A stretch of 64,000 nucleotides of DNA from Halosimplex salinum (GTDB lineage: Archaea > Halobacteriota > Halobacteria > Halobacteriales > Haloarculaceae), in the NCBI RefSeq assembly GCF_003730195.1, contig NZ_QWGG01000002.1, forward strand, positions 579,748 to 643,747. The letters run 5' to 3'. The position numbers and the translations under genes were made by a program. The notes under the pieces are model-generated. The model was not told the DNA's origin and did not search any database. It was given only the letters and a program-made list of their open reading frames with translations. Below, in pieces: positions 1 through 64,000 of this stretch; the stretch's first letter is position 1; every line of letters starts with the position of its first letter.

Positions 1-53
1 ATAGAAATCCCGTTCGCCGAGCGCTGAAGTGGGTCCCTGCGGTAGCCACACGT

Positions 54-302
54 ATGAGTGTGAACAGCTCCGAATCCGAGCGCTCGAGCCTGTTCGCCGA
101 GGCGAAGTCGATGGCGGCCTCGCCGTTGCTGTACATCGGTGCGATAACCGTCGTCTTCGGTCTCGAGATCGCCGAGCTACTCCCGCTCTCGAACACCCTC
201 ACGGCGCTCGCGCTCCTCCCCATCGCGCTCGCGCTGCTGTACGGGCAACTGACGCTCCTGGCGCTGGCGCGCCGTCGCGGCTACGTCGGAGGGTGTCGAT
301 GA
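54..302 (+). CDS. Small hydrophobic membrane protein, 82 aa
   Basis: I do not recognise a named family. The protein has a short polar, serine-rich N-terminus (about 20 residues) and then two hydrophobic stretches, roughly residues 26-46 and 48-72, followed by a short basic tail (RRRGY). This predicts a two-helix membrane protein with both ends on the cytoplasmic side. It starts at an ATG and ends 85 bases before the start of the next gene, also a membrane protein on the same strand, so the two may be co-transcribed. Third-position GC is high, like the neighbouring chromosome. The minus-strand frames here lack features of a real protein. No function is proposed. Confidence 0.6.
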   Translation: MSVNSSESERSSLFAEAKSMAASPLLYIGAITVVFGLEIAELLPLSNTLTALALLPIALALLYGQLTLLALARRRGYVGGCR

Positions 303-387
303 CCGGGCTCGACTGCCGGTGGCAGGGGCAGCGGCAAGAGCAGCGGCCGAGCGTCGAAGCGACCGACGCGGCGACGGCTCCGTGACC

Positions 388-930
388 ATGTACGCCGACC
401 CGGATCCCGAGTGCGACGACGACGCGTGGGGACGAGTGCGAGCGGTGGGCGTCCCGGTCGCCGTCGCCGCCGCGTTCGCCGGGGTCTACGTCGCGACCTA
501 CGGGTTCGACCGCTACCTCGACTACACCGCGATGCTCGGCCCGCGCGGGGACGTGCTCCAGTTCGCCCTGCTGGCGGGGGTTGTGGTCCTCCACGGCGCG
601 GTCCACGCCGTCGCCTACGCGCTGCTGGGTGAGGGCTCCTGGCGCGACGTGACCGTCGACGCGTCGCTGTTCCCCGGCGGACTCGATCCCGTCCGCGTAG
701 CCGTCCTGCCCGCCGGGCCGATCCGCCGCTCGGCCTATCTCGTCGGCGTCGCCGCGCCCGGCGTGATTCTGGGCGTGGTGCCTGCGATGTGGGCGCTCGC
801 CACCGGCAACCCGCTGGCGCTGTTCGTCGGCCTCGTCGGCGTCCTCTCGGCCGGTTCGGACGTGAGCGAGTCGCTCGACGCGATTCGCCACCCCGACGTC
901 GTGAGCGACCGGGAGTTCGTCTCGTCCTGA
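388..930 (+). CDS. DUF3267-like integral membrane protein, 180 aa
   Basis: The frame is open from a GTG at 319, but its first 23 residues are arginine-rich and look non-coding, so I chose the ATG at 388 (MYADPDPE). The protein has an acidic N-terminus and about four to five hydrophobic segments. Around residues 68-74 it has LHGAVHA, a weakened version of the HExxH motif found in DUF3267 putative membrane metalloproteases; the glutamate is missing, so protease activity is doubtful. The end (SDVSESLDAIRH..SDREF) resembles the conserved tail of that family as I remember it. The family assignment is an inference from motif layout. The neighbour upstream is another small membrane protein on the same strand. 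Confidence 0.6.
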   Translation: MYADPDPECDDDAWGRVRAVGVPVAVAAAFAGVYVATYGFDRYLDYTAMLGPRGDVLQFALLAGVVVLHGAVHAVAYALLGEGSWRDVTVDASLFPGGLDPVRVAVLPAGPIRRSAYLVGVAAPGVILGVVPAMWALATGNPLALFVGLVGVLSAGSDVSESLDAIRHPDVVSDREFVSS

Positions 931-974
931 CGGCCCTCGCTCGGCCGTTCCGGGGCTCCCGGCGCTCGGACCCG

Positions 975-1754
975 CTACTCCTCGAACGTCGCGGCCCCGA
1001 ACCCGTCGTCGACGTCGACGATCTCCCCGGTCGTGTAACTCGCCGCGTCGCTCGCCAGATAGATCGCCGCGCCCGCTATCTCCTCGGGCCGGCCCAGCCG
1101 TTCCTGTGTCGTCCGGTCCCTGATCGTCTCGAAGCGTGGCTCTCCCTCGGTGTAGGTCCCCTGCGTCTGCTCGCTGACGATAAATCCCGGCCGGACGGCG
1201 TTGACCCGAATCTCGGGGCCGAGTTCCTCCGCCGCGACCCTGACGAGCGTGTCCAGCCCGCCCTTCGCCACCGAGTAGGCCGCGAGGTTCGGGATCGCGC
1301 TCGTCGCCGACGCCGACGCGACGTGGAGGATCGATCCCTCGTCCATCGCCTCGGCGAAGACCTGTGTCGCCCGATAGGCCCCCTTGAGGTGCACGTCGAA
1401 GACCTCGTCCCACTGCTCGTCGCTGACGGCGTCGATAGACTCGCGGGCGATGTAACTCGGCGCGTAGACGAGGATATCGATGGAACCGAACTCGGCTTCG
1501 ACCGCGTCGCGGAGCGCGGTGATTTCGTCGCGCTCGGTCGCGTCGCAGGTCCGTTCGAGCGTCTCGGCGCCGCGGTCGCGGATCTCCTCGGCCGTGCGCG
1601 CGACGCGGTCCTCACTGCGGGAGGTCGCGACCACGTCCGCGCCCTCCGCGGCGAACCCGAGCGCGATAGCCCGACCGATCCCGCTCGTCGCCCCGATCAG
1701 CACTGCCGTCTTCCCGTCGACCGTGACCGGCGTGTGGGTGTAGTCCAGTGGCAT
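975..1754 (-). CDS. SDR-family NAD(P)-dependent oxidoreductase, 259 aa
   Basis: A classical short-chain dehydrogenase/reductase. The Rossmann nucleotide-binding motif GATSGIG is at residues 21-27, an aspartate-containing CDATERDE follows strand 3, and the catalytic region has the SAS stretch and YSVAK (Tyr-x-x-x-Lys). The C-terminal half has VRPGFI and the usual ending with IYLASDAASYTTGEIVDVDDG. Length is normal for classical SDRs (about 250 aa). Substrate cannot be read from the sequence; such enzymes reduce or oxidise alcohols, ketones or sugars in the cytoplasm. The gene stands alone on the minus strand, facing a repeat-rich gap upstream (1755-2334). Confidence 0.9.
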   Translation of the reverse strand: MPLDYTHTPVTVDGKTAVLIGATSGIGRAIALGFAAEGADVVATSRSEDRVARTAEEIRDRGAETLERTCDATERDEITALRDAVEAEFGSIDILVYAPSYIARESIDAVSDEQWDEVFDVHLKGAYRATQVFAEAMDEGSILHVASASATSAIPNLAAYSVAKGGLDTLVRVAAEELGPEIRVNAVRPGFIVSEQTQGTYTEGEPRFETIRDRTTQERLGRPEEIAGAAIYLASDAASYTTGEIVDVDDGFGAATFEE

Positions 1755-1829
1755 CGATCTGTAGTCGGGACGGCGGGACTTGGTGGTTCGTCTCCCGGAG
1801 AATCGGGAGCCGCATCGATCGCCGTTGGT

Positions 1830-2037
1830 GGTGAGCGCCGAAAGCCCTCCACCTGATCGCTACGAGTCGTCTCGCCCGCACTCGACGATGAGCGCCGAAA
1901 GCCCTCGGCCCGCTCGCTAGCAGTTATTTCGACCGCGCTCGACGGCAAGCGACGAAAGCCCTCGGCCCGCTCGCTAGCAGTTATTTCGACCGCGCTTGAC
2001 GATGAGCGACGAAAGCCCTCGGCCCGCTCGCGATCGC
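1830..2037. repeat. 57-bp tandem repeat array
   Basis: The motif gaaagccct recurs at 1840, 1897, 1954 and 2011, exactly 57 bases apart. The last three copies share most of the unit (ccctcggcccgctcgc, then tagcagttatttcgaccgc in two of them), while the first has diverged. There is no spacer/repeat alternation, so this is a simple tandem duplication and not a CRISPR. Related gaaagcccc text recurs near 31781 next to another repeat block. Confidence 0.8.
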
Positions 2038-2189
2038 TGAGTGGGATATCCGCGCTCGGACAACCGCACCACCCCGCACTCGCGCGGATAGTGCCCGCTC
2101 AGGCGACTGAACTGAACGCGAGCGGGCCTCGCCCTTTCAGTCCACCAGGGACAGCAACCGCCCCGCACAGCACTGCAGACGACCACACA

Positions 2190-2289
2190 CCTCCCCAGCC
2201 GATTGCGTTACTCGTCGCTGCGCTCCTGCGTTACTCATCCCTCGCGCGGCTTCGTCGCGCGCACGAGAGCGCGCTCCAGCGCGCGCCAC
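2190..2289. repeat. Dispersed repeat, copy A (about 100 bp)
   Basis: Begins with cctccccagccgattgcgtt, has ctcatccctcgcgcg in the middle, and ends with agcgcgctccagc and gcgccac. The same ordered blocks recur at 31925-32027 with small differences. No gene or inverted terminal repeat is evident inside it. It lies just downstream of the E3 (lpdA) stop codon. Confidence 0.75.
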
Positions 2290-2334
2290 GACGGAAGATC
2301 CGCGGCAGAAACGGACGATGCAGGCTATCGAGAG

Positions 2335-3759
2335 CTACCGATTCAGCGAGTGGACGGCCTTCCCGAGCGCGTTGGCGCAGGCCTCGCGGACGGCCTCGGA
2401 GAGGGTCGGATGGGTGTGGACGGTGGCGGCCACGTCTTCGAGTTGCGCGCCCATCTCGATCCCCAGGGCGAGTTCGCCGATCAGTTCGGAGGCCTCGGGC
2501 GCGACGACCTGCGCGCCCAGCAGGAACTCGCTGTCGGCGTCCCCGACGACGCGGACGAACCCCTCGTCCTCGCCGTGCGTGAGCGCGCGGCCGTTCGCCC
2601 GGAGCGGGAACTGGCCGACGATCGGGTCGAAACCGGCTTCTTCGGCTTCCGCCTGGGTCATCCCGACGGTGCCGATCTCGGGGTCGGTGAACACCGCGGC
2701 GGGGATGGCCTGATGGTCGAGCGCGGCGGGTTCGCCGGCGACGACCTCCGCGGCGACTTCGCCTTCGGCCATCGCCTTGTGGGCCAGCATCGGTTCGCCG
2801 GCCACGTCGCCGACGGCGAGGACGTGATCCACGTCCGTCCTGGCCTCGTGGTCGGTCTGGAGGAAGCCGTTCTCGTCGGGTTCCAGCCCGACGGCGTCGA
2901 GATCGAGCGTGTCCGTGACCGGTCGGCGACCGACGGCGACCATGCACGTCTCGGCGCCGAACTCGGAGACCTCGCCGTCCTCGTTCTCGGTGAGGACCGT
3001 CACGCCCTCGCCGGCTTCCTCCCACTCCGTCGCGGCCTGGCCGAAGTAGAAGTCGATACCCAGGTTCTCCGCGCGGTCGCGGACCACGCGGGCCACGTCG
3101 TCCTCGTAGCCGGGGAGCACGTCGTCCAGCATCTCGACGACGGTCACGTCGCAGCCGAGCTTCTGGTAGACGGTGGAGAGCTCCATCCCGATGTAGCCGG
3201 CGCCGACGACGACCATGCTCTCGGGGACGGCGTCGAGCGCGAGGGCGTCGCGCGAGGAGAGCACGTGCTCGCCGTCGAACTCGAAGCCCGGCACCTCGAT
3301 GGGTTTCGAGCCGGTCGAGACGATGGCGTGTTCGAACTCGATGGTCTCCGAGCCCTGCCCCTCGCCGCCGTGGACGATGCGCGCCTTGTTCTCGCCGGCG
3401 AACTCCGCGCGGCCCTCGACGAGGTTGACGCCCGCCGCTTTGCAGAGCTTCTCGACGCCGCCGGTGAGCTGGTCGACGACGCCGTCTTTCCATTCGACCA
3501 TGCCCTGTAAGTCGACGGCAGGATCGGCGTAGATACCCATCTCCTCGGCGTGGCCGGCGTCGTGGGCCACGTCCGTCGCCGAGATCATCGCCTTGGAGGG
3601 GATACAGCCGTAGTTCAGACAGGTCCCCCCGTAGGCGTCCTTCTCGACGAGGGTCACGTCGAGGTCGAGCTGTCCGGCGCGGATGGCGGCGACGTAGCCG
3701 CCCGGCCCCGCGCCGATGACCAGTACGTCGGTTCCAGTAGTGACGTCTCCGACGACCAT
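2335..3759 (-). CDS. lpdA: Dihydrolipoyl dehydrogenase (E3), 474 aa
   Basis: The E3 subunit reoxidises the dihydrolipoyl group of E2 and passes electrons through FAD to NAD+. The FAD-binding GAGPGG is at residues 16-21, the redox-active disulfide is Cys47/Cys52 in GGTCLNYGCIPSK, a second Rossmann motif GAGYIGMEL binds NAD, TCMVAVGRRP and AVGDVAG follow, and the His-Glu pair is in HTHPTLSE near the C-terminus. Length is typical. In many haloarchaea this gene directly follows the E1/E2 genes; here it is separated from E2 by about 3.4 kb holding a CARDB-like pair and a membrane gene, so it must have its own promoter or a long read-through. A TATA-like agttaaacc lies about 30-38 bases upstream of the ATG on this strand. 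Confidence 0.96.
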   Translation of the reverse strand: MVVGDVTTGTDVLVIGAGPGGYVAAIRAGQLDLDVTLVEKDAYGGTCLNYGCIPSKAMISATDVAHDAGHAEEMGIYADPAVDLQGMVEWKDGVVDQLTGGVEKLCKAAGVNLVEGRAEFAGENKARIVHGGEGQGSETIEFEHAIVSTGSKPIEVPGFEFDGEHVLSSRDALALDAVPESMVVVGAGYIGMELSTVYQKLGCDVTVVEMLDDVLPGYEDDVARVVRDRAENLGIDFYFGQAATEWEEAGEGVTVLTENEDGEVSEFGAETCMVAVGRRPVTDTLDLDAVGLEPDENGFLQTDHEARTDVDHVLAVGDVAGEPMLAHKAMAEGEVAAEVVAGEPAALDHQAIPAAVFTDPEIGTVGMTQAEAEEAGFDPIVGQFPLRANGRALTHGEDEGFVRVVGDADSEFLLGAQVVAPEASELIGELALGIEMGAQLEDVAATVHTHPTLSEAVREACANALGKAVHSLNR

Positions 3760-3850
3760 CTGTTACTCGATCGGTCGTCCTGACGTGGTTTAACTGTGGC
3801 GAGCGAGCGGGCGGTGGCGACGCGAACCGGTGACCGGCGGCGGCCCCCGG

Positions 3851-5392
3851 TCAGATCACGTTCACGTGACCGTCGGAGACGAACTCGCACTCCTCGCTCG
3901 GGTCGAACGTGATCTCGAGCTGGTGGGTCACGACCATCCCGCCGATGATCTTCGCGGCCTCCTCGGGGTCCATGTCGGGGTCGGCGCTGTTGACGTCCTG
4001 CGCGACGACGTAGTATCGCCACATCCCGAGTCGCGCGTCCTTTCGCCGGAAGTCGAACTCGCCCGTGTAGACGCCGTCGTCGGGCTTCTGGTCGGGGTCG
4101 ATGCCGTCGTCCTGGAGCACGAACCGCTCGTACTCGCCGTTCGGACCGGCGAGGATACACTGGACGAACAGCTCGTCCCCGGTCACCTGGTTCCCGTCCT
4201 CGTCGAAGAACTCCGCCTCGACGACGAAGCGCTCTTGCTGGCCCGTGTCGACGACGTCGGGCGCGCGGACCTCGTAGCGCGAGAGGACGTGCTGGTTCGT
4301 GTTGGTCTCGCTGACGCTGTGGGTGTACGTCCCGCCGGTCGTCTGGCGGGTGTACGTCCACTTCACGTCGGCGGCGAACGGCCGACCGAGCGCGACGGGC
4401 TCCCCGTAGGAGATCGCGGCGTCGAGCCGCTCGCCCGTGGTCTGTTCGCCGGCGCCCGGGTCGGTGTTGTCCTGGCCGCGCCGGAACGGGTCCCGGTCGT
4501 CGGAAAGGACGGCAGCGGTCGCCGCCGCCGCCGCGGCCGCGACCAGGCCCGCCACCAGGTAGCTACTGCTCCCGCCCGACGCGCTGACTCCACAGCAGTC
4601 TTCGTCCCCGTCTGCACCGCCGCCACCGCCGCCACCGCCGCCACCGACGATCACGGTCCCGCCCTCCTGTGACGCGGCGATCGCGGCGGCGATCAGGAGG
4701 ACGACCGCGATGATACACAGGACGATCTTCCACCAGGGGTCCTGGAACGGGAGGTCGCCGTACTTCCCGTCGTAGGGCGGCGTCGGCTCGACACCGATCG
4801 ACAGCTCCTCGGGGAGGTACCCCGGCGGGCAGAACTCGAAGTCCGCCTCGTGACCCTCGAACTCCTGCAGGTATTCGATCACGTCCGGTCGTCCGTCGAC
4901 GCGGGTCTGCTCCGGTCTGTCCCTGTCCGGCGTCCGGCAACAGCGATCCCGTGGCTCGACCATGTCCGTGAACTGGACCTCCATGGTCCCTTCCGGCGTC
5001 TCCGCGCCGAACGTGAGCGTGTTCGGGTCGAAGTTCACCCGCGTGACGAATATCTTCTCGATCATCCGGGTCCGATCGCCGCCGCTCTCGGCCACGAAGC
5101 TGACGTAGTGCACGCCGGGCGAGACGGCGCTGAAGTCGGCCTCCCAGGACACCTGTCGTGAGGCGCCACTCGAGAGCCCGGACACCTCGTGCGTCCGGGG
5201 CGACACGGTGAGCACCGGCGTCGAGGCTCCCTCGACGTACACGTTCACGCTGGTCGACGAGTTGCCGACGTTCCGCAGGTGGACGTTGATGTTCTGGGTC
5301 CCGATCGACGTCTCGAAGATGCCGTCAGGGAGCATGAGGCCGGTGATCTGTTCGGTCGCGAACGGTCGGTTGGGGATAGTGACGTGCGTCAT
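3851..5392 (-). CDS. CARDB/Ig-like domain membrane protein with Gly-rich linker, 513 aa
   Basis: The open frame runs further upstream (to 5593), but those 67 residues are arginine-rich shadow sequence; the ATG at 5392 (MTHVTIPNRPF) forms an ATGA overlap with the upstream gene and is preferred. The N-terminal ~130 residues look like a CARDB-type beta-sandwich (NVHLRNVGNSS). A cysteine pair (DRCC) follows, then a hydrophobic helix starting WWKIVLCIIAVVLLIAAAIAAS, a run of ten glycines, a DEDCC motif, and a second alanine-rich helix (about 24 residues). The C-terminal ~190 residues resemble the choice-of-anchor/Ig-like domains (DDGIDPDQKPDDGVYTG). There is no signal peptide. Function unknown; probably works with its partner gene upstream. 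Confidence 0.75.
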   Translation of the reverse strand: MTHVTIPNRPFATEQITGLMLPDGIFETSIGTQNINVHLRNVGNSSTSVNVYVEGASTPVLTVSPRTHEVSGLSSGASRQVSWEADFSAVSPGVHYVSFVAESGGDRTRMIEKIFVTRVNFDPNTLTFGAETPEGTMEVQFTDMVEPRDRCCRTPDRDRPEQTRVDGRPDVIEYLQEFEGHEADFEFCPPGYLPEELSIGVEPTPPYDGKYGDLPFQDPWWKIVLCIIAVVLLIAAAIAASQEGGTVIVGGGGGGGGGGADGDEDCCGVSASGGSSSYLVAGLVAAAAAAATAAVLSDDRDPFRRGQDNTDPGAGEQTTGERLDAAISYGEPVALGRPFAADVKWTYTRQTTGGTYTHSVSETNTNQHVLSRYEVRAPDVVDTGQQERFVVEAEFFDEDGNQVTGDELFVQCILAGPNGEYERFVLQDDGIDPDQKPDDGVYTGEFDFRRKDARLGMWRYYVVAQDVNSADPDMDPEEAAKIIGGMVVTHQLEITFDPSEECEFVSDGHVNVI

Positions 5393-6225
5393 CGGTTCGC
5401 CTCCGTGACGAGGACGGTCAGTCCGCCCAGCGGTCGGTCGCGGTCGGTGCGTCGGTCGCTCCGGAGCGTGACGTTCACGAGCGCGGCCTCGCCGTCGAGT
5501 CGCCCGACGAGCGAGAAGCCGGTCTGTCGCTCCGCGTCGAGTTCGAGGTCGCCGATCCGCTCCTCGGCGTCGACGTCGTCGAGGTCGGGACACGGCTCGT
5601 CCACGAACCCGAGGTCCTCGACGGCCCCCTCCTCGGGCAGTTCGAACTCGGGTCCGAACAGCGATTCGAGCCCCCGGACCGACTCGAAGTCGACCTGTTC
5701 GGCCCTCAGGCTGAACGTCTGGGGAACGCGTTCAGCGTTGTGGACCTCGAACGCGAACGAGAACCGGTACTCCATCGACTCCAGCGCCTGTACGATCGTG
5801 AGGTTCCGCTGTGCGACTTGCTTATCCGCCGGGACGTCGAAGGACGCACTCGGCCCCAGCGGGTCGAGCGTCTCGTGAAATGCCTCCGCTAGCAGGCACA
5901 CGTGCCCTTCGTTGACGAACTGCGGCAGCCACTGTGTCAGACACAGCACCTCGGATGTCTCACCCGGATCTAGAGTGACGAACGACGTCCCGATCTGGGT
6001 CGCTGTCGTCCGGTCGAAGCCGACGGCCGGGTTCGCCCAGTAGAACCTGACGACGGCGTTCTCCGCTCGCTCCGTCCCCTCGTTGTGTACTCGCGCCCAG
6101 ACGTAACACGGTTCACCGACGACAGGCGTCCCGGGAGTCCCCTGCGGGTCGCCGCCCGGGACGGTCCAGATGTCGTGGCTCGCCCACCACGGACTTCCAT
6201 CGTGTATCGACAGTTCTACCGGCAT
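5389..6225 (-). CDS. CARDB-like beta-sandwich protein, 278 aa
   Basis: The N-terminal ~130 residues look like a CARDB/Ig-like fold: HDIWTVPGGDP, then VGEPCYVWARVHNEG (the family's usual 'between-strand Asn-Gly' turn), then VVRFYWANPA and LDPGETSEVLCLTQW. The second half contains QKNLT-type text (AQRNLTIVQ) and a beta-rich region ending in TVLVTEANR. No signal peptide or membrane helix is seen, unusual for CARDB proteins, which are mostly extracellular. It overlaps the downstream gene by four bases (5389-5392), so the two are translationally coupled. I recall similar stand-alone proteins in scattered bacteria, which would suggest horizontal spread; I could not verify this. Function unknown. 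Confidence 0.75.
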   Translation of the reverse strand: MPVELSIHDGSPWWASHDIWTVPGGDPQGTPGTPVVGEPCYVWARVHNEGTERAENAVVRFYWANPAVGFDRTTATQIGTSFVTLDPGETSEVLCLTQWLPQFVNEGHVCLLAEAFHETLDPLGPSASFDVPADKQVAQRNLTIVQALESMEYRFSFAFEVHNAERVPQTFSLRAEQVDFESVRGLESLFGPEFELPEEGAVEDLGFVDEPCPDLDDVDAEERIGDLELDAERQTGFSLVGRLDGEAALVNVTLRSDRRTDRDRPLGGLTVLVTEANR

Positions 6226-6424
6226 ATGTGTATGGAATTATATATTTGAAAGACAGTTAGTAACCACGTCGCTACCGGGCGCCGTCGCCGGGTAAGTCGG
6301 GCCTATCGACGCGGTTCGCTCCTGGGTCCGTCTCCACTCCACCTCGAATAGATTCCCGCCGACGAGTTTGGCAACGCAAGCGTCTTATACAGGAACGGTC
6401 AGGCGCAACTAAGGGCGAACCGAC

Positions 6425-7063
6425 ATGGACCGAAGTCAGGCGGCCGACCCGGACGACGCGCCGGAGGATCCGATCTGCCAGCGCGTGTTGAGCGACTCGG
6501 CGTACGACACCGTCCAGGTCGAACGCTTCTCTCACTTCAAACAGCCCGTGCCGCGGAAGCTCCTGATCCAGTGTGCGCTGATCGGCGCGCTGGCGCTCAC
6601 GCTCCCGGTCTACGCGCTCTTCCCCGCGGACGCCGCCACGTATCTCCCGACCGTCGATCCGACGACGGCGTCCCCGACGATCATCCTGATGGGGCTGTTC
6701 GCGCTCGTCATCGAACTCGGGGCGGCGGCGCTCCTGCTCGGCGTCGTCCTCTATCGAGTTCGCCACGAACCGCTCACCGAGGACCAGGCGATCAGCCTGT
6801 TCAACACCGAGACGTACGCGACCTACCTCGGGTTCGGGACGGGCGGGCTCGCGACCGCCGTCATGCTCGCGCTGTTCGCGCTCGGCCTCGGCGGCGAGTC
6901 GACGCTCGGCGCGTACGTCCACGCGATGGACGGCGCGAACCCGTTCCGCGCGAGCGGACTCGGCGTCACGGTCGACGTGTTCGCGACTGTCGCGCTCGCC
7001 GGCGCGCTCGCCGTCTACGTCGCACGGGCCTACGCCGCCTCGCGCCTCGCGACGCTGGAGTAG
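6425..7063 (+). CDS. Four-helix membrane protein, 212 aa
   Basis: Not recognised by name. A 45-residue acidic cytoplasmic-type N-terminus (DPDDAPEDPICQRVL..) is followed by four hydrophobic segments at roughly residues 46-66, 78-106, 138-160 and 180-204, with a loop EPLTEDQAISLFNTETYATYLGFGTGG between the second and third. Such proteins are common hypothetical membrane proteins in haloarchaea. A TATA-like cttata at 6384-6389, about 35-40 bases before the ATG, fits a short leader. The gene is transcribed against the PDH genes and lies in the stretch that separates E2 from E3. Confidence 0.75.
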   Translation: MDRSQAADPDDAPEDPICQRVLSDSAYDTVQVERFSHFKQPVPRKLLIQCALIGALALTLPVYALFPADAATYLPTVDPTTASPTIILMGLFALVIELGAAALLLGVVLYRVRHEPLTEDQAISLFNTETYATYLGFGTGGLATAVMLALFALGLGGESTLGAYVHAMDGANPFRASGLGVTVDVFATVALAGALAVYVARAYAASRLATLE

Positions 7064-7127
7064 GCCGCGGTCTCATCGTAAAACAGCGTTTTCGATTCGC
7101 CACTCCAGCAGCAGGAGCGCCGGACCG

Positions 7128-8876
7128 CTACTCCAGGAGGAGCAGCGTCGGGTCTTCGAGGTACTCCTTCAGCGTGTTGACGAACCGTGCAGCGTCCGCC
7201 CCGTCGATCACGCGGTGGTCGATCGACAGCGACAGGGTCAGCACGTCCCGCGCCACGACCTCCCCGTCGATAGCCATGGGTCGCTCCTCGATAGCGCCGA
7301 GTCCCAGGATGGCCGTCTCGGGGTAGTTGATGATCGGGGTGGCGTACTCGCCGCCGACGGCGCCGAAGTTGGTGATCGTGAAGGTGCCGCCCTGCATCTC
7401 CTCGCGGGCGATCGACCGCTCGCGGGCCTTCGAGACGAGTTCGTTCGCCTCCGAGGCCAGCTGCAGGAGGCCCTTGCTGTCCACGTCTTTCACGACCGGG
7501 ACCATCAGCCCGGCGTCGGTCGCGGCCGCGACGCCGACGTTGCGGTCGGACTTGAAGACGACCTCCTCGTTCTCCTCGTCGAGTTGCGTGTTGAGGACCG
7601 GGTGTTCGTCGAGCGCGGCGGCGACGGCCTTCATCACGAACGGCATGTACGTCAGCTTCACGCCGCGCTCCTCGGCGCGCGGCTTGAGTTTCTCGCGGGC
7701 CTCCACGAGCGCCGTCGCGTCGACCTTGTCGAAGTGGGAGACGTGCGGCGCGGTGAACTTCGAGCGCTCCATCGCCTGCCCGATGGTCTTGCGGACGCCC
7801 CGGTAGGGCTCGCGGCGCTCGCCCTCGCTCGCCTCGACGGCGTCGGGTCCGGCGCCGCTCTCGACCGTCGTCGTCGGCGGTCCCGCCTCGCCGGCGTCCT
7901 CCGCCGTCGCGAGCGCCTCGGCGTCGGCGGCCTGGGCCTGCTTCTGGACCTCGGCGTACTCGCGGACGGCTGCCTCGTCGACGTAGGGCTCGCCGTCGCG
8001 CATCTCGTCGGTCGGCACGTCGTCGATGTTCACGTCGAGCTTCTCGGCGACTTTCCGGGTGGCCGGCGCCGCCAGCGTCCGGTCGCGTCCGGCGGCCTCG
8101 ATGGACTGGGCCGCGCCTGCGGTCCCGCCGGCCGCGCCCGCCGACTCGCCGCTGTCGCCGTCGTCGATGCGCGAGACGGCGGATTTCAGGCCGCTGTCGG
8201 TGCTCGTGCTCGCGTCCGGCTCGCCGTCGCCGGCGCTCCCGTGGTCTCCGATGCGAGTGATGGCGGATTTCAGCTGTGTGCCGTCGGCCTCCTCGCCCTC
8301 GTCTTCCGCGGCGGCGCGCACGTCGGCCTCGGTGACGCGACCGCCGGGACCGGATCCCGCGACGGCGGCGATGTCGACGCCCAGTTCCCGTGCGAGTCGG
8401 CGGGCGCTCGGCGCGGCGAACACGCGCCCGCCCTGCCCGTTCACCGACGACTCGGCCGCCTGCCCGGCGTCGTCGCTCTCGTCGGCGACCGCCTGTTCGG
8501 ACTCGCCGACCGTCGCGGACTCGTCGGACACCGCTTCGGTCTCCGTGTCGGCGGTGGCGTCCTGTTCGCTCTCCGTCGCCTCCTCGCCGTCTCGCGGCTC
8601 CGCCGCTCGACTGTCCGAGGCGTCTGACGACGCCTCGCCTTCCACGTCGAAGGTGATGATCACCGTCCCGACGGGGACTACCTCGCCCGGTTCGGCGAGC
8701 AACTCTCGTACCGTGCCGTTGACGGGGGACGGTACGTCGACGACGGCCTTGTCGGTCTCCACGTCGGCGACGACCTGGTCCTCCGTGACCGGGTCGCCGG
8801 GTTCGACGTGCCACTCCAGGAGCTCGCCCTCGGCGACGCCCTCGCCCACGTCCGGTAGCTTGAACTCGCGGACCAT
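7128..8876 (-). CDS. pdhC: Dihydrolipoyl acyltransferase (E2), 582 aa, with two E3-binding domains
   Basis: The core subunit of a 2-oxoacid dehydrogenase complex, moving the acyl group from E1 to CoA on a lipoyl arm. The lipoyl domain is residues 1-80 with Lys43 in ETDKAVVDVPSP. A long acidic linker (80-150) is followed by a peripheral-subunit-binding domain at about 153-190 (FAAPSARRLARELGVD), a second linker carrying the duplicated motif LKSAITRI / LKSAVSRI, and a second binding-domain-like segment at about 267-310 (TLAAPATRKVAEKLDVN). The catalytic CoA-acyltransferase domain fills 340-582 with DHRVIDGADAARF (His554). One binding domain is usual, so the second is notable. It sits 3 bases downstream of E1-beta on the same strand. 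Confidence 0.95.
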   Translation of the reverse strand: MVREFKLPDVGEGVAEGELLEWHVEPGDPVTEDQVVADVETDKAVVDVPSPVNGTVRELLAEPGEVVPVGTVIITFDVEGEASSDASDSRAAEPRDGEEATESEQDATADTETEAVSDESATVGESEQAVADESDDAGQAAESSVNGQGGRVFAAPSARRLARELGVDIAAVAGSGPGGRVTEADVRAAAEDEGEEADGTQLKSAITRIGDHGSAGDGEPDASTSTDSGLKSAVSRIDDGDSGESAGAAGGTAGAAQSIEAAGRDRTLAAPATRKVAEKLDVNIDDVPTDEMRDGEPYVDEAAVREYAEVQKQAQAADAEALATAEDAGEAGPPTTTVESGAGPDAVEASEGERREPYRGVRKTIGQAMERSKFTAPHVSHFDKVDATALVEAREKLKPRAEERGVKLTYMPFVMKAVAAALDEHPVLNTQLDEENEEVVFKSDRNVGVAAATDAGLMVPVVKDVDSKGLLQLASEANELVSKARERSIAREEMQGGTFTITNFGAVGGEYATPIINYPETAILGLGAIEERPMAIDGEVVARDVLTLSLSIDHRVIDGADAARFVNTLKEYLEDPTLLLLE

Positions 8877-8879
8877 GGC

Positions 8880-9905
8880 TCAGAACTCGAAAGCGTCCCT
8901 GATGCCGTCTTCGATGCGCTCCGGCTCCGGCAGGTAGTAGTCCTCCAGCGCGTACAGCGGGTACGGCACGTCGAAACCCGTGATCCGCTCGATCGGCGCC
9001 TCCTGGTACAGCAGCGCCTCCTCCTGAATGGTCGCGGTGATCTCGCCGGCCAGCCCGCCCGTCTTGGGCGCCTCGTGGACGACCGCGGCGCGGCCGGTCT
9101 TCTTGAACGACTCGACGATGGCGTCCTCGTCCAGCGGTGAGAGCGTCCGCAGGTCGACGACCTCCACGTCGATCTCACCAGCCAAATTCTCGGCGGCCTC
9201 CATCGTCGGGCGGGTCATCGCGCCCCAGGTGAACACGGACACGTCCGACCCCTCCTTCCGAACGGCGGCCTCGCCCAGCGGGACGGTGTACTCGTCCTCG
9301 GGCACGTCCTCGCGGAACGCCCGGTAGATGAGCTTCGGTTCGAGGAAGATCACCGGGTCGGGGTCGCGGATAGCGGAGGCGAGCAGCCCCTTCGTGTCGT
9401 ATGGCGTGCTCGGGATCACGACTTTCAGGCCGGGCTCGTGGACGAAGAAGGCCTCCTTGGACTCGGAGTGGTGTTCCGGCGCACGGATGCCGCCGCCGTA
9501 GGGCGCCCGGACGACGAGCGGGCAGGTGAACTCCCCGCGCGAGCGCGTCCGCAGGCGCGCCGCGTGCGAGACGATCTGGTCGAACGCGGGGTAGATGAAC
9601 CCCATGAACTGGATCTCGGGCACCGGGCGCATCCCGTAGGCGGCCATGCCGATGGCGGTGCCGACGATGCCCGACTCCGCGAGGGGCGTGTCGACCACCC
9701 GGTCGCCGCCGAACTCGTCGATGAGTCCCTCCGTCGCGCGGAAGACCCCGCCGTTCTCGCCCACGTCCTCGCCCATGACGATCACGCGGTCGTCGCGGGC
9801 CATCTCCGTCTGGAGGCCGTCGCGGACGGCCTGTACCAGCGTCAGGCTCTGCGTCTCGCCGCTCTCTGCCTCGGTGTCTGCGTCGGTGTCGGTGGTCTGG
9901 CTCAT
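8880..9905 (-). CDS. pdhB: 2-oxoacid (pyruvate-type) dehydrogenase E1 beta, 341 aa
   Basis: The start at 9905 (MSQTTDTDADTEAES) is chosen because the longer frame upstream (to 10172) is Arg-rich shadow sequence of E1-alpha. The protein has the transketolase pyrimidine-binding region (VQAVRDGLQTEMARDDRVIVMGEDVG) and GGVFRATEGL, then EIQFMGFIYPAFDQIVSHAA, GGGIRAPEHHSES and a transketolase C-terminal domain (DVSVFTWGAMTRPTMEAAE, VDLRTLSPLDEDAI). It pairs with E1-alpha to decarboxylate a 2-oxoacid with thiamine diphosphate. The gene lies 2 bases after E1-alpha and 3 bases before E2, in one operon. The true substrate (pyruvate or branched-chain 2-oxoacids) cannot be read from sequence; haloarchaea oxidise pyruvate mainly with a ferredoxin oxidoreductase. 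Confidence 0.95.
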   Translation of the reverse strand: MSQTTDTDADTEAESGETQSLTLVQAVRDGLQTEMARDDRVIVMGEDVGENGGVFRATEGLIDEFGGDRVVDTPLAESGIVGTAIGMAAYGMRPVPEIQFMGFIYPAFDQIVSHAARLRTRSRGEFTCPLVVRAPYGGGIRAPEHHSESKEAFFVHEPGLKVVIPSTPYDTKGLLASAIRDPDPVIFLEPKLIYRAFREDVPEDEYTVPLGEAAVRKEGSDVSVFTWGAMTRPTMEAAENLAGEIDVEVVDLRTLSPLDEDAIVESFKKTGRAAVVHEAPKTGGLAGEITATIQEEALLYQEAPIERITGFDVPYPLYALEDYYLPEPERIEDGIRDAFEF

Positions 9906-9907
9906 GA

Positions 9908-11011
9908 TTACTCCAGTAGCGCCTCGTCGCCGTGTCGGTCGCGCAGTCGCTGCAGGTAGTCCAGCTGTTCGTCCAGCCGCCTGGGCATCCCCTCGTAGAC
10001 GTGTGCGAACATCTCCGACGGCTCGGGCCGCTTGACGCCCTCGGCCGCCGTGATAGCCTCGGCCACCGCGTCCTCGACCTCCCCCTGTATCGCCTCGACG
10101 CGCTCGTCGTCGAGTATCCCTTGGTCCCTGAGGAAGTTCTCCAGCCGCGGGATCGGGTCTTTCGCGCGCCACTCCTCGACCTCAGCCTCGTCGCGGTACA
10201 CCGAGGGGTCGTCGGCGGTCGTGTGGGCGCCGTAGCGGTACTGGACCGCCTCGATCAGCGTCGGACGCAACTCGTCGGGGTTCGGGTGTTTTGCCTTCTC
10301 GACGGCGGCCTTCGTCACCTGGTAGACGGCGAGGGGGTCCATGCCGTCGACCTGCACGCCCTCGAAGCCGTAGGCGTCGGCCTTCTGGGCGAGCGTCGTG
10401 CTCCGCGTCTGGCGCTCTCGGGGGACCGAGATCGCCCACTGGTTGTTGTTACAGAAGAAGACCGCGGGCACGTCGAACACGCCCGCGAAGTTGAGTCCCT
10501 CGTGGAAGTCCCCCTCCGACGTGGCGCCGTCGCCGAAGTAACAGAGGAACGCCTTGCTCTCGTCTCTGAGCTTCGACGCCCACGCCGCCCCCGTGGCGTG
10601 AGGGATCTGCGTCGCGATGGGCACGGCGACGGAGAAGATGTTCTCGTCGTGACGGACGTTCCCTTCCTCGTGGCCCATCCAGTACAGCAGCGTCTGCTGC
10701 AGGGAGAGCCCCTTGTGGAGCATCGCGGCGTGCTCCCGGTAGCTGGGGAACAGCCAGTCGTCGTCGGCCAGCGCGTGGACGCTGCCGATCTGTGCGCCCT
10801 CCTGCCCCGACAGGGGCGGGTAGGTGCCCATCCGCCCCTGCCGTTGCAGACTCACCGCTCGCTGGTCGAAGTGCCGGGCCAGTTTCATCTCCCGGTACAT
10901 CTCGACGAGGGTCTCGTCGGCGAGGTCGGGCACGGTCGCGCCATCGCGTACCTGGCCCTCCTCGTCGATGACCTGGACCCGGTCCTCCGGGTCGCGCTGT
11001 AAAGTACTCAT
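9908..11011 (-). CDS. pdhA: 2-oxoacid (pyruvate-type) dehydrogenase E1 alpha, 367 aa
   Basis: The thiamine-diphosphate-binding subunit of E1. Diagnostic is the ThDP motif starting [18 protein letters not shown] and ending in CNNN. Upstream are [19 protein letters not shown] and [12 protein letters not shown], and downstream [15 protein letters not shown] (phosphorylation-loop equivalent). Length matches bacterial and archaeal E1-alpha. It is first of the E1-alpha/E1-beta/E2 operon. A strong Shine-Dalgarno (ggaggg, about 5 bases before the ATG at 11011) decides the start, and a ccttaag box lies about 45 bases upstream, so the transcript probably has a short leader. Confidence 0.95.
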
Positions 11012-11012
11012 A

Positions 11013-11027
11013 AAACCCTCCTGCGTA
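11013..11027 (-). promoter_or_regulatory. Strong ribosome-binding site of E1 alpha
   Basis: On the minus strand the text reads caggagggttttATG. The purine run complements the 3' end of the 16S rRNA in this window (cacctcct). Many haloarchaeal transcripts are leaderless, so this clear SD marks a leadered operon. Confidence 0.6.
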
Positions 11028-11219
11028 GCATACCCGAACCAAGTGGTGCTGTCGGCTTAAGGATTTTCGTAAATAGCTTTCGCTGTGGTCCATTATTGCC
11101 GGTCGGCCTTGACGACCCGCGCGTTTGGGGATTTATTTTGCTGGAAAACGCGGCTATTGCGGGCGTGTTTGTGGGCGTTTGTCCACATTCGCGCGCACGG
11201 GACCCTCGTGGGAACCGGG

Positions 11220-12149
11220 CTATTCGGCAGCTTTCGCTTCGGCGCGCGCGTCTTCGACGCTCTTGCCGTCCCGGAGGACGGCGTCGACGAACAGTTCCCC
11301 AGCGCGATACGACGAGCGGACCATCGGTCCGGCCGCACAGTACAGGAAGTCCAGTTCCGCCTCGGCGACCCGCTGCCAGGTGTCGAAGGCGTCGGGGTGG
11401 ACGTACTCGGACACTTCCAGATGCGACCGGGAGGGCTGGAGGTACTGCCCGAGCGTCACCACGTCGACGCCCACGCTCCGCAGGTCCCGGAGCGTCTGGT
11501 ATATCTCGTGGTCGTACTCGCCGACACCGAGCATGACGCTCGTCTTCACGTAGGAGTCGGACTCGGCCGCGGCCTGCCGGAGGACGGAGAGCGACTGCTC
11601 GTACCCCGCTCGGCGGTCCCGGACCGGCCACTGGAGGCGGTCGACCGTCTCGACGTTGTGCGCGAACACGTCCGGCTCGGCGTCGAGGACCTTCCGCACG
11701 AGGCGCTCCTCGCCCTGGAAGTCGGGCACGAGCGCCTCGACGAGGATGCCCGGGTGGCGCTCCTTGATCGCCTCGATAGTGCGCGCGAAGTGACCGGCGC
11801 CCTGGTCGGGTAGGTCGTCCCGGTCCACCGAGGTGAGGACGACGTAGTCCAGTCCGATCTCGGCGACGGCGTCGGCGACCTGCTCGGGTTCGTCCTCGTC
11901 CAGCGGGTCCATCCCGCCGGTCTCGACGTCACAGAAGTTACAGCCCCGCGAGCAGGTGTCGCCCATCAGCATGAACGTGGCCGTGCCGGGCCCGTCGCGC
12001 CCGCTCCAGCACTCGCCCATGTTCGGGCAGTTTGCCTCCTCGCAGACGGTGTTGAGGTCGCGCTCTCGCAACGTCTCCTTGATGTCCGTGAAGCGCTCGC
12101 CCGACGGCGGCCGCATCTTCAGCCACTCGGGCTTGCGGGCGCGACTCAT
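11220..12149 (-). CDS. lipA: Lipoyl synthase, 309 aa
   Basis: A radical-SAM enzyme that inserts two sulfur atoms into the octanoyl group on the lipoyl domain of E2 and similar proteins. The auxiliary-cluster cysteines are C36, C41 and C47 (CEEANCPNMGEC); the radical-SAM cysteines are C66, C70 and C73 (CSRGCNFC); the conserved C-terminal RSSYRAGE supplies the serine ligand of the auxiliary cluster. The length is typical. It lies directly upstream of the PDH operon on the same strand, separated by about 210 bases, fitting a shared role in 2-oxoacid dehydrogenase function. The ATG at 12149 starts the conserved MSRARKPEWLKMRPPSG text. Confidence 0.96.
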   Translation of the reverse strand: MSRARKPEWLKMRPPSGERFTDIKETLRERDLNTVCEEANCPNMGECWSGRDGPGTATFMLMGDTCSRGCNFCDVETGGMDPLDEDEPEQVADAVAEIGLDYVVLTSVDRDDLPDQGAGHFARTIEAIKERHPGILVEALVPDFQGEERLVRKVLDAEPDVFAHNVETVDRLQWPVRDRRAGYEQSLSVLRQAAAESDSYVKTSVMLGVGEYDHEIYQTLRDLRSVGVDVVTLGQYLQPSRSHLEVSEYVHPDAFDTWQRVAEAELDFLYCAAGPMVRSSYRAGELFVDAVLRDGKSVEDARAEAKAAE

Positions 12150-12378
12150 TGTCGGTGGTTCGGTTCGGTCGCTGAAAAGCGTGCGGGAGTTCGACCGAAC
12201 GCGGCCGCCGGCACCGCGACCGAGACGAGCGATCGGAGGACAAACGGGTGAAATCCTCCAGATCCCTCGTCCGGCTCGGCCCGAGCCGAGAAAACGACAG
12301 AATTATTATCTATATTGTCTATTACTAATGGATAGACCGTTAGGTCTGTACGCAATAAGACGTAAACGAACAGTCATC

Positions 12379-13632
12379 ATGGTTTCACTGCTGGTCGTCG
12401 CCGGTCTGATCGTCGCAGCGTTCGTCGGGTTCAACATCGGCGGGTCGTCGACTGGCGTCGCGTTCGGGCCGGCGGTCGGGAGCCGACTCGTCAGGAAGAC
12501 GACCGCCGCGACGCTCTTTACGGCCTTCGCGTTCCTGGGGGCGTGGACGGTCGGCCGGAACGTCATCGTGACGATGAGCGAGGGCATCGTCCCGGCCGCA
12601 CAGTTCACCCCGGTAGCCGGCGTCGGGGTCCTGTTCTTCACGGGGCTCTCGCTGCTGGTCTCGAACATCTACGGCGTCCCGGCCTCGACGTCGATGACGG
12701 CCGTGGGCGCGATCGTCGGCCTCGGCCTCGCAACGGGCTCGCTCAACGAGGCGCTGATGTTCACGATCGTCTCCGCCTGGATCGTCGCCCCGCTCGTCGG
12801 ACTCGGGATCGGTGCCGTCATCGGGCGGTACGTCTACCCCCAGCTCGAGGCTCGCCTGGCGTTCACACGGCTCGAACGACAGCTGGTACAGATCGACCGC
12901 TCTGGCAGTCTACCGCGCCCCCGACTCAACGAAAACGCGTCGTCGCGCGACCTCGCCGGGTCCGTGCTGGTGCTCGGTATCGCCTGCTACATGGGGTTCA
13001 GCGCGGGCGCATCGAACGCCGCGAACGCGGTCGCCCCGCTGGTCGGCAACGGCGCGGTCAGTATCGACCAGGGCGTGTTACTCGCCGTCGCCGCCATCGG
13101 TCTCGGCGGATTCACGATCGCCAGACGCACCCTCGCGACGGTCGGCGACGGCATCACGGACCTCCCCATTCTGGCCGCGCTCATCGTCTCGACGGTCGGT
13201 GCGACGATCATCACCATCCTCTCGTATCTCGGCATTCCGGCGAGCCTCGCGGTGAGCACGACCTGCTGTATCATCGGCCTGGGCTGGGGCCGGGCGAGCC
13301 GTGCCGTCACGCTCGCCGAACTCGCCACCCCGCCGTCCGGGGACGCGCCGGGCCCGAGCCTCACCGCCGACGCACTCGCCGCCCCGTCGACAGAGGAAGG
13401 CGAACCCGCGGCCCAGACCGTGGGCGATATCGCGGCCGGAGAGTCGCCAGACACCGAGGTTCGACAGGACGACTCGCCGTCGGTCCCCCCGATCGGAGAG
13501 GAGGACGTCGAGCAACTGACCGCCGAGAGCCTGTTCGACCCGGCGGCGACGACCCGGATCGTCGCCCTCTGGATCATCACCCCGTCGCTGTCGGTCGCCG
13601 GCTCGTACCTCCTCTTCGCTCTTCTCCTGTGA
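12379..13632 (+). CDS. PiT-family inorganic phosphate permease, 417 aa
   Basis: An integral membrane protein with the internal duplication of PiT carriers: an N-terminal half with GFNIGGSSTGVAFGPAVGS and a C-terminal half with GFSAGASNAANAVAPLVGNG, each at the mouth of a helix bundle. About ten membrane segments are visible. A cytoplasmic insert (residues ~315-390, acidic, Ser/Asp/Glu rich) precedes the last helix. The frame is open from further upstream, and an ATG at 12328 also exists, but its 17 codons (ata, aga, cgt, aaa, cga) are unlike the rest, so I chose 12379 (MVSLLVVAGL). A TATA-like attattat at 12302-12309 precedes it. It probably moves phosphate with Na+ or H+. Confidence 0.85.
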   Translation: MVSLLVVAGLIVAAFVGFNIGGSSTGVAFGPAVGSRLVRKTTAATLFTAFAFLGAWTVGRNVIVTMSEGIVPAAQFTPVAGVGVLFFTGLSLLVSNIYGVPASTSMTAVGAIVGLGLATGSLNEALMFTIVSAWIVAPLVGLGIGAVIGRYVYPQLEARLAFTRLERQLVQIDRSGSLPRPRLNENASSRDLAGSVLVLGIACYMGFSAGASNAANAVAPLVGNGAVSIDQGVLLAVAAIGLGGFTIARRTLATVGDGITDLPILAALIVSTVGATIITILSYLGIPASLAVSTTCCIIGLGWGRASRAVTLAELATPPSGDAPGPSLTADALAAPSTEEGEPAAQTVGDIAAGESPDTEVRQDDSPSVPPIGEEDVEQLTAESLFDPAATTRIVALWIITPSLSVAGSYLLFALLL

Positions 13633-13708
13633 TTCGCTCGTCCGACCGGGTCTCGGGCGCCGCGTATCGCTCCCGACTTCCCTGCCGTCGTCAGCCGGCA
13701 GCGGTCCG

Positions 13709-15334
13709 CTACACGAACTCCGACTGGAACCGACTGATGTTCTCGTCGGTCCCGGCCACCACGAGTTCGTCACCGGATTGGATCACGAACGACGCGCCGG
13801 GGTTGGTGACGACGCGACCGTTCCGTTCGGCGGCGACCACGGTACAGCCGGTCCGGTTACGGATGTCCGCGTCGGCGAGCGAATCCCCCACGGCACCGGG
13901 GACGGTCGTCCTGACGAGTTTGAGTTGCGTCCCCGACGAGAGGATGTCCTCGCCCAGGACGATCGACGCGAGCATCCGACCGCTGACTGCCGAGAGCGAG
14001 AGCACGTAGTCCGCGCCGGCGCGATACAGTTTCGACACGTTCTCGTGCTCGTTCGCCTGGGCGATGACCTCGATGCGAGGATTCAGTTCGCGGATGGCGA
14101 ACGTCGCGAAGATGGCCGTCGTATCGTCCGGCAGCGCGAGGACGACGGTGGCGGCGTCGGCGATACCCGCCGCCCGGAGGACCCGTCGTTCGGTCGCGTC
14201 GCCGACCACGTCGACGGTCGAGCCCGCCGCGAGGTCGATCGTCGTGTACTGGAACCCGCCGTTCGAGAGCGCGGACGTGACGGCCCGTCCGACGACACGC
14301 ATCCCCGCGACGACGACGTCTCCCCGCCGGTGGCGTCCCTCGGAGAGCGTCATCTCCTTCAGTCGGTCGAGCTCCGCCTCTCCGCCGGTCGCGACGAGGA
14401 CGCTCCGGGCGTCGAATCTGGTGTCGAGCGGCGGCGGACTCCGGAAGTTCCCCCGGACCCACACCCCGATGACGGCCGCGCCCGTCCGCTCCTCGACGTC
14501 GACCTCGTCGATGGTCTGGCCGATCAGTTCGCTCCCGCTCTGGAGCGGGAACTCCGCGATGTCGAAGTCCTCGTCGATCTCGACGGCTTCGATGGCCTCC
14601 GGGTCGAACGTCCCGACCGCCTTGGCCGCGAGCTGCTCGCCGAGTATCTGCTTGGGCGAGAGCACGTGGTCGGCCCCCGCGTACCGGTGATAGTCCGCGG
14701 CGTCCGGGTCGTCGGCCAGGCTGACCGTCCGAACGTCCGGGTTGACGGCTCGGGCGGAGAGGAGGACGCTCGGGTTCGCCTCGTCGTCGACGTTGGCGAT
14801 CAGCGCGTCGGCGTGTGCCAGCCGGGCGCGCCGGAGCGCCGCGTCCGACTCGGGATCCCCGAACATCACCGTGTGCCCCGCCGCGTACAGGTCGTCGGCG
14901 CTCTCCCGGTCGGCGTCGACGACGACGTACTCGACGCCGCGTTCGGTGAGTTCGTCGACGAGAACCTCCTCGCGGGGCCCGTAGTCACAGAGGACGACGT
15001 GCTCGTCGACGCCGCGAACCGACGACGGGGCGCTGGACGTGAACGCGTCCTCGAAGAGCGGGACGACGAGCACCGGGAGCGCCGCGAAGATGAGCACGAG
15101 CCCCGAGAGGGACATGAGCGAGACGAGGTAGTTCATCTGCGGACTCGACCACGGGGCGTCCCCGCCGTACCCCACGGTGGTGACCGTCTGGACGACGGCC
15201 TCGACCGACCGGTACAGCGGCTGTGGCCGCCCCTCCCACGTGGCCATCCCGTAGTTGTACAGGACCACGAACCCGGACAGCACGCCGACGACGAGGACGA
15301 GATAGTAGACGGTGAGACGCGTTCGCCGATCCAT
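13709..15334 (-). CDS. RCK/TrkA-domain potassium channel, 541 aa
   Basis: Two N-terminal membrane helices flank a pore helix and the selectivity filter TVTTVGYGGDAP, as in two-helix K+ channels. After the second helix come two RCK units: the first begins DEHVVLCDYGPREE (Rossmann GxGxxG weakened) with TrkA-C after it, the second begins GDVVVAGMRVVGRAV and ends in a TrkA-C domain (SGDELVVAGTDENISRFQ). The frame extends to 15427, but the 31 extra residues come from sequence around an IS605-like hairpin, so I start at MDRRTRLTVYY (15334). It should be a ligand-gated K+ channel in the cell membrane, important for a salt-in organism. Confidence 0.9.
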   Translation of the reverse strand: MDRRTRLTVYYLVLVVGVLSGFVVLYNYGMATWEGRPQPLYRSVEAVVQTVTTVGYGGDAPWSSPQMNYLVSLMSLSGLVLIFAALPVLVVPLFEDAFTSSAPSSVRGVDEHVVLCDYGPREEVLVDELTERGVEYVVVDADRESADDLYAAGHTVMFGDPESDAALRRARLAHADALIANVDDEANPSVLLSARAVNPDVRTVSLADDPDAADYHRYAGADHVLSPKQILGEQLAAKAVGTFDPEAIEAVEIDEDFDIAEFPLQSGSELIGQTIDEVDVEERTGAAVIGVWVRGNFRSPPPLDTRFDARSVLVATGGEAELDRLKEMTLSEGRHRRGDVVVAGMRVVGRAVTSALSNGGFQYTTIDLAAGSTVDVVGDATERRVLRAAGIADAATVVLALPDDTTAIFATFAIRELNPRIEVIAQANEHENVSKLYRAGADYVLSLSAVSGRMLASIVLGEDILSSGTQLKLVRTTVPGAVGDSLADADIRNRTGCTVVAAERNGRVVTNPGASFVIQSGDELVVAGTDENISRFQSEFV

Positions 15335-15364
15335 ACTCTCTAGCTCCCCAGTAGTCGGCTTCGT

Positions 15365-15384
15365 CCCACGGCTGAAGCCGTGGG
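15365..15384. mobile_element. IS605/IS1341-like terminal hairpin remnant
   Basis: The 20-base text cccacggctgaagccgtggg is a near-perfect hairpin of the type found at the ends of haloarchaeal IS200/IS605 and tnpB-only elements (from memory). No transposase or TnpB gene is present nearby, so it looks like a solo end left by excision, or a captured hairpin, between the K+ channel gene and its upstream neighbour. Confidence 0.5.
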
Positions 15385-15527
15385 CGTTCGCCTCACTACC
15401 GCTGTAACGGGACGATTGATATGCCATACGTTAGCACTCGCTGCCTAAAACGATTGTCGCCCGTCGGAAATCGGATGCGACCGAGAGAGCGGTCCTGTCC
15501 TGTACCTCGCCGGACGAGCGCGCGCCG

Positions 15528-16682
15528 TCACCGCGCCCGGGGCTCGACGCGCTCGCCCCCGGACCGGAGTTCGTCGATCCGGTCGCCCAGCGGCGGGTGA
15601 TGCGAGAGGACTCGGGAGGGACCGACCCCCGCCGCGATGTATCGCCGGTCGGCGAGCGTCTCCAGCGCGCTCGCGAGGGCGTCGCCGCCGACCGCTCGGG
15701 CCGCGTAAGCGTCGGCCTGTGCCTCCGTCCGGCGGACCACCCACGCCAGAACGACCGCGAAGGGCGGCGCCCCGACCAGCAACGCGACCAGCGCGGCGTC
15801 GGGTGCGACCGACGCGACGCCGAGGGCGACGCCGAGGGCGACGCCCGCACCCGCCGCGACGAGCGTGTATCGCAGGAGGACGTGCTCGCGTTCGTGGTGG
15901 CCGACCTCGTGAGCGACGACCGCCCGCAGTTCCTCGTCGTCGAGGACCGCGAACAACGACTCGGTGAGGAAGACGTACTCGGCGCCGGGGAGGACGCCGG
16001 CGGCGAAGGCGCTCCCCAGCCGCGTCCGGTCGTCGACGACGCGGAGGCGGACCCCGCTCGGGAGCGCGTCGGCGACGGCCGCCAGTTCCGCGTCGGTCGG
16101 CCAGCGGGTCCAAAGAGCGACGACCACCGCAAACGGCGTGAGCGCGGTCGCGACCAGTCCCAGCCCGACCGCCGCGAGGACGCGCGGCCACCCCGCCGGG
16201 ACGAGCGCGATGGCGCCTGCAGCCAGCAGGACGCCGACCAGTCCGACGCCGTCGCGTTCGAGTTCCCAGGCCGCGGCGTCGCGATAGCGGACCCGGAACC
16301 CGCGGACCGCGCGGCGGTACGGGAGCGTCGCCAGGCGGACGACGAGCGCGACGAGCATCACCGGGAGCGCGTACACCGCGACCGCGGCGACGACGCCGGC
16401 GACCGTCCCGAGCGGAACCAGCCCCGACGCGTCCGTGACCGCCTCGGTCACGCCCGCCTGTGCAGCTCGCCCCAGCCCCGTCCGGTAGGTGACTGCCGCC
16501 GTCGCACCGATACCCGCCACGTCGGCCAGCCGGCGGAGCCGTCGCAACTGCGCCGCGGTCTCCGCGTCGTCGGCCGGCCCCTCGTAGGCCGCGCGCCCCC
16601 GCCAGCGGACCGCCAGCCCGACGGCGAGCGCGACGGCGACCCAGGCGACGACGGCCTGGAGCACGGAGAGGGTCGGAGTCAC
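15528..16682 (-). CDS. M48-family (HtpX-like) membrane metallopeptidase, 384 aa
   Basis: Carries the zinc motif HEVGH at residues 258-262 (AVVAHEVGHHEREH), followed about 60 residues later by the ARAVGGDALASAL stretch, which supplies the third ligand region in M48 peptidases (AQADAYAARAVGG with an alanine-aspartate pair). N-terminal membrane helices lie at roughly 5-25 and 90-120, more at 145-190, and two after the HEVGH motif. Fits HtpX-like quality-control proteases that clip misfolded membrane proteins on the cytoplasmic face. It is divergent from the MATE exporter to its right, with a shared AT-rich promoter gap (16683-16788). Confidence 0.85.
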   Translation of the reverse strand: MTPTLSVLQAVVAWVAVALAVGLAVRWRGRAAYEGPADDAETAAQLRRLRRLADVAGIGATAAVTYRTGLGRAAQAGVTEAVTDASGLVPLGTVAGVVAAVAVYALPVMLVALVVRLATLPYRRAVRGFRVRYRDAAAWELERDGVGLVGVLLAAGAIALVPAGWPRVLAAVGLGLVATALTPFAVVVALWTRWPTDAELAAVADALPSGVRLRVVDDRTRLGSAFAAGVLPGAEYVFLTESLFAVLDDEELRAVVAHEVGHHEREHVLLRYTLVAAGAGVALGVALGVASVAPDAALVALLVGAPPFAVVLAWVVRRTEAQADAYAARAVGGDALASALETLADRRYIAAGVGPSRVLSHHPPLGDRIDELRSGGERVEPRAR

Positions 16683-16752
16683 TGCCGAGAGAACGTCGCC
16701 CCGTCACAAAATGTCACCGAACGGGCCGGTACTCCGCTCAAAACATAGATAC

Positions 16753-16760
16753 AAATATTT
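16753..16760 (+). promoter_or_regulatory. TATA box for the MATE exporter
   Basis: The AT-rich aaatattt is centred about 32 bases before the ATG at 16789, the spacing expected for a leaderless or near-leaderless haloarchaeal transcript. It stands out sharply in a GC-rich region. Confidence 0.5.
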
Positions 16761-16788
16761 AACATGTATCGACGAGAGAGGATCGTGC

Positions 16789-18183
16789 ATGTTCGACGTG
16801 TCTCGGGAGGACATCGTAGGGGGATCGCTGGCACGCGCGCTCGTCGTGCTGGCGGGGCCGCTGGTGGCCCAGAACTTCGCGCTCGTCGCGCAGTCGGTGG
16901 TCGACCTGTTCTGGGTCGGTCGCCTCGGCGGGACGGCGGTGGCGGCCGTCGGCGTCGCGACGGCCATCGTCGCCCTGCTCCACGTCCCGCTGCGGACGTT
17001 CTTCGTCGGCGGGCAGGTCGCCACGTCACAGCGAGTCGGCGCGGACGAGACCGACGCCGCCCGACGCGTCCCGTTCACGGCGGCCGCCTGTGCGATCGCC
17101 GTCGCGGCGGTGCTGGGCGTCGGTCTCGTCGTCGGCGCCGACTCCGTCGTCGGCCTGTTCACCGACGACCCGATGGTCCAGTCCATGGCCGTCAGCTACC
17201 TCACCGCCTACGCCCTCGCGCTGGTCGCCATCGCCGCGAGCGACACCCTCGAGAGCGGTTTCACCGGCTGGGGGGACACCCGCGCGGCGCTGTACGTCAA
17301 CCTCACCGCCATCGTCGTCAACGTGATCTTCGACCCCCTGCTGATCCTCGGCTGGGGCCCGTTCCCCCGACTCGAACTGTTCGGCGCGGCGCTCGCGACG
17401 GCCATCGGGTACGGCGTCGGCGGACTCTTCGCGCTCGCGCTGGCCGCTCGGGGCCGCCAGGGCTTCGTGCTCACCCGCGAGGCGCTCCGCCCCCACATCG
17501 ACACCGCCCGCGACGTGGTCGACGTGGGCCTGCCTATCGCCGGGCAGAGCGCCGGGCGACAGGTCGCTCGACTCGTGATGATCTGGGTCGTCTCGGCCGT
17601 GGGCGGTCCCGCCGGCCTGGCGGCCTACCACATCGGGTCGCAGGTCGCGACGGTCGCGTTCGTCCCCGCGCAGGGGGTCGCGCAGGCCGCGACCAGCGTC
17701 GTCGGGCAGAACCTCGGCGCCGAACAGCCCGTCCGGGCCCGCCGGGCCACGTGGATCGGCGTCGCCATCGCCGCCGTCGGGCTCTCCGTCTTCGGCGTGA
17801 TCCAGTGGTTCGTCCCGGCGCCGATCGCACAGGTGTTCGTTCCGGATCTCTCGGGACAGGCGCTGGAGTACACCGTCCTCTACCTCCAGATCCTCGCCTA
17901 CGGCTACTGGGCGCTGGGCGTCATCTACACCGTCGAGGCGGGGTTCAACGGCGCCGGCAACACGGACGTGAGCATGTACTCGACGCTCGCCCAGTACTGG
18001 GCGGTCCGCCTGCCGGTCGCGCTCGTCGGCGCGTACGTCCTCGACCTCGGAGTCGCGGCCGTCTTCTGGGGCGTCACGCTCTCGAACGTCGCCGCCGCGC
18101 TGTGGCTCGCGGGCTACTTCTACCTCTCGACGGACCGGGGGATGCTCGACCAGGCCGCGACGGAGGCCGCCGCGTCGGACTAG
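16789..18183 (+). CDS. MATE-family multidrug/cation exporter, 464 aa
   Basis: Twelve hydrophobic segments in two homologous halves. The N-terminal half starts REDIVGGSLARALVVLAGPLVAQN and contains LFWVGRLGGTAVAAVGVA; later parts include TLESGFTGWGDTR and, in the second half, GPAGLAAYHIGSQVATVAFVPAQGVAQAATSVVGQNLGA, all typical MatE text. The open frame reaches 16711, but the ATG at 16789 (MFDVSREDIVGG) is preferred because a TATA-like box lies about 32 bases upstream and the family begins here. It should export drugs or toxic cations using a Na+ or H+ gradient. Confidence 0.92.
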   Translation: MFDVSREDIVGGSLARALVVLAGPLVAQNFALVAQSVVDLFWVGRLGGTAVAAVGVATAIVALLHVPLRTFFVGGQVATSQRVGADETDAARRVPFTAAACAIAVAAVLGVGLVVGADSVVGLFTDDPMVQSMAVSYLTAYALALVAIAASDTLESGFTGWGDTRAALYVNLTAIVVNVIFDPLLILGWGPFPRLELFGAALATAIGYGVGGLFALALAARGRQGFVLTREALRPHIDTARDVVDVGLPIAGQSAGRQVARLVMIWVVSAVGGPAGLAAYHIGSQVATVAFVPAQGVAQAATSVVGQNLGAEQPVRARRATWIGVAIAAVGLSVFGVIQWFVPAPIAQVFVPDLSGQALEYTVLYLQILAYGYWALGVIYTVEAGFNGAGNTDVSMYSTLAQYWAVRLPVALVGAYVLDLGVAAVFWGVTLSNVAAALWLAGYFYLSTDRGMLDQAATEAAASD

Positions 18184-18211
18184 TAGGGTGGCAGGGCCTC
18201 CGTCGGTGACG

Positions 18212-18763
18212 TTACGACCAGACGACGAGCGCGTCCAGTCGTTCTCCTGCCAAGCGGGGGACGAAGACGACCGCGACCGCGAACGTCACGAGCAACGCGG
18301 TGTTCGCGAACAGGATCGGCGGGATTCCGTCGGGGAGCGGGTCACGACCGCTGGCGACGAGCGCCCCGCCGACGAGGACAGTTCCCAACGCCCCCACCGT
18401 CGCGATCGGCGGTCCGGGGACGGTCGATGGCGAGAACGTCGCGACCCATCCGGTCGCCGCGAGGACGAACGGTCCGGCAAGGATCGCGCCGACGATCCAC
18501 GGACCCACGTGCCGGACGGACTGTCCATCTCGGACCAGCGACAGTCCGATTCCGGCCGGGAGCGCGACGTAGAGGGCCAGTACGACGACCGGTGCGACCC
18601 GCGCGATCCCGATCGCGAGAGTGACGGCTGGCGTCGTCGGACGAGGCTTCGCGAAAACATCGCCCGGCGCGTAGCCGATGAGATCGAGCAGCAGGCTGCC
18701 CAGAACTGCAACGATCACTAACTGCCCGGCCGCGTAGACGAGCGCTCGATCTTTCGCTCGCAT
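18212..18763 (-). CDS. Membrane protein of unknown function, 183 aa
   Basis: No family recognised. Five to six hydrophobic segments are seen (about residues 10-30, 48-70, 88-108, 118-140, 150-172), with few charged residues and a short basic N-terminus (MRAKDR). The start codon lies one base after the stop of the upstream small membrane ORF, so this is the last gene of a minus-strand cluster that includes the frameshifted gene at 18765-19471. Convergent with the MATE gene to its left. Confidence 0.65.
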   Translation of the reverse strand: MRAKDRALVYAAGQLVIVAVLGSLLLDLIGYAPGDVFAKPRPTTPAVTLAIGIARVAPVVVLALYVALPAGIGLSLVRDGQSVRHVGPWIVGAILAGPFVLAATGWVATFSPSTVPGPPIATVGALGTVLVGGALVASGRDPLPDGIPPILFANTALLVTFAVAVVFVPRLAGERLDALVVWS

Positions 18764-18764
18764 C

Positions 18765-19010
18765 TCAGGGAACGAGCGCGTAGAGGAGGATACCCAGAAT
18801 CGGTGCCAGCAGGAGGTTCATGATCGTCAGGTACGCGAGTGTCCCGCGTCGCTTGAACGAGTTGTCGGGGAAGAGCCCACCTGCGAGTCGATAGCCGACG
18901 ACTTCCGCGACCGCGAACGTGCCGACCGCGACGGTGCCGGCCAGCGCCCGCGCGACCGCACAGCTCACCGGGCCGCAGTCGGTGACCAGGTAGATATCGG
19001 ACGCGTACAT
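18765..19010 (-). CDS. C-terminal part (81 aa) of an apparently frameshifted membrane protein
   Basis: Starting at an ATG (MYASDIYLVTDCGPVSC), this has two or three hydrophobic stretches (residues 21-48, 59-80) and a conserved-looking TDCGPVSCAVARALAG. The frame is open upstream of the ATG, where it reads PAEAARIQPMY, and this continues naturally from the end of the gene on the left in another frame (NGLS). Adding one C in the run at 19034-19036 joins the two into one protein of about 247 aa. It may be a real second ORF or a piece of a broken gene. It is followed one base later by the membrane protein at 18212-18763. Confidence 0.55.
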   Translation of the reverse strand: MYASDIYLVTDCGPVSCAVARALAGTVAVGTFAVAEVVGYRLAGGLFPDNSFKRRGTLAYLTIMNLLLAPILGILLYALVP

Positions 19011-19471
19011 CGGCTGGATCCGTGCGGCCTCAGCCGGGAGAGTCCGTTCCGGTCGAGCCAGTCGAGGAGCGGCCCGTCGTCGAGATTCTCGATCCGGACC
19101 GCGTTGTCCGTCGCGGCGATCCGGTCGACCAGTTCCTCCGCTCCATCGGCGAGCAGGAGCGCGGCGACGGCACAGGGGACGCCGTTCGCGCCGACGAACT
19201 GTGCTGCCCGACGGGGTTCGGCGTCGTTCGTGGGGAACTCCCCACGACGCCGATAGCGCCGGAGCGCGTCCAGCGCTCGGTGCCGCCGACGCCGCCGATC
19301 GGCGTCGAGGTGGTCGGTATCGGCGGCACGGAGCGCGCGTTCGGTGCGCCGGAGATGCGCGCGGATTCGGACCGCGTCGACCCTCCGGATCACGGCGACG
19401 AGGACGGCGAGGAGTCGCGATCTGCGGCGACACCGAGGAGGTGGCGTCGAATCGGCGGTATCGGTGGACAT
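18965..19471 (-). CDS. N-terminal part (168 aa) of an apparently frameshifted protein
   Basis: The start at 19471 (MSTDTADSTPPP) is chosen over the longer frame. A basic, Arg-rich N-terminal ~100 residues ends in the better-defined GANGVPCAVAALLLADGAEELVDRIAATDNAVRIENL followed by DDGPLLDWLDRNGLS. After that point the frame falls into non-conserved text (RLRPHGSSRC..), while the other frame gives PAEAARIQPMYA. I recall bacterial and archaeal proteins that carry a 'NG..CA...L...G...LV..IA...N...I..L.D..L..WL...GL...EAARIQP' pattern in one chain, so a frameshift is likely. Function unknown. Confidence 0.5.
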   Translation of the reverse strand: MSTDTADSTPPPRCRRRSRLLAVLVAVIRRVDAVRIRAHLRRTERALRAADTDHLDADRRRRRHRALDALRRYRRRGEFPTNDAEPRRAAQFVGANGVPCAVAALLLADGAEELVDRIAATDNAVRIENLDDGPLLDWLDRNGLSRLRPHGSSRCTRPISTWSPTAAR

Positions 19472-19571
19472 GTCACCACGGTCGGAAGTCCGCGTTATAG
19501 GTCTTCGGCACCACCGGCGGTCGCGGACCGACGCCACCCGCGACCACTTCCACTCCGCCATAGAAACGCAT

Positions 19572-22022
19572 ATGCCGACGGGGCCCCCGCCTTCTGTCGT
19601 GTCACGGCACGCCGACGGCGAGACGGACCTGGCGGTGTCGGAGGTGCTGCCCGACTACGCCGACGCGTTCCCCTTCGAGCGCTTCAACGCCATGCAGTGT
19701 GGCGTGCTCCCCGCGCTGCTCGACTCCGAGGAGAACGTCGTCGTCAGCGCGCCGACCGCCAGCGGCAAGACCGCCCTCGCCGAAGTCGCCATCTGTGAAG
19801 CCATCGAAGCCGACGGGACCGCGCTCTTCCTCGCCCCTCTCCGCGCCCTGACGAACGAGAAGGAGAGCGAGTGGGAACGCTTCGAGGACCTGGGCTACTC
19901 GGTCTACGTCGTCACCGGCGAGCGCGACCTCAACCCGCGCCGCGCCGAGCGGGCGGACATCCTCGTGATGACCCCCGAGAAGGCCGACTCCGCCACCCGG
20001 AAACACGACTCGCCGCGCTACTCGTTCATCACCGACGTGGACTGCTGTGTCATCGACGAGGTCCACCTCCTCGACTCCGAGAAGCGCGGCTCCGTGCTGG
20101 AAGTGACGGTGTCGAGGCTGCGCCGACTCTGCGACCCTCGCGTCGTCGCGCTGTCGGCGACGATGCCGAACGTCGACGACGTGGCCGGGTGGCTCGACGC
20201 CCCGCCCGACAACACCTTCGCCTTCGGCGACGACTACCGGCCCGTTCCGCTCCACGCCGACGTGCGCACGTACACCCACGGCGACAACGCCTTCGCCGAC
20301 AAGTACCGTCGGCTCTACCGCGCGCTCGACATCGCCGAACCGCATATCCGCGAGGAGGGACAGGCGCTCGTGTTCGTCTCTTCGCGCCAGGACACGGTCC
20401 AGGCCGCGAAGAAGGCCCGCGACGAGATCGTCGAGCGGGACATCCCGATGGGCGCCCGGGGCGACTACGACTTCCACAACGACGCCGCCGACCTCTCGAA
20501 CGAGACGCTCCGCCAGTCCGTTCTCGACGGCGTGGGCTTTCACCACGCGGGCCTCTCGCGGGACGACAAGAACCTCGTCGAACAGTGGTTCAAGGAGGGG
20601 AAACTCCAGTTGCTGTTCTCCACCTCGACGCTGGCGTGGGGCGTGAACCTCCCCGCCCGCTGTGTCGTCATCCGCGACACCAAGCTCCACGACCCGCTGG
20701 AGGGCGAGGTCGACATGAGTCCGCTGGACGTGCTCCAGATGCTCGGGCGAGCGGGTCGCCCGGGGTACGACGACAAGGGGTACGCCTGGGTGGTCTGTGA
20801 CTCCTCGGACGCCGACAAGTACCGCAAACTCCTGCGAGAGGGCAAGGAGATCGAGTCCCGACTCGCCGAGGACCTGGACGCGCATCTCAACGCCGAGATC
20901 GCGCTGGGGACCGTCGGCGACATCGACGACGTGATGGACTGGCTGGAGACGACCTTCTACTACGTCCGGGCGCGGAGCGCGCCCGGCGAGTACGACTCGG
21001 AGAGCGCGCTGCGCGAACGGGTCAGCGACACGCTCCGGTCGCTGGTCGCCGACGGGTTCGTCGAGCGCGAGGACATGCGCCTCGAACCCACGCCGCTGGG
21101 CCGACTGGCCTCGAAGTTCTACCTCCGCCTCGACACCGCCCGGGAGTTCGCCGACCTGGCCGAGCGGGAGGCCGACATCGACCAGGACGGCATCCTCCGG
21201 GCCATCGCGACGGCCGCGGAGTTCGACAGCGTGAGCGCGCGGTCGGACGAACGCGACGCCGTCGCCGCCGTCCTCGGGGCGACCGAGGACCTCGAACCGG
21301 GCGGGCGGAAGGTGCTCGCGATCCTCGAGTCGCGGATGCGCGGGACGACGCCGAGCGAGTTACAGAGCGACGCGTGGGTGATCACGCAGAACGTCCTGCG
21401 CCTGCTCGCCGCGCTCCGCGCGTTCCTCGAACGACTCGACGGGCCGCGGGCCGCGAACCTCGCCTGTCGCATCGAGGCGCGCATCGAGAACGGCATCAGC
21501 GACGACGCCGTCGGACTGACGGCCATCGACGGCGTCGCCTCCGGTCGCGCGAGCAAACTCGCGGCCGAGGGGATCACGACGCCCGCCGAGGTGCTCGACG
21601 CCGGCGTCGAGGGGCTCGTCCGGGCCGGCCTCTCGGAGGGCGTCGCCGAGCGCGTGGTCGACAGCGCCGGCGAACTCCCGAACGTCGTCGTCGAGTGGGG
21701 CGACTTCCCGGACAGCGTGACCGCCGGCGAGAACGACATGCAGGAGGTCACCGTTCGCAACGTCGGCGGCGACGCCCGCGCGGGCCTGCGCGTCACCGTC
21801 AACGCCCGTCGGAGCGAGGCTCCGACGAGCCAATCGGGAAGCCGTGGGGTTCCCGATGACGGCGTGGAGATGGCGGCGAAGAACCGCTATCTCGGCGAGG
21901 TGGACCTCCCCGTGGGCGTGTTCGGCGGTGACGCCGACGAACTCGAGTACGCCATCGAGATCGCGTTCCCGGACCTCCCGCTCCATCCGATCGTCGAGAC
22001 TCGCTCGGTCCGCGTCGAGTGA
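19572..22022 (+). CDS. Ski2/Hel308-like DEAD/DEAH helicase with Sec63-type region, 816 aa
   Basis: A superfamily 2 helicase. The Walker A motif is APTASGKTALAE, motif II is IDEVHLL, motif III SATMPN, then VSSRQDTVQ, GVGFHHAGL, FSTSTLAWGVNLPAR and QMLGRAGRPGYD. A winged-helix and Sec63/ratchet region follow, then an HhH-like stretch (GLTAIDGVASGRASKLAAEGI) and a C-terminal beta domain. Start at 19572; the frame upstream is Arg-rich shadow. Hel308/ASCC3/Brr2 relatives remodel stalled forks or RNA. The C-terminal beta domain carries an insert at residues ~745-762 encoded by two palindromes (see findings). No operon partner is evident. Confidence 0.92.
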   Translation: MPTGPPPSVVSRHADGETDLAVSEVLPDYADAFPFERFNAMQCGVLPALLDSEENVVVSAPTASGKTALAEVAICEAIEADGTALFLAPLRALTNEKESEWERFEDLGYSVYVVTGERDLNPRRAERADILVMTPEKADSATRKHDSPRYSFITDVDCCVIDEVHLLDSEKRGSVLEVTVSRLRRLCDPRVVALSATMPNVDDVAGWLDAPPDNTFAFGDDYRPVPLHADVRTYTHGDNAFADKYRRLYRALDIAEPHIREEGQALVFVSSRQDTVQAAKKARDEIVERDIPMGARGDYDFHNDAADLSNETLRQSVLDGVGFHHAGLSRDDKNLVEQWFKEGKLQLLFSTSTLAWGVNLPARCVVIRDTKLHDPLEGEVDMSPLDVLQMLGRAGRPGYDDKGYAWVVCDSSDADKYRKLLREGKEIESRLAEDLDAHLNAEIALGTVGDIDDVMDWLETTFYYVRARSAPGEYDSESALRERVSDTLRSLVADGFVEREDMRLEPTPLGRLASKFYLRLDTAREFADLAEREADIDQDGILRAIATAAEFDSVSARSDERDAVAAVLGATEDLEPGGRKVLAILESRMRGTTPSELQSDAWVITQNVLRLLAALRAFLERLDGPRAANLACRIEARIENGISDDAVGLTAIDGVASGRASKLAAEGITTPAEVLDAGVEGLVRAGLSEGVAERVVDSAGELPNVVVEWGDFPDSVTAGENDMQEVTVRNVGGDARAGLRVTVNARRSEAPTSQSGSRGVPDDGVEMAAKNRYLGEVDLPVGVFGGDADELEYAIEIAFPDLPLHPIVETRSVRVE
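21808..21856. repeat. Double palindrome inserted in the helicase gene
   Basis: Two perfect stems stand side by side: gtcggagc-gag-gctccgac (21808-21826) and tcgggaa-gccgtgggg-ttcccga (21834-21856). They encode a low-complexity insert in the C-terminal beta domain (RRSEAPTSQSGSRGVPDDG) without breaking the frame. Such paired hairpins resemble small haloarchaeal palindromic elements usually seen between genes. Confidence 0.6.
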
Positions 22023-22313
22023 CCGAGCGCGGCCGGTGCGCGCGGCCACGGCGACGAGTCGCTCGATCACCGCCGATTCGACTCGCGACGTGACCTGTTT
22101 CGGCACTTACCGACACTCTCGCCGAATGCCGAGGTACGACGTTAGATGGGGTTTTAAAAACTCTAAACGGTTTTAGGACGGTTTTAAAACGTTCGGAAAA
22201 CAGCTGAAAGGTCAGTTTGGGGTCGGCAAAATCGGCTGATCGGCGCGAAATGGGGCTAGCGGTCTGTCCTTTATATGGGGTAGTGGATGCATGTGGGTAG
22301 TAGGTGACAACAG
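22023..22313. other. AT-rich intergenic region
   Basis: No gene is seen in this 291-base gap. It includes a strikingly AT-rich stretch at about 22150-22200 with repeated ggttttaaaa / gttttaaaac text, and a cctttatat TATA-like box at about 22267-22275 before the small gene at 22314. Confidence 0.55.
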
Positions 22314-22562
22314 ATGTCGAGTGCCTCTCCATTCCGTCGCTCCGCCCCTGACCGCCCGTCCGCTCGCAGTGCAGAGTGGGTCCGGTCCCGTCTCGTCGAC
22401 TCGGCGCAGTTCGCCGGGTTCTGGTCCTCCGTCGCCTTGCCGTTCGCGATGCTCACGCTCGTCGCATCCGGCTCGGCCGCCGAGCAGGCGCCGCTGTTCG
22501 TCGCGCTGCTCGTCGCGAACGTCGTCGCCCTCCGCATCGGCCACGGCTACAAGCAGCACTGA
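22314..22562 (+). CDS. Small two-helix membrane protein, 82 aa
   Basis: The polar N-terminus (MSSASPFRRSAPDRPSARS) precedes two hydrophobic segments at about residues 34-54 and 60-76, ending with the basic tail RIGHGYKQH. No family recognised; such short membrane proteins are common near nucleic-acid genes in haloarchaea. A TATA-like tttatat lies about 42-48 bases upstream, fitting a leadered transcript. It sits between the helicase and the zinc-ribbon gene. Confidence 0.55.
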   Translation: MSSASPFRRSAPDRPSARSAEWVRSRLVDSAQFAGFWSSVALPFAMLTLVASGSAAEQAPLFVALLVANVVALRIGHGYKQH

Positions 22563-22672
22563 CGTCTTCGAATCGTTTCGGTCCCCGCCTTCCTGCTTCG
22601 CCGACGATCTCGCGGTGCTCGGTTTCCACTCGCTCCTGAACTTTAAGTCCGAACCCGCGACCACGCCGACCC

Positions 22673-23392
22673 ATGCACGACGAGGTGCGCGTCGTCGCCG
22701 GCGACTGCACGACGACGTTCGACGGACGCAACGAACGCGAACACCGCGGCGACGTGGTCACGGTGGTCAAACCCGACAACACGGTTCTGGTACACGACGC
22801 CGACGGCTACCAGCCGGTGGCGTGGCTCACCAGAGCCGACAGCGTCCAGTTCGTCGACGGCGTGCTCGACGCCCGCGAGGGGGACCAGCGGCTCCGCGTC
22901 GAGGTCCACGACGAACACGGCGCGGCATGCCACCCGGTCTCGCGGGCCGGCGTCCCCGTCGGCGACTGTCCGACCTGCGAGGGGTCGCTCGTCCTCGCGC
23001 GCGGGTCGGTGCTGTGTCGGGAGTGCGACGACGAGTACTCCGTTCCGCGCGACGGGGCGGTGCTCGACGAGACCTGTCCCGTGTGCGCGCTCCCCTCGCT
23101 TCGGGTCGAGCGCGGCGACACGTTCGAGGTGTGCATCGACCGGGACTGCGAGTCCATCGACGACCGCGTGACCGAGCGGTTCGACCGCGAGTGGGACTGC
23201 CCGAACTGCGAGGGCGACCTCCGGATCCTCCGCCGCGGCGGTCTCATCGCCGGCTGTGAGCACTACCCCGACTGCGACACGGGCTTCGGCGTCCCGACCG
23301 GCGTCGTCGACGGCACCTGCGACTGCGGACTCCCGGTGTTCGAGACGGCCTCCGGTCGGCGGTGTCTGGACACGGGGTGTGCGCAGACCTGA
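22673..23392 (+). CDS. NucS N-terminal-like domain fused to topoisomerase zinc ribbons, 239 aa
   Basis: Residues ~1-75 look like the N-terminal DNA-binding half of the NucS/EndoMS mismatch endonuclease (DVVTVVKPDNTVLVHDADGYQPVAWL). The C-terminal half has no RecB-type nuclease motif; it carries several Cys pairs (CPTCEGSLVLARGSVLCRECDD, CPVCALPSLRV, CPNCEGDLRILRRGGL..CEHYPDC, CDCGLPVF) typical of C4 zinc fingers at the end of bacterial topoisomerase I. It is therefore a DNA-binding accessory rather than a nuclease. A TATA-like ctttaag lies about 28-34 bases upstream of the ATG, fitting a leaderless transcript. Confidence 0.8.
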   Translation: MHDEVRVVAGDCTTTFDGRNEREHRGDVVTVVKPDNTVLVHDADGYQPVAWLTRADSVQFVDGVLDAREGDQRLRVEVHDEHGAACHPVSRAGVPVGDCPTCEGSLVLARGSVLCRECDDEYSVPRDGAVLDETCPVCALPSLRVERGDTFEVCIDRDCESIDDRVTERFDREWDCPNCEGDLRILRRGGLIAGCEHYPDCDTGFGVPTGVVDGTCDCGLPVFETASGRRCLDTGCAQT

Positions 23393-23404
23393 GGACCGCC
23401 CCGC

Positions 23405-24058
23405 TCAGGCGCTGGAGTCGTCGGCGCGGGCGAGGATGTGCTCACGCAGGCTCGCGGGCGAGCCGGCGACGAAGTCGGCCGCACTCCGGTCGGTGTCGTC
23501 GGCGCTCCCGTGGCGGAAGCCGACGACGTGCATGCCCGCGCGGCTCGCTGACTCGATCCCGTGGACGGAGTCCTCCACGGCGACTGCGTCGGTCGGGTCG
23601 ACGCCGATCTCGCGAGCGGCGTGTTCGTACACCGCCGGTTCGGGCTTGCCGGGGCCGTCGAGCGCGTCGGCGCTGATCACCGCGTCGAACGCGAGGTCGA
23701 ACCGCTCCAGCACCACGTCGATCCAGTCGTGGGGCGAGGAGGAGACCAGCGCGACGGTGACGCCCCGCTCGCGGAGCGTCGCGAGCAGGTCGTCGGCGCC
23801 GTCGAGCAGACGAACCCGTTCGCCGTAGATGGTGGTCGCCGCCTCGTCGTACCACGCGAGAAACGCCGCGCGCTCCATCTCGATCTCGTAGGTCTCGACC
23901 AGGTACTCGTAGATCTCACGGTAGTTCATCCCCGTGATCTCGTCGACGTCGAGTCCCTCGAGACCGAGCGTCGGGAACAGTTCCTCCTCCTCGTAGGGGA
24001 CCCAGTAGTCCTCGGAGTCGACCAGTACTCCGTCCATGTCGAAACAGACCGCGTCCAT
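23405..24058 (-). CDS. HAD-superfamily (beta-phosphoglucomutase-like) phosphohydrolase, 217 aa
   Basis: Motif I is FDMDGVLVDSE (Asp7 nucleophile, Asp9 acid/base), motif II SSSPHDW, motif III the lysine of GPGKPEPAVYEHA, and motif IV VEDSVHGIESA. A helical cap lies between motifs I and II. The chosen start is 24058 (MDAVCFDMDG); the upstream 50 residues of the open frame are not protein-like. Substrate unknown; relatives handle phosphoglycolate, sugar phosphates or phosphomutases. The gene converges with the zinc-ribbon gene and is divergent from endA, 148 bases away. Confidence 0.88.
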   Translation of the reverse strand: MDAVCFDMDGVLVDSEDYWVPYEEEELFPTLGLEGLDVDEITGMNYREIYEYLVETYEIEMERAAFLAWYDEAATTIYGERVRLLDGADDLLATLRERGVTVALVSSSPHDWIDVVLERFDLAFDAVISADALDGPGKPEPAVYEHAAREIGVDPTDAVAVEDSVHGIESASRAGMHVVGFRHGSADDTDRSAADFVAGSPASLREHILARADDSSA

Positions 24059-24206
24059 GGGCGCGTGTCTCGGGGGCGTGTGGAGTGTCTTGTGGAAGCC
24101 CGTCCGTGCCGAGCGTGTCGCGGTCGGGCCGGCCAGTGGTGTCGCTGTGCGAACAGACAACCGGTGGATCGTAGGTGCTTTCAGCGGGGATGAGTTCCGA
24201 CCACAC

Positions 24207-25277
24207 ATGGACGCGACGCTCTCTGGAGACGTGGTGCGCGCGGGAGACGAGGCGCGCGAGCGGTTCTACGACTCCAGTGGCTACGGCCACCCGGTCGACG
24301 CGGGCGCGCTCGAACTCGCGCCCGTCGAGGCCGCCCACCTCCTCTACCGGGGCGACCTCGACGCCGTGGCGGACCCCGACGGGACGGCGATGGACTTCCG
24401 GGCCTTCCTCACCTCCGCCGCCGTCTCGGAGATCGAATTTCTCGTCTACAAGGACCTGCGCGACCGCGGGTTCTATCTCTCCCCCGCCCGCGACGGGTGG
24501 ACCGACTCCGCGGCCGCCCGGAGCGCCATCGACGACCCGTCCGTGGACTTCGTCGTCTACCCCCGCGGGTCGGGGCCGTGGGGCGACGAGGTCGCCTACC
24601 GCGTCGCCGTCGTCAGCGAGCGCGAGGCCGTCGCGTCGAGCGACCTCGGTGATCTGGTGCTCGCGGTCGTCGACGAAGAGAGCGAACTCACCTATCTGGA
24701 GACCGAACGCCCCGAGATAGCGGGGACGAGCGACGCGGAGCTCCCGGAGGACGTCCCGGGCGAACTCCTCGCCGACCGCGTCCTGCTGTGGGACCCGCCA
24801 GAGGCCCTCTACACCAACGGGTTCTACGGTCAGCCGCTGGACGACCAGATCGGCGACGTGATCCAGCTCTCCCTGCTCGAAGCCGCGTGTCTCGCTCGGA
24901 CCGGCGTGCTCGACGTCGAGGGCGGGGCAGGGGCAGTCGTCGAGCGCGGTCAGGACATCGAGGGCGATCGATTCGACCGCCGCCTGCGCGTGTACGAGTT
25001 CCTCCGCGAATCCGGTCTCGTCCCCAAGACCGGCTACAAGTTCGGCGCGGACTTCCGCACCTACGCCGACGTGGAGTCCGTCGAGGACCTGGGCCACTCC
25101 GAACTGCTGGTCCGGGTCCTGGAGGGGGGCCACTCGTTCTCACCGCGGGACCTCGCACTCGACGTTCGGCTCGCTCACGGCGTTCGAAAGAAGATGGTGT
25201 TCGCGCTCGTGGACGGCGAGTCGGACGACGAGTCCGACGGGATCGAATGGCTGTCCGTGAGTCGGCTGACGCCGTGA
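24207..25277 (+). CDS. endA: tRNA-splicing endonuclease EndA, 356 aa (two fused units)
   Basis: The enzyme cuts BHB motifs in pre-tRNA and pre-rRNA. Both halves of the fused haloarchaeal form are seen: an N-terminal inactive-like unit (residues ~1-170) and a C-terminal catalytic unit. The active-site triad is Tyr286 (DFRTY), His297 (LGHSELLVRV) and Lys328 (AHGVRKKMVFAL). Length matches the duplicated euryarchaeal type (about 340-360 aa), which works as a homodimer. The start at 24207 gives MDATLSGDVVRAGDEA; the longer frame is not protein-like. Its substrates, the 16S and 23S processing stems, lie in the same window. Confidence 0.93.
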   Translation: MDATLSGDVVRAGDEARERFYDSSGYGHPVDAGALELAPVEAAHLLYRGDLDAVADPDGTAMDFRAFLTSAAVSEIEFLVYKDLRDRGFYLSPARDGWTDSAAARSAIDDPSVDFVVYPRGSGPWGDEVAYRVAVVSEREAVASSDLGDLVLAVVDEESELTYLETERPEIAGTSDAELPEDVPGELLADRVLLWDPPEALYTNGFYGQPLDDQIGDVIQLSLLEAACLARTGVLDVEGGAGAVVERGQDIEGDRFDRRLRVYEFLRESGLVPKTGYKFGADFRTYADVESVEDLGHSELLVRVLEGGHSFSPRDLALDVRLAHGVRKKMVFALVDGESDDESDGIEWLSVSRLTP

Positions 25278-25769
25278 GCGCATACGTCCGTCTCGCGACG
25301 TTCGACCGGTGTGAGTCCTGAAACGATTCGAATCGCTCACCAGTCTCGGGTCCGCCCTTCGAATCGCGAGTTCCGTCAGGTCCCGCTCCCCGCTGCGTCC
25401 GAGGTCCCGTCGTCCGCAGTCTCCTCCCCGTCGTCGTCGCTGTCGTCCGTCCCCGATCCCTCGCCCGTTGTGATGCCGTATGGTGAGAGTACTGTCATGT
25501 AGGTGTGGCCGTTGCTGGTCGTCGAGCGGTGCGCCCGCGCCGAATCGACCGAGGGGGACTCGTTCCTCTCGGGATACCAGTGTAGATGACTCTCCCGGAT
25601 AAAAATTACTATTTAGATTAAGTTTACTGCCTACTTACAACTTCGAACGCCTGGGATATAAAATTTTCGGCGGTCGGATCCGGTGGGGCGGGCGGCCGTC
25701 GCGGGCGCGCCTGCGAGGTGGGGAAAGCGAACGGTATTAGTGCGTGTCGGGGCGAGTACATCCCAATCA
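25278..25769. other. Intergenic gap before trpS
   Basis: About 490 bases. It holds only a weak minus-strand ORF of 40 aa (25376-25498, listed separately), an AT-rich segment at 25600-25625 (ataaaaattactatttag), and probable trpS promoter text (ggtatta at 25731-25737, about 35 bases before the ATG). Confidence 0.5.
25376..25498 (-). CDS. Possible 40-aa acidic small protein
   Basis: Reads MTVLSPYGITTGEGSG and then an Asp/Glu-rich tail ending in AAGSGT. Codons are strongly GC3-biased and the tail is acidic, as in haloarchaeal proteins. No clear TATA box at leaderless spacing. It may be a small conserved protein or chance; not recognised. Confidence 0.3.
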   Translation of the reverse strand: MTVLSPYGITTGEGSGTDDSDDDGEETADDGTSDAAGSGT

Positions 25770-27449
25770 ATGACACGCGATTCGCCAGAGGACGATTCGG
25801 CGGGCTCACGCCCGGATTCGGACGCGGTTCGGGCGGACGGAAATGAGCCGGGCGAAGGGAGGCGAGGGTCGTCAGCGCTCCGCTCCGACGGAGGGGTCGA
25901 CGCGGAGGGGGCCGACGAGATGGCCCTCGACCCGTGGGGGTCGGCCACGGTCTCGGACTACCGGAAACTGTTCGCGGAGTTCGGCATCGAGGAGTTCGAC
26001 GAGGTGCTCCCGGAGGTCCCCGACCCGCACTACCTGATGCGCCGCGGGGTCATCTTCGGCCACCGCGACTACCGCCCGGTCGCCCGCGCCATGCGCGAGG
26101 GCGACGACTTCGCCGCGCTCTCGGGATTCATGCCCACCGGCGACCCGCACATCGGCCACAAACTCGTCTTCGACGAGATCATCTGGCACCAGCAACAGGG
26201 CGGGGACGCCTACGGTCTCATCGCCGACCTGGAGGCTCACAGCGCCCGCGGCCTGACGTGGGACGAGATCGACACGCACGCGCGGGACTACGTGCTCTCC
26301 CTGCTCGCGCTCGGGTTCGACCCGGAGGACGGCGAACTGTACCGCCAGTCCACCAACCGCGACGTACAGGACGTGGCCTTCGAACTCGGCGTCGAGGCGA
26401 ACTTCTCCGAGCTACAGGCGATCTACGACTTCGACGGCGAGACCGACGTCTCGCACATGCAGAGCGTCGTCACGCAGATGGCCGACATCCTCTACCCCCA
26501 GATCGACGAACCCCGTCCCACCGTCATCCCCGTCGGCCCGGACCAGGACCCGCACATGCGTCTCGCCCGCGACCTCGCGGCACGGATGCGATTCTTCCGC
26601 GTCACGGAGGCGTTCGCCGGCTTCGAGGTCGAGGACGAACGGGAGCGCGCGCTCCTCGGCGCGGTGTACGACGACCTCACCGACGGGGGCGACGCGACGG
26701 ACGAGAGCGGCGACCCGCTGCGGTGCGAGGACGCCGCCGACGCCCTCCGCACCGACCGCGCGGAGTACGAGTCCCTCGGCTACGAGGCCGCGACGATCGA
26801 GGGCGTCCTGGAGAAACTCGAGAACGCCGGGATGGAGCCGATCCGCCGGCGGACGCGCTTCCTGGGACGCAACGCCACCGACGAGGCGTTCGACGCGCTG
26901 ATCGAGGCCGTCGACGGCGAGAAGCGCGTCTACGACGAGCACGTCGACGCGTTCGAGCTGTCCCACGAGGCGGCCGAGGAACTGGCCCGCGACGTCGAGG
27001 TCGACCACGGCGGCTACGGCTTCGTCGCCCCCTCCTCGATCTACCACCGGTTCATGACCGGTCTCACCGGCGGGAAGATGTCCTCGTCGGTCCCGGCGTC
27101 ACACATCTCCCTGCTCGACGACCCCGAGGACGGCTACGACAAGGTGAAGTCGGCGACGACCGGCGGCCGCGAGACCGCCGAGGAGCAGCGCGAACTCGGC
27201 GGCGAGGCCGACGAGTGCCCGGTGTACGAACTGTACGCCTACCTGCTGGCCGGCGACGACGACGAGTTCGCGACCGAAGTGTACGAGGAGTGCGTCGGCG
27301 GCGAGCGGCTCTGCGGCGGCTGTAAGGAACAGGCCGCCGAACTCATGGAGGAGTTCCTCGAAGACCACCAGGAGAAGCGCGCGGAGTGGGCCGAGAAGGT
27401 CGACGAACTCGACATCGACCTCGACGTGGCCGCGGACCGTCGCGGGTGA
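25770..27449 (+). CDS. trpS: Tryptophanyl-tRNA synthetase, 559 aa
   Basis: A class I synthetase that charges tRNA-Trp. The HIGH motif is GDPHIGHK and the KMSKS motif is GGKMSSSVPASHI; FGHRDYRPV and VIPVGPDQDPHMRLARD are typical of the archaeal/eukaryotic TrpRS. The start is MTRDSPEDD (25770). It has a long acidic N-terminal extension (about 50 residues) and an inserted region of about 150 residues between the conserved halves (YDDLTDGGDATDESGD..), seen in haloarchaeal forms. The tail ends HQEKRAEWAEKVDELDIDLD, the usual archaeal C-terminus. Confidence 0.95.
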   Translation: MTRDSPEDDSAGSRPDSDAVRADGNEPGEGRRGSSALRSDGGVDAEGADEMALDPWGSATVSDYRKLFAEFGIEEFDEVLPEVPDPHYLMRRGVIFGHRDYRPVARAMREGDDFAALSGFMPTGDPHIGHKLVFDEIIWHQQQGGDAYGLIADLEAHSARGLTWDEIDTHARDYVLSLLALGFDPEDGELYRQSTNRDVQDVAFELGVEANFSELQAIYDFDGETDVSHMQSVVTQMADILYPQIDEPRPTVIPVGPDQDPHMRLARDLAARMRFFRVTEAFAGFEVEDERERALLGAVYDDLTDGGDATDESGDPLRCEDAADALRTDRAEYESLGYEAATIEGVLEKLENAGMEPIRRRTRFLGRNATDEAFDALIEAVDGEKRVYDEHVDAFELSHEAAEELARDVEVDHGGYGFVAPSSIYHRFMTGLTGGKMSSSVPASHISLLDDPEDGYDKVKSATTGGRETAEEQRELGGEADECPVYELYAYLLAGDDDEFATEVYEECVGGERLCGGCKEQAAELMEEFLEDHQEKRAEWAEKVDELDIDLDVAADRRG

Positions 27450-27499
27450 CCGCTCCTACAGCTACACGCTGTTCGGGACGGTCCTCCGGAAACGACCGC

Positions 27500-27724
27500 T
27501 TACTCGTCGATCTCTATCTGGATCGGCTCAGAAGTGGGTTCGACGAAGTCGGATTCGAATCGTCCGCTGAGTCGCCAGCTGGCGGCGGCGCCGACGCCCC
27601 CGAGGACGGCCCCGGCCCGGACGCCGGTGTCGCGGTCGCCGAGGAGTCGACCGAGGAGGTAGCCGACGAAGAAGTTTGTGACGAAGGTGAGCACGGCGCT
27701 TCGAATGCGATCCATACCCGCCAT
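27500..27724 (-). CDS. Small glycine-rich membrane protein, 74 aa
   Basis: Starts at MAGMDRIRSAV (27724; a second ATG at 27715 is also possible). Two hydrophobic stretches, about residues 9-27 and 36-50, are joined by GRLLGDRDTGVRAGAVLGGVG; the end is acidic (EPTSEPIQIEIDE). It resembles small Gly-rich membrane proteins of haloarchaea but I cannot assign a family. It converges with trpS. A much longer minus-strand frame running through pheS is a shadow and is not used. Confidence 0.6.
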   Translation of the reverse strand: MAGMDRIRSAVLTFVTNFFVGYLLGRLLGDRDTGVRAGAVLGGVGAAASWRLSGRFESDFVEPTSEPIQIEIDE

Positions 27725-28126
27725 TTGTCGTCGGTACTCATAGACGTTGGCACGCCGACGGGGTCGGCGGCCGCTCACGTGGGCCGTCGGGCCGTCGTGG
27801 CCCCGGCGATCACCGGCCGCGAAGTTCGGAACGCTTTTCGGCCGCGACGTGAATCGATCGCACATGGCACCCGAACCCACGACGGGACGCCTCGCACGTC
27901 GACCGGAAGCGGCGCGGCCGGGGTTCGGGTTTTTCTTCGACGGTACGTGACGGGCGGTGGACGCCCGGGCCGACGGTTCGTGCCGAAACGAACCCCGGTG
28001 GCCCGGGTCGAACCCGCTCGCGTCGGCCGGCGCCGACCCAGCGCGCTCCGCGCAGCCGCGAGTCTCGTGCGCGCCCGGCGCAACAAGAACCGTTAACTGA
28101 CGACCACGCCGATCCAGCGACAACAG
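27725..28126. other. Intergenic region upstream of pheS
   Basis: About 400 bases with no supported gene. A 28-codon frame at 27864-27950 (MAPEPTTGRLARRPEAARPG..) is too short and Arg-rich to call. The promoter of pheS probably lies near 28090 (ccgttaactgac), about 30-35 bases before the ATG. Confidence 0.5.
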
Positions 28127-29653
28127 ATGAAACTCCCGGAAACACAGGTCGCCGTGCTCGAAACCGCGAGCGCGGACGACCCCACACCAGTCGAACAGAT
28201 CGCCGAGGACACCGGCGAACCGACGGCCGCAGTGAGCGGCGCCGCCTTCGAACTCGAAGACCAGGGGCTGCTCACCACCACCGAGCGAACCGAGACCGAC
28301 CTCGTCCTCACCGAGGAGGGCGAGGACTACGCCTACGACGGACTGCCCGAACACCTCCTCTGGGTCGGGGCCCTCTCGAACGACGCCGACGAGGAACCCA
28401 TCGAACTCGGCCAGGCGCTCGGCCCCGCCGGCCTGGGCGACGACCAGGTCGAGATCGCGCTCTCGAACTTCGCGCGCAAGGGGATGGGCACCATCGACAG
28501 CGGCACCATCGAAGTCAACGGCGACTTCGACCTCGAGTCCGACCCCGAGCGCACGCTCCTCGAAGCGCTCCGCGACGACGACGACCTCCGGCCCGAGGAC
28601 GTCGACGAGGACGCGCTCGCGGGCCTCGAACGCCGCGGGCTCGTCGAGCAGCGCGAGCGCACGACCCGCGAGGTCGAACTGACCGACGAGGGCGTCACCG
28701 CGCTGATGGAGGGCGTCGAAGTCGCGGAGACGGTCGGTCAGGTCACGCCCGAACTGCTCACCTCCGGCGAGTGGGACGAGGTCGAGTTCGCCGAGTACAA
28801 CGTGGGCGCCGACGCCGAGACGGTCAACGGCGGCAAACCCCACGCGCTCCGCGAGATGTCCGAGCGCGTCAAGGACGTCCTCGTCGGCATGGGCTTCGAG
28901 GAGATGCAGGGCCCCCACGTCGACGCCGACTTCTACATCAACGACTGCCTGTTCATGCCCCAGGACCACCCGGCGCGGAATCACTGGGACCGCTTCGCCC
29001 TCGAGGAACCCGCCCGGATGGACCGCGAGGACCTCCCCGACGACCTCGTCGAGGCCGTCGAGAACGCCCACCGCAACGGCGTCGGCCCGGACGGCGAGGG
29101 CTACCACTCCCCCTGGGACGAGGACTTCGCCAGCGCGCTCGCCCTGCGCGGCCACACGACCTCCCTGTCGGTCCGCCACCTCGCGGGCATCGCCGACGGC
29201 GACATCGACCCGCCACAGCGCCACTTCTCCATCGAGAAGGCCTACCGCAACGACACCCTCGACGCCACCCACCTGCTGGAGTTCTTCCAGATCGAGGGCT
29301 GGGTGATGGCCGAGGACCTCTCCGTCCGCGACCTGATGGGCACCTTCACCGAGTTCTACGAGCAGTTCGGCATCACCGATATCGAGTTCAAGCCCCACTA
29401 CAACCCCTACACGGAGCCGAGCTTCGAGCTGTTCGGCCGCCATCCCGAGACGGACGAACTCATCGAGATCGGGAACTCCGGCATCTTCCGCCCGGAGATG
29501 CTCGAACCCCTCGGTGTGGAGGCCGACGTGATGGCCTGGGGACTGGCCCTCGAACGGCTGTTCATGCTCGCGACCGGCGCCGAGGACATCCGCGACGTGC
29601 ACGGGACGCTCGTCGACCTCGAGTTCCTCCGCAACGAGGAGGTGGTGTACTGA
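28127..29653 (+). CDS. pheS: Phenylalanyl-tRNA synthetase alpha subunit, 508 aa
   Basis: The catalytic subunit of the archaeal/eukaryotic-type PheRS. The N-terminal ~200 residues hold winged-helix units (MKLPETQVAVLETASAD.., TTRE VELTDEGVTALMEG). The class II core has GFEEMQGPHVDADFYINDCLFMPQDHPAR (motif 2 region), RGHTTSLSVRHLAG, FSIEKAYRNDTLDATHLLEFFQIEGW, and motif 3 GNSGIFRPEMLEPLGVEADVMAWGLALERL. The stop and the pheT start overlap by one base (TGATG), so the two are translationally coupled. Confidence 0.96.
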   Translation: MKLPETQVAVLETASADDPTPVEQIAEDTGEPTAAVSGAAFELEDQGLLTTTERTETDLVLTEEGEDYAYDGLPEHLLWVGALSNDADEEPIELGQALGPAGLGDDQVEIALSNFARKGMGTIDSGTIEVNGDFDLESDPERTLLEALRDDDDLRPEDVDEDALAGLERRGLVEQRERTTREVELTDEGVTALMEGVEVAETVGQVTPELLTSGEWDEVEFAEYNVGADAETVNGGKPHALREMSERVKDVLVGMGFEEMQGPHVDADFYINDCLFMPQDHPARNHWDRFALEEPARMDREDLPDDLVEAVENAHRNGVGPDGEGYHSPWDEDFASALALRGHTTSLSVRHLAGIADGDIDPPQRHFSIEKAYRNDTLDATHLLEFFQIEGWVMAEDLSVRDLMGTFTEFYEQFGITDIEFKPHYNPYTEPSFELFGRHPETDELIEIGNSGIFRPEMLEPLGVEADVMAWGLALERLFMLATGAEDIRDVHGTLVDLEFLRNEEVVY

Positions 29654-31458
29654 TGCCCACCGTCGAGATCGACCCCGACGAGCTCCGAGAGCTGACCGGA
29701 CACCCGGAGAAGGACAACGGGACGCTCCGAAGCGAACTGTTCGCGCTCGGCCTCGAGTACGAGGGCGAGACCGACGACGGCGAGTTCGAACTGGAGTTCG
29801 CGCCGGATCGACTGGACCGCCTCTCCGTCGAGGGCGTCGCCCGCTCGCTGCGCTACCAGTACGGCGAGGACCGCGGCGTCTACGTCCCGACCACGAACGA
29901 CGCCGAGTGGACCATCGAAGTCGACGCGGACGTGCCCGACGAGCGCCCCTACGTCACCGGCGCGGTCGTCCGCGGCCTCGACATGGACGAGGCGGCGCTG
30001 GAGTCGCTCATCCAGTTACAGGAGAAGCTCCACGCGACGATGGGCCGCCAGCGCGCCAAGGGCGCCATCGGCGTCCACGACCTGACCATGCTGAAGGGTC
30101 AGGTCGCGGCCAGCGGCGGCGAGGACACGCCCGAAGAGGAGGCGGACCCGCGCACCGAGATCGCCTCGACCGGCGGCGGCAAGTCGGTCCAGTACACCGG
30201 CATCGGCCGGCGCGAGGACCGCTTCGTCCCCCTCGAAGGCCAGCGCGACCAGACGCCCCAGGAGGTGCTGATGGGCCACCACACCGCCCACAAGTTCGCC
30301 GACCTCGTCGAGGACTACGAGCGGATGCCGGCCATCTACGACGACATCGGGCTGTTCTCGTTCCCGCCGGTGATCAACGGCAAGCGCACCGAGGTGACCG
30401 AGGACTCCCGTGACCTGTTCATCGAGATGACCGGCACGGACCAGTGGACGATCGACCACATGCTGAACATCGTCTGCTACGCCCTCGACGCCCGCGGCGG
30501 CCGCGTCGAGGAGGTCGAGGTGCAGTACGCCGACGACGCCGCCGGCGACTACGCCGGCAACACCCTCGTCCGCCCGAACTTCGACACCAAGACCAAGACC
30601 GTCGACCACTCGGACGTGGAGTCGATGCTCGGCATCGACCTCGACGGTGAGGAGGTCGTCGGCCTGATCGAGCAGGCCGGCCTCGGCGTCGACGGCATCG
30701 AGGGCGCCGACCAGGAGGACGACTTCCTCTCCTACGAGGTCGAGATCCCACCCTACCGCGTCGACGTGCTCCACCCCGTCGACGTGATCGACGACGTGGG
30801 TCGCGCCTACGGCTTCAACGAACTCGAACCGCGCTACCCCGACGTGTCCACCGTCGGCGGCCGCCACGAACGCTCCCGCCTGGAGCGGGCCGCCCGGACC
30901 GCCCTCGTCGGCATGGGCTTCGAGGACCTCCTGAACTTCCACCTGATCAGCGAGGAAGCCAACTACGACCGCCTCGACGTCGAGCGCGGCAGCGACGTCC
31001 TCGGCGGCGGCGCACCGGCGGTCATCCAGGAGCCCTACAGCACCGACTACGAGATCGTCCGCACGTGGGCGCTCCCGTCCGTGATGATGGTCCTCGGGAA
31101 CAACACCCATCGTTCCTACCCGCAGGACCTCGCCGAAATCGGCCTCGCGGCCGAACAGGATGACAGCGAGCCGACGAAGATGGCCGAGCGCCAGTCCGTC
31201 GCCGCCGCGCTCGCCCGCAACGACGCCTCCTACGAGGACGCCAAGGCCCGCCTCCAGGCGCTGTGTCGCGCGTTCGACGTCGAACTCGCGACCCCGCCCA
31301 CGGACCACCCGAGCTTCATCTCCGGGCGCACCGCCGACGTCATCATCGACGGCCAGCAGGTCGGGGTCGTCGGCGAAGTGCACCCGAAGGTGCTCGTCCA
31401 GTACGATCTGGAGGTCCCGGTCGCCGCGTTCGAGTTCGATCTGGACGCGCTTCGATAG
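29653..31458 (+). CDS. pheT: Phenylalanyl-tRNA synthetase beta subunit, 601 aa
   Basis: The archaeal-type beta subunit. Diagnostic segments are MPTVEIDPDELRELTG at the start, the B3/B4 region with YVTGAVVRGLDMD, HDLTMLKGQVAASGG, SFPPVINGKRTEVTEDSRDLFIEMTGTD, the B5 fold with DVLHPVDVIDDVGRAYGF, the class II-like domain with GFEDLLNFHLISEEANYDRL, and the end FISGRTADVIIDGQQVGVVGEVHPKVL. No editing site was checked in detail. The last 8 codons and the first 57 bases after the stop are copied 126 bases downstream. Confidence 0.96.
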   Translation: MPTVEIDPDELRELTGHPEKDNGTLRSELFALGLEYEGETDDGEFELEFAPDRLDRLSVEGVARSLRYQYGEDRGVYVPTTNDAEWTIEVDADVPDERPYVTGAVVRGLDMDEAALESLIQLQEKLHATMGRQRAKGAIGVHDLTMLKGQVAASGGEDTPEEEADPRTEIASTGGGKSVQYTGIGRREDRFVPLEGQRDQTPQEVLMGHHTAHKFADLVEDYERMPAIYDDIGLFSFPPVINGKRTEVTEDSRDLFIEMTGTDQWTIDHMLNIVCYALDARGGRVEEVEVQYADDAAGDYAGNTLVRPNFDTKTKTVDHSDVESMLGIDLDGEEVVGLIEQAGLGVDGIEGADQEDDFLSYEVEIPPYRVDVLHPVDVIDDVGRAYGFNELEPRYPDVSTVGGRHERSRLERAARTALVGMGFEDLLNFHLISEEANYDRLDVERGSDVLGGGAPAVIQEPYSTDYEIVRTWALPSVMMVLGNNTHRSYPQDLAEIGLAAEQDDSEPTKMAERQSVAAALARNDASYEDAKARLQALCRAFDVELATPPTDHPSFISGRTADVIIDGQQVGVVGEVHPKVLVQYDLEVPVAAFEFDLDALR

Positions 31459-31639
31459 GGACGTTCGCGAACGGAGTGAGCGAGCGGCTTTTTGCCCCAT
31501 CTTTTTGGCCGAGTGGTCGTGAACGTAGTGAGCGACCCGAGGCGAAAAAGGTGGTCGCAGTTCGATCTGGACGCGCTTCGATAGGGACGCTCGCGAACGG
31601 AGTGAGCGAGCGGCTTTTTGCCCCATCTTTTTGGCCGAG
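31433..31639. repeat. 81-bp direct duplication of the pheT 3' end
   Basis: The text from agttcgatctggacgcgctt through tttttggccgag occurs at 31433-31513 and again at 31559-31639, offset 126 bases, with one mismatch seen (gacgttcgc versus gacgctcgc). Copy 1 is the real end of pheT and its terminator; copy 2 has no upstream gene. Both copies include the stop codon and the T-rich region. Confidence 0.85.
31485..31510 (+). terminator. T-rich terminator after pheST
   Basis: Two T runs (ggctttttgcc and atctttttggcc) follow the stop of pheT within about 50 bases. Archaeal termination mostly uses such T runs. The same text is copied at 31611-31636. Confidence 0.5.
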
Positions 31640-31924
31640 AGGTCGCGAGGGGTGCGAGTCCTCCGGTGGACAAGCGTCACACGTCGACAGCCGAGAACTG
31701 TAGCTTGCCGAGTAGGCGTGCGACGACGAGCGGTAGGGCGAACGAGTCTTTGAGTCCTTCTCGCGGATCACGACGGAGCGCTGAAAGCCCCGACGTGCTC
31801 GCCTCGGGAGGCTCGCTGCGCTCCTCGTCGTTCGCTTCGCTCACTCCTGTGGTGCTTCCATCGCCTGCCGTCGCCGAGCCCGTCGCCCCTTTCAGTCCCA
31901 CCCGACCGCGCCGACAGCCTCTCA

Positions 31925-32027
31925 CCTCCCCAGCCGATTGCGTTGCTCGCTCCCTTCGGTCGCTGCGCTACTCATCCCTCGCGCGACTACTGTCGCGCGC
32001 ATGAAAGCGCGCTCCAGCACGCGCCAC
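31925..32027. repeat. Dispersed repeat, copy B (about 100 bp)
   Basis: Shares the ordered blocks cctccccagccgattgcgtt, ctactcatccctcgcgcg, tgtcgcgcgca, agcgcgctccagc and gcgccac with copy A at 2190-2289. Preceded in both places by ctttcagtcc. Lies just downstream of the 5'-nucleotidase-like gene stop. Confidence 0.75.
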
Positions 32028-32066
32028 CGCGTTCGCTGTCTTCACAGACAGACCGCCGTCGAACAG

Positions 32067-33422
32067 TCAGTCCGCGATATCCTCGATCCGACCGTCGAGT
32101 TCCACGGACAGATCCGATACACCCCGAGCGTAGTCGACGAACGCGCGGTACTGGAGACCGTGCAGTTCTCGGGCGTCCGCGGGGCCGAGCGTCTGGAACT
32201 CGTCGGTGTAGACGACGTAGCCGTTCGTGGCCAGTCGCAACTCCCGGTCGGGTTCGAGCGGGGAGCCGTCGAACGACACCTCCGTTTCGCCTGCGTCGGG
32301 GTCCCACTGGATCTCGATCCCGGAGAACTGGCCGGTCCAGGCGTGGCCGTCCAGTGTATCGAGGTCCGAGCGGTGGGACTCGGCGACAAGTTGCCGAAGC
32401 TCCCGACCGGAGACGGTGGCGACGAAGACGCCGGCCTCGAACGGGGAGACGCCGACCAGGTCGACGACGCGGACGTCCGGGCCGATCGGCGGGCCGCCGC
32501 GCAGGCCGCGGGTGTCGACGTGGGCCACGTCGGCGTCGGCGACCCACCGGAGCGCGTCCGTCGCGAAGTTCGCCAGGCGCGCCTCGCCGCGGAGACAGGC
32601 CCGCCGGTCGCGCTCGACGGGCGATTCGACCGTCGCGACCACCTTGTCGAGTCCGGTCTCGCGGAGATTCGCGCGCACGCGGTCGGCCATCGTCTCGTCT
32701 ATCGGCCCGTGGGTCACGTCGTGGCGGGTGGCGGTCGCTTCGCCGTCTTCGGCCACATCGGCCTCGCCGCCGAGGGTCACTTCCCACACCACTTCGCCGT
32801 TGGACCCCGGGCGAACGAGGAGCGTTCCGTCGACGCGCTCCCGGAGAACGTCGTGGCAGTGGCCGGCGAGCACGGCGTTCGCGGCCGTCTCGCGGGCGAT
32901 CTCGCGGACGGTCTCGTCCGACGCGTGTGCGAGCACGACGAGCGAGTCGAGGTCGCGGTCGGCCGCGACGCGCCGGACGGCCGCGACGGGGTCGCCGACG
33001 GTGAGCGCGGGTGCGAGATGGATTCCCCGCCCGCTGACGCCGATCACGCCGACGCGGTGGCCGTCGCGTTCGACGACGACCGCTGGGTCGACGCCGGTGA
33101 CGGGGTCGCCGTCGCGCCCGACGTTGGCGCTGACCCACGTGACCGGCGACTCGGCGACGATTTCGCGGGTGTTGCGGAGGCCGTAGTCGAAGTCGTGGTT
33201 CCCGAACGTCTCGATATCGGGTTCGACGCGTTCGAAGAAGGCCAGCGAGTGGTGGCCCCGGGTCTCGATGCCGAGCGCGCCCGGAGCGGTGTCGTCGCCG
33301 GTGCCGACGACGAGCGTCCGCTCGTCCCGGCGGTCGTCGATGGTGCCGGCGAGTCGGCCCATTCGCTCCGGCCGGTCGTGCGCGTTCTCGATGTCGGAGT
33401 AGTGGAGGAGGCGGGGGACCAT
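32067..33422 (-). CDS. 5'-nucleotidase/UshA-like metallophosphoesterase, 451 aa
   Basis: The N-terminal calcineurin-like domain has degenerate dimetal motifs: HYSDIENAH (motif I), GTGDDTAPG (II), FGNHDFDYGLRN (III), LVVLAHASDE (IV) and LAGHCHD (V). The C-terminal 5'-nucleotidase domain begins around residue 250 (EARLANFATDALRWVADAD) and has GVSPFEAGVFVATVSGRELRQLV and a NGYVVYTDE segment with a substrate-binding look. No signal peptide is visible, so it is probably cytoplasmic. It should hydrolyse nucleotide or related phosphomonoesters. The mazG-like gene starts upstream on the same strand, its stop 9 bases from this gene's start. Confidence 0.88.
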   Translation of the reverse strand: MVPRLLHYSDIENAHDRPERMGRLAGTIDDRRDERTLVVGTGDDTAPGALGIETRGHHSLAFFERVEPDIETFGNHDFDYGLRNTREIVAESPVTWVSANVGRDGDPVTGVDPAVVVERDGHRVGVIGVSGRGIHLAPALTVGDPVAAVRRVAADRDLDSLVVLAHASDETVREIARETAANAVLAGHCHDVLRERVDGTLLVRPGSNGEVVWEVTLGGEADVAEDGEATATRHDVTHGPIDETMADRVRANLRETGLDKVVATVESPVERDRRACLRGEARLANFATDALRWVADADVAHVDTRGLRGGPPIGPDVRVVDLVGVSPFEAGVFVATVSGRELRQLVAESHRSDLDTLDGHAWTGQFSGIEIQWDPDAGETEVSFDGSPLEPDRELRLATNGYVVYTDEFQTLGPADARELHGLQYRAFVDYARGVSDLSVELDGRIEDIAD

Positions 33423-33431
33423 CCGCGGCGC

Positions 33432-33737
33432 TCACTCCGACGAACCCGCGTCGCCCGACTCGTCGAGACGGCGCTCGTACTTCGCGAGCGACTCCGCCAG
33501 CGCGGCCTCGGCGTCGATATCCAGCGCGTCCGCGGTCGCCAGCAGCGAGAAGAGGGCGTCGCCGAGTTCGTCTTCGCTGACGGTCAGTTCGTCGGGTGAC
33601 GCCCCGTACTCGCTCGACTTCGCGGCGTCGGCGGCGATCTCGCCGACCTCGGCGGCCAGGTCGAGCACCCGGTAGGCCGGGTCGGCGTCCATGTCGTTGG
33701 CCTCGACGAACGCGGCGACGCGGTCCTGTGCGTCCAT
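33432..33737 (-). CDS. MazG-like nucleotide pyrophosphohydrolase, 101 aa
   Basis: A short all-helical protein with the MazG-type EVGEIAADAAK (helix with EE/E..E metal ligands) and SEDELGDALFSLLATAD (ExxD). The core pattern E-x3-E then E-x2-D is the family's metal site. The start is MDAQDRVAAF (33737); the frame upstream is a shadow of the ABC ATPase gene on the other strand. It should hydrolyse non-canonical or regulatory NTPs to NMP and PPi. It sits 9 bases upstream of the 5'-nucleotidase-like gene, so the pair may clean up nucleotides together. Confidence 0.82.
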   Translation of the reverse strand: MDAQDRVAAFVEANDMDADPAYRVLDLAAEVGEIAADAAKSSEYGASPDELTVSEDELGDALFSLLATADALDIDAEAALAESLAKYERRLDESGDAGSSE

Positions 33738-33790
33738 GGACTCCGGTTCACCCGAGGGGCCCATAATTCCGCCGCCGGATCGGCCGCCCG

Positions 33791-33800
33791 TAGCTATATC
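33791..33800 (+). promoter_or_regulatory. TATA box for the ABC exporter
   Basis: The text tagctatatc is centred about 28-30 bases before the ATG at 33825, the spacing expected for a leaderless transcript. Confidence 0.55.
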
Positions 33801-33824
33801 CCGCGACCGGGCGGATCGGAACCC

Positions 33825-34859
33825 ATGGCCGCACTCGAAGTGGAGGGTCTCACCAAGGACTACGGCGAGGTCCTCGCCAACGACGACGTAACGTTCGCGG
33901 TCGAGGAGGGCGAGGTGTTCGGCTACCTCGGTCCCAACGGCGCCGGGAAGACGACGACCATCCGCACGCTGATGGGCTTCCAGTCGCCGACCTCCGGCGG
34001 TGCGACCGTGCTCGGGCACGATATCACGGACGAGTCCGACCTGATCGCCGCCAAGCGCCGCATCGGGTACCTGCCCGCACACCCCTCGTTCGACGAGACC
34101 GTGACCGGACGGGAGATCCTCGACCTCCACGCCAGTATCAAAGGCGGCGAGCGCCGAGACGAACTCCTCGAGACGTTCGACCCGCCGCTCGACCGGAAAG
34201 TCCGCGAGTACTCGACCGGGAACGTCCAGAAACTCGGCCTGGTCCAGGCGTTCATGCACGACCCCGACCTCGTCGTCATGGACGAACCGACCAGCGGCCT
34301 CGACCCGCTCATGCAACGGGCGTTCAACGAGTTCGTGGAGGTCGAGCGCGACCGGGGGCTGACGGTGTTCCTCTCCTCGCACGTCCTCAGCGAAGTCCGC
34401 CGCGTCTGCGACCGGGTCGGGATCCTCCGTAGCGGTCGCCTCGTGACGACCGAACGGATCGAGGATCTCCTGCACCGCACCGGCAAGTTCGTCCGCGTGC
34501 GCGTCGCCGGCGACGTGGGCCCGAGCGCCTTCGACCTCGACGGCGTCCACGACGTCTCCTGTAGCACGACCGACGGCGGCGCTCCCGACGGCGGGACGTC
34601 CGAGGGCGGCGCGGCCGACCGTGAGGCGACCACCAGTGAACCGGCCGACGGCGGCGTGGCCGACCGTGAACCGACCGACGGCGGCGCGGCCGACGCCCCA
34701 CTCGTCGATGGCCCCGTCACCGAGTGCACGTTCACCTTCACCGGCAACGTGAACGACCTGATCGCTCGGCTCGGCGAGCGGACCGTCGTCGACCTCGACG
34801 TGGAGGAGGCGCCACTCGAGGAGGTCTTCATGCGGTTCTACGGTGATCACGATGCTTGA
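33825..34859 (+). CDS. ABC transporter ATP-binding protein, 344 aa
   Basis: The Walker A motif is GPNGAGKTTTIRTLMG, the signature is YSTGNVQKLGLVQAF (degenerate LSGGQ), Walker B is DLVVMDEPTSGLDPL, and the H loop follows in FLSSHVLSE. This is the ABC-2 exporter type. Between the ATPase core and the C-terminal domain is a low-complexity repeat (about residues 248-294) made of DGGA, DREPT and related units. The partner permease follows with an 8-base overlap (ATG at 34852), so the two form a coupled pair. Substrate unknown. Confidence 0.93.
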   Translation: MAALEVEGLTKDYGEVLANDDVTFAVEEGEVFGYLGPNGAGKTTTIRTLMGFQSPTSGGATVLGHDITDESDLIAAKRRIGYLPAHPSFDETVTGREILDLHASIKGGERRDELLETFDPPLDRKVREYSTGNVQKLGLVQAFMHDPDLVVMDEPTSGLDPLMQRAFNEFVEVERDRGLTVFLSSHVLSEVRRVCDRVGILRSGRLVTTERIEDLLHRTGKFVRVRVAGDVGPSAFDLDGVHDVSCSTTDGGAPDGGTSEGGAADREATTSEPADGGVADREPTDGGAADAPLVDGPVTECTFTFTGNVNDLIARLGERTVVDLDVEEAPLEEVFMRFYGDHDA

Positions 34860-35646
34860 GATCGCTCGCTACGAGGGACGCCACCGCGTCCGCGGGGCCG
34901 CCGCCGCGACGGCCGCGCTCAGCGCGTTCGCACTCCTCTACATCTTCGTCTACCCCACGTTCGCCGAGAGCATGGGCGGCGATATCGACCAGCTGCTCGA
35001 AGCCTACCCCGAGGCGCTCTCGAAGGCGTTCGGCGTCCAGTCGCTGGCGACCATGGAGGGGTACCTCGCCTCCGAACTGTACACCTTCGGCTGGCTCCTG
35101 ATCGTCGGGATCTACTTCGCGTACGCCGCGGCGTCGCTGATCGCCGCCGACGTGGAACGCGATCGGATGGACATGCTCCTCTCCCTGCCCGTCTCCCGCG
35201 CCCGCGTCGTCGTCGAACAGTTCGTCTCGCTGGCCGTCCCGCTGGTCGCACTCTCCGCGGTCGTCCCCGTGGTGGTCGTCCTCGGGACTATCGCCGTCGA
35301 CTACCCGATCGCCGCGACGGACGTGGTCGCGCTCCACCTCCTCTCGATCCCGTATCTCACCACGTGCGCGGGGATCGGTCTCGTCGCCTCCGTGCTGTTC
35401 GACCGCGCGAGCATCGCCCAGCGGAGCGCGGCGGGCGTCATCGCCGGCCTCTTCTTCGCCGAATCGCTCCTGACCGACACGGACTTCGAGGCGGTCGGCG
35501 CCGTCTCGCCGACGCGGTACGTCGACCCCAACGCCGTCCTCCGGGAGAGCGAGTACGCCCTCGGCGACGCCGTGGTCCTCGTCTTCGCGACGCTCGCGCT
35601 CGTCGGACTCGCCGTGGTACTCTTCCGACGGTCTGATATCGAGTGA
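34852..35646 (+). CDS. ABC-2 type exporter permease, 264 aa
   Basis: Six hydrophobic segments with the ABC-2 layout: a first helix at about residues 17-38, a polar loop with DIDQLLEAYPEALSKAFG, then FGWLLIVGIYFAYAAASLIAADVERDRMDMLLSLPVSRARVV (the conserved region between helices 2 and 3), and further helices at 118-142, 147-170, 185-205 and 236-257. A GTG at 34843 would extend it by three residues; I prefer the ATG at 34852 within the coupled overlap. Works with the upstream ATPase. Confidence 0.9.
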   Translation: MLEIARYEGRHRVRGAAAATAALSAFALLYIFVYPTFAESMGGDIDQLLEAYPEALSKAFGVQSLATMEGYLASELYTFGWLLIVGIYFAYAAASLIAADVERDRMDMLLSLPVSRARVVVEQFVSLAVPLVALSAVVPVVVVLGTIAVDYPIAATDVVALHLLSIPYLTTCAGIGLVASVLFDRASIAQRSAAGVIAGLFFAESLLTDTDFEAVGAVSPTRYVDPNAVLRESEYALGDAVVLVFATLALVGLAVVLFRRSDIE

Positions 35647-35662
35647 AGACGGCGTCGGATCG

Positions 35663-36718
35663 TCAGCCGAGGTCCGCGCCGACCGCGGCTTCGACGCTGT
35701 CGAAACCGTCACGCTCCAGGAGGTCGAGCAGGCCGCGGTTGATCTCACGCGCGATCGACGGGCCGCGGTAGAGGAAGGCGGTGTACAGCTGGACGAGGCT
35801 TGCGCCCGCGCGGATCTTCCGGTAGGCGTCCGCCGCGGTGGCGACGCCGCCGACGCCGACCACGGGCACGTCGACGCGCTCGGCGACGAAGCGAGTCATC
35901 TCCGTCGCGCGCGCCTCGATGGGCGCGCCGGAGAGCCCGCCGGTCTCGACGCGGTTCGGACTCTGGAGGTCGTCGGGGCGCTCGGTGGAGGTGTTGGTCG
36001 CGACCACGCCGTCGAGTCCGAGTTCGGTGACGAGATCGAGCGTGTCCGCGACCGCGGGTTCGGGCAGGTCCGGCGAGAGCTTCACCAGGAGCGGCGCGGC
36101 GCCGGCGTCCTGGAGCTCCGTGAAGATCGTCTCCATCGTGTCGCGATTCTGGAGCTCCTCGAACCCCTGGGAGTTCGGGCAGGAGACGTTGACGACGAAG
36201 AAATCGCCACCGGCGGCGACTTCCTCGAAGGTGGCGCGGTAGTCCGCCGGTGCGTCCTCCGTGCCGACGTGTTCGGACTTGGCGATGTTGACGCCGACGG
36301 GGACCGGGGCGGTCAGTCGGGAGAGGCGCTCGCCGACGACTTCGGCGCCGTCGTTGTTGAGGCCCATGCGGTTGATGACCGCGTCGTCCTCGCGCAGGCG
36401 GAACAGCCGCGGGCGGGCGTTGCCCGACTGTGGGACCGCGGTGACGCCGCCGACCTCGACGAACCCGAAGCCCAGCGCGGCCAGTCCGCGGACGGCCTCG
36501 GCGTTCTTGTCGAAGCCGGCGGCCACGCCGACGGGGCTGGGGAACGATTGGCCGAGCGCGTCGACGCGCAGTCGGTCGTCGTCGACGGCGTAGTGGCGTG
36601 CGAGCGCGCCCTCGAAGGGAGGACGCCCGGCGAACCCGAGCGCGCCGTGGCCGAGACTGTGGGCGGTTTCGGCGGGCAGTGAGAACAACAGTGGTTTGGC
36701 GATATCGTATGCGTTCAT
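35663..36718 (-). CDS. pyrD: Dihydroorotate dehydrogenase, class 2-like, 351 aa
   Basis: Oxidises dihydroorotate to orotate in UMP synthesis, with FMN. Class 2 features are the N-terminal helical region MNAYDIAKPLLFSLPAETAHSLGHG, GVAAGFDKNAEAVRGL, GGVTAVPQSGNARPRLFRL and NRMGLNNDGA, and the C-terminal VGVGGVATAADAYRKIRAGASLVQLYTAF. The catalytic position, usually Ser in class 2 (NISSPN), reads NVSCPNSQG, giving a Cys at the base, as in class 1. It probably donates electrons to quinone at the membrane. A small AbrB-like gene lies 30 bases upstream on the same strand. Confidence 0.93.
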   Translation of the reverse strand: MNAYDIAKPLLFSLPAETAHSLGHGALGFAGRPPFEGALARHYAVDDDRLRVDALGQSFPSPVGVAAGFDKNAEAVRGLAALGFGFVEVGGVTAVPQSGNARPRLFRLREDDAVINRMGLNNDGAEVVGERLSRLTAPVPVGVNIAKSEHVGTEDAPADYRATFEEVAAGGDFFVVNVSCPNSQGFEELQNRDTMETIFTELQDAGAAPLLVKLSPDLPEPAVADTLDLVTELGLDGVVATNTSTERPDDLQSPNRVETGGLSGAPIEARATEMTRFVAERVDVPVVGVGGVATAADAYRKIRAGASLVQLYTAFLYRGPSIAREINRGLLDLLERDGFDSVEAAVGADLG

Positions 36719-36748
36719 GAGAGGAGTGTCGCCCCGGGGTGGGGCGGG

Positions 36749-36946
36749 TCAGAACTCGTGTTCCACGTCGTCCGGGTCGGCCTTCTGGATGATTATCTTG
36801 TTGTCGCGGACCCTGACGAACACCTCGTCCCCGATCTCCATCCCGGCGACGGCCAGCTCGTCCTCGTGGATGTTGATGTGGACGTTGTGGTACTCGCCGT
36901 CCTCGTCTTTGGCGCCACTCGGGCTGAGCTTCTTCTTTCGCACCAT
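36749..36946 (-). CDS. Small AbrB/SpoVT-like conserved protein, 65 aa
   Basis: A basic N-terminus (MVRKKKLSPSGAKDEDG) is followed by a swapped-hairpin AbrB-like pattern: VHINIHEDELAVAGMEIGDEVFVRVRDNKIIIQKAD. This fits a DNA-binding or antitoxin-type fold, or a small regulator. No partner toxin is seen. It is just upstream of pyrD on the same strand (30-base gap), so the two may be co-transcribed. The length is typical for single-domain AbrB proteins. Confidence 0.7.
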   Translation of the reverse strand: MVRKKKLSPSGAKDEDGEYHNVHINIHEDELAVAGMEIGDEVFVRVRDNKIIIQKADPDDVEHEF

Positions 36947-37154
36947 CGCGCTATCCTATTCGGCCCTTCGCCGCAGGATACACTTAAGTCTACCGTGCGC
37001 GGCCGCCGGCCGGGTCGCAGACGGCGCTCGATCCGTGCGCGCGAGTTAAATTCCCGGCGCTCTCCCCGGAAATCTGGGCGGTTTCGGACGGATCGCCCGG
37101 GTGGTTCGACGGCGAGTTATAAAGGAATCGCCAGCACGCGCCACGATTGGGGGG

Positions 37155-37164
37155 TATATTTATA
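37155..37164 (+). promoter_or_regulatory. TATA box for the MC1 gene
   Basis: A strong tatatttata box. Transcription would start about 27 bases on (near 37184), leaving an 18-base leader before the ATG at 37204; the ATG at 37165 is too close to be used. Confidence 0.55.
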
Positions 37165-37203
37165 ATGAATCATGTGCTGGGTTGGCATGGAGCGGTCGAA
37201 CCA

Positions 37204-37551
37204 ATGGCACCCGACAGTGACAAGCGCAACTTCGCGCTCAGGACGAAGAACGGTGAGGAAGAGAGCGTCTTTTCGGGGAGCACACCTCGACAGGCGGCAC
37301 TGAAGGCGGCGCGGCGACTCGAACCGGCCAGCAGTGAGGAGGCGGCCGATCGCGAGTCGATCCGGCTCCGGGAGAAGGGCACTCACAAGGTCCACGTCTA
37401 CGAGGGGTGGTCCTGGAAGGAGTCGCCGCCGGACGTCGACATGAACGAGTGGGACGCGGAGGACCCGTCCGACGTGTGGATGAACCAGGTCGACGAGATC
37501 ACGAAGGCGAACGTGTCGAAAGAGGGCGTCGAGCACCTAGACGACATTTGA
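37204..37551 (+). CDS. Non-histone chromosomal protein MC1, 115 aa
   Basis: An archaeal DNA-bending protein that wraps and compacts DNA. The conserved core is NFALRTKNGEEESVFSGSTPRQAALKAARRLEP with LREKGTHKVHVYEGW and the WNVKVP-like WSWKESPPDVD. The start is MAPDSDKRN (37204); an in-frame ATG at 37165 is rejected because of the TATA position. A second MC1-like unit is not present: the tail after residue 85 is acidic (NEWDAEDPSDVWMNQVDEI). It lies just upstream of the rRNA operon promoters. Confidence 0.85.
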   Translation: MAPDSDKRNFALRTKNGEEESVFSGSTPRQAALKAARRLEPASSEEAADRESIRLREKGTHKVHVYEGWSWKESPPDVDMNEWDAEDPSDVWMNQVDEITKANVSKEGVEHLDDI

Positions 37552-38311
37552 GTCGGTCCGACCCGGAACGTCTCTCCGACTACCCTCTCCGACACCGACC
37601 GTCCTGAGCCACGGGTCCGTCGGTGCGGGCGCGTCGCCCGCGTGCGTGACTTACATAGGTCGGGCCCACTCATCGCAAGACGCGTGGCTACCACTCGGCC
37701 ATACCGAGCGTGAGACGCGCGGGATGACTGGCCGCCCTCCTGCCACGCGACATCACCGTCTCGAGCACCGGCTGGTCTCGGCTTCGTTCACGGGGTCCCG
37801 TTCCATGTAATCGCATGACGTGGCGGTCATCGATTCGACGGCCTTAAGTAAAACACCCTCATCGTATCAGATACGAAGCGGCGCGGGGCACACGCCCCCG
37901 CCGGGCCGTGGGACGCACTCCACCTCACCGGATCCGCCGGTCGAGTGATGGAGCATTCGTCCCGCTCCCGTCGTGCGGTTCGACGGGACTCGATCCGACG
38001 CCCTTAAGTGTAACAGGGCGCTCGGATGGAATGCAAACGCGGCCCGGTCGGGGCCGACGAAACCCGACCGCCGGACTCACTCGAGGTCGAAGGGGTTATG
38101 TACCCTTCTCGACCTACGATTAGGTCCGAAGGAAATGAGGATTCCACCCCTGCGGTCCGCCGTCAAGATGGAATCTGATGTTAGCCCTGGTAGTTCGGTG
38201 ACACCCGGTCTGTGGCCGTGTGTCGCCGGACGCTAGACTAAGATAGCGATATTAGAGATCACACTCATATCTGAGTGTGTTCCCGCCTAACCCCCCTGTT
38301 CTGCAGGGGAC
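37552..38311 (+). promoter_or_regulatory. rRNA operon promoter and leader region
   Basis: No gene is present. Three tandem rRNA promoters are recognised by their haloarchaeal pattern (ttcgac...ttaagt and a start near gaagc). P1: ttcgacggccttaagta at 37834-37850. P2: cgacgcccttaagtg at 37996-38010, with ctcggatggaatgcaaacg after it. P3: tcgaaggggttatgtac at 38088-38104, with taggtccgaagg after it. The 5' strand of the 16S processing stem lies at 38179-38208. Confidence 0.7.
38179..38208 (+). other. 16S pre-rRNA processing stem, 5' strand (BHB)
   Basis: Pairs with 39847-39876. Outer helix tgttagccctggtagttc/gaactaccagggctaaca (18 bp), bulge tat on the 3' strand, central helix ggtg/cacc (4 bp), bulge aca on the 5' strand, then cccgg/ccggg. 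This is the canonical bulge-helix-bulge motif cut by EndA. Confidence 0.9.
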
Positions 38312-39784
<1,473 letters not shown>

Positions 39785-39846
39785 ACTGACCGGGATCGGG
39801 GCGACGCCCCGACCCACTTACCTAGCGTCCGTCGGCCGTTCGCAGT

Positions 39847-39876
39847 CCGGGCACCTATGAACTACCAGGGCTAACA
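39847..39876 (+). other. 16S pre-rRNA processing stem, 3' strand (BHB)
   Basis: Complements 38179-38208 as described there, so that the 16S is looped out and excised. The tRNA-Ala gene begins just after it. Confidence 0.9.
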
Positions 39877-39877
39877 C

Positions 39878-39949
39878 GGGCCCATAGCTCAGCGGCAGAG
39901 CGCCGCCTTTGCAAGGCGGAGGCCCTGGGTTCAAATCCCAGTGGGTCCA
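39878..39949 (+). tRNA. tRNA-Ala (TGC)
   Basis: 72 nt. Acceptor gggccca/tgggtcc with discriminator A, D arm tagctcagcggcagagcgcc, anticodon loop with TGC at 39910-39912, T arm gggttcaaatccc. No CCA is encoded. It sits in the 16S-23S spacer, as in most euryarchaeal operons. Confidence 0.97.
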
Positions 39950-40102
39950 TGTCACGTACGGCGATTCGAACCGTGTCCCTTAAGTGGGTCACTGCGTTCG
40001 AGTCTAAGTACGAAGACCGGTGCACCATCCCGTGTGAACGCGGATGGGAAGGGTCGATGCACGCGCCACCTCACCCGTGGGTGTGCAAATGAGACTGTGT
40101 GT

Positions 40103-40134
40103 ACGTGCGATCCAGGCGTCCACTGGACTCGTTC
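40103..40134 (+). other. 23S pre-rRNA processing stem, 5' strand (BHB)
   Basis: Pairs with 43184-43215: acgtgcgatccag with ctggatcgcacgt (13 bp), then gcgt with gcgc (4 bp, one G-U), then ctggactcgttc with gaacgagtccag (12 bp). The two 3-nt bulges are cca at 40120-40122 on this strand and aat at 43200-43202 on the other. Confidence 0.9.
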
Positions 40135-40241
40135 ATCGAGTCCAACGTGACGTAGGAGATCCATCCGATGGATCTCCACACACTCGGAGGTCCTCACTGG
40201 ACCTCCACTTTGAAGGTCCCTCACCGGACCTTCTCCACTAA

Positions 40242-43160
<2,919 letters not shown>

Positions 43161-43183
43161 TACCTACCGCATTGTGACTCGCA

Positions 43184-43215
43184 GAACGAGTCCAGGCGCA
43201 ATCTGGATCGCACGT
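43184..43215 (+). other. 23S pre-rRNA processing stem, 3' strand (BHB)
   Basis: Complements 40103-40134 as described there, closing the loop around the 23S rRNA. Confidence 0.9.
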
Positions 43216-43294
43216 ATACACGGTTTCATAGACCGACCGATAACTGGTGTTCCGAACGTACCGTTCGGACGCGGTTCGATTCCGCGGATCGGCG

Positions 43295-43417
43295 TTAGGG
43301 CGGCCATAGCGGCGGGGTTTACACCCGTACCCATCCCGAACACGGAAGTTAAGCCCGCCTGCGTTTCGGCGAGTACTGGAGTACGAGAGTCTCTGGGAAA
43401 CCTGATTCGCCGCCTCC
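43295..43417 (+). rRNA. 5S ribosomal RNA
   Basis: About 122 nt. Begins ttagggcggccatagcggc and contains cccgtacccatcccgaacac and gttaagcccgcc, ending cgccgcctcc. It is 135 bases after the 23S end. The first base is uncertain by one or two positions because of the extra g in ttaggg. Confidence 0.96.
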
Positions 43418-43586
43418 ACTCATTCCCGGCCACATTCGGCCGGACACACTACCCTCGACGAGCCACAGCGCTCGTCGGGGGGTTTCGTCATTTTGTACGA
43501 AGAGCGACAGCCACGCGGTCGCTACCGTCGCGGACAGGTCGCGAATCCGATGGGCTTAAGCGACACAGGTGGATAGTTTCAGACGC

Positions 43587-43662
43587 GCCAAGGTGGCAGA
43601 GTCCGGCCGAACGCAGCGGCCTGCAGAGCCGCCCATCGCCGGTTCAAATCCGGCCCTTGGCT
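43587..43662 (+). tRNA. tRNA-Cys (GCA)
   Basis: 76 nt. Acceptor gccaagg/ccttggc with discriminator T (U73, the cysteine identity base), anticodon GCA at 43623-43625, T arm ccggttcaaatccgg. No CCA encoded. It ends the rRNA operon, as usual for haloarchaea. Confidence 0.96.
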
Positions 43663-43680
43663 CTCACACGTTACCCTAAA

Positions 43681-43714
43681 GCCCAAGACGACCTTGTCTT
43701 GGGCCTACCTGCTT
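43681..43714 (+). terminator. Hairpin and T-rich end of the rRNA operon
   Basis: A perfect 9-bp stem gcccaagac/gtcttgggc (43681-43689 and 43696-43704) with a 6-base loop is followed by gcttttcc. It lies 19 bases after tRNA-Cys and probably stops the rRNA transcript. Confidence 0.6.
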
Positions 43715-43828
43715 TTCCACAGTCACATCTATAGATGCTGATAGAAACAACAGATGCCGAGAGGATTCGATTGGATCTACTGAATGGTTCTTGTTCCTCC
43801 CTCTCGGTTCTCTATCTGGATCCAGGCA

Positions 43829-44005
43829 TTACGGATAGAGGTTTTCCTCCATCTCTTCGAAGACGCCCTGCAACCGCTCGGGCATATCCTCGGTGTCGTA
43901 TACCCCTTCGTTTGCCAACTCCAGGAGATGGACGGCTTCGTCGTCCGTGAGATTCTGAAGATTCAACTCCTCCACCGTCTGTTCGCGCGCTTCTATAGTA
44001 CTCAT
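43829..44005 (-). CDS. Small acidic protein of unknown function, 58 aa
   Basis: Starts at MSTIEAREQTVEELNLQNLTDDEA (44005), helical and acidic, ending EENLYP. The longer frame upstream is not protein-like. The TATA-like tttttatgg lies at about 44029-44037, about 28 bases upstream, giving a leaderless transcript. No family recognised; it is the first gene after the rRNA operon and stands apart from the Argonaute operon. Confidence 0.6.
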   Translation of the reverse strand: MSTIEAREQTVEELNLQNLTDDEAVHLLELANEGVYDTEDMPERLQGVFEEMEENLYP

Positions 44006-44318
44006 GGGTCGATCGCGTCGGATCGCCCCATAAAAATGGAACCAGAACATAAAGTTCCCCTCTGGAGGGACAGCAGGTGGGTGGTTGGACTGGAGTCGGT
44101 TGGAGAAAAACGGAACCCCCGGGATCGCCGAGAGTACACTGAGGAATGATCGTCGAAACATGCCGTCGACAAAGTGACTTACCTCCTAAAACTTACCTCC
44201 GCTTAGAGTGCTTACGAGAAGTCGAAGAAACCGACCCGAACGAAGAGGTGCGTCACGCGGCGTCGGTCGCAATCGGCGAAATTGAAAGTCGATAGTAGAC
44301 GCGTCAGGAGAATCTGAT
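44006..44318. other. Intergenic gap with a HEAT-like remnant
   Basis: About 310 bases. The region 44146-44295 codes for a 49-aa frame described separately; otherwise it holds the promoter of the small gene to the left and no other features. Confidence 0.5.
44146..44295 (+). pseudogene. HEAT-repeat protein remnant, 49 aa
   Basis: The frame reads MIVETCRRQSDLPPKTYLRL and then ECLREVEETDPNEEVRHAASVAIGEIESR before a tag stop. The second part is the classic pattern of the last HEAT repeat in haloarchaeal HEAT/PBS-lyase proteins (DP.E.VR.AA..ALGEI). The first part shows no repeat, so this is probably the tail of a longer gene lost by deletion. Confidence 0.45.
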
Positions 44319-47300
44319 CTACTCCTCGAATCCGGGGCCAACGGTGAACGAGTCTGGTGCACAGGGCAATTGGTTGTGTTGACACCATTGACAGTGCTCG
44401 CCCGCAGTGTACCGACTGAACGAGAACTCAGCAATGCGGTTCATCGACGTCGTCACGTCATCTCTGACTGCTTCCAGGTCACTATCGCTGAATGTTCGGG
44501 ATTCGACTTTTGGACCGATGTCTCCGACATAGGCGTATCCCGCACGTGCTACAGGCTCATCGTACAGGTCACGGCACGCTAACTGGTAGATCGGGAGTTG
44601 TTTGTCGTCCTGAAGGTCGCGGTGGCGTTCGGTCGCCTTGTAGTCGATGACGACCAGTTCGTCGTCAGGCGTCCGGTAGACGGCGTCAATGTAGCCGACG
44701 AGTTCGTGCCCATCGATATTTAGTTCGAACTCTCGCTCTGCGTCGATGATCTCGTAATTGGGGAGATCTAACTCGAAGTACCGGTCGATGCATTGTTTTG
44801 CCGCCGGGAGCGCGTCCTCAGCGCGGCGCTGACTGGCGAGTCGCTCGCAGATCTCGTACCACTCTTCACGGCGTTTCACGTCTTGCTTCGCGGCTTGCTC
44901 TGCAGTATCGTGGAACAGCAACCCGATCTGACGTTGTGACACCCCTTCCCCGGTATCATTCGTCGTTTCTTGATAGTCGGGGAACGCGTTGACAACGTAG
45001 TCGAGGTAGTGGCTCCGCGGGCATTCCTCGTAGGCTGCCAGCGACGTGTAGCTGTGCGAGAGCGACGGTGACGGTGTCGATGGGCCGGTTAGCGACCTAA
45101 CCTGGAGTGTCTCCCGCCCGGCTCTCGGTGAGAGATTTCCGTTGAGGGTGGCTGTTGCGAGGGCTAGCACGCGGTCGCGCGCCGCATCGACCGCGAGTTC
45201 TTCTCCGTCGTGATTGACGGTACCGCCGATGTGCTCGACAGTCTCGCTTGCCAGCGTGTCGGTCCAGTCTACCGCTTCATCCGGGAGACACTCTTGGATG
45301 TCGGTCCAGAGGGGGAGTTTCCCGCGCTCTGGCTGCCACGGAATGCTGGGGGGTAGGATTTCGTCAACGGCCCTCGAAACCGGGTGTACACTCGTCGAAT
45401 CGTCGTCGTCCTCGCTGCCGCCCTGAAGAACGAGGATGTCTTCGGCGCGTGTGATCCCGACGTGGAACACGCGACGGGTTTCACGGGCGTCACGCTCGAC
45501 GAAGTCCTCGGCGAACGCCGCCTCTGCGCCGTCCGAGAGGCTGGTTTCGAGCGCGTCGTAGGTGCGTGAGCTCGGTGCCCACTCGTCGGCCGTGACTTGC
45601 GGGATGAGAACGACCGGGAAGTCCAGGCCCTTGCTCTTGTGGATGGTCATCACGTTGACCGCGTCGTCGGCGACATCCGGCTGACTCGTCGGTGTCGACC
45701 CGCTCTCGTCGAACAGGGAGTCATAGTGTTCGAGCGAGTCGATGAACTCCGGCGTGAGCGGTGGTTGGACAGCACTGTCCCCGTACTGTTCGATGATGTC
45801 TTCGAGTTGCGCGAGATCGCGGCGCTCCTGTTCGCTGAGGTACCACTCGACGTTCGTGATGTCCGTGAGTTCGCGGTACAGGTGGCTGAGCGACGCCGAA
45901 TCTCGGATATCGAGGAGTTCCGTGACGTGTTCGCGGGCCTCTGCGACGCGGTCGGGCTCCTCGAACTCTTCGAGCGGCGTCTCGCGGAGTGTGTCTACGA
46001 GCAGCTCGTCGCCTGCATTGAGTGTGCGGAGATCCGCATCGCAGAGCCGGTACCGCATTAGGAGGACGCGGTTCCAGCTCACCTCGTCTTCGGGGCGTGC
46101 AAGCGCTTTCAGGTAGGCGGTCACGGTGCCGACGCCGACTGATTCCGTGGCCAAATCGCCGGCAACCTGGTACGGGATGCCGGCGTCCTCGAATTCCTCG
46201 ATGACTGGCGTCGCGTGGTCGTTCTTCCGGACGAGTAGCGCGATGTCACCTGGGTCGTACGCCTTATCGAGGTTCCCTGCTGCCCCGCTTAGCAAATTTT
46301 GGACGACGGTGCGAAGTTGGATAGCACCGTCTGCATCGTCCTCGTCCGGGAGTTCGACGGTAGCGACAGTATCTCCGTCGTACGCGGGTTCGTCGACGCG
46401 TTTCAGTGTCTTGTGTCGTTCGCGGTGGTCAAGTTTCTGAATCGCCTCGTTCGCCAGGTCGAGAATCGGCTGCCGGGAGCGGAAGTTCTCCTCTAATGGT
46501 TCATCTTCGAGCGCGGCGAACGCGCGGTCGAGTTCATCGGTGATGTTGGCGACGTGTGCGCCGCGCCACTCGTAAATCGCCTGATCGTCGTCGCCGACGA
46601 CGAACAGGTTGTCGTCGGTGACGAGTGACGTGACGAGGTCGAACTGGAGGCGGTCGGTGTCCTGAAACTCGTCACAGAACACGTAGTCCCACCGCTCAGC
46701 GATTTCCTCGCCGACCGGCGACTCCATCAGTGCGGCCGTCTCCACGACAAGACCGTCAAAGTCGATGAGGTTCCGTTCGTCGAGTTCACGCTCGTACGCT
46801 GCGTACCCCGCCGTCAGGTCACGGGCCGTGAGACAGTCCGAGAGGAACGAGTCGAGATGATCTGTGAGTTCGAGGTCCAGATCTTCCGGGATGCCTGTCG
46901 GCGCACCACTCGCGTATCCACCGAGCAGGTATTTCGGGAGCTTGTACGCGTTGTCCGGCAACTCCTGGCCACCTGCCTCGTGAGCTTCGAATGCCGTTTC
47001 CAGCTCGTCGCAAAGATCCACGAGGCGGTCGAGGAAGTCGCGTGCGCTGGCTTCGATACCGTCCGTCCCGAGCGCGTCGCGTTCAGCGACGAGGTCGGCT
47101 CGCGCGTCTGGGAGCGAGTCAAGGACGCTCGACACGGACCGGCCGCCTAGATGGTCGCTGGCAATAGCCTCGACGCGCTCCGAGAGGTCAGCGACTTCGT
47201 AGACGCGGTCAGCAGGCCCGAGGAAGGCGTCGATTTCGTCGGGCGTGATGCCGCTGCGCTTCATCGACCCGATGAAGTTGAGCAGCTTCGACGCGGCCCC

Positions 47301-47774
47301 TGACGCGTACCCGTCGCTCCCGTATACGTTGGGTTTCACAGACCGGTACTCGATGTCGTCCAGGACGTCCAGCACGATGGCGTACTTCTCGGCGTCCGTG
47401 GCGACCTCGAAGTCCGGATCGATCCCGGCTTCGTACGCGTAGTCGGTGAGTATCTCGTTACAGATCGAGTGGTACGTGTACGCGTCGATGTCGTACCCGG
47501 CCGTGCCGAGTTTCGCATTGAGCTTCTCCCGCATCGAGTCCGCGGCATTGTTCGTGAACGTCAACGCGAGAATCCGGTCCGGGGACACGTCCTCCTCATC
47601 GATGAGGTACTCGATCTTCCGCACCATCGTGAACGTCTTCCCCGTCCCCGCACCGGCGAGCACACGCATCGGGTACGCATTGGAGTCGATGATCGCTCGC
47701 TGTTGAGGCTCTGGAGACACGTCCTCCTCCGGAACCGGGAACCAGGACGGGTAGTCATCACCGTCGTCGCTCAT
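44319..47774 (-). CDS. AddA/UvrD-like helicase with C-terminal RecB-family Fe-S nuclease, 1151 aa
   Basis: The frame begins at 47807, but the ATG at 47774 overlaps the upstream stop (ATGA) and is preferred. The UvrD-type helicase has Walker A LAGAGTGKTFT (residues ~39-49), VFCDEFQDTDRLQ (motif II), VVGDDDQAIYEWRGA (III), and VMTIHKSKGLDFPVVL (V). The C-terminal ~170 residues form a PD-(D/E)XK domain (HELVGYIDAVYRTPDDELVVIDYKAT). Cysteines in YEECPRS and HCQWCQHNQLPC (C1128, C1131, C1138) suggest a 4Fe-4S cluster. It looks like a complete AddA-type DNA-end processing motor and is the last gene of the Argonaute operon. Confidence 0.9.
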   Translation of the reverse strand: MSDDGDDYPSWFPVPEEDVSPEPQQRAIIDSNAYPMRVLAGAGTGKTFTMVRKIEYLIDEEDVSPDRILALTFTNNAADSMREKLNAKLGTAGYDIDAYTYHSICNEILTDYAYEAGIDPDFEVATDAEKYAIVLDVLDDIEYRSVKPNVYGSDGYASGAASKLLNFIGSMKRSGITPDEIDAFLGPADRVYEVADLSERVEAIASDHLGGRSVSSVLDSLPDARADLVAERDALGTDGIEASARDFLDRLVDLCDELETAFEAHEAGGQELPDNAYKLPKYLLGGYASGAPTGIPEDLDLELTDHLDSFLSDCLTARDLTAGYAAYERELDERNLIDFDGLVVETAALMESPVGEEIAERWDYVFCDEFQDTDRLQFDLVTSLVTDDNLFVVGDDDQAIYEWRGAHVANITDELDRAFAALEDEPLEENFRSRQPILDLANEAIQKLDHRERHKTLKRVDEPAYDGDTVATVELPDEDDADGAIQLRTVVQNLLSGAAGNLDKAYDPGDIALLVRKNDHATPVIEEFEDAGIPYQVAGDLATESVGVGTVTAYLKALARPEDEVSWNRVLLMRYRLCDADLRTLNAGDELLVDTLRETPLEEFEEPDRVAEAREHVTELLDIRDSASLSHLYRELTDITNVEWYLSEQERRDLAQLEDIIEQYGDSAVQPPLTPEFIDSLEHYDSLFDESGSTPTSQPDVADDAVNVMTIHKSKGLDFPVVLIPQVTADEWAPSSRTYDALETSLSDGAEAAFAEDFVERDARETRRVFHVGITRAEDILVLQGGSEDDDDSTSVHPVSRAVDEILPPSIPWQPERGKLPLWTDIQECLPDEAVDWTDTLASETVEHIGGTVNHDGEELAVDAARDRVLALATATLNGNLSPRAGRETLQVRSLTGPSTPSPSLSHSYTSLAAYEECPRSHYLDYVVNAFPDYQETTNDTGEGVSQRQIGLLFHDTAEQAAKQDVKRREEWYEICERLASQRRAEDALPAAKQCIDRYFELDLPNYEIIDAEREFELNIDGHELVGYIDAVYRTPDDELVVIDYKATERHRDLQDDKQLPIYQLACRDLYDEPVARAGYAYVGDIGPKVESRTFSDSDLEAVRDDVTTSMNRIAEFSFSRYTAGEHCQWCQHNQLPCAPDSFTVGPGFEE

Positions 47775-48676
47775 CGTCGCACCTCCGTCGACAGGCGATC
47801 CGCACACATCTCGCGATAGTCACAGTCCGGGCACGCCTCCTCGTTGAGGAGATTGAACGGTTCTGGCTCGTGGGCTCCGTTCGTGATCCCGTCGTGCGCG
47901 GCGCGAATGAGCCCCCAGATCGTCTCGTAGTGGTCTTGGTAGATCTCCGTCGTCTCCCGTGGCCACCCGCGTGCAGACACGTCGTATCCAGACGGTGTGC
48001 TCTCGAACGACGTTTTGTTGAGGAGGCCGTAGAAACTGAACCTGACCTCCATCCCGTCCTCGTAGAACGGTTCGTTCTTCACGCCCTCGATGTACGTCGC
48101 CGTCTGGAACGCGTTCCGCACACGCTTCGGCTCGTGCGCCTCCCCGTCGAGGTGGTCGCCAATGTACTCGGCTGTCCCGTCAGAGAGCATCCCATGTGTT
48201 TTCCGCTTGTAATCGACGATGTGGAGGCCCTCGTCCGTCCGGATGACGTTGTCTGCTTTCCCGTGAAGCCCTCGCCCATCTACTTCACATTCTACCCAGC
48301 ACTCGGTTGTGATTGAGCGACGGGCGTGGTCGATGCCGACCCCGCTGTCAGGATCGAAGAACGACTCGATGGCGGCCAGGTTCTCAGCGCGCTGGTACTC
48401 CCGATGTGCTCGTGATTCGTAGTCGTCCGCGCTGCTGTGTTCGTCCCACTTCGCAGCGAAAATCCGCATCGCCCGGTCGTGAATCACCTCCGGGGGATCG
48501 TCGCGGTCGGTCTCATCACATGTGTCTTCGATAGTCTCGTGGTAAATCGTTCCTTGGTTGAGGTAGAGTTCAGTCCTGTCCGGCGCGTTCACGTCCTGTA
48601 CGTACCGGTAATCGTACAGTCGTGGACACGTCGCGTAGTTCGCCAGCCGCGACGGTGAAAGCGACTCCTGGCTCAT
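47771..48676 (-). CDS. Cas4/AddB-type Fe-S exonuclease, 301 aa
   Basis: A stand-alone RecB-family nuclease. The N-terminal cysteine is C17 (YATCPRLYDYRYV), the active-site pattern is HGKADNVIRTDEGLHIVDYKRKT (D then D-x-K), and the C-terminal cysteines are C282, C285 and C291 (CPDCDYREMC), giving C-xn-C-x2-C-x5-C of Cas4 and AddB. It lies next to an AddB-like protein that lacks its nuclease domain, so it is probably that missing piece as a separate chain. ATGA overlaps connect it to the genes on both sides (47771-47774, 48673-48676). Confidence 0.88.
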   Translation of the reverse strand: MSQESLSPSRLANYATCPRLYDYRYVQDVNAPDRTELYLNQGTIYHETIEDTCDETDRDDPPEVIHDRAMRIFAAKWDEHSSADDYESRAHREYQRAENLAAIESFFDPDSGVGIDHARRSITTECWVECEVDGRGLHGKADNVIRTDEGLHIVDYKRKTHGMLSDGTAEYIGDHLDGEAHEPKRVRNAFQTATYIEGVKNEPFYEDGMEVRFSFYGLLNKTSFESTPSGYDVSARGWPRETTEIYQDHYETIWGLIRAAHDGITNGAHEPEPFNLLNEEACPDCDYREMCADRLSTEVRR

Positions 48677-50733
48677 CGCCGCACCTCTCCGTTAGCGAAC
48701 TCGACACGTGCACGCAACGCCTTCCGGAGTTCCTCACCCCGCGCCCCGCTCTTATCGAGCAGATCCTGAACCTCCCCGAGTTCCGCTTCCAGGTCGTCGA
48801 GCGACACCGTCACGTCTCGGCTGTTGGCGCGGCGCACCTCCGCGAGGGCGTCGTCGACGCGCGACAACAGGAAGTCCTCCGCTGCTTGCTCGCTCGTGAT
48901 ATGTGGGTCGTCAGCTTCGGTGACCCACGACAGGCGGTTATACACTTCTGTGAGGAACCGTGACGCCTGCGCACGCTCTTCCAACGCGGTGTCCTCGTAC
49001 TCGTAGAGACAACAGTACAGGTGCTCGTCCGCAGCGCCAGCCCCAACCGCCAGGCGTCGCCGTGCGTGCTCGGTGTGGTACCGCGCGAACGGCCGACTCG
49101 ACGCCGTGGACGTCGTCGGAAATGTCGCATCCACGTCCGGCTCGTGGAGTTCCGTGACACCGGGGTAGTCCGGCATCGATGCGACCCGCTCGGTCGGGAA
49201 CAACCGCGTCAGGAACGGGTCGCCTGGATACTCGCCATCGACGAGATTCACGAGAAAGACCGCGCGGAAGGACTCGTTCTTGATCGCTTGCAAGTGGTCG
49301 ACGCGGACACCGTCGTCAAGGTCCGTCGCACTGGTCTGGTTTTGTTGTGGTGCGTACTCGTGAGCGCGTTCGAGCATATCCTCGAAGGACTCCCACGTCG
49401 CATCCACGAACTCGGTCTCTTCGAGGAACTCAGCCATTCGGAACGCCCGCCGCACGTTCCCGAACTGCGCCCGTGCATCTAACGGAGTCGAGCGCTCTGC
49501 AATTCGCTCTTTCAATCCCGAGTCTGTTGCCCACCAGCGGACCGCATCTTCGAGGCTGTAAATATCGCTGACACGGTCTAAGCGCTCTGTATCGAGTTCC
49601 GGGCCACGGTCGGGTACCTCATCCTCCTCATCTGCGGCAAGATGTCGAACGACAGCGAGGAGTTCTCGAATCGCGGGGTCGTCACCGAACCCAGTGACGG
49701 TCGTCGATTCCGCCGGAATTCCGGTTCGTTCGAGCACTTCGATGGTGTCCGTAACAGTACTCCCACTTTGCTTCGTAGCAACAGCGATATTACCGTAATT
49801 CCAGTTTGGCTGCGCGACGAGTTCTTCGATCTCGTTGGCAACCTCGGCGAGTTGCTCGTCACTGGAGTCTGTAGCAAGGATCGAGACCGACCCTGCTTCC
49901 GGGTCTACCGGAACCGTTTCTTCGGCGAAATACGCTGCTGTGGCAGCCGGTCGCGTCGACGGTGCCTCCGATGCCCCGCAACGAGACTCGCTGAACGAGA
50001 CATAATCCGTGACTGGCCCAGACTCGACCCACGTACGGCGCACACTCGCGTTCTCTTCGGCGATACAGACGAGGTCGCAGTCGCCTGCGAGCGCGTCGAG
50101 ATACGCGCGGTCAAGTGGGAAGAACTCCTCAAACTCGACTGCGAGCACCGCCTCGAAATCGACGACATCATCGCGGGCATCCCCTGAAAGGACATCGAGC
50201 GCTTCCGAGATGAGTTGCCCGCGTTCCATGTGGTCGTGCTCGGCCAGCCACTCGTGGAATGCGTCGAGCGCAGCCGTGATATCGCGGAGTTCCGGGGTTT
50301 CCTCGGGCGTAATCGTCTGCCAGGAGAGCGTACCCATCACGGCGTCCACGTCCTTGATGAACGACGGCTGGTCAGACGCCCGCTGGAGGTACTCCGTTTC
50401 CCACTCGTAGTCTGCGAGGAATCGGTGAAGGAGCTCTCGCCGTAGCGCGTCGGAGAGAATGACACGGTCATCGGTTTGATTGAGAACATCGGTCGCGTGC
50501 ACCACGAGCGACGTCACGTACGGCGTTGCCGCACCAGGCAACTCCGTACCCAAGGCTCCCCGGAACGTGTCCGTACTCGTCGGTGCACCCGTGACGACGA
50601 GCACATCCTCAGAATCGTGCTCGTCGAGGAGCGTCCGGTATTCGTCCCGCGCTGTTCGTTCGACGTTTTCGCCCCCGAACGGTGCCGTGACTAACGTCCC
50701 GTCGAATTGCCGGTGAGATGCGTGGTCAGACAT
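48673..50733 (-). CDS. AddB-like inactivated helicase subunit, 686 aa
   Basis: Has the outline of AddB/RexB proteins: N-terminal LVTAPFGGENVE and VLVVTGAPTSTDT (a Walker-A-like loop with no Lys-Thr/Ser, so not an ATPase), a Rossmann-like DFEAVLAVEFEEFFPLDRAYLDAL, and VSILATDSSDEQLAEVANEIEELV..GNIAVATK (UvrD motif IV-like), then VDHLQAIKNESFRAVFLVNLVDGEYPG (V-like). The usual C-terminal nuclease is absent; the following gene encodes it as a separate protein. It should partner the AddA-like helicase. It starts 5 bases after the PLD-ATPase stop. Confidence 0.75.
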   Translation of the reverse strand: MSDHASHRQFDGTLVTAPFGGENVERTARDEYRTLLDEHDSEDVLVVTGAPTSTDTFRGALGTELPGAATPYVTSLVVHATDVLNQTDDRVILSDALRRELLHRFLADYEWETEYLQRASDQPSFIKDVDAVMGTLSWQTITPEETPELRDITAALDAFHEWLAEHDHMERGQLISEALDVLSGDARDDVVDFEAVLAVEFEEFFPLDRAYLDALAGDCDLVCIAEENASVRRTWVESGPVTDYVSFSESRCGASEAPSTRPAATAAYFAEETVPVDPEAGSVSILATDSSDEQLAEVANEIEELVAQPNWNYGNIAVATKQSGSTVTDTIEVLERTGIPAESTTVTGFGDDPAIRELLAVVRHLAADEEDEVPDRGPELDTERLDRVSDIYSLEDAVRWWATDSGLKERIAERSTPLDARAQFGNVRRAFRMAEFLEETEFVDATWESFEDMLERAHEYAPQQNQTSATDLDDGVRVDHLQAIKNESFRAVFLVNLVDGEYPGDPFLTRLFPTERVASMPDYPGVTELHEPDVDATFPTTSTASSRPFARYHTEHARRRLAVGAGAADEHLYCCLYEYEDTALEERAQASRFLTEVYNRLSWVTEADDPHITSEQAAEDFLLSRVDDALAEVRRANSRDVTVSLDDLEAELGEVQDLLDKSGARGEELRKALRARVEFANGEVRR

Positions 50734-50738
50734 GGCTG

Positions 50739-52859
50739 TTACCCTCGGACGAGCCGCGTGACCCGAGACAGAACACCGGTGTTGTCAGCCGCTGTTTCAG
50801 TGTCGCGTCGTGCATCTTCGATGATACTGGGCTCATCTATCCAATTCTGGAACCTGTTTGCGCTTTCAAACTGGACCGCCGGCCCGTAAATATTGGCCCG
50901 GATGTGGGCTGGCGTGGCCTTCTGGAACTCCCAGCACTGCTGCTGATCCAGATTCGCGGAGAAATCAGCGATAACACGCCCGTCGTCCTTGAAATCGAGT
51001 TCACACAGCCCGTCGGACAGTGCACTGATCCACTTCCGTCGTCCCGGGTCGTGTTCCTGCTCGGCGGGTTTCTCCAGCGGCACGTACTCCGGTGGTTCCT
51101 TCTCGGCATACGCGTACAGCTCCGCGAACACGTCCCGAGCATCCGCGAGCCGATCGGACTGGTCTGGAAGCGAGATATCCCGTTGCAAGAACAGGTGGGC
51201 GAACCACGGAAACAAGTTACAGCTGTCCGCCTGGCCCGCGATCTGCGCGGCGGCTTCCCGTTCGTCCTTCTCCAGTTCGGAGAAGTTGACGTTGAAATCC
51301 AGCGTCTTCATCCGGGTCCGGAGTTCGGATTTGGGTTTCGTCGAGTCGTTCGAGGAGAAGATGAACGTCGGCATCTGGATGGAGCCGTCCCACTTCCCCT
51401 CCCAGTACGACTTGATGATGTCCCGGTCGATCTTCGACTTCGCCACGTCGTCGACGATGTACGGGAAAACAGTGTCCGACGCACGAGCACGCTCGATGTT
51501 GTTTTTGACGAAATCATCACCGGTCGTGACCTCCTGCACGTACCCGTTCGAGATGAGCCGCGCCCCGAACCGCAGGAACATACCCTTCCCGCTGTCGTTG
51601 TCGCCGTGAAGGAACAGGAACGGCAGGTCCTTGTCTAGCTCCGCAGATTCGTATTCGGCGTAGTGGTGGGCGCAGTAGTTAGCGAACGGAGCCCAGCAGA
51701 AGTAGATAACACCCTCATAGAAGTGCGCCCGCGTTTCCTTCGTCGTTCGCGTTTCGCCGAACTCGCCGACCGTTTCGACGTACTGCTCGATCAGGTCAAG
51801 CGCGTCGGCGACTTCCTGCGGGTCATCCGGAAGAGGGGCTGTTAATTCGAGGACGGAGTCATCAACCCGAAGCCCGACCGTCTTCTCTTCCTTTTCGACA
51901 TTGAGGTCGGGGTATCCGGTGAACGTCTCTTTGTACCGTGCGATACCAGCGGGTGTCGCCACGATTTCACCGTCGTTGATACGGATGTTATTGGCGGATA
52001 GCGTGTCGTCCAGATTCGAGATGGCGTCTTCGAGACCTTGCGGGGAGAGGCGCACACGCTTTTCCGGACTGATCTCTGTTGGGTCGGTATCCGTATCTTC
52101 GGCGGAGAACACCGCTTTCTCTGCTTCTTCAGCGTCGGTGACGACGTTGTACGTATTGACTTGGTCGTCGTCAACCGCTTCGTCGAGCCGGGCGTTCAGC
52201 TCGGCGACCGGGTCGTCACTGAACTCGTCTCCGCCCAGCCAGATGTCGTAGATCTTCGCCTCTTCTTCTGCCGTGTCGGCGTCCTCGATCTCCTCGGTGA
52301 GGTCTTCCATGAACGGCGTCGCGTAGTCCTTGTGGAACGCGTAGAGTCGTTCGAACCACTCGTCAACTGGCGTGTCGCCGTCGGTACGCCAGGCCATGTT
52401 GACGTTGGTTTGTTTGCTCCCCTGCCAGGCCTGCTTGGAGAGATTCGCCGACCCACAGATGAGTGTACGAGACCCGTCCTGATTCTCGACGATGTAGAGC
52501 TTCGTGTGGAGGAGGACACGCGCGGAATCTACGGTGTGAATGAGGAGATCACCGTCTCGCCGCAGCGACTCCAGTTGCGCGGCGATTTTCTTTGCGTTGT
52601 TCGTGTTCTTCAGCGACCGTCGGTAATCGTCGTGCTGGTTGTCCCCGACGATTACCTCCAGAGAATCCACCGCGAGGTCCCGGTTCTGAAACATCTTGTA
52701 GATGAACGCCGGGGACTGACTGTACGTGACGCAGTAGACGTGCTGGGCGTCACCGAAGTAGTTCAGAAAACTGTCCCATGATTTGTCAGCAGCCATCTCC
52801 AGGTCGGCGGCGCTGCCGTCATCGAACTCGACTGTTGCTTCGAATTCAGTCTTGGTCAT
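50739..52859 (-). CDS. PLD-family nuclease fused to an AAA-type (SF3-like) ATPase, 706 aa
   Basis: Residues ~1-200 look like a phospholipase-D nuclease: VYCVTYSQSP, VIVGDNQHDD, and the HKD-type motif HTKLYIVENQDG (H118, K120) followed by GSANLSKQ (136-143); the aspartate of HxKx4D is replaced by Glu. Only one HKD motif is seen, so a dimer is likely. A linker (200-370) precedes an ATPase: Walker A GDNDSGKG (419-426), Walker B FPYIVDDV (465-472), sensor FSSND (501-505) and arginines at 514-516, resembling phage-type helicases. No family name is certain. It lies 63 bases downstream of the Argonaute gene and should act with it. Confidence 0.85.
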   Translation of the reverse strand: MTKTEFEATVEFDDGSAADLEMAADKSWDSFLNYFGDAQHVYCVTYSQSPAFIYKMFQNRDLAVDSLEVIVGDNQHDDYRRSLKNTNNAKKIAAQLESLRRDGDLLIHTVDSARVLLHTKLYIVENQDGSRTLICGSANLSKQAWQGSKQTNVNMAWRTDGDTPVDEWFERLYAFHKDYATPFMEDLTEEIEDADTAEEEAKIYDIWLGGDEFSDDPVAELNARLDEAVDDDQVNTYNVVTDAEEAEKAVFSAEDTDTDPTEISPEKRVRLSPQGLEDAISNLDDTLSANNIRINDGEIVATPAGIARYKETFTGYPDLNVEKEEKTVGLRVDDSVLELTAPLPDDPQEVADALDLIEQYVETVGEFGETRTTKETRAHFYEGVIYFCWAPFANYCAHHYAEYESAELDKDLPFLFLHGDNDSGKGMFLRFGARLISNGYVQEVTTGDDFVKNNIERARASDTVFPYIVDDVAKSKIDRDIIKSYWEGKWDGSIQMPTFIFSSNDSTKPKSELRTRMKTLDFNVNFSELEKDEREAAAQIAGQADSCNLFPWFAHLFLQRDISLPDQSDRLADARDVFAELYAYAEKEPPEYVPLEKPAEQEHDPGRRKWISALSDGLCELDFKDDGRVIADFSANLDQQQCWEFQKATPAHIRANIYGPAVQFESANRFQNWIDEPSIIEDARRDTETAADNTGVLSRVTRLVRG

Positions 52860-52922
52860 ACGAGGGTTACCGGTTTGTTGACGGGTGTGTGAGTGGTTGC
52901 GTGGATCTGTACTGGCGCATGG

Positions 52923-55610
52923 TCAGATGTACGGGACACCGCGGATGACGCTCCCCTTGGTGAGGTAGCCCTTCATGGCGAAGTCGGCGCACTTGTCGGC
53001 GTAGTACGTGGTGATGGGAAGCCGGGTGGACCGGCTCAGCGACCCGACGTGCGATTCAGACAGCCAGTAGGTTTGTTCCGCGAGCGTGTCGAGGTCTGTC
53101 GATCCGTGGCGTTTCACGATCTGCAGCGGCCGCGGCGTACCAGGACTGCCCTCCTTCCCACCGGTCGTGGTCAGGTAGGAGTGGTCGCCGTTGTGGACGT
53201 GGAAGGCGACGCCTTTGTCCGCGATATCGAACCGTGATTTCGACTCGTCGTACTCGGCGATACGGGGGTTCCCGGATTTCCGGATCTCGATGAGATCGAA
53301 CCGCTGGATGAGATCCCGGGCTTTGTCGAGACGGTTGATGAGGCTCTCGACGTCGAGGTAGAACTTCCCGTCCCGATGGATGACCACGTGCCGCGGCGGT
53401 CGGCCTTCCTCTTCGGCGAAGATTTCCAGGACGTGCTTGATGACGTTCGCTACGTCGTCCTCGTCGAACGTCTCGCCAGCCTGCTTCGTGACAGCCTCCG
53501 ACGCGAGGATGGTTCCGTCGGCCATGATGACGTTCGCAGCCGCGCCGAGGTGTTGCTTGGTCGCGTGGTCGTACGTCACGTCGAGACCGACGAACGCGTC
53601 AACGTCCCCAGGGACGTCGTCGATTCGCCACGGCACGCCGCCCGCTTTCCCGATGAGGGACGAGCAGATGTTCCCGCGGTAGTTGCCGTTGCCGAGATTG
53701 TCGACGGAGATCATCTGACTCGGCACGCCGAGTTGGCCGAGCCGCCGCTTGAACTCGGGATACGGGTCATCGTAGTCCGCTGCCGCAGCCTCATCTGCAT
53801 CCGGCACGACGATCAGTGCCGCATCGTAGTCACTCGCTTTCTGCGCGTGCTGGGAGTAGTGGAACTCCGAGCCCAGTTCATACGTCTCTTCGTCGAATGC
53901 AGTCGGACTCGCGCCGTAGTCTGCAAGTTTATTGAGCAGCGTGAGGACATACCGGTGAGCCGGATCTTTCTCTTCCTCGGGATACAGCGCGATGATGTCG
54001 AACGGCTCTGGGGGCTTGTACACGTCGTACCCCTTTCGTTCGAGTCCACCGGCACCGTAGAACCCGGTCTGTCCACCCCCGAATCGAAGATTCGGCCGGT
54101 TCCGTATCTGGTGTTCTCGGTACCCGGCGTTCGTGGGTTGCGGGACGGGGTCGAAGCCGAAGTACGGGGTCGGGCCGAGCAGGTCGACGAACGACGTGAC
54201 GACGTTGAATCGTTCCTCGGGTTTCATCCGGCTCTCGTTGTGGATGACGTTCAGGAACGCGTCATCGACGCGCCCCAACTGGTCGAACGTCGGGATGACC
54301 TTGCAGTACGCCAGGAGCTGCGGGAAGATCGAATCCTCGTCGCTCCCGTACTGCAGATCAGCAATGATCGGGTCGCCGGCCCGCATCGAATCGATGACGT
54401 CCTGGTCGACGTGCTTCTCGTGGTACTCCGACATCGGGACGCCCGGTCCGTCCAGCACATCATCGTAGTCCATGTCGATGATCTCCTTGACCGTCGCCGT
54501 GCGCGCACTGTCGTACAGGTCCGTGTCGTGCTCGACGGTCACCTCGGCGATGTCGTGTCCGCGTTGCACCCACTCGGCGGCGGAGAACGTCGATTCTAGA
54601 TGGTACGCGACGTTCACGCCGCAAATCACGGTCCCGTCAGCATCGACGCGAATCCGACACTTGTACTTCCGATAGGCTTCGAACAACCCGCTGTTCGCGG
54701 TCCGCTGCGGGGTGGGCTCGATGATCGAATCGATCCCGGACACCTCGAAGCGACCAGCGACGGCTCGCTTCACGTCCTGCTTAACGAACTCCTGGAGTGG
54801 TCCGTCGTCCGTGTACGAGCGCGCTTCCAGTGTCGTCTCGCCCTGGTGCACTGGCTTGACGGTGTACCCGTGAATCGAGATCGTACCGTGGAGTTTCTCG
54901 GTCGCGTAGATACGCCGCCGGGACGCATCGGCCGTCGTCACGGGACTCCCGGTCCGTGACTGGTAGTAGTTCGCCGCTTTCGCCGTGAACCCCTCAATCC
55001 CGTTCGTGAAATCGTCAGGGTCAATTCCGCCACTCCCGGTCGCCCGGAGTTCGTACTCGTGGACCGGTAGCTCCGGCAGCGACCCGAGTTCGAACTGCAG
55101 CAAGTAATTCCCGTCTGAGAGCGGCTGTTGATGTAGGAGCTCGCCGCCACCATCAGCTGTCGGCCGCGAACTACCATCGACCTCGCTTCCGCGAACGAAT
55201 TCCTCGTGATCGGACGCATCCGATGTCGCCGCGGCAGCATCACTCGAACCCCTCTCCCCTGACTGCCCGACCGGTTCTTCCGAGGGTACACTACCGGGTG
55301 ACTCGTCGTTCCCGGCAGCTGCGGGAGGGTCGTCTAACAGCGTGACGGTGAGATCATACCCCGGATTGAGTTGCATCTCACCCCGGAACTCGTTCCCGAC
55401 GACGTTCTCCAGGAGATACCACTCCCCGATCTCCCACTCGAAGTCCGCGACGTCGCTGTTGTGGAATACTGTCAGATCTACCGCTGCGCCGTCGACGTCC
55501 TCCAGATGGATTTTCCGAGCGATGGCATCGTGCTCCCACTCGTCAATCCCCGTGACGCGCAGCGCGATGTCGATCTCTTCCCCATCCTCGATATCGGCCT
55601 TGACTGCCAT
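52923..55610 (-). CDS. ago: Long Argonaute of the NgAgo type, 895 aa, with N-terminal OB-fold
   Basis: The C-terminal ~240 residues form a PIWI domain with the complete DEDD-type catalytic set: Asp677 (VGLDVTYD), Glu713 (QAGETFDED), Asp747 (VIHRDGKF) and Asp872 (TTYYADKC). The end PITTYYADKCADFAMKGYL closely resembles the end of Natronobacterium gregoryi Argonaute (887 aa). Residues ~1-95 form an OB-fold (single-stranded-DNA-binding-like: IDIALRVTGIDEWE..HLEDVDGAAVDLTVF), then an acidic linker, N, PAZ-like, MID (SQMISVDNLGNGNYRGNICSSLIGK) and PIWI. It should be a guided DNA nuclease. A TATA box at 55635-55642 lies about 28 bases upstream of the ATG. Confidence 0.95.
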   Translation of the reverse strand: MAVKADIEDGEEIDIALRVTGIDEWEHDAIARKIHLEDVDGAAVDLTVFHNSDVADFEWEIGEWYLLENVVGNEFRGEMQLNPGYDLTVTLLDDPPAAAGNDESPGSVPSEEPVGQSGERGSSDAAAATSDASDHEEFVRGSEVDGSSRPTADGGGELLHQQPLSDGNYLLQFELGSLPELPVHEYELRATGSGGIDPDDFTNGIEGFTAKAANYYQSRTGSPVTTADASRRRIYATEKLHGTISIHGYTVKPVHQGETTLEARSYTDDGPLQEFVKQDVKRAVAGRFEVSGIDSIIEPTPQRTANSGLFEAYRKYKCRIRVDADGTVICGVNVAYHLESTFSAAEWVQRGHDIAEVTVEHDTDLYDSARTATVKEIIDMDYDDVLDGPGVPMSEYHEKHVDQDVIDSMRAGDPIIADLQYGSDEDSIFPQLLAYCKVIPTFDQLGRVDDAFLNVIHNESRMKPEERFNVVTSFVDLLGPTPYFGFDPVPQPTNAGYREHQIRNRPNLRFGGGQTGFYGAGGLERKGYDVYKPPEPFDIIALYPEEEKDPAHRYVLTLLNKLADYGASPTAFDEETYELGSEFHYSQHAQKASDYDAALIVVPDADEAAAADYDDPYPEFKRRLGQLGVPSQMISVDNLGNGNYRGNICSSLIGKAGGVPWRIDDVPGDVDAFVGLDVTYDHATKQHLGAAANVIMADGTILASEAVTKQAGETFDEDDVANVIKHVLEIFAEEEGRPPRHVVIHRDGKFYLDVESLINRLDKARDLIQRFDLIEIRKSGNPRIAEYDESKSRFDIADKGVAFHVHNGDHSYLTTTGGKEGSPGTPRPLQIVKRHGSTDLDTLAEQTYWLSESHVGSLSRSTRLPITTYYADKCADFAMKGYLTKGSVIRGVPYI

Positions 55611-55634
55611 CTACGCCGACCAACGGACGCCCAG

Positions 55635-55642
55635 AATAAATA
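55635..55642 (-). promoter_or_regulatory. TATA box for the Argonaute operon
   Basis: Reads tatttatt on the minus strand, about 28 bases before the ATG at 55610, so the transcript is probably leaderless. Probably drives all five genes of the operon. Confidence 0.5.
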
Positions 55643-55834
55643 GCTTTCCACTAGATGAATCTCAAACACGGTAAATAAGCGATAGCGTAAATCAACTCCA
55701 ATAAAGCGCCTCATCGCGTCAATGAGGTACTTCAGAGGTAGTATCGAACGACACCGAGAGTCGATAATCTGCTACACTGGGCCTGAGAGACGGCAGAACC
55801 ATAGTAGAATCTGAATAACGACATTGAGATGCGT

Positions 55835-55842
55835 GAATATTT
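55835..55842 (+). promoter_or_regulatory. TATA box for the AAA ATPase gene
   Basis: The text gaatattt is centred about 29 bases before the ATG at 55868. This and the Argonaute TATA box form a divergent promoter in the 257-base gap. Confidence 0.5.
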
Positions 55843-55867
55843 GTACTAGCCCATAATAATCGTCTCT

Positions 55868-57544
55868 ATGCTTGGGACAGGGAGCGCAGAAGAGTTCATC
55901 GACGACGCCGAACACCACAACCAGTGGTGGAGTGACGGCACCTCTCCAGAACTCTCACAAGCCACAGAACTTACTCCTCGATCTGATTTCCACCGCGTTC
56001 TTAAAACGACGAACACCCACTACGCTGACGGCGTCGAGAGCCTCGTCTACGCAATTCACGGCCAGACCGGCATCGGCAAAACCACCCTTCTCCACCAACT
56101 CGTCGCAGCACTCCTCAACACAACAGACCTCCCGCACGAAAACACAGACCTCGAACTCACCTCCGCAATCGAACCGCGGCAAATACTCTACATCCCCTTA
56201 GAAGACTCCCTATACCAGCTCGAACGCGCAGGCGACGGCATCAAACGTCTCAGCCAGGTCATCGACTACTTCCAGACGCACGTCGCACCCCGTCAAGGAG
56301 AAAAATTCATCCTCCTCGACGATGTCCAAGCCCTTGACCTCAATGAGGATCGGAAAGCGGAGCTACTCGACCTCGTCGACGAGAACACGTACGTATTCCT
56401 GACCGGCATCGTCGAATCTCAAGTCGATCTCTCCACTACCAAATCCACCGACGACGTCGAGGAATTCGAACTGTGGCCGATCCTCCCGATGAAATTCATC
56501 GACACCGTTCAAATCGGCGCAGGCCTCGGAGTCGATTTCGATGACGAATTCCGAACCCGACTTCAACAGTACCAATCATCAGACTTAGACGGCCCATCGC
56601 CGATCAAGACGATTCGAACTGGGCTGTCCGGAAGAGATTCCGAAACCAGTCTCGACACCGCAGTTGAGACACTCTCAGAACTCTGCTTCGGCATCTTCGA
56701 CGCGGACGACCGCGATAATCTTCACGACGCCGCGCGCGCATACCTGCGCATGGGCGGCACTCTCCATCAGACAGACGACCTAACGATCCGGAACGAACTC
56801 TCCAAATCTCACTTCCTACTCTTCCTCTATAAAGAGCTCGCCAAGTACCGGTCCATCCAACAACCCGAAAACCTCCACCGCCTCAGCGCTATCGCTGCCA
56901 CCAACGCCGGTGAAGAACTCCAGTACACAGCCCTCAGCGACCAGATCGGCGTCGACAGGCGAACCGTCGATAGCTACCTCGATGTTCTTGATGAGGGGAT
57001 CGCTGTCACTGAATCGCACGACTACTCCCTGCGACGCTACCGCCGCACCCGCCTGTATCTCCGCAATCCACGTCACCTCGTGCTCCTCTCCCAACGACAG
57101 GAACACCACGGCTTCGAAGGCTACCAACGGCAAGACACGCTAAACCACGAATTCGAGTACAAACTCGCCCGCACCGTCGCCTTCGACCACGCCAAACGCC
57201 TTGCATACACCGTCGGAGCATACGACGTCGAATACACAGAAACCGAATCCGGCCTCATTGACTATATCCTCCACCGCAACGGACACGTCCTCCCCTTCAT
57301 CCTCTCCTACCATCCACACACTGGTAACGCCAAAACAATCGCCGAAGACTTCGACCCTGACTCCGGCCAGCATACCGAAGCCGACAGTGAAGAACTCCGA
57401 GAATTAGACTACCAGGCACCGTACCGGTTCATCATCACCGACAGCCTGTCAAAGCAAGTCAGAGAGGACGAATCATTGATTGTTGAGAACGGTGACACCA
57501 ATATTTGCTATCTGCCATATTGGTTGTTCTTGCTCATCTGTTGA
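55868..57544 (+). CDS. AAA ATPase with C-terminal DUF4143-like region (AAA_14 type), 558 aa
   Basis: Walker A is GQTGIGKTT (residues 65-73), Walker B is FILLDDVQ (147-154). The central part has LTGIVESQVDLS with a P-loop fold, and a winged-helix-like stretch follows (YTALSDQIGVDRRTVDSYLDVLDEGIAV). The C-terminal part (about 440-520) resembles the DUF4143 PD-(D/E)XK-type fold (HEFEYKLARTVAFDHAKRL, then SGLIDYILHRNGHVLPFILSYHP), though the key ExK is not clear. Such ATPases are common in archaeal defence islands. The codons are more AT-rich than the chromosome left of the rRNA operon. It is divergent from ago and 113 bases upstream of the sacsin-like gene. Confidence 0.8.
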   Translation: MLGTGSAEEFIDDAEHHNQWWSDGTSPELSQATELTPRSDFHRVLKTTNTHYADGVESLVYAIHGQTGIGKTTLLHQLVAALLNTTDLPHENTDLELTSAIEPRQILYIPLEDSLYQLERAGDGIKRLSQVIDYFQTHVAPRQGEKFILLDDVQALDLNEDRKAELLDLVDENTYVFLTGIVESQVDLSTTKSTDDVEEFELWPILPMKFIDTVQIGAGLGVDFDDEFRTRLQQYQSSDLDGPSPIKTIRTGLSGRDSETSLDTAVETLSELCFGIFDADDRDNLHDAARAYLRMGGTLHQTDDLTIRNELSKSHFLLFLYKELAKYRSIQQPENLHRLSAIAATNAGEELQYTALSDQIGVDRRTVDSYLDVLDEGIAVTESHDYSLRRYRRTRLYLRNPRHLVLLSQRQEHHGFEGYQRQDTLNHEFEYKLARTVAFDHAKRLAYTVGAYDVEYTETESGLIDYILHRNGHVLPFILSYHPHTGNAKTIAEDFDPDSGQHTEADSEELRELDYQAPYRFIITDSLSKQVREDESLIVENGDTNICYLPYWLFLLIC

Positions 57545-57657
57545 TTTCGGGAGACTCTCCCACGTCCTCAGGAATGCGCACGCTGAGTGCTATATGGAAT
57601 AGCTGACGGAGGACAAAGTACTTATTCCGGATGGGTGACATTGTGTTACGGTAATAG

Positions 57658-60600
57658 ATGTCACAGGCTCGCACAACAGACGAATTACTGACCGAGATCC
57701 GGGGGGAATGCCTCGGTGCATACCGAAGTCAACCAGGTCGGATTGACGGGGATATCGGGAACGAGTCTGAGAATCAAAGTAACTACCACGGCCGGTTTAT
57801 CTACGAATTAGTTCAGAACGCTGATGACGTCTTAGACGACCGGGAAAACCAGCGGGCTAGGTTTGAGTTGCACGATGATCGATTATACATGGCTCATACA
57901 GGCGCACCGTTTACTGAGGAGAACGTTAGAGCACTGTGTATCCTCGGGAAGAGCTCAAAGAGCGACGAGTACGCAACTATTGGACAGAAAGGACGAGGTT
58001 TCACGTCCGTCTTAGAAGTCACGAATTCCCCAGCAGCGTACTCCACGACGTACGACTTCCAGTTTGATAGGCAAACTGCGTACGAGACAATATGCTCTGA
58101 GTTGGAATTAGATCGTTCATTAAAGCCAAGTGACATACCCGTACTAACTATACCCTTTCTCCCTGATGATCGCCCTCCGCGTGTACAGGAACTCTTAGCT
58201 GATGAATCACCGTTCACAACGGTGTTCGAATTTGAACTACGGGATGGGCGCTACGAGACGATCAAACAGCGTCTAGCTGATCTTAATCCCCAAATCATGC
58301 TCTTCCTTCGGAATTTGGAGCAGCTGGAAATCGTAATTGACGGAGATGAGTTAGTTTGGGAATTGAGCCGGTCCTCAATCGATGCGGATCTGGATAAGAA
58401 CGTCACGAGCTCAAAAATCGACATAAGCTGTGATGGGACCCGTGCAGAGTGGGGTCCCGATGCGGAACAGCACCGCTACATCAAATTTCGCAAGGCAGAA
58501 ATTCCGGTCACGCATCGAGAAGGACTCGAAGGACCTCATTGGGAGTCCGTTGAATTCACAGAAATCGGTGTAGCGCTTCGGTATGAAGAACGGAAGGACA
58601 AAGTGCATCTCCAACCGTTCGACACAGCTCCAAACATCCACTTGTTTCTACCCACAGAAGAACCAAGCCCGTTCCCGCTGCTGATCAATGGAGCATTCAA
58701 GCCTGATAGTTCACGGACCGGGATTCCTGTCGTAGACGAGCAAGATGGATACAACGCGTTTCTACTGGACGAGCTCGCGGAATTAATCGCGTCAGACGTA
58801 CTTGAGTACGCAACGGGCACTGGGACAACAGTCGATGAGTTCCTTTCATGTATCCAGTATCACAACGACGCGCTGTCTCGTGATGCGCCGGCGTACCTCG
58901 CCTCAGCACTTGCAGATGAGTTTTGGGAGACACGCTTTCTCCCAGTTGTTGACGACGAGCTAGCGTGTCGAGTGTCAGAGGACAGGTATTCGCCCTCAGA
59001 ACTGATTCTCCCGTACTCACACGAGAACGCCCGCTGGATCGGGTCTGAGATTGCGTCCCTCTATGGCGGTGGTGAAGTCCCAAACGAAATCGATCCGCAA
59101 ACAAGGCGCTTCCCAGCAGTAGCTCTCCTTGAAGACGCCAGTATTCACACGCTTCAATCACTCGGGGTTGAAAGCCTGAACGCCGACGAAGTACCGTTGG
59201 TACTTGCTGCAGCGCCTGCCATGCGGACCACGATTCGATCGTTTGACCATGTCGGGTTTCGCCGCAAAGTTGATCCGGTATTGTACGTTCTCACCGGCAT
59301 TGAGTCCGTCGCCAGTGATACCGAAGTCAGGGATCGGTTCCTTGAAGCCTGTATAGAGGAACCCGTCTTCCCGGTCTCGGTAACTGACGATGGTCAAATC
59401 AACCGCGTTTCAACCAAGTCCGTTAACTTACTCTTCCCGCCAGAAAACTTCGAGCTTCAGGTCGAGCTGACCGGAGTTCAGTTCCTCGCCCCACAAATCT
59501 ATCGTCCAGAGGGATGGACTCGTCCTCGTGGTGAACACGGAGACACCGATGACTTCCAATCGGAACTGGCCTCAATCTGGAGTATCGAAACGTTCGATTT
59601 CCAGTCGTTCGCACAGGCGGTCATTCTTCCACGACTTCCCCGAAGCAGAATACCGGTCGGTGATATTTCTGACCTGAAATCAATCTCGCAACTTCGTGTC
59701 CTACGGGAACTTGCCGGGGAGACAGTGAAACCCTCGAATCCGCTCGTCCACGAACCTCGGAAGGAAGAGGAGCTATACCGGCTCTGTATGCTCCCAGTCC
59801 CGACCAAGAACCACGGGTGGGAGCCGGCTTACAAAGTTTACTTCGGCGAGGACTGGTTTGATGAGTCATTCCCAGATTGGGCATCGCCACTTCCTGTTCT
59901 CGATGCAGCGCGCGATGTAGACCCACCAGTTCTAGCCGCACCCGAAGTACTCCTCACGGACGCGGAACTCGATGCGGAGGCTGAGGCGACAGGGACGGAC
60001 GAGGAAACGACTGTTCGTGACGCGTGGTTCTCCTTCTTCCAGTGGCTCGGGGTTACACCGCACCTACGACTCACGCCGCTATTCAATCCTGAAGAAGAAC
60101 GTGAATACGGGGCGACAGCCGATCTCGGCCGTCCTTCAGAAAAACATCCAACGTTAGGTGCACTCCATCAGTCAACGTGGGATCGCTTCCGGGAGCAACT
60201 GCAAAAGGCCGTCGACGACAGCACTGCTAGTGACCGAAACAACCTGTCAATTTACCGTGCCAACCGCTTGGAGTTCTGGCCGGCAATCCGCGATGCTGCC
60301 GAGGCCGATGAAACCGTTGCTATTCGATTGTTCTGCCATCTCGCATACTGGTGGGAGATGCGGTACAGTGAGGCGACAGCTGTCGGTGTCGGCGGTCACT
60401 CTGTCAGTGCTAATCAGGTCGCCAGTCGAAACAAGGGGGTCCCCAACTCGACCGAACGCTACCCCCTCGGACGAAATCTCTGGTTATGGGAACTCCGAGA
60501 AACCGATTGGTGCCCCTCTATCCACGGCCAGTACAAGCCACCGCGAGTCTGGCAGCGAACCGGTTCGCTAATCGAGCAGTTCACGATTGACCAGCAGGGG

Positions 60601-62448
60601 ACAGTCCTCCTTCCTGTCCTCCACAACGGTATCGAAACACGCATTGGTAATCCTCCAGATGCGCTGTGCCAGTCACTCGGTATCCGAGCCACGATCGCCA
60701 GCAGTGATTTCCAACCTGCAGATGCAGAACTCGTCTGTCAGTTGCTGGCGAAGCGAGCAGACATGATGACTGATTCAGAGATCGATGACGCGTTGCCTAC
60801 AATTCGGACCGCGTATCGAGAACTGGCGATGGTAATGCCGTCACGGCAGAAGCGTGATCCGCCGGAAGCCTGGCAGGAGAGTGCGAGTGACCTCGCGTCG
60901 ACATCTGTCGTCTGTGAAGTTTCCGATGGTGAGTACGAACTTCGTGCCGCTGAGCATGCGTTCTATGTCACTTCTCGTGGCGAACGCCAACAAATACCGC
61001 TTTCCGACCCGCCCGTATTCATTCTTCAGGAAAATGAGGCGGGTGCGTATGGTCGATACTTCGGCATGCAGCCACTACTGGACGCTGTCGAGACAGAACT
61101 CCCAGATCCCGATTCCAGTCGCCGCGACGAACTGACGGCGAACGTTCAGACCTTTCTTACAGAACGCACGGACGCGATCCGGTGTCTACTCTCGCGTGAC
61201 CGACCGTCACAACGAGCGGAGGATGCTGATAGACTTGACCGCTTCATCGATGAGGTCACGGTAGTAGATACGTTGGACGTTGTATACCGACTGGAGGAGT
61301 ACAGTGAGCGAGCAGAGCCCCCGTGGTTCATTCAATCACCCGAACGCGCCGGTGCACGACGTACTCCCTATATCCGCGCCTCCGGTGACGGTGTTCGGGG
61401 CATGATGGACACCGTTGCCAAGGCACTTTGTGAGTTTCTCGACTATCCGAATATCGGCGATGTCGTTCTCGTTTTCCAGACGGACTCAGAGCTGGAACGA
61501 GAGCGTCGACTTGACCTGCTAGACGCTCCCCGTGATTTGCTTGATGAATCCGCAATCGGGAACCGCGACAGTTCGATTGGTTTAGGAAGCGTTAGTGATG
61601 ATGACGCAGGTGACATCCCTGGGCAACCGGGACTCTCCCTGCCTGGACAGGATGCCTCGCCAGGAGGCACGCAGGGCGAGAGTGATGATGCGACCCGTAC
61701 TCAGGGTACAGATACCGATCCTGCTGAACAGCTGTGGGATCCGGACGAGTTGACGATCACCCTTGAAGACGGGACCGAAATCGAAGGTGCAGGCGTCGAC
61801 GGTGGGATAGTCACGAACGGAGAAGGGTCCAGAAATAGCGGGTCAAACGGTGGCTCTCAAGCAAATACGTCATCCTCTCCAGGATTAGGTGGAATTCGAG
61901 AGGCGATTAATCAAGTTGGCCGGGAAATTGCGTATAGTTTCGAATGTTCACGGCTACAAGCCGAAACCGGCGTGGACGACCCGGAGGAGTACGTGTTTCA
62001 CGTTGATGATCGCTCTCACATGGTACGAGCACGGAGAGGTGTCAAATCGAAACCCGTTCTCGACTGGCTCACCCGTGACATTGATCTCGACTTCACATAT
62101 CCCGGATTCGACATCCTCACTGTTCACCCCGATAGCAACGACACTAACCCCAAAGTTGACCGTCTCATCGAGGTCAAATCACAAAAGGGAGATGGTGATG
62201 TTTCAATTTCCTTGAACGAATGGAATACCGCAACGCACACCGAACTACAGGAGAATTACTATCTGTACGTCGTTGCAGATCTCGGACTAGACTCCTCCGG
62301 CTACCCGTTCATTCGAACCATTCAAAACCCGTCGGAAATCCTCCGAGCTAAACCGGAGGAACAGACCTCGATCTCGCTAACGGTGAACACAAAGCGTTTC
62401 TCGAAGGGAGGCACCGTCAAAGAACTACCTTTGAGTCAGACTGAGTAG
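57658..62448 (+). CDS. Sacsin/Hsp90-like ATPase with C-terminal DUF3883 (NOV)-type domain, 1596 aa
   Basis: The N-terminus has a GHKL ATPase of the sacsin type: FIYELVQNADDVLDD (N box, near residue 50), LYMAHTGAPFTEENVRALCILGKSSK (G1), IGQKGRGFTSVLEVT (G2). A long middle region follows with no recognised domain. A low-complexity Gly/Ser/Asp stretch lies near 1310-1410, and the last ~130 residues contain DRLIEVKSQKGDGDVSISLNEWNTA, the DUF3883/NOV fold, a PD-(D/E)XK relative (Glu-x-Lys in EVKSQ). Proteins of this shape occur in bacterial and archaeal defence loci. The start at 57658 is 113 bases after the AAA gene. Confidence 0.85.
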   Translation: MSQARTTDELLTEIRGECLGAYRSQPGRIDGDIGNESENQSNYHGRFIYELVQNADDVLDDRENQRARFELHDDRLYMAHTGAPFTEENVRALCILGKSSKSDEYATIGQKGRGFTSVLEVTNSPAAYSTTYDFQFDRQTAYETICSELELDRSLKPSDIPVLTIPFLPDDRPPRVQELLADESPFTTVFEFELRDGRYETIKQRLADLNPQIMLFLRNLEQLEIVIDGDELVWELSRSSIDADLDKNVTSSKIDISCDGTRAEWGPDAEQHRYIKFRKAEIPVTHREGLEGPHWESVEFTEIGVALRYEERKDKVHLQPFDTAPNIHLFLPTEEPSPFPLLINGAFKPDSSRTGIPVVDEQDGYNAFLLDELAELIASDVLEYATGTGTTVDEFLSCIQYHNDALSRDAPAYLASALADEFWETRFLPVVDDELACRVSEDRYSPSELILPYSHENARWIGSEIASLYGGGEVPNEIDPQTRRFPAVALLEDASIHTLQSLGVESLNADEVPLVLAAAPAMRTTIRSFDHVGFRRKVDPVLYVLTGIESVASDTEVRDRFLEACIEEPVFPVSVTDDGQINRVSTKSVNLLFPPENFELQVELTGVQFLAPQIYRPEGWTRPRGEHGDTDDFQSELASIWSIETFDFQSFAQAVILPRLPRSRIPVGDISDLKSISQLRVLRELAGETVKPSNPLVHEPRKEEELYRLCMLPVPTKNHGWEPAYKVYFGEDWFDESFPDWASPLPVLDAARDVDPPVLAAPEVLLTDAELDAEAEATGTDEETTVRDAWFSFFQWLGVTPHLRLTPLFNPEEEREYGATADLGRPSEKHPTLGALHQSTWDRFREQLQKAVDDSTASDRNNLSIYRANRLEFWPAIRDAAEADETVAIRLFCHLAYWWEMRYSEATAVGVGGHSVSANQVASRNKGVPNSTERYPLGRNLWLWELRETDWCPSIHGQYKPPRVWQRTGSLIEQFTIDQQGTVLLPVLHNGIETRIGNPPDALCQSLGIRATIASSDFQPADAELVCQLLAKRADMMTDSEIDDALPTIRTAYRELAMVMPSRQKRDPPEAWQESASDLASTSVVCEVSDGEYELRAAEHAFYVTSRGERQQIPLSDPPVFILQENEAGAYGRYFGMQPLLDAVETELPDPDSSRRDELTANVQTFLTERTDAIRCLLSRDRPSQRAEDADRLDRFIDEVTVVDTLDVVYRLEEYSERAEPPWFIQSPERAGARRTPYIRASGDGVRGMMDTVAKALCEFLDYPNIGDVVLVFQTDSELERERRLDLLDAPRDLLDESAIGNRDSSIGLGSVSDDDAGDIPGQPGLSLPGQDASPGGTQGESDDATRTQGTDTDPAEQLWDPDELTITLEDGTEIEGAGVDGGIVTNGEGSRNSGSNGGSQANTSSSPGLGGIREAINQVGREIAYSFECSRLQAETGVDDPEEYVFHVDDRSHMVRARRGVKSKPVLDWLTRDIDLDFTYPGFDILTVHPDSNDTNPKVDRLIEVKSQKGDGDVSISLNEWNTATHTELQENYYLYVVADLGLDSSGYPFIRTIQNPSEILRAKPEEQTSISLTVNTKRFSKGGTVKELPLSQTE

Positions 62449-62508
62449 CTCATCAAGGAGGCATTCAGAGTGCAGTTTAATGATAGCTGAGCAAGAGTAA
62501 CGGTCATA

Positions 62509-63741
62509 ATGGCAGCTACACTCACCGAACCTAACGTTCTCGCTGCTGCGAAGGACACTCTTTACCCTGATCTCGATACGAGAACAGACCATTACGCTGT
62601 CACGGAAACCCAGTTCACGAAACCATCGTGGGGCGGGTGGAAGATCCCTCACGAATTACATCGTCGCCTAGCGCCGTACAACACCATTCGACTCATGGAC
62701 GGGGAACCTGATCTCCTCGGCGTTGGGATGCCTGCTCTCGAAGTCCTGAACGCCGACGCCGCAACAACCCCAGTCACGGTAATCGAAGCGAAAGGCGACA
62801 ACAACGACCCGAGTGCTGCCGATGTCCGGCGCGGCATCAACCAGGCGCATGGCCACTTGTCCGAAGTCAACATTGGGTACGTTGCCGCCCCAATCCAAAG
62901 CATCACCGACCAGGCACGCGCACTGGCCAGAGACCTCAACATCGGCGTCATCGGTGTCGAAAGCCCGTACGACGCAACGCTCATCGAACCTGCTCGCGTC
63001 ACCGGCGTCGGCGACTTCTCCACCACTATCGACGCAATCCGGTTCCAAGCCACAACGCATCGACTCACCGAAGGCAGCTTCCCGGTAAACCATCCAAAGA
63101 ACTACCTCGGCTACGCACTCGCCCTCGCTGCAGATGGCGATACGCCTGACGTGTACTCCGAGTACGTAATCAACAGCGTACCAGGCGGCCGCCGCGGCGC
63201 AATCCTCCTCGGTCTCGTTGATAATCGGCCTGACGGAGAGATACTCACGCACCTCGGTGCAGAAGTCGTCCGCTTTGCCCGCGCCCAACACGGGACCGTC
63301 GATACAGCACTCGACGAATTCGTCTCTTGGAAAGGACGATCCACACCATTCACCGACCTTGCTCCCCGCTGGGCACAACTCGCCCGCTCAGTCGCCATCC
63401 AGTACGAGCCAACGCAACTCATCATCGAAGCACTCGAACGCCTCCACCAACGCGGCATCAAACCCGCCACCATCGACGCCGTCGTTCGAGAAGCCTGCCG
63501 CATCAACCAACCACTCGCCGTGGAAGTCTTCTTCACCCAATCCAGGCGCGAAGACGTGCTCACCGCCGACGGTGACATCGACGAATCAGAGCTTACCGAT
63601 CCGACCGTGTACAAATCGGGCATTCACTTCCAGTTCAAATACCACCTTCGGCACCTCGGACTGCTCACTGAAGGTGGGACTGATGACAAGGGCGAAGTCC
63701 TATCGAACGAGTGGGCGGTAAATCAAGCGGTCGGACTCTGA
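62509..63741 (+). CDS. PD-(D/E)XK nuclease-like protein, 410 aa
   Basis: The N-terminal ~130 residues show the PD-(D/E)XK pattern GEPDLLGVGMP (Asp68) and TVIEAKGDNND (Glu93, Lys95), followed by GINQAHGHLSEVNIGYVAAP and ARDLNIGVIGVE, which is reminiscent of type I/II restriction endonucleases. The middle region (GGRRGAILLGLVDNRPDG, HLGAEVVRFARAQHG) and a C-terminal winged-helix-like part (HFQFKYHLRHLGLL) are not recognised. It lies 60 bases downstream of the sacsin-like gene, on the same strand, and could be a partner nuclease. A TATA-like gtttaatg at 62474-62481 may allow independent expression. Confidence 0.75.
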   Translation: MAATLTEPNVLAAAKDTLYPDLDTRTDHYAVTETQFTKPSWGGWKIPHELHRRLAPYNTIRLMDGEPDLLGVGMPALEVLNADAATTPVTVIEAKGDNNDPSAADVRRGINQAHGHLSEVNIGYVAAPIQSITDQARALARDLNIGVIGVESPYDATLIEPARVTGVGDFSTTIDAIRFQATTHRLTEGSFPVNHPKNYLGYALALAADGDTPDVYSEYVINSVPGGRRGAILLGLVDNRPDGEILTHLGAEVVRFARAQHGTVDTALDEFVSWKGRSTPFTDLAPRWAQLARSVAIQYEPTQLIIEALERLHQRGIKPATIDAVVREACRINQPLAVEVFFTQSRREDVLTADGDIDESELTDPTVYKSGIHFQFKYHLRHLGLLTEGGTDDKGEVLSNEWAVNQAVGL

Positions 63742-63746
63742 CTGTC

Positions 63747-63887
63747 TCACTCTTCACCTGACTTACTCACCTCGGTGATGAGATTCCCGAACCGTCGGAG
63801 CAAGACTTCTGCATTCTCCTTAGTTGTCGTCGGCTGGTACTGCCCATCTTCGTACTCTGCCAGTTGGATGCTTGGGTGAGCCGTACG
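63747..63887 (-). pseudogene. 5'-truncated gene remnant at the right edge
   Basis: Reads TRTAHPSIQLAEYEDGQYQP and then TTTKENAEVLLRRFGNLITEVSKSGEE before its stop at 63747-63749. Going upstream a taa stop comes with no start codon, so the 5' end is missing. The text looks like the tail of a real haloarchaeal protein and not a shadow (good codons, helical, acidic). The disrupting element would lie at about 63888-64000, but the window ends before it can be identified. Confidence 0.45.
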
Positions 63888-64000
63888 TGTTTAGCCCCGA
63901 TGAATTTCGCCACTATCTCGTAATAGGCGACCAATCGGGGGGATATGTACCCTCAGCAAGGGCTAATTGATTTTTTCCAGGGATGGTCTCCGCTCGGAGA

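Follow-up and report, generated by a model that had tools for sequence, protein, structure and literature searches.

The window analysed here is a stretch of 64,000 nt from Halosimplex salinum (GCF_003730195.1, NZ_QWGG01000002.1, 579,748..643,747, forward strand), and on its minus strand, at 44319..55610, lies a run of five genes that an earlier note on this DNA had described, all of them intact and positioned as it reported. The run opens with a long-A type Argonaute (Ago) of 895 amino acids (52923..55610; Pfam Piwi 4.6e-20, PADLOC pAgo 1081.6 bits), whose catalytic residues D677, E713, D747 and D872 are invariant in the 16 Agos aligned. Its N-terminus (residues 6-83; 55362..55595, minus strand) harbors an OB-like domain that matches NCBIfam PRK07217 (replication factor A) at 1.8e-4, under the family cut-off; OB folds have been reported in eight pAgos (PMC6299218). 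The second gene (50739..52859; Pfam PLDc_2) encodes a 706-aa fusion of a PLD nuclease and a P-loop ATPase. This protein, which the earlier note proposed might translocate along the target or cut it, is a relative of AgaP, the PLD protein that together with a long-A pAgo makes up the APAP system of Natrinema pellirubrum, where AgaP was shown to act as an effector that is toxic and restricts plasmids (PMC11442185). The remaining three genes, referred to below as the trio, encode an AddB-like helicase-type body of 686 aa that lacks both a nuclease and a Walker A motif (48673..50733), a Cas4/RecB-like PD-(D/E)XK nuclease of 301 aa (47771..48676; Pfam PDDEXK_1 1.1e-22), and an AddA-like protein combining a UvrD helicase with a PD-(D/E)XK nuclease (44319..47807; Pfam UvrD-helicase 4e-61, PDDEXK_1 3.5e-26), which comprises 1162 aa from a GTG start and 1151 aa if it begins with the ATG at 47774.

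Divergent from ago, an AAA_14/DUF4143 ATPase gene occupies 55868..57544 on the plus strand. It is found 255-260 bp off ago in all 14 loci with an intact ago, its relatives also adjoin other Agos and Ago-less trios, and it is likely an accessory member of the system. Upon alignment of the 14 ago/AAA_14 intergenic regions, a conserved BRE/TATA-like block (55635..55650, minus strand) was recognized by eye about 30 bp upstream of ago, where it would be suited to serve as a promoter. Only 63 bp separate ago from the PLD gene, a gap in which inspection by eye revealed no TATA-like box, and only 5 bp separate the PLD gene from the AddB-like gene. Together with the near-constant spacing across loci, these features support the operon-like layout that had been proposed.

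A complete rRNA operon (16S, tRNA-Ala, 23S, 5S and tRNA-Cys) was identified at 38312-43663, with the Ago operon directly behind it in lower-GC DNA; the end of the window is also the end of the contig. The low-GC stretch at 38-44 kb was considered as part of an island and rejected, being the rRNA operon itself. Past the AAA_14 gene, at 57658-62448, the window encodes a TmtA-like sacsin/NOV_C protein, which at that position in other loci has relatives of between 27% and 89% identity or gives way to other genes.

The trio resembles a split AddAB enzyme

We next consider what the trio encodes. In the predicted model of the AddB-like protein, UvrD-family chains outranked AddB by Z score (28.1 versus 24.1), with matches covering residues 9-611 and 11-679, respectively. 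Neither NCBIfam equivalog cut-off was reached (addA_Gpos, 133 of 708 bits; addB_Gpos, 13 of 904 bits), and a PDB sequence search returned nothing useful for the AddB-like or the PLD protein. The Cas4-like protein has cysteines in a 1+3 arrangement (C17, C282, C285 and C291) and is likely the detached nuclease of AddB; its key residues are invariant in 33 of 33 sequences, as are those of the AddA-like protein in 34 of 34. By sequence and predicted fold, then, the trio is an AddAB-like end processor whose AddB is split in two. As for the PLD protein, its PLD half, as modeled, matched SauUSI, NgoAVII and Nuc, and its ATPase half gave AAA+ matches that were weak.

The five-gene order is conserved among haloarchaea

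The window-type Ago was found in 16 of 391 genomes of the haloarchaeal class, spanning six families (f1, f2, f3, f4, f6 and f7). Fourteen copies are intact, the window included, the other 13 being 84-96% identical to the window Ago, and two are broken (genomes G318 and G290). The AddB/Cas4/AddA-like trio lies behind the Ago in 16 of 16, at nearly fixed spacing, counting genome G262, in which the locus falls on two contigs that both end inside the PLD gene. The conserved gene order predicted by the earlier note was thus recovered across families, and the possibility that it is a one-off was rejected.

A second scan, of named genomes, yielded 25 loci, among which N. gregoryi is absent; 11 have an Ago of at least 79% identity. 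Eight of these 11 were already in the genome set, including those of Natribaculum breve, Halocatena pleomorpha, Haloferax profundi, Halorussus marinus, Halogeometricum limi and Halostella pelagica, and three are additional. All five genes are present in two of the three, Halosimplex pelagicum and Natronomonas gomsonensis; two named loci beyond the 16 genomes, L197 and L202, keep the five-gene order. A plasmid of Salinigranum marinum likewise has the five genes annotated, ordered as in the window. At L199 (YIM A00013) an intact Ago, 79% identical, stands alone: the PLD gene, the trio and AAA_14 were not found within 10 kb of it.

Median dN/dS values were 0.12 for Ago, 0.05 for PLD, 0.13 for AddB, 0.12 for the Cas4-like gene and 0.09 for AddA, indicating that all five genes are under purifying selection. 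The PLD gene of Halocatena pleomorpha (L032) is missing its central part, with the HKD motif, as well as its end, and the Ago and trio frames are open. Conversely, in the two loci with a broken ago (L044 in G318 and L047 in G290) the PLD and trio frames are still open, which is unexpected if this PLD protein, like AgaP, is toxic without its Ago.

The trio also occurs without the Argonaute

Among the matches listed for the 391 genomes, 36 AddB-like genes are at least 75% identical to that of the window; 16 lie beside a window-type Ago and 20 do not. Three of the 20 unlinked trios have another pAgo within 10 kb, namely a distant long Ago (L142), a broken short Ago (L144) and a 471-aa short Ago (L148). 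The 12-20 kb stretches of the remaining 17 yielded no Ago-like ORF with profile E-values up to 0.01. L144 and L148 each combine a close trio, a TmtA-like gene of 1645 aa and a short pAgo in one stretch, and in L144 the TmtA-like gene is placed between the trio and the broken short pAgo.

Directly before AddB, five of the 20 unlinked trios (L132, L133, L135, L136 and L137) retain a stump of the PLD gene's 3' end, and L132 additionally keeps a stump of the AAA_14 gene, showing that Ago and PLD were lost and the trio retained. In a quick AddB tree comprising 34 of the 36 rows (two were left out), linked and unlinked copies are mixed, requiring at least nine changes, counted irrespective of direction. 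The dN/dS of unlinked trios equals that of linked ones. That 20 of the 36 listed close trios have no window-type Ago and yet show unchanged dN/dS indicates that the trio serves a function apart from this Ago, and guide making therefore cannot be its sole task. The earlier note had depicted the operon as self-contained; given these trios, and an Ago with neither PLD nor trio at L199, a strictly self-contained system was rejected, the trio being separable from the Ago-PLD pair.

More distant relatives of the trio were found in further contexts. In two Halosimplex loci (L201 and L203), a trio at 58-68% identity is followed by an oppositely oriented OB-type gene and then by Ago and PLD; the Agos are diverged (49-52% identity to the window Ago), that of L203 being read in two frames. 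Eight loci (L151-L158; AddB 61-62%) have the trio with AAA_14, and a window-like Ago was not found in the stretch. Six of these (L151, L152, L153, L154, L156 and L158) carry a PLD protein 80-81% identical to the toxic AgaP, again with no window-like Ago in the stretch. In L152, an OB-type gene beside trio and PLD has an N-terminus 32% identical over 98 aa to that of the window Ago, and the centre of the OB-type gene is weakly like a PolB exonuclease (0.004-0.005, under cut-off). An island of Halarchaeum acidiphilum (L214) combines an Ago read in two frames with an AddB/Cas4-like pair at 76-79%, a TmtA-like gene and genes resembling HerA-NurA-Rad50-Mre11.

Other haloarchaeal Argonautes lie beside other end processors

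Using profiles built from the genes described above, we scanned 60 Ago loci together with the window and kept 51, dropping ten rows without a 600-aa Ago frame (L044, L047, L057 and L184-L190). An end-processing set was found within 10 kb in 35 of the 51 intact Ago loci: the trio in 13 loci and L033, a fused AddAB-type pair in six, Rad50 with HerA-NurA in seven, Mre11-Rad50 with an Hrq1-like helicase in four, Mre11-Rad50 in two and L045, and a metallophosphatase with AAA_27 in one (L054). L033, whose PLD gene is interrupted by a contig break, and L045, where the contig ends within Mre11, were placed among the positives by hand, and L054 was labelled by hand. Left uncounted were a HerA match of 57 bits in L038, a Rad50 match of 48 bits in L062, a stray AddA ORF in L041, and trios about 8.8 and 9.5 kb off in L051 and L067, which lie beyond the examined stretch; Hrq1 with RNH alone (four loci) was not taken as an end processor. 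Twelve of the 51 loci, including that of NpAgo, an Ago that has been tested, showed no end processor and no Hrq1-RNH pair.

Since the quick Ago tree carried long-branch warnings (L183 has a very long branch), we give independent acquisitions as identity clusters. With a cluster scored positive if any member has a set, 13 of 19 clusters were positive at 70% identity (in two of them through a single member, L054 or L172), 15 of 25 at 85% and 7 of 10 at 50%. In 24 of 51 loci, which belong to 8 of the 19 clusters, the set and ago share one same-strand run. The clearest swap is L052, where a divergent AAA_14 gene is followed by Ago-PLD-Mre11-Rad50, Mre11-Rad50 replacing the trio. As a control, none of 20 HsdR windows (one spanning only 13.4 kb) matched the same profiles at 60 bits, and the positive controls did. 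By coordinates, at least one of the 69 HsdR genes is closer than 10 kb to an AddB or AddB2 gene and another is 10.5 kb away, a lower bound drawn from 76 AddB rows of genomes up to G190. The occurrence of other Agos beside other end processors makes the need for one look general. The fused AddAB pair is present in 59 of 302 genomes, in most cases at a distance from Ago. NurA relatives occur in 295 of 302 genomes, with a copy near seven Ago loci, and HerA-NurA was accordingly rejected as notable by mere presence.

Several other neighbourhoods were observed in this survey. An Hrq1-like DEAD/MZB helicase with an RNase_H_2/HHH protein recurs near Ago (L055, L057, L065, L066, L067, L178 and L180-L182). 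In L174 and L176 a long Ago lies beside a DUF2797-type gene, the gene sizes of L174 recurring unchanged but in mirror order in L176, and L174 also has a DrmE (DISARM) gene next door. At L057:9001-11520 the Ago frame is split by one stop codon into pieces of 262 and 577 aa, and the Mre11-Rad50 frames are open.

Discussion

The origin of the guides of DNA-guided Argonautes is an open question, and an end processor encoded in the same operon makes the guide link directly testable. The reading that we favour, tentatively, is that the window holds an APAP-like Ago-PLD cluster with an AddAB-like end processor of its own, which likely opens and cuts invader DNA from the ends and would hand single-stranded DNA to Ago. 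The ago, PLD and trio genes would be expressed on one transcript, and the AddB-like, Cas4-like and AddA-like proteins would assemble into a single complex, equipped with one motor and two nucleases, that acts on invader DNA when it is linear or broken. The resulting fragments could become Ago guides, the OB domain possibly receiving the single strands; Ago and the PLD enzyme would then cut matching DNA and so create new ends for the trio, closing a loop. The trio may also be able to act alone.

The earlier note took RecBCD/AddAB activity to be a source of guides for some bacterial Agos; in E. coli RecBCD is reported to alter pAgo guide patterns, and yet guide biogenesis can proceed without it (PMC10269773). 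Guide supply by the trio would fit our data, and we favour it modestly because Ago bears an OB domain and because other Agos have resection-type machines next to them; degradation downstream of Ago would fit nearly as well and is a close rival. In that account Ago and the PLD protein would choose and cut the invader and the trio would degrade it from the new ends, with guides coming from elsewhere. AddAB-type enzymes degrade linear DNA, and the trio follows Ago and PLD in gene order and is elsewhere kept alone. The dispensability of RecBCD for guides in E. coli (PMC10269773) points the same way; the OB domain on Ago is left unexplained, the sequence evidence otherwise fitting equally, and we give this account an appreciable but smaller chance.

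It is unlikely, in our judgement, that the trio is an independent module, serving defence or repair by itself and having no more in common with Ago and PLD than a transcript and an island. The unlinked trios with their similar dN/dS, the mixing of linked and unlinked copies on the quick tree of 34 of 36 rows (at least nine changes), the five PLD stumps that tell of a lost Ago-PLD and a retained trio, and the trios near TmtA-like genes and short pAgos all speak for it, whereas the presence of the trio with all 16 window-type Agos, 5 bp from the PLD gene, the near-zero HsdR controls (0/20 windows; at least 1/69 genes) and the uptake of other end processors by other Ago clades argue against it. 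What survives of the proposed Ago-trio system is that the trio belongs with the window-type Ago (16/16), though not to it alone (20 of the 36 listed are unlinked). Its presence beside the diverged Ago-PLD of L201 and L203 supports the link; the lone Ago of L199, the unlinked trios, the retention of PLD and trio beside a broken ago in G318 and G290, the Ago loci without an end processor and the fused AddAB pairs, most of them remote from Ago, count against it. A host role, in which the operon would aid chromosome repair or the completion of replication rather than defence, could be argued from TtAgo and cyanobacterial pAgos, which help finish replication, and from the co-precipitation of AddAB with TtAgo (PMC10269773); with a patchy distribution (16/391 genomes), a plasmid copy, and restriction and methylase genes nearby, we consider it very improbable.

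An AddAB-like end processor is fixed within the Ago gene run, and different machines fill its place beside other Agos. More broadly, haloarchaeal Agos could be DNA-interference systems of modular build whose operons encode their own guide factory, analogous for DNA to Dicer, a role in which any of several unrelated machines (split AddAB, fused AddAB, Mre11-Rad50 or HerA-NurA) would do; this wider proposition we regard as doubtful. We found no description of this operon or of end-processor interchange in the open-access literature, a search that left subscription journals mostly and preprints wholly outside. Genes of pAgo operons are known to include UvrD-helicase/PD-(D/E)XK, Cas4 and PLD proteins (Ryazansky et al. 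2018, PMC6299218); that survey gives no consensus operon for such pAgos, and its main text contains no mention of Mre11, Rad50 or NurA.

Compared with AddAB/RecBCD, the trio shares a UvrD-type motor with a C-terminal nuclease (the AddA-like protein), a partner predicted by its fold to be a motor-dead AddB type, and two nuclease domains with Cys ligands. It differs in being encoded together with Ago, and in that the AddB body (686 aa) and its nuclease (301 aa) are separate, overlapping genes; as they are not one chain, we term the trio AddAB-like.

The likeness to APAP lies in a long-A pAgo with a complete DEDX tetrad, followed 63 bp downstream by the gene of a full-length AgaP homologue (32% identity over 702 aa to N. 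pellirubrum AgaP) that shares its catalytic residues. The NpAgo-AgaP pair corresponds to locus L049 on plasmid pNATPE02, whose PLD protein we recognized as AgaP through the published residues H105/K107 and G157/S158/N160. The HxK and GSxN half-motifs are about 50 residues apart in AgaP (H105, G157) and 18 in the window protein (H118, G136), which lacks the insert that AgaP has between them; since its spacing departs from that of AgaP, we call the window system APAP-like rather than a member of APAP. The five motif residues are invariant in 19 aligned PLD relatives, with or without the insert, which supports the assignment of the remote GSxN (PMC11442185). Finally, L049 has no AddAB unit in 22.5 kb and instead a ResIII/DEAD helicase; a helicase gene near some ago-agaP operons is the one such neighbour mentioned in the published account of them (PMC11442185). 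As NpAgo lacks an end processor, APAP evidently functions without one. The known kind here is thus the APAP-like Ago-PLD pair, and what is new is the AddAB-like unit added to it.
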